Positions 1-64,000 of a stretch of DNA of 64,000 nucleotides are shown piece by piece. The position numbers and the translations under genes were made by a program. Position 1 is the first letter of the stretch. Each line of letters starts with the position of its first letter. Source of the stretch: Hamiltosporidium tvaerminnensis (Eukaryota > Microsporidia > Dubosqiidae); contig CM061255.1 of NCBI GenBank assembly GCA_022605425.2, positions 310,001 through 374,000 of the forward strand, written 5' to 3'. Under the pieces are notes generated by a model. That model saw nothing but the letters and a program-made list of their open reading frames with translations, made no database searches and was not told the origin of the DNA.

Positions 1-797
1 CAGGTAAGCACTGATCAGTAAGCAATTTACCATTTTTAGGTGCATCTATAACTATTAATGTCATTTTTAATTCTTCACTTTGCTCATTTTTATTTTTATT
101 TCAGCTAGGCTAAGTTTATTTAATCATATCGAAAATCCTGGCAAAATCGAATTGTTTATTGTTATACACAAGAATTATGTTCAGCACTATGAATTCCTGC
201 TGTCTCTGTTCTGTTATGTAAAAAACTATTACATGCTATTCTAGCTGTGGATTCTGTCTAGTCCGTAGCAATTTTAGCCAGTCGAATGTGGCAATAAAGT
301 TATTGCAGAGGCCTGAAATCTTCTGTAATAGATATAAGTAGATATTTCTAATTTCTACATAATTATTTGACCAGGTATATGTTTTGATTCAAACAAACTG
401 ATGTATTTTGGTTTATCTTTTTTTTTCGAGTGATACGATAATAAAATATAGATAAACAAATCTGAATTTCTATTAAAGCCATGTATTATTTTTCTTATTC
501 TAATTGAAAATATATTTTATATTTTCAATTTTTTATAATAAAAGTCGTATATTTCATATTTCATATTTCATATTTCATATTTCATATTTCTTAAATTCTT
601 AAATTCTTAAAATATACGCTATAGTCAATCCTTTTATATCTTAGTCTTAAATGAATTTTAAATTTTAATTCCTTCATTCTTCATACTATTTACTCTGCTA
701 GAATCTTATTTTATATCTTATAAATATTTTATGTGTTATTTCCTCCATTTTCTTATTTTAATACAAGTGTTACAAATTTTACTTGTTAAACTCTACA
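1..797. other. AT-rich intergenic region upstream of the ING-like gene
   Basis: No gene is recognisable here. It contains a short simple-sequence tract at 548-612 (listed separately). The ORF of the next gene is open from a TTG at 783, but the first ATG is at 798. No CCC motif sits immediately before that ATG, unlike most other genes in the window. Confidence 0.6.
548..612. repeat. Simple tandem repeats (7-bp then 8-bp unit)
   Basis: About six copies of CATATTT are followed directly by three copies of TTAAATTC-like units. This is low-complexity sequence with no coding potential. Confidence 0.85.
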
Positions 798-1367
798 ATG
801 CCCTTCTTCATGTTACTTAAAACATCTTTAGATACTTTAGAAGAAATACCTATTCAGATACAACAAGCACTTACAAAACTTAAAGAAACAGAATCAAAGA
901 TAATGAAATACCAAGAAGAAATAAACAATAAATTATCTAAAATAGAAAATGACACATCTGATACAGATAAAGATTTAAATAAAGTAAACAGTGCATTACT
1001 AAATATTTATAAGCACGAGAAAGATATAGAAGTACATCTCAGTCATCTACATATGGTTTTGGATGAACAAATGTGTAATTTGGAAGAAACATGCGAAAAT
1101 TTTAAAGAAATTGTTTGTAAAACAGCAATACCACTTAAGAATAACAGAATTACTGGTGCTTTTGGAGTTTCACGTACAAATCAATCAGAAAAACAGGATA
1201 TTCCATATTGTTATTGCAGAAAGGGAGCAGAAGGACCAATGGTGGCATGTGACGGGCCAGAGTGTTCTCTTGAATGGTTTCATAATAAATGCGTTGGTCT
1301 TAAAGCACCACCTGTAGGTAAATGGCTGTGTAAAGAGTGTCAAGAAAAAACGGTAAAAGAAAAATAA
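798..1367 (+). CDS. ING-family PHD-finger protein (Yng-like chromatin reader)
   Basis: 189 aa from the first ATG. Residues 1-110 are helical and charged and begin with a leucine-rich stretch (SLDTLEEIPIQIQ) like the ING N-terminal domain. Residues 137-182 are a complete C4HC3 PHD finger: C138, C140, C151, C156, H162, C165, C178 and C181, with the ING signature EWFH and GKWLC. In ING proteins the tyrosine before the first zinc cysteine and the tryptophan of EWFH form the H3K4me3 pocket; both are present here (Y137, W160). ING proteins target histone acetyltransferase or deacetylase complexes (NuA4, NuA3, Rpd3) to nucleosomes; which complex applies cannot be told. The length is near the small end of the family (yeast Yng proteins are about 220-330 aa). 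The ORF stays open upstream to a TTG at 783, but ATG at 798 is the plausible start. AATAAA-like sequence follows the stop. Confidence 0.9.
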   Translation: MPFFMLLKTSLDTLEEIPIQIQQALTKLKETESKIMKYQEEINNKLSKIENDTSDTDKDLNKVNSALLNIYKHEKDIEVHLSHLHMVLDEQMCNLEETCENFKEIVCKTAIPLKNNRITGAFGVSRTNQSEKQDIPYCYCRKGAEGPMVACDGPECSLEWFHNKCVGLKAPPVGKWLCKECQEKTVKEK

Positions 1368-2883
1368 TAGTTCTTAATAAAAAAATATTTCTGATCAAAA
1401 ATTGTTTTATTCTTGTATTTAGTACGTCATCTATAAATTTATTTCAGTTCCATTTTTTCGAACTTTTTTTTTACATTTTCTATTTACTTTTTTAATTACT
1501 TTTAACTTTTCTTTTTCTATTTTTTGTAACTTCTATTAAAGCTTTGAGCATAAATTTGTTGGAATGGACAAAAAATGTAAATACTGTTTTAAGAAAATAA
1601 ATAATTCTTTGATACAACAATAAATATAAATGAATATTTGCAATCTTCTAGTATATATCGAGTAATTTCACAAAGATAAACGATAAGAACTCACTTCTAA
1701 ATATTTAATTTTTATAAAAATATAAGAAAACAACCCAGTATTCCGATTAAAACATAAATCTTATTATTTGTTCATAAATATGTCACAACTAACAATAGTT
1801 AGTGAAGTATAATTGGATATAATTTAAAACAATTGATTGGTCAAAAAAAAATATTTGCACTAACAATCTTAAAAAACTGTTCTAAGTTTATTAAATGGCA
1901 AGAATGACTTGAATAAATGATGTTTTTTTAATTCTTTAGGGGTAGGATTATGATTCAATGTAAATGCTTGTTTGGATTTTTTTTCTAAAAATTGATCAAA
2001 CTATAAACTCTAGTAAAGTATAATTAATAATTGAAAACTGTGCCTCTGAATAATTTATTTATATCGCTAAAAATTATTAAAATATTTATGCTTCAAATAA
2101 TATCCTAGAATTTTATATGCGTTTTAAGAAGATATTTGATAAAAAAAACAATAGGAAGTTAGAAAGCTATTCAATTATCAAATAAATTCTGAAAATAATT
2201 TTTTTTCTGACGAAGATACCCTCCATATAAATAAATACCAACGAAAAAAAATAATTTAATAAAAATAGGTGGTTAGCTTAGCAAAACAACATAAAATACT
2301 GAACTAAAGCTAAAATAGTATTAAGCTGTAGATCAGAGTAAGAATTATATGCTATTAAAAAAATCTTGAATTTTTTTGAGAAATAATCAAAGATAGCTAA
2401 AATGCAAATATGAAAGCCAAAAAAATATACGAGCAAACAGAATGGTGAAGTTATAAAAACTATATCGAAATTCGAGAAAAATAGCTCATAAAATGACGAT
2501 TTGAATCAGATGCCTGCAAACCAAAGCCGGCGTAAGCTACTTTAAACAATACTTGCATCTGACCTGTCTCAAGTGTTTTTTTTTAAAAATAACCTAGTAA
2601 AAGATGAATAATACAAAAAAATATAATTATAGATAATTTTCAGCACGAATTTTTAATACAAAGAAAATTTATTTGGTTTTTAACATTTTTTTAAACCATA
2701 AACCCTATTATTTTTCATTTTATACTAAAAAAACAAAATGAAATATTAAAAAACGAATAGCATATTTTATTATTAATGAGATTTATGTAGTTGAATTTAT
2801 GATTTAAATTCACTGGTAGAAATTATCAACAGCAACTCCAATTGCTTATATGTTTATTTGGATTTATAAATATTTTTTTTTGT
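1368..2883. other. AT-rich gap, nothing recognised
   Basis: I see no ORF of convincing composition, no tRNA-like arms and no clear repeat here. Homopolymer A and T runs are common. Confidence 0.5.
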
Positions 2884-3103
2884 GAGTGGAGGGAAGATAA
2901 CCAGATTAAAACTATCTGCATAGTAATAAATGTGTAGAAACGATATCAAAATCATTGCTTTTATAGTGGTGGAATTTAAACCACACCGAATCTATAAATC
3001 AATCTCCTATAATCCCGAGTTATAACATATTAAAAGAAACATATGGAAAACCTCTATTTGTTCCTCCTCGACACCGTGAAGTAAAAGAGGAATGGAGTAG
3101 AAT
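2884..3103 (+). mobile_element. Interspersed element relic, subfamily with coding-like segment (copy F)
   Basis: The first ~115 nt match the 5' end of the ~730-bp element family (GTGGAGGGAAGATAACCA, then a conserved stretch ending in AAACCACACC). After that the sequence departs from the 730-bp family but matches the copy at 12,314-12,535. The shared downstream part can be read as a peptide containing SPIIPSYNILK, then FVPPRHREVKEEW and a stop. This may be a fragment of the longer parent of the 730-bp family; that is inference. Confidence 0.65.
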
Positions 3104-3583
3104 GTAAGGCTTTTTTTTGTAAATTTCAGTTTAGAGAATGTTTCTTTATACTGATAGGAAGTGCCGAAAGAGGAAATTAAGCCTCGAGAAAATTTATGAA
3201 CGTGATTGAATTAAGTGGCTGAGAGACCCTTATAAAATTTCAGTGATTAAGTTGAATTCTTTGCTTTGAAAATATTGTTAAGATAAAATTTCCCTTTTTT
3301 GAACATCTTATGAAACTTTTAACATTTCATGAGAATATAAATTATAAAAATTTAAGTAATGCTTTTCAGCATTTTAAAACATAAGCTGATGAGTTATTGT
3401 CCCGCGAGACTTTTATAGAAACCAATATGGCTTTTGAGCTAGAAAGTTTGGCAACCATTGCTTTAGATTAATAGCCTACTATATTTTCATTTTTTTTGTT
3501 GAATGTAAAAATTGGTTCGTTCTAAGGGCTTACCAGATGAAGAGAATATTTGGGGTCAAAAAAATATATAAAAATAATTTTTT

Positions 3584-3957
3584 TTGACTCGAAATCAAGA
3601 AATTCTTGATAATAAGTATGCAGAGATAAGAGTAAACACCGGAATAAAAACTTATGTTAAAATTCGGTGTAATAGACCCGATATATTTATTTTAGATAAA
3701 AAGAAGAATAAGATAACACTCATTGAAGTAGGAATCACTTCCCAAGATTCTCTTCAAATAGTTGAAACTGAAAAACTTAGGAACTACGACTTGTTAGTCA
3801 ATGAGTTGGGTTTTATTTATAAATTTAGTGTTGATATAATCCCTTATGTGATGGATGACCTGGGACAGTATTGTGACAAAATATTATAATTCACACCTTA
3901 AAAGACTAGAAATACCCATGAATGTAGAGGCATGCATTCAGTCTATAGTACCGAAAT
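3584..3957 (+). pseudogene. Non-LTR retrotransposon polyprotein C-terminal relic
   Basis: The reading frame from about 3,584 encodes YAEIRVNTGIKT, then RPDIFILDKKKNKITLIEVG and TEKLRNYDLL. This is the conserved C-terminal segment after the reverse transcriptase in microsporidian and other non-LTR elements, which resembles a PD-(D/E)xK-type nuclease fold (RPD ... E-V). Around 3,858 the frame shifts by one base: IIPYVM continues in the next frame as DSIVTKYYNSHLKRLEIP and NVEACIQSIV, then a stop at about 3,955. Immediately upstream (about 3,480-3,583) broken frames still give WFVLRAYQMK-like text. There is no ATG, so this is a decayed fragment, not a gene. It belongs to a different lineage from the retrotransposon at 42-47 kb. 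Confidence 0.8.
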
Positions 3958-4322
3958 GAAAGTCGAAACAATTTCTTGCGATCGACGAAGAAGACTTGAG
4001 TTAGAAACAAATGCTGAAGAGAGCTGAGAGAGAGCGTCAATGTGTGTTATTATGAGAGCAGAGATGCATGAGGAACCAACGCATTCTTTAAAGCAAGCAA
4101 GTAGAGAGGAAGATGGTGCAAAAAATTTAAAAGCAAAAAATAGTGCACCCTTTGTTTCAGAAGAAGGAACCACTATAGAGAACCGACGATAAATATAAAT
4201 GAAGGGTCAGATTTGTAATATGAAACAACTGTGGTAAAAGAGGTATAAGAAAATGCAAAAAAAGTGAAAACCTATTTAAACCATTTAAGCCCAGAATTTT
4301 ATTTAATTATATATTGACTCGA
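3958..4322. other. Short spacer with purine-rich, possibly decayed coding sequence
   Basis: The + strand is unusually A/G-rich and one frame (about 3,955-4,192) is nearly open, with a single in-frame TGA. It could be the downstream tail of the retrotransposon relic. No family is recognised. Confidence 0.35.
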
Positions 4323-5048
4323 ATGTGGAGGGAGGATAACCACATAAAAAACTTTTTGCTTGGCAATGAGTGTTTGAAACTGGTGTGAGATCATTGTTTG
4401 GATTTTTGTTGGAAAAAAACAAAACTACATCTTCGGTTGTTCCATGGGAGTTGTTATGAGGAAGAGAGGTCTCAGAAATGGGCAAACATTTTCAACAAAT
4501 TTATTTGTAGTTTTTTATGTAACTAGATTGCAGAGCGCAGCTGAACATGTAGGTAATTGCAATGTATAAGCTTGGAAACCTAGCCTTGTTCACTCGGGTT
4601 AGAAGACTTGCACCTGGGAGATATAAAAACAAAAACATTTAAAGCCAGGAAAGCTAAGTAGCAGGTTATACCTATTGGTATGGCATTGCACTGTCTAAGT
4701 GGACTCCATGTAAATCTCTGAAATATATCTTAACTAGAAGTTTATTGAGTTCAAAAAGGGAAGAGTAAGTGGGAAGGCTGCATAGGCTTGGGGAAGCCTA
4801 GGGGGGCTTCGGTCTTCTATTACACTCCATGCAACGGACTTTAAAGAACACCGGGCAACTGACTCGCCTATTAATTGGATTCTACACACCTGGTAAATGA
4901 AAAGCGTTGGGACTTCGGTATCTCAGGGAGTACTGATGGAATGTTGGAGTAGCATTTATTTATGTTAAACCTAGAACTGCGTTAATGTCATGAAAACAAA
5001 TATAACACTTGCCACTGTTTTAAAAAGATGTGATACCTTTAAATAAAG
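4323..5048 (+). mobile_element. ~730-bp interspersed element, copy A
   Basis: Full-length relative of the copy at 20,491-21,220. It begins ATGTGGAGGGAGGATAACC and ends AAATAAAG. Landmarks in order are CTTGGCAATGAGTG, GTTCCATGGGAGTTGTTATG, AAGCTAAGTAGCAGGTTATA, a hairpin-prone CCTAGGGGGGCTTCGG, CCATGCAACGGAC and AACTGCGTTAATGTCATG. The flanks share TTGACTCGAA (4,314-4,323 and 5,062-5,071), a candidate target-site duplication with 13 extra bases at the 3' side. No ORF is conserved between copies, so it looks non-autonomous. Confidence 0.85.
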
Positions 5049-6936
5049 ATTTTCCTATTATTTGACTCGAAATTTTAATTAAATAAAACTGAAAATGAAT
5101 TTAAAGAAAGGTAAATAATATTTTTTTATTTAATAATCGTTTTTTACAATATTTAAATTTCTCATAAAATATTGGGTAATAGAAGTAAAATATATATTAT
5201 AATAAAGTACAAACACCATCAAATAAAATTTCGTTCATTTTATACTTCTATTACCAAATATTGATTATCATTTCAAATGGTAAAAAATTGAATTCACTGG
5301 ATAATAGGTCAAAAAAGTTCAACATACTTTCTCTTTCAAATATCACCATTTCTTTTATTATCTTGTACTTCTCGCATATTTTCTATATCTTTTTAAAATA
5401 AATAGTTAGAAAATTAGTCTTTACAAACTTATGTTTTATATTCTAAACTTTCTATTTTAAAATCAATAATGGAATTTTTAAATGGTCTTTTGGATATTTT
5501 TGATATTCTTATATACGAAAACACACTACTTGTTAGTTTAGATAGGAATTACAATGAGTAGATACTATTTTTCTGCATAAATATGTTCCTTTGATATCCG
5601 TTTGATGCTGTATTTCATTATGAATATATTGTATTGTGGTGCAGATATATATGTTAAAATTAAAATCACCATATAGCAATTCTAAGCTCTGAAATAATAA
5701 CTTAATAATCTAGTCTTATACAGATATATTATATAGAATACATATGAATAATATCATTAAAGTGTCACCATTTTTTAGTTTCATTATAGCCTTACCTATT
5801 GAACTAAATTCATATAAGTTGTATTTCTAGGCCTTTTTGTAGATTTGTTTTTATAAAATATCTTTCTTTCGTACTTTGTAATAAGTTTTTTCAAAAGAAT
5901 TGGTTCGTATATTACTTTTTAATTTTTTTTTTTCTAAATAATACATGTTTATTTCATGTATAATATATTTCCAAGTCAGTTTTTTTTAGTTTTGTTATAT
6001 AATCAGTTATTTGATTGTAATTTACCCTTATATAATAAATATGCTTTTTATGGATCTTTCTGTGTTAATAAAAAGTAGAACTTTATACTTTTCATATAGT
6101 TTAGTATAGTTTAGTATGGTTAGTATAGGTTAGTATAGTTTAGTATAATTTCATATAGTTTAGTAATTTTAATATCTTTAAAACTTTAATCGGTAGTAAA
6201 GATAGTTAAAATACTACAGTAATGTTTCTATATCTTGAATCCTTATTGTTTTGAAAGAAATACCTTGGTAATATAACAGTCCAATTGATATAAATGTTAT
6301 ATTGTAAGAGAAAAGGAAAAATATGCTTTGATCTTTGTATTTCTCATTATCTTAAGAATTCTTTTTTGATATATCATATAAAATATAAGTCAAAATTTAA
6401 AATTGATTTTTAAAATTCCGTTTTTCTGTTTCTTTAAAAGTACATTTCTTTTTGTAGAGTATTAATAGAATAAAAGTGTCTTTAAGTGTAAATATATCTT
6501 TAAATATGTGTTTTCTTAGAGTTGTTAGATTTAAATAACATATTAATAATAACTATCAGATAAACACAGAAAAATAGACTACCTGATAAAAAAAAATATA
6601 TACGAGTAGATAAATAAGTAGAATATTTTAGATTGTAAAATATATAAATATTCATTTTTTTAAGTGGGTTTATAATATCTTATGTTGAACGTTGTTTCGA
6701 AAAGAGAAAAATATTATTTATCTCTAATATTTTTTTGAAGTCATTTTAATATTTTTCCTTGAACATGTATATCATATGTTCGAGATGATAAAAAACTAAA
6801 TTGTTTTATTTTTTTGCATTTGATTTGTAATATTTTTTCATGTTCTATTAAGAACAGAAAGATATTATTTGTATCTAATATTCTGTTGAGTCGGTTAAAA
6901 TAATTTTTAAAGAATTAAAATTCTAGTATTTTGTAT
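5049..6936. other. AT-rich gap, nothing recognised apart from a short tandem repeat
   Basis: Very AT-rich. The only structure I can support is the ~10-bp repeat at 6,094-6,166. Confidence 0.5.
6094..6166. repeat. Tandem repeat of TATAGTTTAG-like 10-mers
   Basis: About seven imperfect copies of a TATAGTTTAG unit in a row, some reduced to 8-9 bp. This is simple-sequence expansion. Confidence 0.85.
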
Positions 6937-7075
6937 ATCTCGGTCCGGAACTACTTATTCGTCAGGTTACAAATAACCTGCTTATTTCGTAGTTAATCTT
7001 TTTTCTATGAAAAGATTGTGTCGCTATCCGCCACCTGCGACCCGCCCAGTAGTTGAGACTTACCCTGGGAAAAAC
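6937..7075. ncRNA. Candidate structured RNA (GC-rich island with nested hairpins)
   Basis: A sharp GC-rich island of ~140 bp in sequence that is otherwise about 80% AT. It contains several perfect stems: AACTAC/GTAGTT enclosing CAGGTTA-CAAA-TAACCTG; AATCTTTT/AAAAGATT; GTCGC/GCGAC; and CCCAG/CTGGG. No ORF crosses it. In AT-rich genomes such islands are often RNA genes. I compared it by eye with U1, U2, U4, U5, U6, SRP, RNase P/MRP and 5S landmarks and found no convincing match, so identity and strand remain open. Confidence 0.4.
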
Positions 7076-7804
7076 AATAGAACTCATATTTTTATGAATA
7101 GCCTTTTCTAAATTCCAAATCAATAATTTTTATTTATCTAAAAACGACTCTTGTTTATACCTTTAAGAAATACTACTCTTACAAATTTCTAAGTTCCCAA
7201 AATCTATATCTAAAATTTAATATTTCCTTGAGAATTGCTTATTAAAAAACACGTTTAAATAATTTTATAAAATATTATAACAAATAATTTTCCTTTTTCT
7301 TATCTAATTCTTTATATCTATTGGTTACTTAAAGTAATATCTTAAAAGTATTTTAAATATACTCTATTCTATTCGTTTTTTTATACTTTGATGTATCAAT
7401 AAATATTATCATTTAGCATATTAATACTATACAAATTAATCGTTATGAATAACTTTATAAAAGAATATAAGGATAAATAAATAATAAATAATGAATACAA
7501 TAATAATGGAACACAATAATATAGATTAGATTATAAATAATATATTTTTTAAAATTATATCATTATTGGAGAAACCAAAAAAATGATTTTTTAAACTCTT
7601 TCTTCATTATAATTTAAAGACAAATCACATTGTATTGATTAGTTTAGATAAATTGATTTGTATTGTTTAAAATATTGATTATCTTATATCTTATAAGTGG
7701 AATGCGATAACAACAAGTCACTGTTTCGGATGATAAAGAGTGTACCAACCGAAAATCAAAGCTTTGGTTTTTAAAGTATTAACATTTGCTCTTACTAGAT
7801 AATC
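7076..7804. other. AT-rich gap, nothing recognised
   Basis: No gene or repeat that I can support. A weak palindrome around AAAGCTTTGG lies near 7,765. Confidence 0.45.
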
Positions 7805-8010
7805 GGTACAAAAAATATATTTTTAAGATAAAACAGATAAAGATCCGTTGTAGGAACATCTGTCTTTTCAATCAAGATTGGTAGAAAAAAAATATATTTT
7901 TAGGATTTAACAAATGAAGATCCATTGTAGGAACATCTGTCTTCTCAATCAAGATTGGTACAAAAAAATATATTTTAAGATAAAATAATTACCGACCCAT
8001 TGTAGTAAAA
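7805..8010 (+). repeat. ~76-bp direct repeat, 2.7 copies, running into the DRE2 start
   Basis: Units start at 7,805, 7,880 and 7,957, each with GGTASAAAAAA followed by TATATTTT. The first two continue through GATCCRTTGTAGGAACATCTGT and CAATCAAGATT. The third is cut short where the DRE2 ATG (8,011) begins, so the presumed promoter is embedded in the last unit. In that unit GATCC reads GACCC, giving the CCC motif seen before other genes. Confidence 0.85.
7996..7998 (+). promoter_or_regulatory. CCC motif upstream of DRE2
   Basis: CCC 13 nt before the ATG at 8,011. CCC/GGG-type motifs close to start codons are a known promoter-associated signal in microsporidia. The same motif precedes five other genes in this window. 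Confidence 0.55.
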
Positions 8011-8367
8011 ATGGAAAAAAACGATGATAAAAATAAAGAAAGCAGTGATGAATTGACTGTAGAACAAATGCAAGAAATACTTTCAAAATCCATTAAAAGA
8101 GTTGTGAACAATAAACCAGATGACTTTCTTACAGAAGAAGATAAAACAAACAATAATAAATGTGATATTTCCACAACAAAAAAGAAAAGAACTTGTGCTA
8201 ATTGTACGTGCGGTAGAAAAGATGAAAAAGAATTTAAAAGTAAATGTGGTAGTTGTGGGCTAGGGGATGCATTCAGATGTTCTGATTGTCCTTATAAAGG
8301 ATTTCCACCTTTCAAAGAAGGAGAAGAAGTTTTTTTTAATATGGATGATAATGAAGACAGTAAATAA
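8011..8367 (+). CDS. DRE2: Dre2/anamorsin (CIAPIN1), minimal Fe-S cluster domain protein
   Basis: 118 aa. The C-terminal half is the CIAPIN1 domain with both cysteine motifs intact: C51-x10-C62-x2-C65-x-C67 (2Fe-2S site) and the twin CX2C motif C79-x2-C82-x7-C90-x2-C93 within [12 protein letters not shown] and CPYKGFPPF. Dre2 receives electrons from the diflavin reductase Tah18 and feeds the cytosolic Fe-S assembly (CIA) pathway, a function retained in mitosome-bearing microsporidia. The usual N-terminal methyltransferase-like domain (~130-170 aa) is absent. Only a ~50-residue charged segment precedes the clusters; its helical stretch ([18 protein letters not shown]) may replace the linker. 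The gene sits 330 bp upstream of the eL30 gene on the same strand, with a direct repeat right before its start. Confidence 0.95.
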
Positions 8368-8518
8368 ATTATAATTGTTATATTTTATAGTTTCGTGACA
8401 TTATTCTGTTGTCACAAATATTTCTCTTTTTAGATCTGTAGGATTTATGAATTTAAATGTTTTTTTATTTCATTTAAAAATAAAATTTATTTCTATTTCA
8501 ACTATTTTAAATTTCTTA

Positions 8519-8640
8519 GTATTTTATTTCTTCTTATAAAATATTTCTAAATATTTGAAATACATTTATTTCCTCTTGTAATATTTTATTTCTTATTATA
8601 AAATATTTCTAAATATTTAAAATACAGTTATTTTTTCTTT
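8519..8640. repeat. 62-bp tandem duplication between DRE2 and eL30 genes
   Basis: Two copies beginning ATTTTATTTCTT (8,521 and 8,583), each continuing through TATAAAATATTTCTAAATAT. Non-coding. Confidence 0.8.
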
Positions 8641-8687
8641 CTATTTTTTCTAACTTTCTAACTATTTTATTTTCTTCTTTTAAGAAA

Positions 8688-8690
8688 CCC
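8688..8690 (+). promoter_or_regulatory. CCC motif upstream of the eL30 gene
   Basis: CCC 9 nt before the ATG at 8,699, in a C/T-rich stretch followed by TTATTTAA. Same arrangement as at other genes here. Confidence 0.55.
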
Positions 8691-8698
8691 TTATTTAA

Positions 8699-9022
8699 AT
8701 GGCAAGAAAGAAGAAAATAGTAGAAGGAATAGCAACAAAACTACCACTGGCTATTAAGACAGGTAAATACACTTTAGGTTATAAATCTGCATTATTATCT
8801 TTATTAAACCAGACAGCTAAAATATTGGTAATTGCATCTAACTTTCCTTCTACGAAAAGAAGATTACTAGAATATTATGCAATGTTGGCAGATAATACAC
8901 CTATTTGCATATATGATGGAAATAATAATGAACTGGCAAAGACATGTGATAAAGGATTTAGAATTGGAGTGGTTTCTGTTTTAGATGTTGGTGAAGCTGA
9001 TATGTTGTTGGCTATGGATTAA
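8699..9022 (+). CDS. RPL30: 60S ribosomal protein eL30
   Basis: 107 aa, full length for eL30 (about 105-115 aa). It has the typical order: an N-terminal KLPLAIKTGKYTLGYKSAL segment, then AKILVIASNFPSTKRRLLEYYAML, and the C-terminal ACDKG/GVVSVLDVGEAD-type end (here TCDKGFRIGVVSVLDVGEADML). eL30 belongs to the L7Ae/L30e kink-turn-binding family and sits at the base of the large subunit near the subunit interface. No intron is needed to give a full protein. The CCC motif and short AT leader immediately upstream are consistent with a leader of only a few bases. Tandem repeats follow the gene. Confidence 0.97.
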   Translation: MARKKKIVEGIATKLPLAIKTGKYTLGYKSALLSLLNQTAKILVIASNFPSTKRRLLEYYAMLADNTPICIYDGNNNELAKTCDKGFRIGVVSVLDVGEADMLLAMD

Positions 9023-9125
9023 AGAATATTTAATATTTTATTTCTTTCTCTCTTCATAAGAAATTATATTTCCTTTCTATTTTTAATTTTCTTTCTTTTC
9101 AAATTAATCATCGTTAAAAGAAATT

Positions 9126-9340
9126 ATATTTTCTTTAAGATTTATAATTTTAATTCTCGTATTTTCTCTTTCTTTATTTTAAAATGCAAGCATATTTTCT
9201 TTAATATTTATAATTTTAATTCTCGTATTTTCTCTTTCTTATTTTTTAAATGCAATTATATTTTATATAATATTTATAATTTTAATTCTCGTATTTTCTC
9301 TTTCATATATTATTTAATGCAATATATTTTATTTAATATC
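9126..9340. repeat. 66-bp tandem repeat, 3.3 copies, downstream of the eL30 gene
   Basis: Units start at 9,126, 9,192, 9,258 and 9,324, an exact 66-bp period. Each begins ATATTTT and continues TTATAATTTTAATTCTCG followed by TATTTTCTCTTTC. Between-unit differences are mainly at the unit ends. Confidence 0.9.
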
Positions 9341-9570
9341 TTTTTTTTTATATAATTTTTTTTATTTATAATTGTATTACCTTCTTCTAAGTCGTTTATT
9401 TCTTGCTTATAAATAGTTAGGTATTTCAGTCTTTTTGTAAAATGAAATATTTTATGCATATATCTTTTTTAATTTAGTTAATAATTGCATGTTTAAAACA
9501 TTTTTTGTTTAAATTTATTTATTGGAAATCTAAAATAAAATAATCATTATTTCATAATCATTTGAAAAAA

Positions 9571-9712
9571 TTGGAATTTTAATTCATTTAGTTTAACATC
9601 ATAAATACTTTAGATAAAATAGAAAATTAATTGGAATTTTAATTCATTTATATTTTAGATTATAAATATTTCAAATAAAATACAAAATTAATTGGAATTT
9701 TAATTATAATTT
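9571..9712. repeat. ~60-bp tandem repeat, 2.4 copies
   Basis: Copies begin TTGGAATTTTAATT at 9,571, 9,631 and 9,692 (periods 60 and 61). This is a second independent tandem array in the eL30-TAF12 gap; the remainder of that gap (9,023-10,034) is AT-rich with nothing recognised. Confidence 0.85.
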
Positions 9713-10034
9713 TAACAGTCATAATTTTTTTTAGAACTATAAATCATAAACTACCATATTACCAATAATTTTAACAAAAAATCATCAAATAAATTTTTTT
9801 TTTCGTAAAATCAATTATTATAACAAATATAAAGAGAATAATTTAATCTGGTATTTACTAAAAAATACAAATAAGTAATTAAAAAAAATAATTATTAGAG
9901 GAAATAGAAAGGTAATAATCAATCTTAAATTTGTGACAAATCTGACTTATATTTAAAAACTAAACGAGAATAATATATGAAGGTGGAATATTTTAAATTA
10001 AGGAATGAATATTTAATAAAAACTGTGACAGCTA

Positions 10035-10352
10035 TTACTTATGTTTAGAAACCTCTGCAATTCTATCAGTATGTTCTGTTGAGGGAACAGAGTTATAAGG
10101 AAAATGTGTACGTTGTCCAAAAGAATAATCAAATTCTTTTTCAACTACAAACATTATATCATTGGAAGTGATAACATCTGATTGGCGGTGTTTGGTAACC
10201 AAATACGTTCTGTTTAAAATATCGGAAACAAATTTTTCTGAAAATTGTTGTAGATTGTTTAATACGTCTTGGTCTACTTTATTATTTACTTTTATTAATG
10301 AATTTAATGAAAGTATTTTTTGTTTTGGAAGAAAATGTGAATCATTATCCAT
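10035..10352 (-). CDS. TAF12: TAF12, histone-fold subunit of TFIID/SAGA
   Basis: 105 aa. Residues ~22-80 form the TAF12 H2B-like histone fold: VDQDVLNNLQQFSEKFVSDI (helix 2), then the diagnostic KHRQSD (family LAKHRKSD), followed by VITSNDIMFVVEKEFDYSFG where the family has a D-V-x-x-x-L-E-R-x-W pattern. The tail PSTEHTDRIAEV matches the family P-S-x-x-H-x-x-R motif. TAF12 pairs with TAF4 in TFIID and Ada1 in SAGA. The protein is only the domain, shorter than the fungal orthologues. Read on the minus strand, a CCC lies 5 nt before the ATG. Confidence 0.88.
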   Translation of the reverse strand: MDNDSHFLPKQKILSLNSLIKVNNKVDQDVLNNLQQFSEKFVSDILNRTYLVTKHRQSDVITSNDIMFVVEKEFDYSFGQRTHFPYNSVPSTEHTDRIAEVSKHK

Positions 10353-10357
10353 TTTAT

Positions 10358-10360
10358 GGG
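10358..10360 (-). promoter_or_regulatory. CCC motif upstream of TAF12
   Basis: GGG on the + strand, i.e. CCC on the coding strand, 5 nt before the start codon. Confidence 0.5.
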
Positions 10361-10438
10361 TAATCTAATTTCTTCCTGGTTGAAAAATAAAGAAATTGTA
10401 ATTTAAAATTGAATTTTTTTTAATTTTCTAAAATAAGG

Positions 10439-11170
10439 GTGAAGGAGAAAGTGGATAACTATATTTACAACTATCAGTTTGGCAATAAGTATTTGAAATT
10501 AATCTGTAAAATCACGGGTTAAATTTTATGTGGAAAAAAACCCACACTTCATTTTCGGTCGTTCCATGGAAATTTGTATAAAAAGGAGAAGGTCTACGAA
10601 ATAATAAAATATTTTTAACAGACTTACTTTGTAGTTTTTTTATGTAAACGATTGTAGGCCACGATTAAGAATTTAGGAAATTTCAAATAAAACACTGGAA
10701 CATGAAGTTGCTTTCTCGGTTCAAAGACTTGGCGCGTTAGATATTCGCAAAAAAACACATCTTTGAAAATCCGGAAGGCTAAGTAGCAGGTTATAATCGT
10801 TGTTAGGGCATCTAAATGTCAAGATGGTCTCCATATAAATCTCAGAGATATATATTAGTTGAGGGTCTATTGGATTCTAAAGTTGTGGAATGACTAAAAC
10901 TGCAGCTAGTATAGGAGAGCCCAATGTGAATTTCGAGCTGTTATCAGATCACAGATGATCGAAATTGGCGATTAACGGGCAACCACCTGGTCAGTATATA
11001 GGTTTGTCACGTCTTTTACATAAAAAGTCTTGTAAGAGGTATCTAAGGGAAATCAATAAACAGTTTATAAGCAAGTTATCTATGAAATCCTAGAATTTCA
11101 TTAATGTCATGAAAACAATATAATACATGCCGCTTTCATCCATAGATTGAATATATTTAAAATGAATAAT
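10439..11170 (+). mobile_element. ~730-bp interspersed element, diverged copy B
   Basis: Follows the same order of landmarks as copies A and D but with many substitutions: TTTGGCAATAAGT, CGTTCCATGGAAATTTG, AAGGCTAAGTAGCAGGTTAT, ATATAAATCTCAGAGATATAT, TTCATTAATGTCATGAAAAC. The 3' end is near AAAATGAATAAT. It is an old copy directly upstream of TAF12. Confidence 0.75.
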
Positions 11171-11552
11171 TTTTGTGTAAGGTTATATATTAGTTGATAT
11201 AAATTCACTTTTTATATAAAAATATAAAAAGATACGAGATATATTAAAATTATAATTTTGATAACGTAGAAGATAAATATTTCAATAATTTTAATTAGAG
11301 ATTACAAATATATTTTTATAAATTTATACTTTTTTAGAGAAGAATTTAGAATATTTTAAATTCAAATTCATATCCTTAAAAGATATACAAATTCTTTTTA
11401 ATTTTAATGGTTTTTAAATTAAACTTAAATCCAAACATTTTCTATGGTTGACTCTATTGTATCTTTTTAAGCCGTTTTGTGTTTTTATGATTATTTTCCA
11501 TTAGATATTTTAAAAATAATATTTGAAAGATATTCAAAGAAACTATAAAAAG
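11171..11552. other. AT-rich spacer between two copies of the element
   Basis: No feature recognised between copy B (+) and copy C (-), whose 3' ends face each other across this gap. Confidence 0.45.
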
Positions 11553-12280
11553 CTTTATTTAATAGTATCACATCTTTATAAAACCGTGGCAAATGTTATA
11601 TTTTTTCACGACATTAACGCAGTTTTGGGTTTAACATAAATAAATGCTACTCCAACATTCCATCAGTACCCCTGAGATACCTAGGTCCCAAAGCTTTTCA
11701 TTTACCAGGTGTGTAGAATCTAATTAATAGGCGAGTCGGTTGCCTGGTGTTCTTTAAAGTCCGTTGCATGGAGTGTAATAGAAGACCGAAGCCCCCCTAG
11801 GCTTCCCCAAGCCTATGCAGCCTTCCCACTTACTCTTCCCTTTTTGAACTCAATAAACTTCTAGTTAAGATATATTTCAGAGATTTACATGGAGTCTACT
11901 TAGACAGTGCAATGCCATACAAACAGGTGTAACCATATATTTAGCTTTCGCAGCTTTAAATAATTTTCTCTTTATATCTCCCAGGCGCTAAGTCTTCCAA
12001 CCCGCGTGAGCAAAGCTAGGTTTCCATGCTTTTATATGGCAATTACCTACTAGTTCAGCTGCGGTCCGCAATCTGGTTGGATAAAAAACTGCAAATAAAT
12101 TCGTAGAAAAAGTTTCGCCATTTCGTGGGCCTTTCCTCTTCATAACAACTCCATAGAACAACTGAAAATGTAGTGTCGTTTTATCTCCAACAAAAATACA
12201 AACAATGATCTACACACCAGTTTCACACACTCATTGCCAAGCAGAAAGTTTTTTAAGTGGTTATTCTTCCACCACCTCAT
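11553..12280 (-). mobile_element. ~730-bp interspersed element, copy C
   Basis: A full-length copy in reverse. The 3' end reads CTTTATTT on the + strand at 11,553 and the 5' end has CTTCCACCACCTCAT at ~12,280. Close to copies A and D over the central block (CATGCAACGGAC and the GGGGGGCTTCGG region in reverse complement). No ORF is conserved. Confidence 0.83.
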
Positions 12281-12313
12281 TCAAAGAGATAATATAATTG
12301 TAATATATTTCTT

Positions 12314-12535
12314 AGTGGAGAGAGGATAAGCACATTAAAAACTATCTGCTTGGCAATGACTGTCAATGAAATGGTGTGAAGATCATTGTTGAGATTTTTG
12401 CGGGATATAAACCACGCTGGATCTATAACCCAATCTCCTATAATCCCGAATTACAACATATTAAAAGACACGGATGAAAAACTTCCATTTGTTCCTCCTA
12501 GGCAACGAGAGGTAAAGAGGAATGGAATAAGTAAG
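12314..12535 (+). mobile_element. Interspersed element relic, subfamily with coding-like segment (copy G)
   Basis: Starts AGTGGAGAGAGGATAAGCAC and shares the first ~115 nt with the 730-bp family. It then follows copy F (2,884): SPIIPNYNILK and FVPPRQREVK can be read before a one-base deletion relative to copy F breaks the frame in the KEEW segment. It lies 34 bp from the 5' end of copy C in the opposite direction. Confidence 0.65.
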
Positions 12536-12877
12536 TAAGCATAATATCTTTCTTTAATTATACGTGTTTTGACTTTTTGAATGTTTTATGGAAATATTCA
12601 AGCCGTATTTACACTATTTCAAAACATATAAAATATATTTGAACTAAATATAAGAATTTTTAATTAGAAGATGTAATTAATTGCAAAATTGTTAAATAAA
12701 TCATATAGAAATCACTTGTTTGGTTAAAAAACAATTTTTTATAACATCATTATTAACAGGATTGGTTATATTGATTTTTAATTAAACATTAGATATTCTG
12801 TAAGAATTTTTATAATCGATTAATACTTAATTAATCAAGAAAAAAATATTTAATATATAACTTATTCGATCGAATTT

Positions 12878-12880
12878 CCC
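12878..12880 (+). promoter_or_regulatory. CCC motif upstream of the secreted-protein gene
   Basis: CCC 4 nt before the ATG at 12,884, which helps choose this start. Confidence 0.5.
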
Positions 12881-12883
12881 TTC

Positions 12884-14191
12884 ATGTTTAAAAAAATTTT
12901 ATTAAATATTGTACTTATAGGTATAAACATAATAAAAAGTGCTAGCTTAGAACAAAAGCCGACGAGTGAAACCGATGTCAATTGTTATTTTGAATTACTC
13001 TGTAGAATAGAAAATTTTGGTTCGAAAGCCTTTAAAAAATATATTTCAATTGTTGGAACTAATGTGAGAAATGATTGTGGAATATTTATTTTTGATCGCG
13101 ATGCTGAAATTCTTGAGTTAACAAGATTTTTTCTAGATATGTTTCCGACCGATAAGAAATATATGTTTCAAACAAATATATTTTTGAAAAACCTTGGCAA
13201 AGAAGAAATTCCACTTGGTGAAATTGCTAAAGAAGCTAAGTTGGTGTATACCGCAACCGTAAACGAATTTAAATCAAGTACCTACACTTTATCTTCGTCA
13301 AAAATTCAGGATACCTTTGAATATGTTGAAAAGGTTGAAATTCTACGACATTTGATTGAAAAGAATACTAAATTACAGAATTTCGATATAGTTGATAATT
13401 TTTGTTTTAACAGAACATTTTCTCCTTCTTTATATCCATGTAAAGGTAAAGAAGACAATATCACAATTATTTTATTAGGTTTGGCATTTTTATTACCCCA
13501 TGAATTAGATGTTTTTGAATTTATTTTTGAAGAATTGTACAGAACATATAATTTATACGGCAAGAATATTTATTTTGCTTTCTTCCCAAATATTAAATCA
13601 AGGCATATGAATGTGTTTGGTCGATATCTTACTTCCTCTGATATATGTAGGTATTACATATTCAATTTTTATGTAGAAAATATCAATATTTTAAATGATT
13701 ATAAGACTTCAAAGGGCATAAAAATTTTGAATTCAAAAAAATATGGTCTTTATCTTACTGGAGAAACATTTACATCAGAAAATGGAAAAGAGCTTACAAA
13801 AAAGTTTGAAAACCTTGATTTTGATAAAGATTTATTAAAACATATCGATGTTGCAAAAATTAAAATTTCTAAAACAAATTTAACCACAACTAGTTTAAAC
13901 AATTCCCACTTTGAATTTAAGGTAAAATTGTTCAACAATAAAAGTATAAATATTGTTTCTACAACACAAAAACTTGAAAGTGGTTTGTATTATGTTTTTT
14001 TGCTGAATTTGTGCGATATAGACGATCAGAAAAAGAATATCTCTGTTATTCTTCATACAAATTTACTCGGTACAAATATGAAGATTGATAAATGTGAATC
14101 ATCGGAACAAATTACGAGCACAGGAGATTTGCTGAAAGCTATCGAACGAAAATTTGAAAATGTTCTTATTTGGGCTACAATAAATACTTAA
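12884..14191 (+). CDS. Predicted secreted protein of unknown function
   Basis: 435 aa. The N-terminus is MFKKILLNIVLIGINIIKSA, a basic residue pair then a hydrophobic core and small residues, typical of a signal peptide with cleavage near residue 20. No transmembrane segment is obvious afterwards. Cysteines are few and spread (near residues 34, 40, 64, 182, 191, 259 and further on), and several N-x-S/T sequons occur (NIT, NRT, NLT, NNS). I recognise no domain. Lysine- and asparagine-rich composition matches the genome's AT bias, and the frame is intact over 1.3 kb, so it is a real gene. Secreted lineage-specific proteins of this size are common among microsporidian spore-wall, polar-tube or host-exposed factors, but nothing here decides between these. 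A structure-based search is the obvious test. Confidence 0.85.
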   Translation: MFKKILLNIVLIGINIIKSASLEQKPTSETDVNCYFELLCRIENFGSKAFKKYISIVGTNVRNDCGIFIFDRDAEILELTRFFLDMFPTDKKYMFQTNIFLKNLGKEEIPLGEIAKEAKLVYTATVNEFKSSTYTLSSSKIQDTFEYVEKVEILRHLIEKNTKLQNFDIVDNFCFNRTFSPSLYPCKGKEDNITIILLGLAFLLPHELDVFEFIFEELYRTYNLYGKNIYFAFFPNIKSRHMNVFGRYLTSSDICRYYIFNFYVENINILNDYKTSKGIKILNSKKYGLYLTGETFTSENGKELTKKFENLDFDKDLLKHIDVAKIKISKTNLTTTSLNNSHFEFKVKLFNNKSINIVSTTQKLESGLYYVFLLNLCDIDDQKKNISVILHTNLLGTNMKIDKCESSEQITSTGDLLKAIERKFENVLIWATINT

Positions 14192-14324
14192 AAAGTATTA
14201 AAAATTTATTTTATTTTAATTTCTTCATATAAAGTTTGTCTTTCAAATCATTTATTTACGAAGTCAGTATTTTTAATACTTTTATTGGTTTTTTAGCTCA
14301 AGTAGTCATTTATAATTAAACTAG

Positions 14325-15253
14325 TGGTTAAGCTCGTAGAAACGAACTTTTCTTTACATTCATAAGAAAACAAAATCCCGAAAAAAATCCTAAACTTCAA
14401 GATCCAAGCCATAGTTTCTTACCATTTTTAATATAAATTTTATAGTCTCACCTAGTCTGTTCTTCGTATATTTTTTAGTCTTGCATTTTTGATTATTTGC
14501 CGCTCTTAAGAAATTTCTCAATAAAATTTAGGATATTTTGTAATAGCATATTCTCATCCTTCTATTTTATTTACTTTCAATTTTTCAAAACTTCAGCTCT
14601 GTATTTTATGTCTAGCCTGTTCCCTTTCCACCTATTTTTATTCAATTATGTCTTTTTTCTCGAAGAAATTTATTCAGATGTTGAATTTTCTTTGTTTAAA
14701 ACACTGTTCCTTTAACTATATGCTGTATTATTAAATTTATTTATTCGATTTTTAGTTATTTTTATTAAAACTCTTTTGATTTAATCAAGTATAAAGTTCT
14801 ATATAGCTATTCAGGCAATATTTATGGTGTGCAACTATTATTGAGAATATAAATAAATTGCTGTAAAAACGGCAAAAAACATCATTATTATCATAAAATT
14901 TTTTATATAACTGTAAATTCTTAGAAAATAAATCTTAACCAATTGATTTAAACTTTTTTTAAACGAAATACTTTAGAAAAATGGAAAAAAAAATTATTTG
15001 TTTTTCCTTCCATATTAATACAGTCTAGAGAAGATTTTTACAATTTTTTTTCAAATATTTTTCAACCAATAGAATCTTTTTTATTGTTTTATGGTTAGTT
15101 CTACTCATTATTATTGTTGTGTAGATTTTATGAACAAAAAAAAGCGACATATCTTAATTGGAGCACTCTTGTTAGTGTCTTATATTCTTTTAACCAATTA
15201 AACATTTCGAGGTGAGTGTCGTCGTCGGGACATTACTGAATTATATAAATGAT
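14325..15253. repeat. ~930-bp interspersed repeat, second family, copy 1
   Basis: Matches 19,798-21,476 once the inserted 730-bp element there is removed. Shared landmarks: CTCGTWGAAACGAACTTT, a Sau-like GTCTCACCTAGTCTG/AACTCACCTGGTCCG block, ATTTAGGRTWTTTTGTAA-like text, CTACTCAYTATTATTG, TTTTATGAACAARWAAAAA, GAGCACTCTTRTTRGTGTCTT and ACATTACTGAATTATATAAA. No conserved ORF; identity unknown. Confidence 0.75.
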
Positions 15254-18200
15254 TAGATTTGAGTACAAAGCCCTTAATAGTAAAAAATTATAAATATTTG
15301 CCATGAATATGCTAAATATATTTATAATCAAAGAGATTTGTATTTTTATAGATTGTGCAGGGAAATTTAAATATACAACAAATCCAGATGTTATAAATAC
15401 ATATAAATATTTATATAATGCTGTTATTGATCATTGTAAATTATAATTTTCGGTAAAACCACAGTTTCTGTTTAAAAAACAATATTATATTTAAAGCGGA
15501 ATAATTAATCTCGAAAAATTAACGATTTAGTATATTTTGTTATTTTTTTCTAACTTTATGCATGATTTTACTTTTATATTTGATAGTACATTAGGTTCAA
15601 TTATTTTGCAACAATAAGGAGGCGGATAATCCGATTCTTTGTTTTCCTGGCTTACATTCCACATTAGCATTTAAGTGCAATAAAGATATAAATTTCGTGT
15701 ATATCTCGACTTATTATATGACATCCTTTGTAAAAAATTTACATTTCAAAAATATTTTTTTGTGATTCTATTTTGCTCGAAGATTAAAAAATCTATTTGA
15801 GCTTTTTGAATTACTATGTAAAAAAAAGATCCAAAATAATTTTGTAATAGATTTCTTATAATATTATATATAATTCTATCTCCAACTATCAAAAAATATT
15901 ACTAAATTTCTAAATGTATACAAAAATTAATTTGTGTCAATTATTCATACTTTAAATTGTTATTTTTCTACTTTTTTAAGAGAATTACTGAATGAAATTC
16001 ATACTTCTATATGATTATAAAATTTCTTTAATGATACCAAAACTTTTATGTCTTAAATTTCCGAAAAAAGCTTCATTTTGAAAATTCATCTTGAAAAATA
16101 CAAAAGATTCGAAAAAAATTGATGCAAGTAGATTTTTTTGCTTATAAATTGCTGTGATCATCTTTCTCTATTTTTATGTAACAACTTTTTAAATTTTGAT
16201 CTTTCTATTTTGGACTTCTGCTTCGGGTTTGGTTTTTCATCCACCATTTAGAGTTCTAGAATTCCGATATTTGTTTATTTGAACTTCTCGATAAAAAAAG
16301 ATAAATTAATGGTTTTATCTGTCATTTCATAGATTTCAGTTCATTGTATCCTATCTCTGTATGCTCCTTTCCTATGCCCAAAGATACTTGGTCTTAAAAC
16401 CCTTTCTTTTCACTGATCAAATAAAATCTGTATCATTTTTTGGGATAGTCCAAAGAGTAAAATAAACTTTATTCTTACAAGATATTTAAGTATTTCAAGG
16501 TACAAATTATTGTATTTTGTTCAAATACTATTAAATGTTGCGACATAAGGAATTTTCTAAGCCCAACATCTTTAAACTAAGCGTGATCATAATCTAAAAA
16601 GTTGAGATTTACAAGGTCTTACATTTATTCAATTTGAAGCTCTAGCATGTGAACCAATACGGTGTGAAACACGTTTTTATCAAATTCAAAGGATTATTTA
16701 AACATTTATTGAGTCTTTTTGAGCCAAATTTGATATAAATTCGTAATAAAATTATTATATTTGAATTTACAAATTTCTAGACTTTTCATTTTTGTAGGAT
16801 AGATGATAAATATACATTTTATTTCCAATATATTTATATAGTTTATTTAGAATTTCATTCTCATAATTAGTACAAAATTACGAGCCTGGATTTGAAAAAA
16901 AACGAGATATGTCCGATGACAAGATTATCTTGATCGAATGTCAGAAAGCAGGTTTTCAAAAACTCAAAAAACGATAATAGCAGTTTTCAAGAACGAGATG
17001 GTTTAATGATGTAAATGAACAGCACAAACCTTTAATCAAGCAAAAGAATAAAAATATTAATATAAAAATAGATTTAAGATAGTTTTAATGTACAATTTGA
17101 CTTTAAAGAGGCATAATATTACTAAGGGCTAAACTTATATCTAGATGATGTCAGTAGTTGTATGTTCTATTATTCTTGAGTTCACTTATTCATAGTGCCT
17201 GATAGAATCTCTTTATATTCTTTAATTTTTTAATTATATTGTTTAATAGGTACTTTTTTTAGTTGTTTTCAATATTTTATATCATAGAGTTTTAGCAAAA
17301 AAAAGCTGCTAAAAACAAGAGGATTAAAACAATAAATTTGGGCTCTGAATCAATAATTGTGTTTATTTCCCTGTAAAAAACTCTTTGTAATATTTTCAAT
17401 TTCCAATAATAAATCCAAGTTTAATCAAATTAATAACGAATTATGATATAGATGAAAAAATCAGATTGATAAATTTTTTCAAAACAATATAAAAAAATAT
17501 ATCAAAAGAATCAATTAACATAAAGGTCAAATTATGTTACTATCACTAGCATTTTTTCATATCAAACAAAAAATTTTGATAAAAAGAACAACTTATTCAA
17601 TAAACTAAATATATTATTAGCTACACATGTTACTAGAATCACTCATCTATCATTATCATATCTTTCAATAGCAAATAAGTCAATGTAGATCAAATCATAA
17701 AGCAATTGGTTATATATAAACAGGAATCCGCATCTCGATGTTCATTTAATACAACTGCTTCAAATTATATTCAAGAAGGTTCAGAAATAAATCGTTGAAA
17801 AAACATTTCTTTTTTTTTACAAAATTTTCATGAATCAAAATTGAAATTTTTAATCAGAACTATAAAGCAGAACTCGTAAAACTTGCATATGTAAGAGACG
17901 GAACTATTTTGAAAAAAACACAAAAAAATTGTATTACACTAATAATAAAAAGTGTATTTGTATAGCTTCAAATTACTGATACCTTCCAAAAACTTTATAC
18001 ATATTTATTCTCAATTAAAATGGATTATAAAAACACATTGATTTAAGGTTTGACAAAATAAGGTGTTCTAAAAGCATGATACAGAATAATTTTGGAAAAA
18101 TCAATTTAGAATAATATCTTTAAAAAAATTTAATAAACATTTAATGAAAATTTCTATTCTATCTGTTTTTTGGTTACATTTAATTTTGGAAAAATTAATT

Positions 18201-18488
18201 TTTTAATTATTTAATTTAAAATTTACACTAAAAATTTTATTATTTCTAAAACAATGATATTATTAATATCCGAAAAAAACATTATCTTTATAGAATCATA
18301 CGTTTTTTATTATAATTTACAATTTTCTAAAGCAAATATGACAACAAAAAAGAAGCATTAGTCATAAACACAAATCTTTAATTCAAAAATTTTATTTTTT
18401 TAATATTAATTTATTTATTGATGATAAAATAATTTTTAATTTTTTGAAAAAAACTATTTATTTAAATTAGGAAAAGAAACACCTAAAA
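15254..18488. other. 3.2-kb AT-rich gap, nothing recognised
   Basis: No ORF above 60 codons, no clear repeat and no tRNA-like structure found by eye. A small inverted motif (CGGATAATCCG) sits at about 15,625. Decayed sequence is the simplest reading. Confidence 0.45.
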
Positions 18489-19331
18489 ATGGAAGAATGT
18501 ATGAAAGAATGTTTTATAGACTTAAAAAATAGTACCTCTATAAATTATTTAGAAAGGTTATTGGGAAGATCAAAAAATGATAAAATTGCAACAATCTGTC
18601 ATCATAACTGTTCCGTACTGTTGAATATCAATGACTATAAACATAATGGAAGATATCCATTTAGATCTATTTTAACTTCAACAGAATTCTTATCTTCTGT
18701 TTTTTCAATGTTTAATTTTATTATGATTTTTATTTGTTATAATCTTATTTTCAGTAATAATAATAAATCTGTATCATTTACAGGATTATACAAACTTCAA
18801 TATATAATATCATTAATATGTTGGATTTCCAGTACTCTTTTTCACATATATGATACATGGTATACAAGATGTATGGATTATTTTACTGGTTATATATTTT
18901 TCATAGTTACTCTATATATTTTTACATTAAGATCTCTATATTTGTTTAAATTCAATCAAAAAAATATTATATTTTTTAGAAATTATATGGTTCCTCTACT
19001 AAGAATATGGACGCTCTTACATATTTTTTATATGTATTACATTGATTTTAACTATGTATTTCATAAAGTATCGTGTATAATTATATACATTATGATCTTG
19101 TGCAATTGGACAGCTTATATTATAAAAATGATCAAATTTATACATACAAGATATTTAATTATTTATATTTTATTTATTTTGAGTGGCGGAATCATAGAAG
19201 TAATGGATTTTCCACCTTTGTTTTATCTTCTTGATTCACATGCAATTTGGCATTTTTTATCAGGCCTTGCTGTACCATTCTATTATTTATTTATAAGTAA
19301 AGATATTGTAAATGAAACTGTTAATCAATGA
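18489..19331 (+). CDS. PER1: PER1/PGAP3 family protein (GPI-anchor lipid remodelling)
   Basis: 280 aa with an N-terminal Cys-containing luminal segment (C4, C8, C37, C41) and about seven hydrophobic segments from residue ~65. Family motifs in order: GRYPFRS (54-60; family K-W-P-F), WISSTLFHIYDTWYTRCMDYF (112-132) with H119 and D130, and near the C-terminus MDFPPLFYLLDSHAIWHFLS with D249, H251 and H255. These His/Asp residues are the conserved metal-site residues of the CREST hydrolase superfamily to which PGAP3/Per1 and alkaline ceramidases belong. Per1 removes the sn-2 acyl chain from GPI-anchored proteins in the ER/Golgi. There is no clear cleavable signal peptide, unlike fungal orthologues. 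An alkaline ceramidase is the alternative, but the K/R-x-P-F motif and Cys-rich N-terminus favour Per1. Confidence 0.87.
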   Translation: MEECMKECFIDLKNSTSINYLERLLGRSKNDKIATICHHNCSVLLNINDYKHNGRYPFRSILTSTEFLSSVFSMFNFIMIFICYNLIFSNNNKSVSFTGLYKLQYIISLICWISSTLFHIYDTWYTRCMDYFTGYIFFIVTLYIFTLRSLYLFKFNQKNIIFFRNYMVPLLRIWTLLHIFYMYYIDFNYVFHKVSCIIIYIMILCNWTAYIIKMIKFIHTRYLIIYILFILSGGIIEVMDFPPLFYLLDSHAIWHFLSGLAVPFYYLFISKDIVNETVNQ

Positions 19332-19797
19332 CGATTTAATACGATCTAACGTTTGTTATATTTACATTATCAATATGAAACAGGAAAAAAATATAAAAAA
19401 TGTAAATCAAGAATTATCATTATAAACCTATCATTTTAAATAAAACGACTTGGATAAAACCTATATTGTAAACAAATTTATCATAATGAATGTTCTATAT
19501 CCAGTTTTAAATGTAAACCAACTATTGTTTAAAAATGATTAATTTCGAAAATGAAATTGACTTCTATTGCCAATTGTTTGGATATAAACCACACTAAATC
19601 TATGGACACATTCTTTATAATTCCGAGTTATAACAGATTAAAATACAAATAGAATAAGAGGGTAAGGTTGGCTTCTATTTAATAATTTCAAATAAAACTC
19701 AATGAAGATTTTAAATATAACGATTTAAATTAATGCAATTTTTCCTAGATATAGTTAATTTTTTTATTTTTTTAAATTTACTGTATTATTTATAAAA
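19332..19797. other. AT-rich gap with a short element fragment
   Basis: At 19,567-19,660 the sequence GGATATAAACCACACTAAATC and TTATAATTCCGAGTTATAAC matches the interior of copies F and G. It is a ~95-bp fragment of that subfamily. The rest is AT-rich with nothing recognised. Confidence 0.55.
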
Positions 19798-21476
19798 TTA
19801 TTAGCTGTTATGCTCGTTGAAACGAACTTTATTTTACATTTACCAAATAAAAAAAATATCGATTATTATCTTAAAATTCAATATCCGAGCTATATATTAT
19901 AAAATTTTCGATAGGAATTTTAACTCACCTGGTCCGTTTCTCGAATATTGTTTTTAGTCTTTTTTTTCAGAATTATTAGCAGCTTTTGAGCAATTCCCTA
20001 AAAAAAATTTAGGGTTTTCTAACCTGCATATTTCTCTTCCTCTTTAATCGATACTTCTAATTGTTTAGAGCAACTACTCGGCATATTTTGTTAGTCTGTT
20101 CACTTTCCACCTATGTATATTCCATCTCGTCTTCTTTCCCGAAAAAAATTATTCTATTGAAGCGGCTTTTTGTCTAAAGAAATAGTTCTTTTAAACTAAA
20201 TGCTTATTGGTTATTTTATTTATTATATAAATCCAAAACATATATTTACAAATATTTTAATTTAATCAAGTATCAATTTCCATATTTTTCTAATAAAATT
20301 GTTTTATACAATTATTATTGAGGTATAACTAAACTGCGCCTTGAAAAGCCAAACATATATCCTTCTTATCACAACTGTTTATTCATAGTGAAAACTCCTA
20401 GGAATATAAATCCGAATAAATCAATAAATTTTTTTTTCAAAAAACAAAACTTTAGAAAATTAAAAAAAGTTAATTTTTTTTGTATTTCTTATGTGGAGGG
20501 AGGATAACCACATAAAAAACTTTCTGCTTGGCAATGAGTGTGTGAAACTGGTGTGAGATCATTGTTTGGATTTTTGGTAGAAATAAAACCACACTACATC
20601 TTTGGTTGTTCCATGGGAGTTGTTATGAGGAGGAGAGGTCTAAGAAATGGAGAAACTTTTTCTACAAATTTATTTGTAGTTTTTTATGTAACCAGATTGC
20701 AGACCGCAGCTGAACATGTAGGTAATTGCCATGTAAAAGCATGGAAACCTAGCCTTGCTCACTCGGGTTAGAAGACTTAGCGCCTGGGAGATACAAAACA
20801 AAAAACCATTTAAAGCCAGGAAAGCTAAGTAGCAGGTTATACCTGTTGGTATGACATTGCACTGTCTAGGTGGACCCCATGTAAATCTCTGAAATATATC
20901 TTAGCTAGAAGTTTATTGGGTTCAGAAAGTGTAGAGTAAGTGGGAATGCTGCATAGTCTTGGGGGAGCCCAGGGGGGGCTTCGGCCTTCGATCACACTCC
21001 ATGCAACGGACATTAACGAACTCCGGGCAACTGCCTCGCCTATTAATTAGGTTCTACACACCTGGTAGATGAAAGGCTTTGAGACGTAGGTATCGCAGGG
21101 GTTACCGATGGAGTTTTGGGTAGCAGTTATTTATGTTAAACCTAGAACTGCGTTAATGTCATGAAAACAAATATAACACTTGCTACTGTTTTAAAAAAGA
21201 TGTGATACTTTTAAATAAAGTTTGTATTTCTTGATAGAGAATATAATTTAGGAGTAATTTACGAATTTTCTTCCTAATGTTTTTTTGAACAAATAAAATC
21301 TTTTTAGGTGTCTCATGTTCAATTCTACTCACTATTATTGGTTGTGTAAGTTTTATGAACAAGTAAAAAGAGTCAAAGTTTGTTTTGAGCACTCTTATTG
21401 GTGTCTTGTAGTTTTTAACAATTTAAATATTTTGAGGTGAGTCGTCTTCTGAACATTACTGAATTATATAAATGAT
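19798..21476. repeat. ~930-bp interspersed repeat, second family, copy 2, interrupted
   Basis: Left part 19,798-20,490 and right part 21,221-21,476 align with the two halves of copy 1 (14,325-15,253). They are separated by a 730-bp element insertion with a 12-bp duplication. After removing the insertion and one duplication copy the length is ~937 bp, the same as copy 1. Confidence 0.78.
20491..21220 (+). mobile_element. ~730-bp interspersed element, copy D, with target-site duplication
   Basis: Best-defined copy. It is flanked by a perfect 12-bp direct repeat TTTGTATTTCTT (20,479-20,490 and 21,221-21,232). The 5' end can form a hairpin ATGTGG/CCACAT and the 3' end is AAATAAAG, with no terminal inverted repeats. 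Target-site duplication without TIRs and a fixed 3' end suggest target-primed retrotransposition by a LINE-encoded enzyme (SINE-like), but I see no clear pol III A and B boxes. The 77-codon open frame inside is not conserved among copies. Confidence 0.9.
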
Positions 21477-21785
21477 GATAGGCAATAAAATAAATATAGA
21501 GCGAAAATAGCGACGATTTTATGTTTAATTGTTTTATTTCTTAGTTGGACAAAAGTACTGTAATATTCATAACTCATCTCTTTTAGGCATTTTTTTGTAA
21601 ATATAAAGTATATTTATTATTATAAATAAACAGAGAAGAGCTTATAGTTAAATTAAATATTTTTTTACCAATTGGGATCTAATAGAATATATTTGGGAAG
21701 TTACATTGGGTTTACAATTAAAATATTTTTTTATTAATGATAGAATTTTTTATTAAAAGTAGAGATTTTTTTGTTAAAAGTTTTA

Positions 21786-23480
21786 TTATTCTAAGTATAA
21801 AATATCATTACCTATGATTTCTCGTATAACCATTGTAGCATATGCAGATTTTGACAAGGAAAATTCTAAATAAATTATATTATTTTCAATAGAAACGGAT
21901 AAATCAGAAGTTTTTTCAATTAATTTTCGATACCCACCTTTTAAACCTCTTTCAACTTTCAAAGGTATAACTACATCGTAAATGGTATGTAAATCTAAAT
22001 TCTCATCCGTTATAGTTTCTATTTTTTCCTCCAAAGTTTCCTTCTCTTCATAAATTTCTTTCTTAGAATCATATAAAATATTATTGAATATATTTTTATC
22101 AAAAATAAAAACTTCAGAATCTAATTTAATATCTTCTAATTTTTTATGGGAATTCGATATATTATCATTGCCTGAAGTGACTTCTTTTGAAGAAATTTTT
22201 GTTCGTTTCAAAACCAAATCACCCACCTGAATATTTTTGCCTCTTTTTATTCTATCGGATGCCATTTTATTAAAAATATAACTTTGATAAGAATGTAAAT
22301 AAATACTTTTAAGTTCTTTTTTAATATTCTCAATACATTTTTTATCGGACAATCCTCTGCTTTTTCCTTTGCATATTGTTTTTTCAGCTATAAAACGTTG
22401 AGGAAACAATTCATACGCATCTTTAAACTTCTCTTCTTTGTATAAATTTCTTGCTTGTGTGATTTGTTCACTTTCATTAGAAATAGGCTCCATTATGATT
22501 TCCACCGCTTCTTTATATTTTTTTGTTACAATCAATTCACCAATAATATGATTATGCATATTTTTTCCAAACCGTTGATTACCATAATAATTTATAAATC
22601 CATTGTTTAAATACATTTTAATTTTTTCCACATCATAATTATTCTGTAAATTTGAATTTTCCGTCAAAGAATTTTCATTTCTATTCTTCGGACGTAAAAT
22701 TATTTTAAATCGATTTCCTTTTAATGTGCCTAACGATATACCCGAGACACAAGTTCGTATTTTATAAATTGAAATACCATTATTTTCTTCGGAAAGTTTT
22801 AAAGCAATTTGATACAAATCATAAAAGGAAATATCAGTAATTGACATTTTCTGATAAGTAACTGCTCTTTTATCTTTATTTCCACAAAATTTGATAGAAT
22901 TATATGAAATTTTTAAATACGATGCGATTATTTGGCATGCATTTAATGTGTCTCTATTTGTTTTTTTCAATACAAATGAATACTTTTTTGAATTATCAGA
23001 GATATAAAAAACCGAAACAATATTGTTGTCTGTTTTTGTCGATATAAGTGGATGGGATTGCAAAAAACCGTGTAAAACACTTCGATACGTTTTATTTGGA
23101 ATGTAGATTTTAAAAAGCAATTTTCTTTGATTATTTTCTACAAAAAAATTATCAAATTTATTATTTTGTATAGTCTCTATATTTTCTATAGTCTCTATAT
23201 TTTCATTCTTTTCATTGTTTAAAAAATATTTTTGTCGGTTTTGATTAATTGCTTTTACTAGATTTTCTAATTTTTCATCAATTATTTCAATTTTTGCAAA
23301 TTCTCTTATAAATTTAAGAACTTTTACAGCGTTTAAAGTATCAAATATATCTGTTTCCTCACATAATTCATTTTCGTGAATTTCTTGAACAATAAAATCA
23401 TTAAAAAATGTCTTAAGTGAATAATTCTCAACAAAAGGATCGGAATTAAAATATTCAATTATATTTACGTTTTCTAACAT
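21786..23480 (-). CDS. PUS7: tRNA pseudouridine synthase, TruD/Pus7 family
   Basis: 564 aa. It shows the TruD/Pus7 series of motifs: FVLKKTNRDTLNAC (~169-182), the catalytic FCGNKDKRAVTYQ with D203 as the nucleophile, GISLGTLKGNRFKI (~247-260), GFINYYGNQRFG (~294-305), LHSYQSYIFNKMASDRI (~395-411) and a C-terminal PLKVERGLKGGYRKL segment. Pus7 converts U to pseudouridine at position 13 (and 35 in tRNA-Tyr) of tRNAs and in U2 snRNA. The region 80-120 is an Asn/Glu-rich low-complexity insert. The frame is intact. The start is supported by a CCC motif on the coding strand 12 nt upstream of the ATG. It lies about 490 bp downstream of the TrpRS gene on the same strand, not overlapping. Confidence 0.95.
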   Translation of the reverse strand: MLENVNIIEYFNSDPFVENYSLKTFFNDFIVQEIHENELCEETDIFDTLNAVKVLKFIREFAKIEIIDEKLENLVKAINQNRQKYFLNNEKNENIETIENIETIQNNKFDNFFVENNQRKLLFKIYIPNKTYRSVLHGFLQSHPLISTKTDNNIVSVFYISDNSKKYSFVLKKTNRDTLNACQIIASYLKISYNSIKFCGNKDKRAVTYQKMSITDISFYDLYQIALKLSEENNGISIYKIRTCVSGISLGTLKGNRFKIILRPKNRNENSLTENSNLQNNYDVEKIKMYLNNGFINYYGNQRFGKNMHNHIIGELIVTKKYKEAVEIIMEPISNESEQITQARNLYKEEKFKDAYELFPQRFIAEKTICKGKSRGLSDKKCIENIKKELKSIYLHSYQSYIFNKMASDRIKRGKNIQVGDLVLKRTKISSKEVTSGNDNISNSHKKLEDIKLDSEVFIFDKNIFNNILYDSKKEIYEEKETLEEKIETITDENLDLHTIYDVVIPLKVERGLKGGYRKLIEKTSDLSVSIENNIIYLEFSLSKSAYATMVIREIIGNDILYLE

Positions 23481-23966
23481 TTTTTTTTGAAGGGTAAAAC
23501 TCTAATTGTGCACAGGACTTATTTATTATAAGGGCTTAACAATTAAAACTGCAAAAAATGAGTTTGAAATTTTTTAAATAGTTATAAATATAAATTCTTG
23601 AAGAAAATACAAATTAAAAATTCATTTAAAAAAATCACAATTTTAAACAAACAAACTTCATGCATTTAGAATTTCTATTTAATGTTAGAAATTATTGTTG
23701 CATCATATAAATACTTTCTATTGTTCAAATCAGCCAGAAAATATTATGTATGACTTGAATGTGAATATAAAATATTTAAAGAAAATTTATTGCTAATTTG
23801 TTATAAAGTCGTAATGACAAAAACACAATTCAATGAAAAAAAAATATTTTTGAATGTAGAAACTTAAAAATTATGTGTTGAAATCTTAACTTTTTAGATA
23901 TAGAGAAGCGGTTTATAAAGGTTTTTTGGGAGATAAAATAGATTTTTTTGCAAAAAATTAAATAAT
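23481..23966. other. AT-rich gap between TrpRS and PUS7 genes
   Basis: Contains the presumed PUS7 promoter (CCC motif at 23,492-23,494 on the minus strand). Nothing else recognised. Confidence 0.5.
23492..23494 (-). promoter_or_regulatory. CCC motif upstream of PUS7
   Basis: GGG on the + strand, CCC on the coding strand, 12 nt before the PUS7 start codon. Confidence 0.5.
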
Positions 23967-25124
23967 TTATTTTGAAAAAGCAGTAAATTTATCAATTATT
24001 TCATCTGTTAAATTTTCTCTTGCTTTTCTGTAATTTGATATGAACTTTTGTAAAAGTTGAATACATTTTTTTTTCATTTCTCCAGTAGAAATACTTCCAT
24101 CAAGGTAACCTGTTCTGTATTTTTCTAATTCTTCGTCATTTTCTTCAAAATATTTTAAATAATGAAAAGGAACATCAACATCAATATTTCCACCATATTT
24201 TCTATGCTCTTCTAACGTATCCTTTCCCCCTGAAAATGCATATTTATTGATTTTATTTTTTATAACCGAATCGGAATCCGTTAGATATATCGAACTCTTA
24301 GTATCACTTGCTGACATTTTGGTATTCAATCCTTTTAAATCAGGAAGGAATCCTGAATAAAGAGTTGCTGGTTTAGGCTCTTTTAATATACCAGCTTTGT
24401 CTCTGGCTAATCTAAAATAAGGATCTTGATCTATTGCAGCCGGTATAAGACACATCATATTTTTTTCCAAAAAATCAAATGAAGAAGAGAAACAGGGTGC
24501 TATTTCTTTAGAAGGGAACTCTATCTGACCAATATTAGAGGTAGAATCAAATCCAAACACCTTTGTAGCCTCATTGAGATTAATATGCTTAGAAATTCGT
24601 AACGAATTTTTAATAAATTTATATGAATATTCTATATTTGAAAAAATAAAAGTTTTTTGTGGATTAAATCCAAATGCGATAATATCTTTCATATTTTCCT
24701 TTCCGAATTTAATTGAATCTTCTAATGATAAATCCTTCCATAAATATTTTTCATCATCTGTTATTTGAATTACAAGATGTACATCAAATATGTCTTGAAG
24801 ATATTTACAAAAAAGAAATGGAACAGCGTGTCCTAGATGCATACTTTGACTGCTAGGACCTCTACCTGTGTAAAGATAAAATTTTTTGTTCGTTTCAACC
24901 AAATCCAATATTTTATTAAAATCTCGATGTGCAAAAACCAACAAACGTCTCAATAAATGATGAACAGGTTTCTTAATAATTTTTTCTATTCTTTTAAGAA
25001 TAGCTTCGTCAATTTTTTGACATCCAAAATTTTTAATTATTTTTTCGTAGTCAACTGCCATGTTTTTTCCTTCAACGATTTCACCTGTCACTTCCCATGG
25101 TGTTATTTTTTGTTCTGAATCCAT
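23967..25124 (-). CDS. WRS1: Tryptophanyl-tRNA synthetase, cytosolic type
   Basis: 385 aa. Class I aminoacyl-tRNA synthetase of the TrpRS/TyrRS subclass: YTGRGPSSQSMHLGHAVPF (84-102) carries the HIGH-like motif HLGH, IDQDPYFRLARD (231-242) is the eukaryotic TrpRS signature, and GLNTKMSASD (265-274) carries KMSAS, the form of KMSKS typical of eukaryotic TrpRS. It activates tryptophan and charges tRNA-Trp in the cytosol. The length equals the catalytic plus anticodon-binding core; the WHEP domain found in animals is absent, as expected in microsporidia. On the coding strand CCCC directly abuts the ATG. Confidence 0.97.
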   Translation of the reverse strand: MDSEQKITPWEVTGEIVEGKNMAVDYEKIIKNFGCQKIDEAILKRIEKIIKKPVHHLLRRLLVFAHRDFNKILDLVETNKKFYLYTGRGPSSQSMHLGHAVPFLFCKYLQDIFDVHLVIQITDDEKYLWKDLSLEDSIKFGKENMKDIIAFGFNPQKTFIFSNIEYSYKFIKNSLRISKHINLNEATKVFGFDSTSNIGQIEFPSKEIAPCFSSSFDFLEKNMMCLIPAAIDQDPYFRLARDKAGILKEPKPATLYSGFLPDLKGLNTKMSASDTKSSIYLTDSDSVIKNKINKYAFSGGKDTLEEHRKYGGNIDVDVPFHYLKYFEENDEELEKYRTGYLDGSISTGEMKKKCIQLLQKFISNYRKARENLTDEIIDKFTAFSK

Positions 25125-25128
25125 GGGG
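25125..25128 (-). promoter_or_regulatory. CCCC directly before the TrpRS start codon
   Basis: The coding strand reads CACCCCATGG, so the motif touches the ATG; the 5' leader may be extremely short. Confidence 0.5.
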
Positions 25129-25805
25129 TGAAAAGTTCAATAATTATTTTATTTTAATATAAAATTCGAATAATGTAACCTCAAAGTTTGGAGTAAAACC
25201 GATAATTGTTTAATAAAAAATGTATAAAATCTTAAGAATGTACCACATATAAACCTCTTTATATTTGAAGTTTACGTTTTTAAGATTAATAGGATTTCAT
25301 AAATCTGCTCTTAAATTTATAGTATAGCAGCAAAGATACAATTTTTGCTTCAAATCACTGAATAACTTTTTATAGATATTAGAATACAAAAAACAAAATC
25401 ATGAAAATCTATAAACTATAATCAGAAATTTTTAATGGTAGACAATAAATAGCACAAATATACAATTTTATATCCAATCTAAACAATTTTACGCTGTTTT
25501 AAAGATTTAAATTACGAAGTTGATTTGAAATTATATTGTATTTTTCTAATCTTTTAAAGCAGTACCCTCGTTTATTTTTTAAACTAACTATATTAGGTCA
25601 TTCGATTTCGAACGGGTTTCTTACAATTATATTAATTGAATCAAGTTTTTAGAAAGTATTGTTAAATCATTAAATGTGTAGGATTAGAAAATTTTAAATT
25701 CCAAGTGATGTAATCCTTTTTTTAAAACTTAAACATCATACTGCCATGATATTACTTGAACAATTTAAAAGTAATTTAATATTAACAGACTAATTTTTTA
25801 ATAAA
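25129..25805. other. AT-rich gap, nothing recognised
   Basis: No gene, repeat or RNA structure I can support. Confidence 0.45.
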
Positions 25806-26524
25806 CTTTTATTCAAAAATAGCAGATATTTTTAAAAAACAGTGACAAATGTTAGATTGTTTTCATGGCATTTACGCAGTTCTAAATTTAGATAAATAAC
25901 TGCTAAAATATCACACTGTCGGTACATCCTACGATACTTATATCTCAAACCTTTTCATCTAAAAGATGTGTAGAACCTAATTAATATGCGAGGCAGTTCC
26001 ACAGTTCGTTCATGTTCGTTTCATGGAGTGTTACCTAGGTTGAAATCAACCCTGAGCTTCCCAAGACTATGCAGAATTTCATCTTCTTACAATTTCCGAA
26101 CCCAAAAAATTTCTAGCTAAGATATATTTCAGAGACTTACATCTGACCACCTAGAAAGTGTAATGTCATACCAACAGATATTATCGCTACTTAACTCTTG
26201 GCATCAAATAATTTTAATTTTATACCTCCCAGACCTTAAGTATTCTAATCCGGATAAGTCTAGTATCTCTTGCTTTTCGATGAAATTACATACAAGCATA
26301 AGCTTGAGTTCTAACTTAGTTACATAAAAAACTGCAAAATAAATTTGTAAAAAAGGGTTCAAGATTATTAGATTTCCTCTTTCTCTTAATAACTCTGATG
26401 AACCAACCGAAAATTTAGTGTGGCTTTATTACCACCAAAAACCCAAACAATCATTTCATATATTAAATCATCTGTTTTTTTCCAAGCAGAAAGTTTTTTT
26501 TTCGGTTATTATCCTTCTCCTAAG
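25806..26524 (-). mobile_element. ~730-bp interspersed element, diverged copy E
   Basis: Reverse-oriented old copy. Landmarks in reverse complement include TGTAGAACCTAATTAATATG, CATGGAGTGT, AGATATATTTCAGAGA and AAGCAGAAAGTTTTTTT near the 5' end. Many substitutions; no open frame. Confidence 0.75.
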
Positions 26525-28768
26525 TTTTTAATAAAAAAACATATTTTTTACAGAAAGATTTCTGTTTTTACATTCTGTAAATAAATTCTTAGGGATTAAG
26601 TTAAAGAAAACGATCTTTATTCAAAGAATCATAATTTTTTTTTATACTTATAAATAACAATAGCGTATTTTCATTTTATTATATGTGAATTCACCCCTTA
26701 AGTCTCTTATTTTGATCTTATATACGAGTCTTCAGTGTATTTCGATAAGATATTCAATACCATATGTTTTATAGATGACCTCTTTTTTTGTTAGTTATGC
26801 TTTTTATATTGAATAAATTAAAAAAAAATATATTATATTTTTTTAGTTTTTGTAAAAGTATGCCAGTTCGGTCACCGTGAGAAAAACAGCGGAGAATTAA
26901 TAATCTAGACCCGTGAAAAATAATTTCAAAAGGAATATATTTAGTAAAATTACCAGATATGTATCGGAAAGTAAGAGAAGACGAGGTTAACATCGAAAAA
27001 GATGTCTAAATAATATGGTAAAGTATCTAATAACTCATTGTGTGGCAAAGGGGAAATACAACGCGCAGTAGGGAAAAACGAAGAATAAATTTAAACAAAA
27101 CTTAGTTCTTCAAGATCCTAAAGTGCTGCGTTTTTTAGTAAAAAATATGCCACGTTCGCACTAAGAATAACATAACTGAAACTTCATATGAATATTAGTT
27201 GAATACTATTATGATTTTATATGTGTAACATCATCTATGTAAATTCAAAACCATTGCTTGCACCGCAGTTGATTCTTATTTAATACTTTGAATAAATATT
27301 TTAACTTATATAATTGCTAAAGAAACCAGAAGAACTCTAGTTAGAAATTTAGATTACCCTACTTTAATTGATTATAATAGTTTTATATAAAAACATTAGA
27401 GATATATTTGATTACAACTGTTTTGAATTAAATAGACAAATATGTTTTAAACGCTTAAATAAAATAATTTTTGTTACTAATCCTATTTCAAAATGGAATA
27501 ATTTTTTTATCAGACATTTGATTGTCTTGTAGTTACATTAACTCTATATCTTTACCGTAATATGATGGAGGCTAAAATACATTTTAAAACCCTCAAAATT
27601 TAATCTAGTATATTCTACAGCAAAGTATCTCAAAATGAAATTTTATTTTCAATTATTTTACGCACGATATTTTCTTGCAATTCAGAAGATCTTTAATTAG
27701 ATCGTAAAATATATGTTTTATAAATAAATTCCAATTTATTTATTCAAAAAGTAATTAATATCATAAGAAATTTTTCTTAACCATTAGTTTAACCATTTTA
27801 TAAGATAATGTATAGGTTCTTATTCTTGTTATATTTACACATTAGATCTTTAGAACTCCGGAAAATTATAAAAATATAAGTGATACGATATCATTCGTGT
27901 TCAATGAAAGTTTGAATATATTGTTTAAAAAATAAAGCCATCTAAAATTGTATTTATTTGCCATCCGCCAACTTTTAGTAATAAATAATTCATTAATGGA
28001 TATTTTTATTCCTAAAAAGAATATCTCGCAAGTTTTTTTAATTTTGTTAGAACTTAAAGACTTCAATCTTCCAAGGCTCATACAATATATATGTATGTTT
28101 ACTGTTTAAAATAAATACAATCTTTATTTATTAACATTCTTGATGATATTAGACATTTCCATTCCATTGACTGCAAACTCTGAAGTATTGATTAAAATAT
28201 ACGTAAATGAAAATTTTAATACCACTGTAGAAAATATTTGAACTTGATAGATTTAAAAACTTTAATTAACTAAATTTTTTTTTCAAAAGTATGTATCTAA
28301 AATTTAAATTTTTTCTTTTAATACTTTTACACATTATTTTTGTCTTCTAAACCCGACTCACCTTCTATGTTTTTTCAAAGGATTTTTTCGAATGGTCACT
28401 GCAGTTAAAACCAACGTTAAGCTATTTTACCTATTTCCCAAAATCTTCTTTGTTTCTTGGTTCTCAGGAATGAAATATTGGTTTTTAATGTCTTTAAAGT
28501 ACATGCATAAGCTTCATTTATGTTTCATCTTAGCACTTTAATAATTTAAACTAATATAAGACATACGTATCGATCAAAATAAATTATTTCGACGTTCTTT
28601 AAATAATATAGTGATTATTTTTATGTATTATATTTATGGGTAATTAAGCTTTAAGATTTATCTAATAATATTTTGCTCAGGCTGTCGCAAATTTTCGGAT
28701 AAGAAATTATCGAACTCCAAACCTATAAATAAGATTTATTTGATCAAAATACTCCTTACTTCTTTAGT
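26525..28768. other. AT-rich gap with a possible decayed ORF near 26.85-27.15 kb
   Basis: Around 26,850-27,150 the + strand is richer in G and reads as broken basic peptide text in several frames (for example KRNIFSKITRYVSESKRRRG and QNLVLQDPKVLRFLVKNMP). This resembles the basic ORFs of mobile-element relics but I cannot name a family. The rest shows nothing. Confidence 0.35.
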
Positions 28769-29119
28769 TTATTTTTAGTTCGAACTATTTAAAGTACAAA
28801 TGTTTATATTATTTTTAGTTCGAACTATTTAAAGTACAAATGTTTATATTATTTTAGTTCGAACTATTTAAAGTACAAATGTTTATATTATTTTTAGTTC
28901 GAACTATTTAAAGTACAAATGTTTATATTATTTTTAGTTCGAACTATTTAAAGTACAAATGTTTATATTATTTTTAGTTCGAACTATTTAAAGTACAAAT
29001 GTTTATATTATTTTTAGTTCGAACTATTTAAAGTACAAATGTTTATATTATTTTTAGTTCGAACTATTTAAAGTACAAATGTTTATATTATTTTAGTTCG
29101 AACTATTTAAAGTACAAAT
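28769..29119. repeat. 40-bp minisatellite, ~8.8 copies
   Basis: Nine nearly identical units of TTAGTTCGAACTATTTAAAG plus TACAAATGTTTATATTATTT, period 40 (39 in two units that lack one T). Every unit contains the perfect palindrome AGTTCGAACT. The near-identity suggests recent expansion. Confidence 0.95.
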
Positions 29120-31430
29120 TTTTCATAATTCTTTTACTTTAAAAAGTGAAATTTTATTTTTGCTCGATCTAAAATAAATTTATAAGATTCATTGTTCTAC
29201 AGGTTAACATAAACTTGTTTCTTGATATCCAATTTTAATCCACACACTTATGTATCGAGAAATTCTCGAACCGAGTGATTCCCAATTTATTTTTTAAGAC
29301 CGGAACTTCTTTACATTCCAGAATAATAAGTATAGACTTCTAAAAACTGCCTTATGCAGTCATATTTATTCATCTTTAAGCAATTTTGCATATACTTGCT
29401 AAATGCTATATTTTTTTACTTTGCTGATTATCGTAATGATATTTTCCTTCGCACTTCTAATAAAGTTCTACCTTTAATTTTTACATCATTGGAACTGATT
29501 CAAATCTGTTTTATTTGTGTAAATTAATTCTAAAAAAATAGTGATTAAATTTTTGTGGCAATCCTAATGTATAACCTTTACAAAAAAATTATATCAAATT
29601 TAATCTATCATAAACATCATGAGCTTGTATTATCTTCATTTGAAAAAACTATAACAATCAGCCTAGTTTAGAATATTTCTAGTTTAGAAATAAAGTAATA
29701 TTTGCCAAAATTGTGATTGTAATCGATTAGAAGAAGAAATAATGGTTGTTAAAGAGGTAGAAGGAAATTTATAAACATCTACAAAAATTTTAACCAGAAT
29801 TTATTAAATAAAGAAAATTGTAATTGATTATTTGTTGTAAATTTAGAAGATTGCTGATTCTGTATTAGGCGTGAAAACATAATATAAAAACATAGCAGTA
29901 AATTAAAAATGCGTTGCTTTTACACTTAACTTATAAAAAATTTACACAAATAAATTTCACTAATGTTCATAGCAATGGTTACTCTATAAACAACCTAAAA
30001 TAAATTTATTTTTTTGAATCTTTGAATTAATAGTATTAAGCAATTGCATTTTTTAAATTGATATAAAAGCATTGGTGTATTTAGTCAACGTGATCACACC
30101 GATTTTATATTATACTCTTGTATGACATACTTATTACAATCTTTTATCTAAAAAAATCTATGTAAAGATAGTTCTTTATAGAGTTAGGTTTTATATTCTA
30201 ATCAAGTAACAATAATATCTAGTATAAACAAAAAGATTGAAACGGCAGTATAAATATCGATTTGCATGCACCAAAGAAAGTAAAAAATTTAATAATTTTA
30301 AACAAATCGAAACCAAATATATAATATTCTTTCGAACAATTTATTATAAAGTTTTAGAGTTATATGCTTTGAAAAGATCAAAATAGAAATAATCTGATAA
30401 TAAAAAAACAAATTAAAAATTTCAAATCTAACTAGAAGCCTTTCCGAAAATGTAAAGGTGACCTTCGATAATAAATTCAAAAGAATAGAAAAAGTTAGTC
30501 ACAGAAGAAAAAATATTAGAGATAAACAGAAATAAAATCAACATATTCGCCTATAATGTATCATTTGGTTTTCGTATTTTCCAAAACCATAAAATATAAA
30601 TATATATATTCAAAGCAATAAAAAAAACGCATTTGTTTTAATATTAGAAAAATGAATTGTATAAGAAGTAAAAGTTTGTTTGAAAGCTAACGTAACGAGA
30701 GTAAAAGTACCAATTAAATGTTTAAAAGATATTTTACAAAAAAGATTTCTTCAATATTGAAAATTTTAAGGTAGTTTATTTTTTATGATGTAAAAACAAT
30801 AGCAATTTTAATGAATTTCTTAAAATTATTTGTAGAAACAGTGTTTAAAGGTTTCTAGAATAGACCCTAGGAAGATGTTAGAAACTGTATTAATATAGCA
30901 ATATAGATCTTAATTATTTAAGCGACTAAAATCAATGCAAATGCCGAAATTTGAACAAGATCATTATATTGTTTAGAAAAAAACATTTTTTTAATATTTA
31001 TGATATATCAATATCATTCTAAATAAATTTGATTAAAAAAAGATCTTTTGATATTTTTGACATGATAAAATACTTTTTTAATTTATAAAAAAATTCTTAA
31101 CCGTTGTATGTTCGAAGGAAAAACCTGGAAATAGAAAAACAATTTTTTTAAATAGAACATCTTCTTGGAGTTAAATATTAACGAATGTGATATTTATATA
31201 CACAAAGAAAAATTTGATGTTTAGTATTTTTTCTTTTTTAGATATATGATTCGTTAGTAGAGAATGGGTAAGAAAAGAAATTTGAAATAATTTAACATAT
31301 TTAGAATTCTTTATATTAGAAATAAGTTGATTGATTGATTTTATTTTTTATTGGTGTTATATTCTCTAAATATTTTTAAAAAAATTGATTTGGTGTTAAA
31401 ATTACTGTGAAAATTATTTTTTTCGTATAT
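29120..31430. other. AT-rich gap before the rDNA, nothing recognised
   Basis: No convincing ORF or RNA. Composition shifts toward higher GC only from about 31,430, where the rDNA leader begins. Confidence 0.45.
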
Positions 31431-31835
31431 AAAGGATGTTATTTATAGAACTGTTTACCCCAAATCATATGAGAATTAAAATGTCAATAGAAAACACTAA
31501 GAATGAGACAAATCAACCAGAAATTACAATTGCATGTAACCGTAGAAATCAAGTTGATCTAATCAAATTGATCTACAAACGTACTTTCGAATCATTAACT
31601 TAGTTGTTAATTCACGTGATTTAGATCAATGATCAAATCGATATGGTGTTCTAGTTACTTTGACATGTTCAAGTAACAAATTGGTGTTACATATGGTTAC
31701 TGCTCTGATGCAGATTTTGGAGGTTTTCCGTTGTTACTTTGGTTTCTTGTGCTGCTTTATTCATCGGGATTAAGTTATGGACTCAACGAGTCAATTGTGT
31801 GTGATTTGGATGTGACGTGTAATGGTATATTTGTG
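31430..31835 (+). promoter_or_regulatory. rDNA promoter / 5' external transcribed spacer region
   Basis: A ~400-bp zone of rising GC directly before the SSU gene, distinct from the AT-rich DNA upstream. It probably holds the RNA polymerase I promoter and 5' ETS; the transcription start cannot be placed. A 40-codon ORF (31,481-31,603) lies in it but has no recognisable product. Confidence 0.5.
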
Positions 31836-33137
31836 CAACAGGTTGATTCTGCCTGACGAGGATGCTTGTCTCTGGGATTAAGCCATGCAAGTCTGGTGAA
31901 GCGAAAGTGGAACTGCGAACGGCTCAGTAGAACGGTGATTATTTAATCGTGTAGGAAGGATAACCGCGGGAAACTGTGGCTAATAACACGAGTAAGACGC
32001 CGACCCATCAGTTTTATCGTACGGTAAGGGCGTACGATGGCTTTAACGGGTACGGGGGATCAGGGTTTGATTCCGGAGAGGGAGCCTGAGAAACGGCTAC
32101 CAGGTCTAAGGACAGCAGCAGGCGCGAAACTTGCCCAATTGGAGAGAGGCAGTTATGAGACGTATATTTTGTAACCGGGGTAGAATACCGGTGATTGACT
32201 GGAGGGCAAGTCTGGTGCCAGCAGCCGCGGTAATTCCAGCTCCAGGAGTGTCATAGTGCATTGCTGCATTTAAAAGGTCCGTAGTCAGTGTTGACAGGGA
32301 TGCTAGAAGACACTTTCTTCATGGAGTGTATTGGCATTCTAGGTTAGCATGTAGGAGCGGAAGAGGGCGACTGTATTGCGTAGCGAGAGGTGAAAGTTGA
32401 CGACCTACGTAGGACAAACCGAAGCGAAAGCTGTCGTCCAGTACGTTTCCGGTGATCAAGGACGTAAGCCGGAGGAGCAAAGGTGATTAGAGACCCCTGT
32501 AGTTCCGGCCGTAAACTATGCCAACTGGGTGTTACGTAGTGGTACCCACGAGAAATCAAGTATATGGGCTATGGGGATAGTACGATCGCAAGATTGAAAC
32601 TTGAAGAAATTGACGGAAGGACACCACCAGGAGTGGAGTGTGCGGCTTAATTTGACTCAACGCGGGACAACTTACCAGGGCCAGTTGTATGACGAATCTT
32701 TGATGAGTACGACTAAGTGGTGCATGGCCGTTCACAACATGTGAGGTGACTTTTAGGTTTATTGCTGTAATGTGTGAGACCCTCAGCTACGGCGACTGGG
32801 GACTATAAGTTTCAGGAAGGAGGGGGCTATAACAGGTCTGTGATGCCCTTAGATGTTCTGGGCTGCACGCGCACTACAATGTTATTTCTAGAGGTATATT
32901 GTAAAGATAAAGGATAACTCGGTTGGGATTGCGTTCTGTAATGGACGCATGAACCAGGAATTCCTAGTAGTCGCGTGTCACTAACGGGCGACGACTGCGT
33001 CCCTGTTCTTTGTACACACCGCCCGTCGTTATCTAAGATGGTGCTATGTTCGAAGAGGGTTTTCCTTCTGAGGACGTAGGATTAGATTGGATACAAGTCG
33101 TAACAAGGTTGCTGTAGGAGAACCTGCAGCAGGATCA
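31836..33137 (+). rRNA. Small subunit (16S-like) ribosomal RNA
   Basis: About 1.3 kb, the short microsporidian type. The 5' end reads AACAGGTTGATTCTGCCTGA, the 530 loop GTGCCAGCAGCCGCGGTAAT is at ~32,216, then AATTTGACTCAACGCGGG at ~32,649, GTACACACCGCCCGTCG at ~33,012, and the 3' end GTAGGAGAACCTGCAGCAGG ATCA. Ends were placed by these conserved termini and may be off by a few bases. It is the small ribosomal subunit scaffold. The order SSU-ITS-LSU is the usual one, unlike the reversed order in true Nosema. Confidence 0.97.
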
Positions 33138-33173
33138 GTGATAGTACTTTTAATGTGTAGTTTTTTCATTTTA
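33138..33173 (+). other. Internal transcribed spacer (single, ~36 bp)
   Basis: Very short spacer between SSU and the fused 5.8S/LSU. A single ITS and the lack of an ITS2 are hallmarks of microsporidia. Confidence 0.85.
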
Positions 33174-34847
33174 AACTCATACAAGGGATCACTTGGCTCC
33201 GTATCCGAGGAAGGCCGGAATAGTTTCCGAGAACTAAGGCCGAACGGCATTTGTAAATGCCTGACTACCCCCTGGACTTAAGCATATTATTAAGGGGAGG
33301 AACAAAAACTAACTAGGATTTCTGTAGTAGCGGCGAGCGAACAAGAAATAGCCCCGAATGTAAGCCTCCGGGCATTGTTAAGATCGTCGTAACGAATTAC
33401 CGGGACAGGTAAGCCATAGAGGGTGATAGCCCCGTAGTGACGAGTAATGGGCAGAGTAGGGTTGCTTGGTAATGCAGCCTGAAGAGGTGGTGGGTTCCAT
33501 CTAAGGCTAAATATGAGCGGAGACCGATAGCGTAATAGTACAGCGATGGAAAGGTGAAAAGCTAAAAAGTGCAAAGACGTGAAATTGTATTGAGTATCCT
33601 GATAACAGGACCCGTCTTGAAACACGGACCAAGGAGTGCATCTGCATAGCAAGTTAAAGGGGGGTTTCCTTTAAGCGTAGCGAAAGCAGATATAGCTGTT
33701 CGGATGCGACCCGAAGGGCTGTGAACTACACCTGGCCAGGTTGAAGCCATTCGAAAGGATGGTGGAGGACCTAAACTTGTTCTGACGCGCAAATCGATGG
33801 TTTGAGCTGGGTGTAGGGGCGAAAGACCAATCGAACAGCCGGGTAGCTGGTTCCCATCGAAATGTCTCTCAGGACAGCAGACACAAGTTATTTAGTATTA
33901 TGCGGTAGAGGAACGGCGGGATGAAAGGGGAGCAATCTCCACATACCGACGAACTGCGAACGTGTACGTGTTATTCTTGTACTAAAGAATAGCGATTATA
34001 TATGTGTCTAGTGGGCGCGTTCTGGTAAGCAGGACGTGCGAAGAGGGATCAACCTGACGTACTGATAAGGGGCCTAATCTGGTTTTTCTTAAGGCCGTAG
34101 ATGAATTGTGACAGTAGGGCGGTGGCCATGGAGGTTGGCATCCGGTAAGAAACGTGTTGCAACGTACCTACCGAATTCATGTGCGCCGAAAATGGACGGT
34201 ACAAGGCCAGACCCGATGCAGTACTTATAGGTAGATGGGCGTGGTGTATGTGCAGAAGGTTTACCGTGAGGTAAAGTGGAGCATACACTAGTGCTGATCT
34301 TGGTGGTAGTAGTTACAATTCGTGTGTGAATCGCGAAGGCTTCAGGAGAAGGGTTCTTCTAAGATTTAATAAGGAGAAGGTTAGCCGGTCCTGAGATCTC
34401 GACAGGGAATCGGGTTGATATTCCCGAGCCATCTAGGTATTTGGCAACAGTAAATATGGTGTTTACGTCTTAGGCACGACAACAAGGAGGTACCCATTCC
34501 TTGTAGCAGTACTGTATGTAGCGTGTTGTACAGAGCAATACAGGCATATGCAATTGTCTTAGCTGGGATCCGTGAAAAGATACCTTTATGACCTAGATGA
34601 CCGTACCGACCGCAGCAGGGCTCCGTACGGTGTATACCGGAAGCGATAGGACAAACGTTAGTTAGGGAATTCGGCAAATTAGATCCGTAACCTCGGGAAA
34701 AGGATTAGCTCTAAGGAATTAGAACTTTTAGTTACGGGGAATCCGACTGTTTAATAAAAACATAGCTTTGTGGTGGTGTAGTACGTGGACACAAAGTGAA
34801 TTCTGCCCAGTGCCCAGCTGTTAAGACAGGTCGGGCTGTATACGCAG

Positions 34848-34901
<54 letters not shown>

Positions 34902-34998
34902 CCTAATTAGTGACGCGCACGAAAGGAGCAACGAGATTCCCACTGTCCCGACTAACAACCTGCGAACCCACGAGCCAAGGGAACGGTCTTGGCTATGC

Positions 34999-35035
<37 letters not shown>

Positions 35036-35311
35036 GTGACGCCGGGGTCTTGTGCAGCTGTAGCAAGGTGGGGCAACTGAAAGACCACTAGCTGTGCAAG
35101 CGACCCGTATTTGTCAGATGGGGAGTTTGACTGGGGCGGTACATCTGCTAGACTACAACGCAGATGGCCTAAGGGTGGCTAACTTCGGAGAGAAACCGAG
35201 GGTGTAGTCCAAGGGCAAAAGCCACCCTGACGTATTACTACACGGTAATACGAGGGGAAACCCAGGCCTAGCGATCCCATTGCTTACAGAGCATCTAGCA
35301 ATGGGTGACGT

Positions 35312-35343
<32 letters not shown>

Positions 35344-35447
35344 AGCCGAGCGACCATAGCGACGCTGCTTTTTGATTCTTCGATGTCGGCTCTTCCTATC
35401 ATGGTGCAGCAGAAGGCACCTAGTGTTGGATTGTTCACCCACTAACA

Positions 35448-35485
<38 letters not shown>

Positions 35486-35731
35486 TAGTTTTACACTACT
35501 GCTACGGTACTAAGGGAGCAGATGCTAGTACGAAAGGAACGAATCTGCAGGACCTCTTGTCGTGCCTATATCTGGTAAGGTACGGGCTAAGCAACGTCCT
35601 GGCACGGAAGAGCTGAAGGCCTCTAAGCTTCAACGTGGCCCTACTGTACTATCTAGCATGAAGACGACGTGCTTGGGTGCTGCAGCTGTAATCCACAAGA
35701 TCGCGAGTGGATGAGGCTAGCAAGCACTCAT
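33174..35731 (+). rRNA. Large subunit (23S-like) ribosomal RNA with fused 5.8S segment
   Basis: Starts with 5.8S-like GGGATCACTTGGCTCC and continues without ITS2 into LSU domains. Conserved landmarks: CTCTTAAGGTAGCCAAATG (~34,874), TACCACAGGGATAACTGGCT (~35,318), TTCGATGTCGGCTCTTCCTA (~35,379) and the sarcin-ricin loop AGTACGAAAGGAACG (~35,527). About 2.56 kb, the compact microsporidian size. The 3' end is placed at 35,731, directly before a predicted self-cleaving ribozyme; the true mature end has not been seen and could be some bases earlier. Minus-strand ORFs inside are shadows. Confidence 0.95.
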
Positions 35732-35789
35732 GACGAGAGATGATCACCACCTCCACGTGGTTCTCGTTGGGTAACGCCAAGAGTGATCA
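35732..35789 (+). ncRNA. Predicted HDV-like self-cleaving ribozyme at the LSU rRNA 3' end
   Basis: 58 nt that fold into the nested double pseudoknot. P1: GACGAGA (35,732-35,738) with TCTCGTT (35,762-35,768), 7 bp with the characteristic G-U wobble at the cleavage site. P2: TGATCAC (35,741-35,747) with GTGATCA (35,783-35,789). P3: ACC (35,749-35,751) with GGT (35,759-35,761), enclosing L3 TCCACGT. P1.1: CC of L3 with the GG that follows P1, in GGGTAAC. The J4/2 strand GCCAAGA supplies the expected C-N-A-A with C35,777 as the catalytic cytosine. P4 is essentially absent. Cleavage would fall 5' of G35,732, exactly behind the LSU. The fold is seen in the sequence; activity is inferred. Confidence 0.8.
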
Positions 35790-37334
35790 AACATCAAAAA
35801 AAATATAAAGGATTAAAAACTAAAAAAACTAAAAAAAAAGTAAACAAAAAAATGATTTCAAAAAAAATTCAAATAGGATAAATATAACGAAAGAAACATT
35901 TTATCACCTTACAAAATTAGGATCTAAGCAAAAACGCATTTGCTTTTTTTACATAATCTATTTGTGTGACATTTAAATAATTTCCACTAATTCTACTTAT
36001 AAGAACACATACCAGATATGTTTTAAAATATCACTTTTTAAAGATTAGAGTCTTTATGTATGCTTGGATATCTCATTACCAATTTGATTTTTAAATACAT
36101 TTCTTCCTTTATATAAGCAAAAACTATTTTAAAAGACAGCATCGAGATTTCTAATTGAGAAAAATTTAGTATCATATCTATTATTTTTTTCATATGCTTC
36201 AAAGTTTTCAATATTTTTAAACTAAGACATGTACTGTAATGTAATATTTTGCCTACCTTTATATATTATTTTATCAGAAACGTAAATTTTTTAATATTCA
36301 CAAATTGTTTTTCATAAAAAAATTAAAGGAATGTTCGAATAACGATAATTTTTTACTTTAACGAATCATATATATTTCCATTAATTTCATATGCTAGAAA
36401 GATTGAAAATTATAACGGTCTAATAGACTACATATTAAATATCCAAATCTGTTAAAATACCATATATAACATCAAAATTTAAATTTATAAAAATATATAA
36501 ATCACGGAATTAATGTATTCATGTTTAGAATATTAAAATGGCCAAGGATCTTAACCTTTTAATCATTTGAATTATAAATTCAAAAAAAAGAATATATTTG
36601 TCAATCTTAGATAACATATAAATAAAAAAAATAATAAATATATGGACATACATTGCTGTAAAACATAATTTATGTACACATTATAGAAAAAATTTCTTAA
36701 CTAGCATCTCTTTGTTCAAATAAAAGATAGACGACGATGCGCGAAAATACTTTAAAGGATATATAAAAAATTTTAACAAAAAAACTTTATGAGATGAATA
36801 AAACAATATACTAGTGGCTTTATTTATTGAACATTAACTAAAATTTGAGATTTTTCTATAGCGTTATAATAATATATTTGCTAAGTTTTGAATTATGAAT
36901 ATAACTGCACAGAAAAGAAAAAGCAAAATATAGAGGCATATTTGCCAATAATAATTTACTCAAAAAAATAATGGTAGATTTAATAATTCAAATGTTTAAA
37001 ATAGATAGACAAGCATCATTTATAAAATTCTAAAATTTTAATTTTTGGATCTCAAATCAGTATCAAGCATAAATTTCTGTTTGGTAATGAATAAAAAATT
37101 TTTTGTTAACCATTGAAAAATTGGATTTTTAAGTTATCACTTAACGGATCTAATATTAAGAAAATTTAGAAAAACAAATATATTAAAATAAAAGAATGAA
37201 TTGAGTGAAATTTTTGTATTATATAAAAATAATAGATTCTTGGCACTACAGAGTTACCAAATTACATTAAAAAGAAATATATACCAGAAATATAAAATTA
37301 ATTCAATAGATTGAACAAAGACAATAAAAATATA
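35790..37334. other. AT-rich rDNA 3' spacer (left arm)
   Basis: A-rich immediately after the ribozyme, then ordinary AT-rich sequence without ORFs; mirrored at 61,750-63,295 in the right arm. Nothing recognised. Confidence 0.5.
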
Positions 37335-37349
37335 AGGTAGATAATAAGC
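37335..37349. repeat. Target-site duplication, 5' copy (left arm)
   Basis: AGGTAGATAATAAGC, repeated exactly at 38,058-38,072, flanking the 708-bp retroelement. Confidence 0.9.
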
Positions 37350-37407
37350 GACGAGAGATGATCACCACCTCCACGTGGTTCTCGTTGGGTAACGCTAAGT
37401 GTGATCA
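37350..37407 (+). ncRNA. Predicted HDV-like ribozyme at the 5' end of a retroelement (left arm)
   Basis: Identical to the LSU-end ribozyme in P1, P2, P3, L3 and GGGTAAC. It differs only in the joining strand: GCTAAGT instead of GCCAAGA, preserving C-N-A-A. The first ribozyme nucleotide is the first nucleotide after the target-site duplication, as expected if self-cleavage defines the retroelement RNA 5' end (known for R2 and other non-LTR elements). Confidence 0.85.
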
Positions 37408-38057
37408 AGCAAAACCCCCTTACGGTTTTATGTTACGACGGAATGTACTATAGTTTTACGTGGCGTTAAGCGCCGTTCCAACGGGAACAGCAAGTTGCTC
37501 AATCGGTGAGCATATTTCTTCTGGGGCGATACAAAGAGGTAAATGCGACTGCGACGCAACGAGATTCTCGGTTTACCTAGGCACTTGTCGATGCTAAAAC
37601 CCTTACTTTAACATCAAGATGAGTCTACCTGAATGTGATTGGATCGAAGATTCCATTAGGAATCAAATTGTGTTTGAAATCTTCTTATACTAAGGAAAAG
37701 AAAGGTATAAAAAGTGCTCTTGGAAGGGGAGTGGCAAGCTGCTGGGCTGCAGCAAATTTGTTCGGCACAGTTAAAGACTTAACAAATCAGAAATGATATG
37801 TTGAAGACTTGACGTGCCGGACGTTAATGTGTAAGTGTGGGATTTTAGGGATTTTTATGTGACCTTCTAGAACCGAAGTCCAAATGTGGATATGGTGGCT
37901 GTACACAGCCGGGTCGGTTTTATTGGATTTTTGTTTTTGAGTGTGGTGCATGGTATGGAAATGAATAGCTTAGTTTCCCTTTAAAAACAATACAACGAGT
38001 AGTGCTGAAAACTTTTTATCAATAAAGCCGAATTTTATTTATTTATTTATTTTATTT
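37350..38057 (+). mobile_element. 708-bp non-autonomous non-LTR retroelement with 5' ribozyme (left arm)
   Basis: Bounded by the 15-bp duplication. Order: 5' HDV-like ribozyme; GC-richer 5' leader; a short ORF start at 37,620 (MSLPECDWIEDS..., 24 codons); then at ~37,712 GTGCTCTTGGAAGGGGAGTG, homologous to the end of the reverse-transcriptase ORF of the retrotransposon at 42-47 kb (GTGCTCTTGGAAAGGGAGTG at 47,285; both read V-L-L-E-x-E-W-Q-A). The 3' UTR ends in a (TTTA)n-type tail. So it looks like the two ends of a LINE joined by a large internal deletion. It is mobilised in trans, if at all. Confidence 0.88.
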
Positions 38058-38072
38058 AGGTAGATAATAAGC
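38058..38072. repeat. Target-site duplication, 3' copy (left arm)
   Basis: AGGTAGATAATAAGC directly after the TTTA-rich tail. Confidence 0.9.
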
Positions 38073-40722
38073 AAAAGTATTAAATTATAATGATTGAAGT
38101 TTATGCATAATGGTTCAAAAGTTCTATTTTTATCAAAAAAATTAAATTTGAATATGAATTTTAAGTTAGCACAATTCTAAAAATTATGAAAATATACAAT
38201 AATTGAATGATTATACCCTTTTGTCAATAGTAAAAAACCTATTGGATTATCTTTATAAAAATATAGCAAGCAGACAACATGATTTGTCACAAGGAATGCA
38301 TATTTCCTATAATATAATGGGTTTTAAATTGATCTTAGAACAATATATTTTTAATGTTATATTATATAATTTAAAAATCTTAAAAATCCTTATATTTATA
38401 TGAATTTTATGGTAATTAATGCCAAAATGATAAAATAATATTAAGAGATATTAAAATTGGTTTTAAAATGATTAACATATAGTAATATGACTATAAATTA
38501 ATCCAAAAATTTTGTTTTAGTTCAATTAACGGAAAAATTCATAAATATAAACGAAATAAAAAAGACTTTACAACATATATATTTATTAAATCGCGTCACA
38601 GTATATGAACAGCAATTGTTTAAATCGTTTCACAACAGCTAACAACTTATTAAGTAAACCACAATCTTTTATCCCGTAAAAATTGATTTAAGTCGTTTAA
38701 TGAATGTTTCTTAAAACAGAAATTTTTCCAATCAAAATAGTCGTTAAACCATACATAACCTCCTCTTTTTTTTAATTTCGATGAGCTTTATTAATGTTAA
38801 TGCTGCAATATTCTGCAAGAATAAAATAATACACACAATTTTAATCTATATCTTTAATTTTTATGTACTGTTCATACTAAAACTTGACTAAAACTAGTTA
38901 TAATTACAATTTTTAAAGAAAATAAAAATCCACATGCATAGGGAATATGAAGTAAAAACTAAATAAACCGTAAATATACAAACCAGAATTATATAAATTA
39001 TCTTGAGTGAAATTTATTTGAAATTAACGTCTTTAACTATAGAATGAATGTTACTTTTCTTAAATTTACCATTTGCTGAAGTATTTAAATAATAGGTTTT
39101 CGAAATCATAATGGAAGCGTCTATTCCATAAAAAAATATAGAAAACTGCAAATGTAATTATAAAATGTTTCGTAAAATTTTGTTTTGTAATTTATATTGG
39201 TTTTCTATTCAACTTCCATTGAAGCTTACAATTAAATGACCATGATGTGTAGAACCCTATTAAAAAAAACGTACAAAGTATTGTAAGTACAATATAAAAC
39301 CAAATTTCACGTTTCGGTTTGAATAAAAATAATTATAAATAATTTAAGAAGAGGTTAGTTAATGTCTAATTATTTTATATCCAAGAGAAAAAAATTTTGT
39401 TTTATCAAAATAATAAATACGGAAACAATTTTTTCAGAATAAAATAAAGGTATAAAAAATTTAAAACAATAAAGAATTAGAAGAACATTAACAATTTATT
39501 AAAATTTATGCTAATATTTCATGGTCTAAAACGAAAAATTTTTATTTCGTTAATCATAATAATTTTATACTTCAACTAGCAGTAAAGAAGTAAATCACTG
39601 ACTGAAATTTTATAAATTAGAATCGAATTTTCTTCTTTATAAAGTAAGAATAAGATATATTTTCTCTTTAATTTAAAAAAGTTTTTGTGATCTAAATTCA
39701 CTTTGGAATGCCGTTTTTACCAATATTTAAAACACATTCCCAATCATAGCATAAATAAATTGTAACAGAAACCAATAAAGATGACTTATATGCGCCTTGT
39801 ATTAATCAGATATCAGATCGAAAAAGACGGATATTCCGAGATATTAAAAACAAAAAACAATTCAAAATATACAACTTTAAAATTAATAATTTTATAAACA
39901 AAAAGAAATATTTTAATATAAATGTCGTATATTAAGGCTTTTAAAGCCGTTAATAACTAACCAACTATTGTACATTCATCATGGTGTAATTTATCTTATT
40001 CTAACGTATAAGTTTGACATATATACCACAATTTTCAAGGTTTAAAGCCGTATTTCAGGGTGAGAATATTCCTGTACCCTTCTCAAATATATAAAAAATG
40101 AACATTTTAATCAAAGTAAAACAACTGTCTAGCCTATGATTAAGCCATAAAACGGAACATTTTTACTTTAGCATAACTGCATTCAAACTTTATTTATGTT
40201 ACATTCTTTATATTCACTATATATTCGAAATTTTTTTATAAAATTAAAATATAAGAGTAATAAAGGATGGTGTTATTTTATCTATAAATTACATAGATAT
40301 GATCACAATATATAAAAACAAAATATCTTATAGAAAAAAAGTTTTGAGTTGAAATCGAAGGGGCTGAATAGTCAGATAGAAAAATTCTTGTAGATAATAA
40401 TCCTACTGTTTACTTATATACGAAATATACGATCGTGTATATATTATACTACATTTTAATAAAATATCCGAAAACTTTTTTAATTTTGTATATTTGGCAG
40501 TTGTTTATATAAAAGTTATTTGATCTTGTTACAATGTCAGGCTAATAAAATCAATAATTTTGTGAGATTATAGTGTAATTTTGGGTTTTTCACATGTTAG
40601 GTTCTATGTGCATTTAAAAATAACAAGGCGACCGTGTTTCTTTATATAGTACTAGTCATCGGAACGAGATGATTTGATTTGTAAAAAAGGCTTTTAACTA
40701 GATATATTCTCATGTGTGTTAG
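38073..40722. other. AT-rich spacer, inner part of the left arm
   Basis: No gene supported. A 66-codon open stretch (38,203-38,403) is present in both arms but starts directly after a stop with TTG and has no ATG until its middle. Confidence 0.45.
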
Positions 40723-42155
40723 TTGCACAAGTAATTAAATCTAACATTGTTAAATTAAAAAAGAAGACGTGTGATACCTACTCTATTATGCTATTATCTC
40801 AAAATTTAATCCCTTCATGTTCGATATAATTCTTTCATAGAACAAGATCAAAATATTTAATTTATATTGTGAGCAGTTTCGCATTAGTCAACCAATATCA
40901 TGTGTTATATCATTTTTAAGCATTAGAATTTATAATATAACCAGAGGGCTTTATAATTTTCTTACATTACATGGATTTTTAGTTAATTTCTTGCTTGGCT
41001 TTTCTAAAGTTCCAAAAAAGAAATATACTATTAATACGTTAAAGTAAAAAAGATTTTTCTGCTCTATTCATTTTTTTGGTCTTTTATGTGATATTTTAAG
41101 CGAGACCTATGATAGAATAACCATTTTGAAACAGCGTCCAGGAATATTCTTTAACTGAATACCTGTTCTTAAATAGCCCCAAAGATAAGTTTATAGTAAA
41201 CGCGAGGATGGTGTAAAACGTATCATAAACGCCTTTTTATTGTATTATTTTTCTCTGCATAAAGTTTTTCTGTAATACCAGAATTTTTTTGATTTTCAAC
41301 TTCAAAGAAATTCAGATTATTTTAAAGATATATGATTCACTAAGATAATGTAGGTCAGCGTTAGTAACTATTATCTCATGCAAATAATATGTATATTATT
41401 AGATATAATATAAATCAATTACATCGTTTTGTAATTTAAAAAATGGAACTCTCTTATATCCTTAATGAGATTCAGAAAACTAAAAGGATTTTCTTTAAAA
41501 AATATATTTTTCTTTAGATTTTTGTTAATCCTAAAACCAGTTTAAATAACCCAGATAATTTAAAAATTTGTTTTTTTAATGGTGTATATGAAAGATTTAT
41601 ATCTTACAGTCCTAAATGTTTTTTATAATTTTGACTAGTTCTAATCTTTTCGAAACGCAGTAATTGTTAAAACAGATTTGAAAAACATTTTTACGACTAA
41701 CATTTTTCTTTAAATACGTTTTTTACTACAAAAATATAATAGATTTATATTTTAAATTCTTGCATTTTATACAATCATCCTTAGGGTTATATATCTGTTA
41801 AATGTTTATTATATTTGTAAGTAATATATTTATTAGATGGAATATAAATACAAGAATAGAAAGAAAAGCACCAAGCACTCAATAAAGTGAGCAAAGAAAT
41901 GTACAAAAAAATTTAAGCAAAATTTAGATGGTAAATATAGATAGGCATACTTGATATTTTTCTCCATATATTCTGTATTTAGATATAATAAACTAAAAAT
42001 ATTTTTAGTATAATAAGAATAAAAAAGAAAAATGCAGGTATACGATCAGAAGAAATAATAAAATAAGAAAATTTTAAAATTTTCTTTTGAAAATAAATCC
42101 GGGAGTAAAAATATATTTATAAATCGAGAAATAGAAACCAAATGTATGACGACTA
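40723..42155. other. AT-rich sequence between left arm and retrotransposon
   Basis: Nothing recognised. Composition changes abruptly to GC-richer at about 42,145. Confidence 0.45.
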
Positions 42156-42404
42156 TTGTGTTGTAAGGCGCCCATGGGCAAAAGAAAAATATCGGGAGCG
42201 GTTGAAAATCGCAAAAAATCAAGATGTGAGAATACGGGTGTGAAGAGTAGGAATTTCGACGACTTTGTTTCCAGCTCATCGAGGACTAGCCACCCTCGAG
42301 TTGTGAGCCCAATCGACTGTTTTTTTCGGCGTCTTCGAAACAGGAGGAGTGTGCGGCAGCCACGCACAAGGAGAGTAAAAAGTGTACAGATAATAGGAAT
42401 GTAA
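42156..42404 (+). pseudogene. 5' ORF fragment of the retrotransposon
   Basis: 82 codons, rich in Arg, Lys and Ser (GKRKISGAVENRKKSRCENT near the start). It ends 20 bp before the ORF1 ATG in another frame. It may be the true start of ORF1 displaced by a frameshift, or a separate small ORF. No domain recognised. Confidence 0.45.
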
Positions 42405-42424
42405 AGAGTTTTTTTGGGACAAGC

Positions 42425-43723
42425 ATGCCAAAGCACACACGGGATGTGCCGCTGACCAGCCAGCGAAGTTTCCCGGAGGAGAAAGAGGCACAGACTTTGT
42501 CTGTTCTTTATGCACTTGCTTCTAAGAAAATAACACTACTTGAAAAAAGAGTGGAAAAATTAGAAGAAGAGGAAAAGAGATATAAAAAAACTCTTATGTT
42601 GGCAAAGACCAACTCGATTGCTTTATGGGTACACTTTAAAGGAATTGAGAAGCTACGTAAAGTACCTAAAAGGTCGCGTAGGTGCCGTACTCACAAGTAC
42701 ATGATAACGGCTGTAGCACCTGTTTCCTTGGTTAGGCTAGAGGCAGGAGCCAGAGACCCTCAGGCTAATCCAGCAGCCAGTGAGTTAGTCTGCAATGCTG
42801 CAGAACTAACAGAGAAACCACTCGAGCAGAATTTGGTGGTAAATGAGGCGAAATCTCAGTCTTTCGGGCCAACTTTGGCTGCACGATCTGCATTGGCAAA
42901 AGCTCGATCTTTGGTTAAACAGATCGTGTTAAGGACAGGCATTTTTACTGATCTGACTGCAAATGCTGTTGACTCTCTTGCTGCTGGAATCTGCCCAGTG
43001 GAAGTGCAGATCTGCAACGCAGCAGAATCTCAAGGCTTACAAGCTGAACGTGCAATGAATGTAAGTCATCAAGGGGCAAGGCCTGTTGAATGTGGTACGG
43101 GCAATACCACACTGCCTCCGATAGCAACTCCTCGTTCTATCGAAAAAAATTTACCTGAAAAGACTTCCGTAAGTGCTTCGGGAAAAGGTCTTAAGGATAA
43201 AAATAAGGAATTATTTGAGAGCAAAGCAACTGGTAACCCAGCCAGTAAACCGAGAGCCGTCAAATTGCAGACTGCTAAAAAGCCTTCCTTCGATCGTACT
43301 AAGGCACCTTCGAAGCAGAGTAGAGGGAAAATTAACCTAAACAGAGCACAGTGTGAGGATGTTGTGCAAGGCAAATCACCATTTGTCTTGAATAGGTTTG
43401 TGCTCCTTTACTTAGTTGGAGTTAAAGTGAACAAACCCGCTTATTTAAGAGCAGTCTTGGAGAATGGGGGCGTTTAATCTCACTATGTAAAGCACGTAGG
43501 CTTCACTAAAGAAGGCCTGTTAGAGTTGCTTGTTAATGCTAACAGTGTGGATAAAGTTAAAGCCATTTTTACAGGTTTTAAAGGTGTTAAGACGTTTGAT
43601 AATTATCTTAACAAAGGCAGTTTCGAAGAGATTGGAGAGCGGTTATCTGAACTTAAGCGCAGACTCTCATGGGTCGAGCGATTTAAAGATAACCCGCCGG
43701 TTAGGAGGTTCCTTAGATTATGA
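42425..43723 (+). pseudogene. Retrotransposon ORF1 (coiled-coil, basic), broken by one stop
   Basis: 350 codons from ATG 42,425 to a TAA at 43,475-43,477, then the same frame continues open to 43,723 with SHYVKHVGFTKEGLLELLVN and WVERFKDNPPVRRFLRL. Residues ~25-60 form a heptad-like coiled coil (KKITLLEKRVEKLEEEEKRY), followed by a basic stretch KVPKRSRRCR. This matches the role of ORF1 proteins in binding the element RNA. It is one nonsense change away from open, so decay may be fairly recent. Confidence 0.75.
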
Positions 43724-44139
43724 AGCATATTTGCGCTCGGAATGCCTCTCAAGAAGCCTCGAAAATCTTCTACGGATTAGAAGATGTGGTACTTGAGGAG
43801 CCAAAGAGCTCCTCTAGCCTATAGTCAGGACTGTCAGAACTGTTGACACCTGCCAATAGATATAGCCGTGCAAAGCAGGTCCCGCGGTATACTCTGTCTG
43901 GGGTGTACCGCATAGGCATCGTAGTGTTTTTGCTAAAACACTAGAGACGAGAGGATACAAAGGTAAGCCTGTCAAGCGAGTTATACAGCGAGATGGACGT
44001 AAACGACTTGATGTGACTGTTGAGAGTGGGATAGACCCGGAAACAGTGCAAGCTGTGAGTAGGAAACATCTTGGGTACTGCAAAACCCATACACTAGGGA
44101 GAAAAAAGCTGTCAGAATTTGCACGGAATCGTATAGTAA

Positions 44140-47100
44140 TCTTAGATTACTTACGCTGAATGTAAATTCCTTTGGATCAAAACGAGAGGAGGTTCTAATG
44201 CTGCCCGGTAAACTCCACCCAGACATTCTATGTCTCCAAGAGACATTACGCTACACAAGGAATTCTCGGAACGTTATTCCGGGATACGAGGTATTTGAAA
44301 GCTTTGCCAAAAAGGAGGAAAAAGATGGTAGAGGACTGATTTTAGCTGTGCGTCGTAAGTTAGATCTTACGTTATCTTCAGTTGAAGTACATCCTAACTT
44401 CTTAGCTGGAATTGTTTGTGGCAAAAAAGCGACTGGTGGCTAGTTAATAATGCTTGTTGTTAACGTGTACATTCCTCCGAAATGTTCACTATATGGCAAC
44501 AGAGCGAAAACGCTCGAAGCTCTAGGATCTTTTCTTGTTAGTAAAAACAAGAAAAACGGTTTGGATGATATTCTAGTCATGGGCGACTGGAATATGACTC
44601 CAGAAGAGGCTGCTAGGTTCCTGGCTGTCAACAACCTCTATTGCACGAATAAATGGTTATTCGAAGCACCGCGAGCTACACGTGCAGCAGCACACGGCGC
44701 CAATAGATGCATTGACTCTGCCTGTATCCGAAAAGAGAGTGGCGGAGGTAGTTGAGGTGCAAAGGAAATGGGATATCTCGGTTCACCTTCCTGCTACTGT
44801 TGACGTTAGGGTGGACACGCTCACACGAGCTGTACGCAAGAAAGCGCTCTTTTTACGCAAGTTTGTGGAGCAGTCACTTGCTGAAAAGCTTATAAGCTGT
44901 CCGACCTGGAACAGTTTCGGTCACAATACGGATCTTGGGATTTATGTTGCAGAAACTGTTAAAGAAGTAGTAAAAAAGTTAGGTCTTGAAGGTACTTTTT
45001 CAGATGGAAATAGTCTTTTTTTGCCTCGGAAGCTTAAAAAATCTATTAAATATAAACGGAGAGTTGCTCCCGAAATGAGAGCCAGCCGAGCTCATCCGAA
45101 CGCCTATGCTGTCCTCAAACGAAAGTGCGAGGAAATGAAGCGTCTATATAGGCGGCAGCTGAGAATAAAGTGGGCGCGAAAAGGTATTGTGGCGGCAACA
45201 AACCGCTGCATGAGAGACGTGTGGCAGTGGACGAGGAGGTCTGCTGGAATGCCCAAATTCTCGGCTGCCAATCGCACGGTTTTGGATGAAAAAGGCCAAA
45301 TTGCTTCGGATGAGACGACAGTGTTGCAGGTCTGGTACAACCACTTTCGTTCCTTAGCAACAATGAATGATGAGTTACAGAGCAAAGACACTTAAATGGA
45401 GTGTCTTATTGAAGATAACGGAACTCATTAGAATCATTTGATTGCTGTGCAAGAGGTTATTTCAGCGCTGCACAAGTCAGCAAGCAACAAAGCATGTGGT
45501 ATAGATGAGGTAACAGTAGAAGCGTACAAAGCTCTACTAATGGATACTCATGGCGTAAGTCTGATGGATTAGCAGATTTTACATGTGCTGAATGACGCCT
45601 GGACAAATAGAATACCTGACAGCTGGAGAGTGTCAGTCATAGTACCGGTACCGAAGAAAGGTGATTTACGAAAGCCTGGAAACTACCGCGGAATATGTCT
45701 GATTAACACCTTTCTTAAACTGCTGTGTAAGGTTGTGGAACGCCGAATGCGTTTGTATGTTGAGAATAATAACCTCTTGTGCCGGGAACAAGCTGGTTTT
45801 CGTACTCGAGAGGAATGTGTTGCTCAGGTGGCAACTCTTTTGGAAATTCAAAGGAGAAGATTCATTCGAGGTAGAGAGACAGTTTGCCTATTTATCGATT
45901 TCGAAAAGGCTTACGATAGAGTTCCTAATGATCTACTCCTCTTGAGACTAAAAGACAAGGCTATTCTGGAAAACTTCTGAGATTCCTTAAAGATCTGTAG
46001 ACTGATCTCCAGGTTGGTGTTAAATTAGGCGATAAAACAACAAGCCTATTCCCATATAATATCGGTCTGCGCCAAGGCTGTCCGTTATCACCACTGTTAT
46101 TCGATCTTTTTATCGATGAAATTTTTAGAGGTGTTAACGGTATAACATGCGAGGGTCTTAATTATAGGGTTCCGGGTCTGTTGTTTGCCGATGACACTGT
46201 CCTGTTCGGTGATGATGTGGCTGCCGTACAACTCAGTATGGATAGATCATGAGGTGGTGTAATACCTGGGGAACGCGTATTAATATAGATAAGTGTAGGT
46301 TGTTACTTCCTCCAGGTCTTACAGGTAACGTAAGGATAGGTGAAAAAGCAGTCCCGGTGGTCGAAACCTACAGATACTTAGGCATTGTTTTGAACCGCAC
46401 GTTTTCTCTAAAAGAAATGCTCAATGGGAGAAAAAAAGCTGTGTTTGCGGTCCGAAAAATGCTATGCCATTCCTCTGAAGGTCAGAAGTTCTGCTTTACT
46501 TTAAACTTCTGATCATAAAGCATGCATTATACCAATTGTAATGTATGGGAGCGAATTGTGGGGAATGAGCAAGGTCAGAATAGTATCTGTAGGTTGCGGC
46601 GTTACACGTTCTTTGGCAGCAGCTTTTGGATGCGAGAGAATTTTGCCCAGCTGGCAGTTTTCAGAGAGTGTGAGATCCAGCCTTCATATGAAAAGGTAGC
46701 TATGTCACGTGTAAGAGGCTTCTTGAAATCGCAAGAAAGCAGAACGATCATCCGGGACTTGCTAAATGGTAAGTTTACAGCAGGAAGAGAACGTGAGTTA
46801 CTCAAAACCGAATCTGGAAGAAAGCTTATACTGGAAGTCCTTTATCGGGTTTGAGTAACAAAAAGAATGGCCCGTAAATTAAAGAGACTATTGTTAAAAG
46901 GCAAGACCGAGCCGATAAGTCAGTTATAGGTGGCTTACGTAAAAACTTCGGTCTTAATAGTTGATATAAGTGGATATAAGTGGATCTACGCAGAGCTAAA
47001 TAACAGGGTGTTAGCTAGAAGTATGAGGATACTGCGTAGATTCAGAATAGGACTGGTTAAATTTAGTCCGCAACTGGCAGCTTTAGGAAGTTTGCCGATT

Positions 47101-47322
47101 AGGTATAGGGAACGCTGTCTATGTTGCGAGGAACCAGTCCGAGAAACTGTAAGCCATCTAGTGTTCGTGTATAAGAGGTGGAAAGTGGAGCGATGGATGT
47201 TTACGGCTCAGGTTACGAGAAGAGTTGTAAAATGTTTGAAATCTTTTGATGCTGTGGGGAATTTAGGATTGAAAGCGTTAGGAGTGCTCTTGGAAAGGGA
47301 GTGGCAAGCGCCGCAGTTCTAA
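44140..47322 (+). pseudogene. Retrotransposon ORF2 (endonuclease + reverse transcriptase), multiply broken
   Basis: Endonuclease: RLLTLNVNSFGSKREEVL (~44,146), then PDILCLQET (catalytic-type E, ~44,218) and VMGDWNMT (~44,576), the AP-endonuclease D-x-N motif. Reverse transcriptase: CGIDEVTVEAYK (~45,496), VPVPKKGDLRKPGNYRGI, the catalytic motif IDFEKAYDRV (~45,894), GLRQGCPLSPLLF (~46,066) and LLFADDTVLF (~46,178). C-terminal: CLCCEEPVRETVSHLVF (~47,119), a zinc-knuckle-like motif, then EREWQAPQF and stop. Breaks seen: stops at 44,441, 45,393, 45,429, 45,570, 45,998 and 46,927, and frame changes near 44,720, 45,965 and 46,240. Confidence 0.88.
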
Positions 47323-47370
47323 ACAACGAATTGTCATACCTGAAGATCTCCAATCGGTCAATATACCAAA

Positions 47371-50300
47371 TAGAAAATAAGTATAAAATAGAAAGTTTTG
47401 ATATTATTTATATCACAAAAATATAATATTTTTATTCTATATTTAAAAACAAAAAAAAGGGGTATGCCATCATGAATAAAATTAATCAAGACGATTATTC
47501 TACTATAAATATACTTCTTTACCAATAGCATTGGAACAGTGAGCAGGAAGATATCTCCTTGTTGGAGATGTACTTCAAACTTAGCTGCCTTCCCGAAAAT
47601 TACGGGAAAAGGCTAATATTTATTGTATCACAACAATAATGTTCTTTATTTTTCAAACGTTCTAAGGTCTTTCAAAATAAATCAAATTTTCTAAAATTTA
47701 TAAATATAGAAATAAATGCAAACAAGAGAAGAAGTTTTGAGAATGACATGATGAAATTAATCGACAGGTAACCACAGGAAAGGCGTCAATGACAAATATT
47801 CACAAAATTAACTAGATATCACTTCAATATTAGCCAGAAATGGTTTTTTAATTAAAAATATTCTTAGCAAGAATGCAATCTCTTTAAACAGAACGTACTT
47901 CTAATTCAGCTTTCTATCAAAAAAATAACGTTCATCAATTTTATTTTCTGCAAATTTTACAGGATGGTATGGCAAAAATAAAAAATCCGAGACTTTCAAA
48001 AACATTTTTCGATTGCAAAAATACTTGGTACTTATAGATCAAACACAGATTGTTAGCTGTGTTAAGAATTAGCAGGTTATAAGCATTATAAAGCGGGATT
48101 GAACATAATTCGTTCTTAAAATGGTATCAAGGAAGTTAAGAAAAATATAGAAGCATACAAAGAATAAAAAATGTGAGTAAAGGAGCACAAGACATAATTT
48201 AAAGAAAAAAACGAGCGGCTTAGACATTACCTATAGAGGTTCGTTCCGAGGGTTTATTTTCACCGCTAGGAATTAAAATACTTTTCCGAAGTCATTCGTA
48301 CGTTATTATTGAGCTAATTTGAAAAAAAATTAATAGATCTACACATGAGCAGTAAAATAATATTCTAACCAGAGAAATCTAAGAAAGAATTTGAGCAATA
48401 CAACCCAGTTAATACAGAATGTGTCGCTAGACAGCCAGCTTAGTTTTATGTGAATCAGTAAATGTTTTTTTTTTTCAAAACATCATCCCTTTTATATTGC
48501 TACCTTTATTTTACACAAATACTAAAACTAAAAAATTATCTAAAAAAACGTATAGACTCAATTAAAACCATTGTAAACATTTATACTATAAAATAAAATA
48601 AATTTCTATTTTTCGGCGTATCTGTGTCTTTTAGTTGTATTTTAATAAAAATTATATTTTTATAGAATAAATTGAATAACTGTTTTTTATGGTATTCTTG
48701 GATGCCAGGATTTGCGAAAAGTACCAGTATTATACAAAAAATAAAATATATTAAGCCTAATGTCATAAATTTCTATTGCATAACATCTTTTTTTGTTCCA
48801 TTATGTATAGCATATTAAAATTTTATAGTGCAAAAATATAATATTATAGGATTTTATAACATTTTTACAATATCAATTAGAATCATCTCTAAATAAAAAT
48901 GCAAAAGAACTGAAAAGCGCAATAGACACAAAAAACATTTGTTTGTATTATATAATTAACTATTTTTCTAGAAAAACCAAACGAAATAATCTTAAGGATG
49001 ATTCATATTCGTATAAAAGTCATTAAACTAATAATCGGAACAGAATATAAGAATGAACACAATTCCACCATAAATAAAATTGCTTTAACAAACAAAAAAT
49101 ACTGTGGAATGCATCCAGCGGCTGTAAAAGATTATGTAAATATATGTGGTAGGTGCGGAAATTTGCTCTTAAATAAATTTAAAGTACCAAATCGGATCCT
49201 ATAAATTTCGCTTATAATTATGAAAACATTAGATAAAAATGATTTTAACTCTATTCCTATGACTCCACAAAATTCTTTTGACAGATTTTCTGATGATGAA
49301 ACATATATTTAATAAATTTTATTGCGTTGCCTAACTATACTATGTTAATAGTCGAAAAAATGCGAAAAAAAAAAACAGATTTAAATAAAGAGTTTAAAAG
49401 AATAGGATAATGATTTTTATTATTATTCAAACATCTTATTGATAATCTTATTTTATTATTTAACATCTAATTTTCTTTTGCTTTTATTTTTTAAATATTA
49501 TTTTTATACATACATTGCCAATCAATTACCAGCCAAAATTCCTAACATACTCTTTCCCGCAAAAAAATGTATAAATACATTCATTTCAAATTAACTTCAT
49601 CTTAATTAGCACGCAGAAAATTTCTGCGTTTCTTTAGCATTGGTTAATGGTAAAGCAAAATATAAGAGGCGGAATGGGAAAGATACATTTTTAAATACGA
49701 CTGTACATGAAAAAAACATATAGAAACATCTACTTTGTTCAAAAAAATGGACACCTTAAAATATGTTTTTAAATTTTAGGATCACTCTTAAAAACATTCA
49801 TGTGTAGTAATAACTAAATTAATTGTTCCATTCTTCTTAAGAGAAGATTAGAAACTAGTAATTTTATAAGTTATTCTGAAAGATGCTCTGATAACAAGTG
49901 TGTTGTAACAGCTGTTGTCGCGTCTTCTTGTATCGGATACATATTATGGCATTACCCTTCGTGTAAACGACATACACCAATTTAAAGTTTCAACACAGCG
50001 AATAGCTTCGATATACAAAGCAATAAACAATGGCTTAAGTATATATGTAGATCTATTAAGTTATAGAAAATTTTATTTTAGCAAAAAAAGCATTGCTAAA
50101 AGGCTCGGAATGCTAACTATAAAAGCTTGCAGAATAATTTTCATGTCTAAATGTAAAATTCTGAATATGATTAACAGGTTATAAACGATTTCCTCCTTAA
50201 AGTTTCAACTTTTTTCGATGTTAATATTATCTCGGAAGTTTATCAAACAACATACTTATAATAAATTTTTCAATTAATAATTACAAACGAACGATGTTTT

Positions 50301-53300
50301 AGAAAACAAGAAAAATATTATAAAAGCTAAGCGTTTTATTTTAATGTTCTTTTAAAGAATTACTAAAAAAAATGGCTCTATAAAAAAAAGCTAATTTTTC
50401 GTATTAATTTCTATGAATATTCAAATTATTTCAATATTAGTAAATTAATAATTTTTATTATTGCCAGTCAGAGATTTTAATTTATGAATCTACAATTTTT
50501 TTTATTTATATTTCTACAGTAGTTAAATGTGAAGCTTAAAACTGAAATTTTTATTTTTTATTTTCATGGTTCGTTCATATAATGAACGATTTTAAAAAGT
50601 CATTATTGTTCTATTACAGAAATATTTTTATTAGAAGAGTCTATTGATTCCTTGGGTTCTTTGTATCATATATTCGAAATATTCTTTTTAATATAAATTT
50701 TATTTAATAGTTATAACATGAATATAGACAACATTAGCGTTATTTTACAGTTATTTGTAACGAAATTAAGAATAATAAATTTTTCCTATCTTACAACATT
50801 CAAGGAACTTAAATGATACCCGTGCTAATACTAGAGCACAATAAATTTAGTGATGTTTAATTAAAGAACTTTGAAGCCTTTAGATATGGCTTTTATATTT
50901 TTATTTTCTTTTTTTTAACAATACTATCATTCAAGTTAAGATAAAAATTAATCCTTGGATCGAGCAAATAAGAAATATTCTCAATAGAATCAATGAAGAA
51001 TCATTATTTTATGTTTATAATGAAGATTCAATATCAACTTTTGAAATCCCTTTTATTCTGTAACTAGTAATATCTTTAAAATAACTATAACAAAATTTCG
51101 GTTATTTTCCTATATCTTCTCGAAGTTAGCTTATAAATATTCTTATCTTCTTTAAATTTTTAGTGTGAAAAAACAAATCTTTTGTGAAACAAAAAGAATT
51201 TGATTAAAATATATAATTGCAAATGTTAGAACAATAAAAAAAAATAACGAAATTTATTGAATATGTGTAAAGGTTTGGGGTATATATTTTTTCAGCATAA
51301 AATTTTCGAGAATTCATTGTAAGGAACTATATTTAAAATTATAGACATATTTTAAAAATTAGTGTTACATGATTTGAATAATATATTTAGTTAAATAGCT
51401 GCTCAAAAGTTTTTTTTAACAAACAAAATAAAAAAGTTAGAAGTAATACATTAGTTCTAGATTGCTGTTTAAAAATCTATTTTTGTTTATATAATGAACA
51501 TAGACACGTTAACGTCTTATGGATATATAATTCAAGAAAAGTTATGATCGAAATCATCTTGTAACGTTTTTTTAAAAAATTCGAATTATTATTTTTAAAA
51601 ATTATGTATAAATCAAAAAAGCATAATTCGAAGTTAGAAATAGATTATTCCATGAAATCGGCTGAACTTTAAATGAAAATGAATAGCCATAGGCTCGCGC
51701 CACGCCGAGATATAATATACGAACTGTATAAAATGTTGAAATAGATTTACATGTTTTTCTATATGTGGCGTATTCTAATTCAGAAAAAGAAAGGGTTTCT
51801 GTGGAAGTGCTTTAATCTTATTCTGTGAGAAAAATGGCGATAGTATTTGTATGATGATTCGTTTTATAATATGTAATAAGCAACGGCATATAAATTTTTA
51901 ATTCTGATTTCTCGACTTTTATTTGTAACTTTAAAACGAATCTTTATAAATATCATATAGGTGTATCAATCAGAAGAAGGGTGGAGCAAGGATAACGATT
52001 GCTTTTCTGACGATAACAGATTTTCAGAAATTTTATTACAAAATTAAAGCGCTATTAATTTTTTTTCTTTTGAATTATCGAATTAATTTTAAAAAAATTT
52101 AATTTAAAACTAGTCTTTTCACTCCGGCATTTCTACCAAAAAGCTATTTATACCCAATCTAATTAACAAAGCATTGAAAAATATAAATTAATTATAAATA
52201 AAAATATTTTACATGTATGGTTTGCGGGGAAACCAATGGGTTATCTAAGCATGTTATTTTTATGTTTCCAAATAAATTAGTACAAAAATCTAGATTTTTT
52301 CTTGTACAAGAATTCTTCAAATAAATAATAAAATATATTTAAGCAATAAAACAAACTAGGAAAAATCTTAAAAACTAGTCTATCGTGAAAATATCTGGTA
52401 AAACAACTTTCTAAAACTTAAAATATTTTATGCGAAGTTCCAATGTCCCGTAACTATCTTAAAGTTGCTAGTTTTGTCCATGTTTGCAATACTACAAATA
52501 TTAATAAAAAATATGATATCAGTCATCAACAAAAAAAAATATCGGAGATTTTCTCCTATTTATTTGTATTTTCTGAGCTAAAGTATGTGATTTTAAAATT
52601 GTTTACGGTGTTTTAGTAAAGTTTGCAACCACAAGATGCATGTTTGGAAAGATTGCCACTGCCACACCCAATTTAGTTTCATTCATAATGAAAAACATTT
52701 GCATATGAAAAACCAATGATAATGTATAAAATGTGGTCTGGTATCATCAATACCGTTAGCAGTTGGATTTTTATTCTGCAAAGAAAAATAAATGGCTTTG
52801 AAACTAAAGCTTTTTAAAGCCTTACTTATAAAAATAATCATTTATTTACTGAAGTGCATCAGAATATTGTAAATGTGTAAATTTTCTTTTAAAAAAGAAA
52901 TTTTATAGCTCCAATATTGTTTGAAAACCATATTAATAATATTTAATAGGGAAAGCTGAAAATCTCCTTTAAAACTGTAAGAGTCAAAGAAAGTAATATA
53001 AATCAATAAAGCTTCTCTTTTTATCTAGTAAAAAAACTCTATTTCAATAAATTTCGTGTATTATGAAAACGAAGAGCGTATTCTCCTTATGATATGCAAA
53101 TATATCTTCTATTATGTGCAAGAAAATTTAAAAAAGAACATTAATATATTTTTAAACACTTCAAAAACAATAACGGCAAGAAATTCCAACATACAAATTT
53201 TTGAACAATTATTTTTTTACAAAGAATGAGCTTTTATCAGAATTTCTTTGAATTTTTAAAAGCAATCAAATCTTTCTTTCGAATTCAAAGATTTACCAAC

Positions 53301-56300
53301 GGATTTTTTAGTTTTTAAAACCTCGTTATTTACTTAAAATACATTTCTGTGGTTATATGCTACTCTATTTCTGGAAATACGCAGAGTAGGTATGGTTTTT
53401 TAGAGAAAAATTTGTATTCCATAAGTATAGTTATTGTTCATAGCTAATATTTCTCATGAAACATCTAAAAACCAAAACATAATCGAGAAGGCAGATAAAA
53501 ATATAAGAAGCATCAAAATATCTAGTAAAAACCAGACACCTATTTGCGATATAAAAATAACACAGAGTATTTAAAAAAAAGTATCTGGGAATCGCATTAG
53601 TAATTTATTTAGTTCTTTCTTTTGATACTTGAAATTAATAGAATATTTCTTTTTCCATCTATAATCTGTCTTAATGATTTAGACAATTGGATTGTACTTC
53701 AGGTAAGAACTTGGTTGGGGTTAAATCTAGAAAAGAAATTTGATATGAAAGATGCTACGCGTAAAAAGATTCGAGATAAAAACGAGGCAAAAATAAAAGA
53801 AATAGACAAAGATTACATAAATTGAATTTGTTAAAGATATTTAAACCAGATTAAAACCTAAAACATAATTTGAATATATATTTAAACAAGATTGAAACTT
53901 ATAACATAATTCGACTAAATATTCTTAGTATAACCATATGTGATAGAACACGCTATCGTGATATAAAAATCTTATTTAGTCTTTTAAAAAAAATTTGTCA
54001 TTTATTTTTACATTATGATGAATGTGAAAAAAGTAAAATACAAATAATGAAGTTTAGCACACATTCGTAAAAAATATTTTCTAAGCTGAAAAATGTTCTA
54101 AAAAATGGTCTAATTAAAGACAAATATATTTTTGGTTAACAATCTATGCAATTACTTCACTATAATAAAACAAAAACCTAACTAGTAAGTTTATAAATAA
54201 TCTATTTAAGAAAATCCAAATTGATCGTAATCGTTGACTTTTGAAATTTAATCTTCTATGAACTCTGCTTTTAATATTTTGTAATAGATAGTTCAATAAA
54301 TCCAGTATATTTTCAACGATTTTAATATTTTGAACATATAGATAAATTAATATTTTAATCATTATTTTTTCAGTGAAATCTGCGGACAACTTTCTAAACA
54401 AAATTTTTTTGTGCATTGTAGTATTCTACTACATAATTATGGGTTATCGAAATTCTCTTATGAAATATGAAATTATATTTTATTAAAACTTTATTGGTTG
54501 AAGAAAGAAAAACAAAGAATTGAAATAATAAATTAAATAAACCATTTTATTAATAAAAACAACTCTTTATCTACACGGATAAAAAAACCTTCACTTCGAA
54601 TGATAGAGCTGCTTCTATCAAAGATACCTTTTATCTGGGTGCCTCGAGAGAGATTACGACAGGCATATTTACTAAAATTTAATACGCATTGATGTAGCAT
54701 AAAATTTCATAAAATTGCTCGAGGCTGAAAAGCAAAAATATTTGACAAAAATAAAAAAATAACAGGAAAATATATGTACCCAAATGTATGTCTTATAACC
54801 AATTTATGACCTTTTAATCGTGTCGAAATTTATAATATTTGCTAGTTTAAAACAATTAAGAATTTTCAAAGAGGGGTGTGCATAGTATTTTTAACAAATA
54901 TATATTTTGACTTATAAAATAAGCCAACAATTTCTCTTAAATTTCTCCATCAAAATATAAGATTGGAAACATTTTAATATTATTTTTTTTTAAACCTGAA
55001 TTTTAAACAATCATTAAGAATAATGTTAAAGTAATCTTGTAATGAATAAGTCCTCTTTTTTTATTTGTCTTGTATATACCTTTTTGAGGCGCATTAGAAA
55101 AAAAATACAATGTTGAGAATACACTTAAATATAAATTCAATTAATAAATAATTTTTTGTTCATCGGTGAAGAAAACTCTTTGAAGCAAAGAAACTGGCTA
55201 ATATAAATCTAGAAACAGCCGTTTAATGTAATAATAAGCTTAAAAATTAAAAGGCGAAATCAACTACAAATAAAATGTGTTGTGAAAATATTGTTACTTT
55301 TTTTAGTGTAGTATGCACCGCAAATACTCTGAAATGATCAAAGATGCCAGCATAATTAATTATTTGGTTTATTTATGAATCCGAATGCAAAGTTATGCAA
55401 ATTTTTAAACAAATTTTATGCAAATTTATCAAAAAAGCTATTTTCTTTAATTGATGAACCTTTAATGTGGTTAATTAAATATCCAATTAAATTACTCTAA
55501 ATATGACTAGATTTTCATTAAGTTTAGTTCATGCGTTTGTGTATATGCGATAAATAAAATGCGAATCAGATTGGGAGGAAAGTGGTATACATGTCCATTC
55601 TTTGAACCTGCAAAATAAATTCTTAGTGCTAATTTTTGGAGCAAACATACAATTCTGCTATGCCAGATCCTTCATAAGGAAATATATCAATGTTCCAAAA
55701 TAACGCAGTATAAAAAATAGAATCTGCCAGGAATCCAGGTAAACTAAACGAAAAGCCTTATTCAGGTTTATCAAAACTATAGGAGGAGATAAAAATGAAA
55801 ATAAAATCAGTCTATTTAACGATTCATATAATATAAAAATAAAATAGAAACTTCATTTAAAGTTTAATTGCTAGAAAAAACGATCGTTAAGCTGGTTTAC
55901 TTAATCATACAATGAAAAGAAATAAAAAGACATTTATTTGCTAAACTGTTTTCTAGTATTGGTGGGGAAAATGTAGTTATGGTAGAAAAAAAAAGTATCA
56001 TCATTAAACAACTATATTTGCTAAGATTTAACAAACAACACGTCTATTTTTGCAGTTAATTTGTTCGCTCCGAACATCTTGTCTTTTTAAACGAATATAA
56101 ATGAATTTTTAAAACTAATACATTACCTCTGCTTCTAAAAATTATTGAAATTACTCAAACAAAAACCTACGTTTGGGAAAACTAAAAGAGGTGTAAATTC
56201 GAAATAAACCACATGATGTTTTTTAACATGCGAAAAACTGCGCATACTTACACTCCCCGAAGCTGCAATTTAATTTCTTCGGAGATGATCCCTTCAGATT

Positions 56301-58383
56301 TCAACTTTAAAAATCCAAAAAGCCAAGACCTTTTCTAAAGAGTCACATTTTTACTTGATGTAGTACCGAAATAATTTTGTGTATTTATTTGGCAAGTTAT
56401 TGTGACAAAAACCATAAAGTATATAGGATGAAGATTATAACACATAAAGACTGGAAGAATTTGTATAATCGATGATCGCAAAAAAAAATATAAATTTAAC
56501 TATAGTTGAGTAATTTATATCACCGTGTAAGAACAAACTTAAAAGATACTTAAAAACTAGCATATCTGAAACCCCTGAATTAGCCAACAATATACGTGAA
56601 ACAAAAATGCTTTGATCCGAAAAAAATCGTAAAATAAGAAGGTGCTCAGATAACTAAAAATAAATTTCCCTATCTTAAGAGTTGTATCATAGAATCATGG
56701 ATATTTACAGCGAAATTTTAAATTTCAAGATAAATATCTAGCTAAAGATGGTGGTTAAGATTATGTGGGCTTACTATCGAAAAATGAAGTAACGAAGCCA
56801 GATTTTTCGTGAACAAAGTTTTTGGTTCATATTTTTTTTCTATTTTCGACTTCTTGATATTCAATATTTTAATAAAGCAGCTAGAAAATGTTTAGACAAA
56901 ATCATTTAAACTTAAAATTTACATATGTGTTTAAATACGACTACTTGTTTATTTAACAACGCAACATGGTGTATAAAATTTTGATTTTTTATTTCCTAAT
57001 TTTTATGCATCTATTTTCGCTAGTTTTTATTACAGGGAAATTTTAAATAAAATCATACTCATTCATTTTTATTTTGTGAGTAATTGCATTTTTTCGGCAG
57101 TAATATCTTATTTTACTTAATTCTAGCAAAAGAGTACAAATTGTCAAGAGAAAAACCAATATTCTAAATTCATTTTTAAGAATTTTTTATCTAAATCATT
57201 TTACTATAGGGATATTTCTTAGTTATTTAAAAAAGCTTCTTGTATTTTACATTCTATTTGTTCTAATCCATATAGTATATCTATAATACTATAAAACAAA
57301 CATTAGATAGATTATATTACTAGTGAATGTTGCTAACGAATTCTAGAGTCTATGATAAAATAATCATGACTTTATTTTTTTATGAAAATCGCTATAAAGT
57401 AAAACCATTTAGGTTTAAAAATTGTCTATTTAAAACCATCTCAACAAATATAGCGTTTAAAGATAGCTTTGACCTCGTAACTACCATTTAAAGAATTTAG
57501 CAACATATTTTCCTTATATGCCATATAGAAAACAAAGCTACAAAATATTCAAGGAATTTTTAATGGTTTTGGAGGCATTATATGAATTTAAAGAGAAGAT
57601 TAATTTTAAAAGCAATCCGGTTTAACTTTTTGAATCTTATAAGATCAGCTTATATTGTTATATGCTTCAAATTACAGAATTTTGAATTTATGTAATTTCC
57701 ACCTCAATTATATACAAAGTATATGCCCGAAATAATGCTGAATCAATGTTACTGCTCGCTTTGTTTTGATAATAATTTTTTAAATACCTCTCACTGTCTC
57801 TTTAAATTAGAAGGACGAGAAAGTTCTGGTTCGATGAAAATGTTTACATATATAGAAAAAAAAAGAAGTAAAGATGTCCAACATGTTCAAACACCGTTAT
57901 ATGTTAATTCGAACTTGTAATGCATAATTTTAAGCTGATAAAATCGGTTCGTAGAATATTTTCGGCATTGTTCTGATAGAATTATTCTATCATACCCCTC
58001 TTTTATAACTGCTCAAAATTTGCCAACAAAATGCGCATATAATGTCTATATTTAGTTATTAAAGAAGTATATAGTAGATTTTATCAATTAAAACTTGATA
58101 GTAACTCAGCGAAGCATTTACAAACAATACAGGTAGTGCAAAAAATTATCTCAATTCTTAGAGAAGTATTGGGTTATACTACTCTAATAAATAAAAGATT
58201 GTTTTATTGGGTCAAAGGCCTGAACTTCTCTCAATATAAATTAAATATTTAGATTTTTGCTGGATTATAGAGTTATATAAAATCAAGAGGTATCATTATA
58301 TGTTAATTCAGCAATTCCGATTAAGATAATAAAAGAGTTCTGCAGGCGAATACTACTGCTGTCTAAAAAGATTGTCAACGTGT
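47371..58383. other. 11-kb AT-rich interior of the inverted repeat, no gene recognised
   Basis: Short open stretches exist (48,998-49,204; 49,915-50,184; 53,622-53,825; 53,870-54,070; 57,723-57,920) but none is convincing. The one at 48,998 contains YCGMHPAAVKDYVNICGRCG, which weakly recalls the zinc-binding segment before retroviral-type integrases. The one at 57,723 starts at ATG with CCC inside codon 2-3 and carries five cysteines. A strong hairpin lies at 47,588-47,616. Confidence 0.45.
47588..47616. other. Strong hairpin downstream of the retrotransposon
   Basis: GCCTTCCCG and CGGGAAAAGGC pair around an AAAATTA loop, with a second hairpin (ATCTCC/GGAGAT) just upstream at ~47,550. Could be a remnant of a retrotransposon 3' UTR structure or an RNA gene; neither is shown. 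Confidence 0.4.
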
Positions 58384-61011
58384 CTAACACTCATGAGAAT
58401 ATATCTGGTTTGAAGCTATTTTTACAAATCAAATCATCTCGTTCCGATGACTAGTACTATATAAAGAAACACGGTCGCCTTGTTATTTTTAAATGCACAT
58501 AGAACCTAACATGTGAAAAACCCAAAATTACACTATAATCTCACAAAATTATTGATTTTATTAGCCTGACATTGTAACAAGATCAAATAACTTTTATATA
58601 AACAACTGCCAAATATACAAAATTAAAAAAGTTTTCGGATATTTTATTAAAATGTAGTATAATATATACACGATCGTATATTTCGTATATAAGTAAACAG
58701 TAGGATTATTATCTACAAGAATTTTTCTATCTGACTATTCAGCCCCTTCGATTTCAACCAAAACTATTTATTCTATAAGATATTTTGCTTTTATATATTG
58801 TGATCATATCTATGTAATTTATAGATAAAATAACACCATCCATAATTACTCTTATATTTTAATTTTATAAAAAAATTTCGAATATATAGTGAATATAAAG
58901 AATGTAACATAAATAAAGTTTGAATGCAGTTATGCTAAAGTAAAAATGTTCCGTTTTATGGCTTAATCATAGGCTAGACAGTTGTTTTACTTCGATTAAA
59001 ATGTTCATTTTTTATATATTTGAGAAGGTACAGGAATATTCTCACCATGAAATACGGCTTTAAACCTTGAAAATTGTGGTATATATGTAAACTTATACGT
59101 TAGAATAAGATAAATTACACCATGATGAATGTACAATATTTAGTTATTAAGGGCTTTATAGCCTTAATATACGACATTTATATTAAAATATTTTTTTTTG
59201 TTTATAAAATTATTAATTTTAAAGTTGTATATTTTGAATTGTTTTTTGTTCTTAATATCTCGGAATATCCGTCTTTTTCGATCTGATATCTGATTAATAC
59301 AAGGCGCATATAAGTCATCTTTATTGGTTTCTGTTACAATTTATTTATGCTATGATTGGGAATGTGTTTTAAATTTTGGTAAAAACGGCATTCCAAAGTG
59401 AATTTAGATCACAAAAACTTTTTTAAATTAAAGAGAAAATATATCTTATTCTTACTTTATAAAGAAGAAAATTCGATTCTAATTTATAAAATTTCAGTCA
59501 GTGATTTACTTCTTTACTGCTAGTTGAAGTATAAAATTATTATGATTAACGAAATAAAAATTTTTCGTTTTTGACCATGTAATATTTTATAAATTGTTAA
59601 TGTTCTTCTAATTCTTTATTGTTTTAAATTTTTTATACCTTTATTTTATTCTGAAAAAATTGTTTCCGTATTTATTATTTTGATGAAACAAAATTTTTTT
59701 CGCTTGGATATAATATAATAGACATTTACTAACCTATTCTTAAATTATTTATAATTATTATTATTATTCAAACCGAAACGTGAAATTTGGTTTTATATTG
59801 TACTTACAATACTTTGTACGTTTTTTTTAATAGGGTTCTACACATCATGGTCATTTAATTGTAAGCTTCAATGGAAGTTGAATAGAAAACCAATATAAAT
59901 TACAAAACAAAATTTTACGAAACATTTTATAATTACATTTGCAGTTTTCTATATTTTTTTTATGGAATAAACGATTCCATTATGATTCAAAAACCTATTA
60001 TTTAAATACTTCAGCTACTGGTAAATTTAAGAAAAGCAACATTCATTTTATAGTTAAAGACGTTTATTTCTAATATATTTGATTTGAAATATTTTATATA
60101 ATTCTGGTTTGTATATATTTACGGTTTATTTAGCTTGTACTTCATATTCCTTATGCATGTTGATTTATATTTTTGTAAAAATTTGTAATTTAACTAACTT
60201 TATTCAAGTTTTAGTATGAATATCACATAAAAATTAAAGATATAGATTAAAAATTGTGTGTATTATTTTATTCTTGCAGAATATTGCAGAATTAACATTA
60301 ATAAAGCTCATCGAAGTTAAAAAAAGAGGAGGTTATATATGGGTTAACATCTATTTAGATTGGAAAAATTTTCTGTTTTAAGAAACATTCACACAATGAC
60401 TTAAATTCGAATGTAGTGGAATAAAAGATTGTGGTTTACGCAAAAAATTGCTACCAGTTGTGAAATGATTAAAACAGTGGCTGTTCATATACTGTGACGC
60501 GATTTAATAAATATATATGTTGTAAAGTCTTTTTTATTTCGTTTATATTTATGAATTTTTCCGTTAATTGAACTAAAACAAAATTTTTGGATTAATTTAT
60601 AGTCATATTACTATATGTTAATCATTTTAAAACCAATTTTAATATCTCTTAATATTATTTTATCATTTTGGCATTAATTACCATAAAATTCATATAAATA
60701 TAAGGATTTTTAAATTATATAATATAACATTAAAAATATATTGTTCTAAGATCAATTTAAAACCCATTATATTATAGGAAATATGCATTCCTTGTGACAA
60801 ATCATGTTGTCTGCTTGCTATATTTTTATAAAGATAATCCAATAGGTTTTTTACTATTGACAAAAGGGTATAATCATTCAATTATTGTATATTTTCATAA
60901 TTTTTAGAATTGTGCTAACTTAAAATTCATATTCAAATTTAATTTTTTTGATAAAAATAGAACTTTTGAACCATTATGCATAAACTTCAATCATTATAAT
61001 TTAATACTTTT
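58384..61011. other. AT-rich spacer, inner part of the right arm
   Basis: Mirror of 38,073-40,722; no gene supported. Confidence 0.45.
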
Positions 61012-61026
61012 GCTTATTATCTACCT
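61012..61026. repeat. Target-site duplication, 3' copy (right arm)
   Basis: GCTTATTATCTACCT on the + strand, repeated exactly at 61,735-61,749. Confidence 0.9.
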
Positions 61027-61734
61027 AAATAAAATAAATAAATAAATAAAATTCGGCTTTATTGATAAAAAGTTTTCAGCACTACTCGTTGTATTGTTTT
61101 TAAAGGGAAACTAAGCTATTCATTTCCATACCATGCACCACACTCAAAAACAAAAATCCAATAAAACCGACCCGGCTGTGTACAGCCACCATATCCACAT
61201 TTGGACTTCGGTTCTAGAAGGTCACATAAAAATCCCTAAAATCCCACACTTACACATTAACGTCCGGCACGTCAAGTCTTCAACATATCATTTCTGATTT
61301 GTTAAGTCTTTAACTGTGCCGAACAAATTTGCTGCAGCCCAGCAGCTTGCCACTCCCCTTCCAAGAGCACTTTTTATACCTTTCTTTTCCTTAGTATAAG
61401 AAGATTTCAAACACAATTTGATTCCTAATGGAATCTTCGATCCAATCACATTCAGGTAGACTCATCTTGATGTTAAAGTAAGGGTTTTAGCATCGACAAG
61501 TGCCTAGGTAAACCGAGAATCTCGTTGCGTCGCAGTCGCATTTACCTCTTTGTATCGCCCCAGAAGAAATATGCTCACCGATTGAGCAACTTGCTGTTCC
61601 CGTTGGAACGGCGCTTAACGCCACGTAAAACTATAGTACATTCCGTCGTAACATAAAACCGTAAGGGGGTTTTGCTTGATCACACTTAGCGTTACCCAAC
61701 GAGAACCACGTGGAGGTGGTGATCATCTCTCGTC
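61027..61734 (-). mobile_element. 708-bp non-autonomous retroelement with 5' ribozyme (right arm)
   Basis: Same length and, by eye, same sequence and same target-site duplication as the left-arm copy, so the insertion predates duplication of the arm or was copied by gene conversion. Confidence 0.88.
61677..61734 (-). ncRNA. Predicted HDV-like ribozyme at the retroelement 5' end (right arm)
   Basis: Reverse-complement copy of 37,350-37,407, all stems preserved, GCTAAGT joining strand. Confidence 0.85.
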
Positions 61735-61749
61735 GCTTATTATCTACCT
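61735..61749. repeat. Target-site duplication, 5' copy (right arm)
   Basis: GCTTATTATCTACCT on the + strand, directly beside the ribozyme start. Confidence 0.9.
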
Positions 61750-63295
61750 TATATTTTTATTGTCTTTGTTCAATCTATTGAATTAATTTTATATTTCTGG
61801 TATATATTTCTTTTTAATGTAATTTGGTAACTCTGTAGTGCCAAGAATCTATTATTTTTATATAATACAAAAATTTCACTCAATTCATTCTTTTATTTTA
61901 ATATATTTGTTTTTCTAAATTTTCTTAATATTAGATCCGTTAAGTGATAACTTAAAAATCCAATTTTTCAATGGTTAACAAAAAATTTTTTATTCATTAC
62001 CAAACAGAAATTTATGCTTGATACTGATTTGAGATCCAAAAATTAAAATTTTAGAATTTTATAAATGATGCTTGTCTATCTATTTTAAACATTTGAATTA
62101 TTAAATCTACCATTATTTTTTTGAGTAAATTATTATTGGCAAATATGCCTCTATATTTTGCTTTTTCTTTTCTGTGCAGTTATATTCATAATTCAAAACT
62201 TAGCAAATATATTATTATAACGCTATAGAAAAATCTCAAATTTTAGTTAATGTTCAATAAATAAAGCCACTAGTATATTGTTTTATTCATCTCATAAAGT
62301 TTTTTTGTTAAAATTTTTTATATATCCTTTAAAGTATTTTCGCGCATCGTCGTCTATCTTTTATTTGAACAAAGAGATGCTAGTTAAGAAATTTTTTCTA
62401 TAATGTGTACATAAATTATGTTTTACAGCAATGTATGTCCATATATTTATTATTTTTTTTATTTATATGTTATCTAAGATTGACAAATATATTCTTTTTT
62501 TTGAATTTATAATTCAAATGATTAAAAGGTTAAGATCCTTGGCCATTTTAATATTCTAAACATGAATACATTAATTCCGTGATTTATATATTTTTATAAA
62601 TTTAAATTTTGATGTTATATATGGTATTTTAACAGATTTGGATATTTAATATGTAGTCTATTAGACCGTTATAATTTTCAATCTTTCTAGCATCTAGAAA
62701 TTAATGGAAATATATATAATTCGTTAAAGTAAAAAATTATCGTTATTCGAACATTCCTTTAATTTTTTTATGAAAAACAATTTGTGAATATTAAAAAGTT
62801 TGCGTTTCTGATAAAATAATATATAAAGGTAGGCAAAATATTACATTACAGTACATGTCTTAGTTTAAAAATATTGAAAACTTTGAAGCATATGAAAAAA
62901 ATAATAGATATGATACTAAATTTTTCTCAATTAGAAATCTCGATGCTGTCTTTTAAAATAGTTTTTGCTTATATAAAGGAAGAAATGTATTTAAAAATCA
63001 AATTGGTAATGAGATATCCAAGCATACATAAAGACTCTAATCTTTAAAAAGTGATATTTTAAAACATATCTGGTATGTGTTCTTATAAGTAGAATTAGTG
63101 GAAATTATTTAAATGTCACACAAATAGATTATGTAAAAAAAGCAAATGCGTTTTTGCTTAGATCCTAATTTTGTAAGGTGATAAAATGTTTCTTTCGTTA
63201 TATTTATCCTATTTGAATTTTTTTTGAAATCATTTTTTTGTTTACTTTTTTTTTAGTTTTATTAGTTTTTAATCCTTTATATTTTTTTTGATGTT
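61750..63295. other. AT-rich rDNA 3' spacer (right arm)
   Basis: Mirror of 35,790-37,334, with scattered differences; nothing recognised. Confidence 0.5.
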
Positions 63296-63353
63296 TGATC
63301 ACTCTTGGCGTTATCCAACGAGAACCACGTGGAGGTGGTGATCATCTCTCGTC
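63296..63353 (-). ncRNA. Predicted HDV-like ribozyme at the LSU 3' end (right arm), one-base variant
   Basis: Same as 35,732-35,789 except that the strand after P1 reads GGATAAC instead of GGGTAAC. P1, P2, P3, L3 and the catalytic C are unchanged. The changed G is the third of the run; the two Gs thought to form P1.1 remain. Confidence 0.78.
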
Positions 63354-63599
63354 ATGAGTGCTTGCTAGCCTCATCCACTCGCGATCTTGTGGATTACAGC
63401 TGCAGCACCCAAGCACGTCGTCTTCATGCTAGATAGTACAGTAGGGCCACGTTGAAGCTTAGAGGCCTTCAGCTCTTCCGTGCCAGGACGTTGCTTAGCC
63501 CGTACCTTACCAGATATAGGCACGACAAGAGGTCCTGCAGATTCGTTCCTTTCGTACTAGCATCTGCTCCCTTAGTACCGTAGCAGTAGTGTAAAACTA

Positions 63600-63637
<38 letters not shown>

Positions 63638-63741
63638 TGTTAGTGGGTGAACAATCCAACACTAGGTGCCTTCTGCTGCACCATGATAGGAAGAGCCGAC
63701 ATCGAAGAATCAAAAAGCAGCGTCGCTATGGTCGCTCGGCT

Positions 63742-63773
<32 letters not shown>

Positions 63774-64000
63774 ACGTCACCCATTGCTAGATGCTCTGTA
63801 AGCAATGGGATCGCTAGGCCTGGGTTTCCCCTCGTATTACCGTGTAGTAATACGTCAGGGTGGCTTTTGCCCTTGGACTACACCCTCGGTTTCTCTCCGA
63901 AGTTAGCCACCCTTAGGCCATCTGCGTTGTAGTCTAGCAGATGTACCGCCCCAGTCAAACTCCCCATCTGACAAATACGGGTCGCTTGCACAGCTAGTGG
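63354..64000 (-). rRNA. Large subunit rRNA, 3' part (second rDNA unit, truncated by window end)
   Basis: 647 bp matching 35,085-35,731 in reverse complement, including the sarcin-ricin loop region and TACCACAGGGATAACTGGCT block. The unit points toward the first one (tail-to-tail, LSU ends 27.6 kb apart). Confidence 0.95.

Follow-up and report, generated by a model that had tools for sequence, protein, structure and literature searches.

A candidate HDV-like ribozyme directly behind the LSU rRNA genes of Hamiltosporidium tvaerminnensis, nearly identical to the 5' end of a SINE-like element

The 3' ends of LSU rRNAs are made by protein nucleases, and the rDNA of Hamiltosporidium tvaerminnensis, which infects Daphnia (water fleas), raises the question of whether an RNA can take over this task. 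The locus lies in a window of 64,000 nucleotides (positions 310001-374000 of contig C10), and the genome that was searched comprises 21,638,905 bases in 17 contigs. The rDNA of the window is arranged in the order SSU-ITS-LSU, and its LSU gene occupies positions 33245-35731 of the forward strand (Rfam RF02543, 1742.8 bits), with a 5.8S-like part that, as judged by eye, starts slightly upstream. The 58 nucleotides that adjoin the 3' boundary of this gene, 35732-35789 (+), are a candidate for a self-cleaving, P4-less ribozyme of the HDV-like class, as indicated by Rfam profiles, a structural descriptor and a pairing check.

The pairing check of the sequence found all pairings of the HDV-like double pseudoknot, P4 excepted. 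P1 joins 35732-35738 to 35762-35768 in seven of seven positions (G1-A7 with U31-U37, the terminal G-U included); it starts at the predicted cut site, and its 3' strand stands immediately 3' of that of P3. P2 consists of seven Watson-Crick pairs between 35741-35747 and 35783-35789 (nucleotides 10-16 with 52-58) and crosses P1, giving the first pseudoknot. P3 is a helix of three base pairs, ACC with GGU (35749-35751 with 35759-35761), and the second pseudoknot is P1.1, in which the CC at 35753-35754 pairs with the GG at 35769-35770. In the HDV-like consensus the joining strand reads N-Y-A-A and the catalytic C lies within C-N-A/G-A. Here the joining strand is GGGUAA, whose GUAA fits the first of these motifs, and C46-C47-A48-A49 fits the second; the predicted catalytic residue is C46 (C35777), and the predicted cut falls between U35731 and G35732. 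The loop L3, UCCACGU (35752-35758), has the pyrimidine-C-C sequence plus the U and G for a reverse wobble, a feature of HDV-like ribozymes described in the part of PMC3774820 available to us. An earlier note on this DNA had listed P1, P2, P3, L3, P1.1 and the C-N-A-A strand at these positions, and every pairing that it named was confirmed.

The inventory in that note was right about 35732-35789 and otherwise incomplete: it missed three more copies within the window, at 63353-63296 (-), 37350-37407 (+) and 61734-61677 (-), as well as the absence of P4. Just C44 and G45 stand between GGGUAA and C46, and the segment 35732-35789 has no P4 stem; P4 is usual in HDV-like ribozymes but variable, and it does not define them. 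The nested minimum-energy fold is calculated at -15.4 kcal/mol, as compared with -8.7 for P1 plus P3 and -5.7 for P2, and is predicted to compete with the ribozyme pairings. The linker between P1 and P2 measures 2 nt at the LSU end, which calls for caution because very short linkers were slow or inactive in mosquito HDV-like ribozyme constructs; in the available text of PMC4908430, a linker of 0 nt was inactive, 1 nt gave little activity, and 3 and 7 nt gave more.

Profile searches and the descriptor differ in what they say about this fold. In a 1-kb search the LSU-end candidate scored 26.4 bits with RF00094 (E 0.18) and 24.9 bits with RF02682 (E 0.031), below the respective gathering cut-offs of 50 and 44. 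Genome-wide, RF02682 picked out 13 places and none besides at E up to 10 (61 of 553 candidates scored), the same places as a DNA search; 12 of the 13 copies scored 24.9-27.3 bits and the thirteenth 22 bits, with E values from 0.048 to 0.74. The Rfam profiles would not have been convincing by themselves: RF02682 also matched below threshold in 8 of the 14 control genomes, and RF00094, run on this entire genome, found nothing at E up to 10 and had some matches in 4 of the 14 controls. The descriptor consists of the ribozyme parts listed above for 35732-35789, and on both strands of the 64-kb window it found four sites, every one a copy of that sequence. In simulated sequence with the same dinucleotide frequencies it gave 2 matches in 711 Mb with LSU composition and 1 in 726.5 Mb with window composition, that is, 3 in 1,437.5 Mb (~1.44 Gb), and none with a P2 of 7 bp plus a P4 region of at most 10 nt. 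This background rate rules out a chance match to the HDV-like fold. Outside this genome, the ribozyme sequence was not found in the prokaryotic genome contigs searched, and a match in a viral contig was rejected by eye, since its letters past the shared 20 misfit the ribozyme. A conserved pattern for the LSU 3' ends of relatives likewise found none in prokaryotic genome contigs and none in viral contigs, collections that are uninformative on microsporidia.

The DNA search located 13 copies of the ribozyme in the genome, nine directly behind an LSU gene and four as the 5' start of a SINE-like element. Every one of the nine LSU 3' ends that were found continues into the 58-mer at the same base. 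The LSU-linked ribozyme is identical in eight of these nine copies, and the ninth, behind the second LSU gene of the window (63296-63353, -), carries a single change, G40 to A, outside the set of paired and core positions. Repeat counts for the rDNA came to 10 regions upstream of SSU, 9 ITS regions and 9 LSU 3' ends, each of them a lower bound. The 2025 paper PMC12449221, in the portion available, describes ten rDNA operons in this species, at five places and tail to tail, with LINEs between them. Contrary to the published ten operons, one arm of the fifth pair seems to be without its LSU, because the tenth SSU-upstream region, at 1238176-1238716 of contig C1 and thus outside the window, has no matching ITS or LSU 3' end.

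Several other features accompany the rDNA in the window. A tandem repeat with a unit of ~80 bp lies upstream of the rDNA unit (28763-29139; 96% identity between copies shifted by 80), and a dispersed repeat of ~86 bp at ~29727-29812 is matched at least 32 more times across many contigs, with 78-84% identity, in a search that scored 40 of 430 candidates. The first part of the window holds a family of ~730-bp repeats, 70-91% identical and in both orientations (4323-5051, 11545-12275, 20491-21223 and 25803-26517), a gene for tryptophanyl-tRNA synthetase that shares 99% identity with its H. magnivora counterpart (23967-25124), and, on the reverse strand, an ordinary gene with a tRNA pseudouridine synthase D (TruD) domain (21786-23480; 224.8 bits).

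The conservation of the segment was judged from an alignment of the nine units from -900 to +420 relative to the LSU 3' end. Variable columns number 4 of 300 at -300..0 and 1 of 58 in the ribozyme, and then rise to 5 of 6 at 58..64, 22 of 36 at 64..100 and 142 of 316 at 100..400; the units differ pairwise by a mean of 0.2% over the last 300 positions of the LSU, 0.4% over the ribozyme and 19% over 64..100. At the rate seen over +64..+400, where 164 of 352 columns vary, the probability of one or fewer variable columns in 58 would be 8e-15 if columns are treated as independent. The spacer upstream of SSU (31300-31840) is 99-100% identical across ten copies, and part of the ribozyme's conservation is therefore unit-wide homogenisation. 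What speaks for a function is where the conserved unit stops, one base past the last P2 pair, rather than conservation alone. The pattern of change inside the ribozyme points the same way. The variable positions among the intact LSU and SINE copies are 40, 44, 47 and 51, all within the 13 of 58 positions that lie outside pairs and core; the chance of all four avoiding pairs and core is 0.0017, or 0.0012 with the L3 G counted as core, for a core set that follows the general HDV-like consensus and was drawn up once the copies were already known. C46, A48, A49, UAA and the UCC..G of L3 are invariant across the 13 intact copies, and in the four distinct intact versions GUAA and C-C-A-A change at 40 and 47 alone, both of them N positions. 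The helices are invariant among the intact copies, which hold no compensatory base-pair changes and for that reason provide no covariation evidence.

Would a cut at this position leave a usable LSU rRNA? When the last 77 nt of the LSU are folded, the final helix is closed by AGCACUCA, with a single U between it and G35732; in a longer fold two bases intervene. Because the predicted cut is 1-2 nt past the last LSU helix, cleavage at U35731/G35732 would need little or no trimming. The earlier note had put the predicted cleavage site exactly behind the LSU, and the ribozyme starts at the same base at all of the LSU ends found. The yeast protein enzymes cut farther away: in the available parts of PMC8708148, the RNase III Rnt1, guided by stems in the 3' spacer, acts at sites 14 and 49 nt past the 3' end of 25S, and the RNase III Pac1 cuts 41 and 83 nt downstream of the mature end. 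A six-frame profile search of the H. tvaerminnensis genome gave no candidate for an RNase III domain (PF00636); the same kind of search produced one in 8 of 14 control genomes and found the RNase_T family (PF00929) once in this genome. RNase III is thus likely to be absent from the genome, a statement short of proof because a six-frame search takes no account of introns and may overlook genes that have diverged strongly.

New in this analysis is the finding that a SINE-like element of ~710 bp begins, at its very first 5' base, with nearly the same ribozyme, in two independent insertions. The copy at 37350-38059 (+) is made up of the ribozyme (37350-37407, +; C47T and A51T relative to the LSU copy), a unique middle, a LINE-related 3' part and an ATTT-rich tail. 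It is flanked by a left target-site duplication, GTAGATAATAAGC, at 37337-37349 (+) and a right one at 38060-38072 (+), and the site is empty in four other unit arms. The same insertion recurs in the other arm of the inverted repeat, with its ribozyme at 61677-61734 (-), and a degenerate LINE copy occupies the centre of the repeat (42174-47320, +; edges approximate). The four SINE-like ribozyme copies represent two insertion events, on C10 and C17, each in both inverted-repeat arms, with target-site duplications of about 13 nt and about 15 nt, respectively, and empty sites in four other unit arms for each. Compared with the empty sites, both intact insertions begin precisely at ribozyme G1, as expected if the copied RNA had been cut there, and the SINE-like element therefore behaves like R2 or NARTc. 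Its first 62 nt are 95% identical to the LSU-end ribozyme region, and the two segments of its 3' part, 322-585 and 672-709, match the 3' end of the LINE at 69% and 92%, respectively. On contig C1 a copy of the LINE, beginning close to its first ATG, carries domains for an endonuclease and a reverse transcriptase; the LINE is the likely source of mobilisation. With its target-site duplication, its LINE-shared 3' end and its ribozyme 5' end, 37350-38059 has what would be expected of a LINE-mobilised SINE with a 5' ribozyme. A third insertion, on C14, is decayed and was left out of the insertion count; it also starts near G1. Its right-arm copy, 5' ribozyme included, differs mostly by small deletions as judged by eye, which are due either to genuine decay or to incomplete polishing of the assembly there. 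A ribozyme model search over 22 loci yielded 11 matches, each a known LSU or SINE copy, and passed over the decayed copy on C14.

The near-identical ribozyme at the start of a nearby retroelement gives substance to an alternative raised in the earlier note, in which the segment behind the LSU is the remnant of a retroelement; in its fullest form, a leftover 5' end was propagated through concerted evolution and plays no part in maturing the LSU. The 95% match over the first 62 nt fits such an origin, as do the homogenised spacer upstream of SSU and the clustering of LINEs and SINEs between the tail-to-tail operons, which the available part of PMC12449221 also describes. The sequence behind the LSU copies does not look like an insertion, however. 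When three units were compared, nothing behind the ribozyme resembled the SINE body significantly; by eye, the sequence 3' of it is an AT-rich spacer, and no ORF of at least 150 aa lies between 25124 and 42425. Nor was a target-site duplication found in the window's unit when the 20 nt before the ribozyme were compared with the sequence behind it: the longest exact suffix was 5 nt, against a mean of 5.05 and a maximum of 7 in 60 shuffles and 15 nt in the SINE positive control. An R2-type retrotransposon behind the LSU was rejected on the same grounds (no element body in three units, no duplication in one). Furthermore, truncation of retroelements normally removes the 5' end and seldom leaves just that end, and the conserved block stops with the ribozyme. 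Since the LSU copy tested was found without element body or target duplication, a plain retroelement remnant is unlikely; and with neither a body nor a repeat of the preceding 20 nt behind it, the LSU ribozyme does not appear to be a decaying insertion, although it may be an old, trimmed one. We accordingly regard a leftover with no part in LSU maturation as unlikely.

A structured element of the 3' spacer might also resemble the HDV fold and be non-catalytic for rRNA, acting as a hairpin for a processing protein or a Pol I termination factor. The lower-energy nested hairpin fold would suit this role, as would the yeast precedent of spacer stems that guide Rnt1 (PMC8708148, as far as available), but the background rate of the descriptor, the invariance of the core nucleotides in the 13 intact copies, the lack of a detected RNase III domain and the SINE 5' ends at G1 all argue against it and make it very unlikely. 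Least probable is a ribozyme that is active but whose cut is incidental, serving to free downstream read-through RNA as LINE or SINE templates while other nucleases trim the LSU. The intact SINE insertions and the C1 LINE copy do lie downstream of the LSU and in the LSU sense, and R2 elements use their ribozyme in a like manner (PMC3774820, in the part available); against this, the ribozyme is present at every LSU end found, even where there is no downstream SINE carrying an intact ribozyme, and the predicted cut coincides with the end of the last LSU helix.

The explanation that we prefer, and consider probable, is that a compact P4-less HDV-like ribozyme within the rDNA unit makes the 3' end of the LSU rRNA and replaces the RNase III cut. 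It is favoured because the structure matches, the position is constant at all nine LSU ends found, conservation drops in a step, the element 5' ends fall on the same base and no RNase III domain was detected. The sites that vary also avoid pairs and core, and on the evidence of sequence the earlier note's proposal that a ribozyme ends the LSU is thereby strengthened. The ribozyme would cut the nascent transcript between U35731 and G35732, leaving an LSU with a 2',3'-cyclic phosphate and a downstream RNA with a 5'-hydroxyl, and this cut would stand in for the cleavage that an Rnt1-type RNase III makes in the 3' external spacer. A nearly identical ribozyme forms the 5' end of a LINE-mobilised SINE-like element, in the manner of R2 and L1Tc, and the two uses would share an origin by exchange in either direction. 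Catalysis in vitro and in vivo, the identity of the cut with the mature LSU end, its use for LSU maturation and the replacement of RNase III are what we infer from these observations. We also lean, with somewhat less confidence, towards the broader proposition that in this microsporidian lineage an HDV-like ribozyme shared with a mobile element replaced the RNase III step and became the normal catalyst of LSU 3'-end formation.

Minimal HDV-like ribozymes lack P4. Those of the human microbiome were reportedly described by Riccitelli in 2014. The copies reported here have the compact HDV-like core in common with these ribozymes and with RF02682, whose profile picks out all 13; they differ in scoring below its cut-off of 44, and the RF02682 side has no known rRNA role. 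A close parallel in rDNA is R2, whose HDV-like ribozyme is likewise co-transcribed with LSU rRNA, cuts at or near the junction of rRNA and element, and defines the 5' end of the retroelement RNA (PMC3774820, available part). R2 sits within the 28S gene, however, whereas the present ribozyme follows the LSU 3' end at each of the nine copies found, and no element body was seen behind it. L1Tc/NARTc and SIDER of trypanosomatids resemble the SINE-like element in carrying the ribozyme 5' of a LINE and of its non-autonomous partners (PMC4035085); their 77-nt hallmark doubles as a promoter, and the available text of that paper makes no tie to an rRNA end. Rnt1 and Pac1 likewise separate the LSU precursor from downstream RNA, but according to the part of PMC8708148 at hand they are protein enzymes that cut downstream of the mature end, whereas here an RNA is predicted to cut at the end itself. 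Neither a microsporidian HDV-like ribozyme nor one that forms an rRNA end turned up in the literature searched, which covered few subscription journals.

If the proposed role is correct, it would add a new route of rRNA maturation, in which catalysis by RNA frees the large rRNA of each ribosome. One catalytic RNA would then be common to a mobile element and a core cellular gene, and the arrangement would offer a clue to how reduced genomes manage without RNase III.
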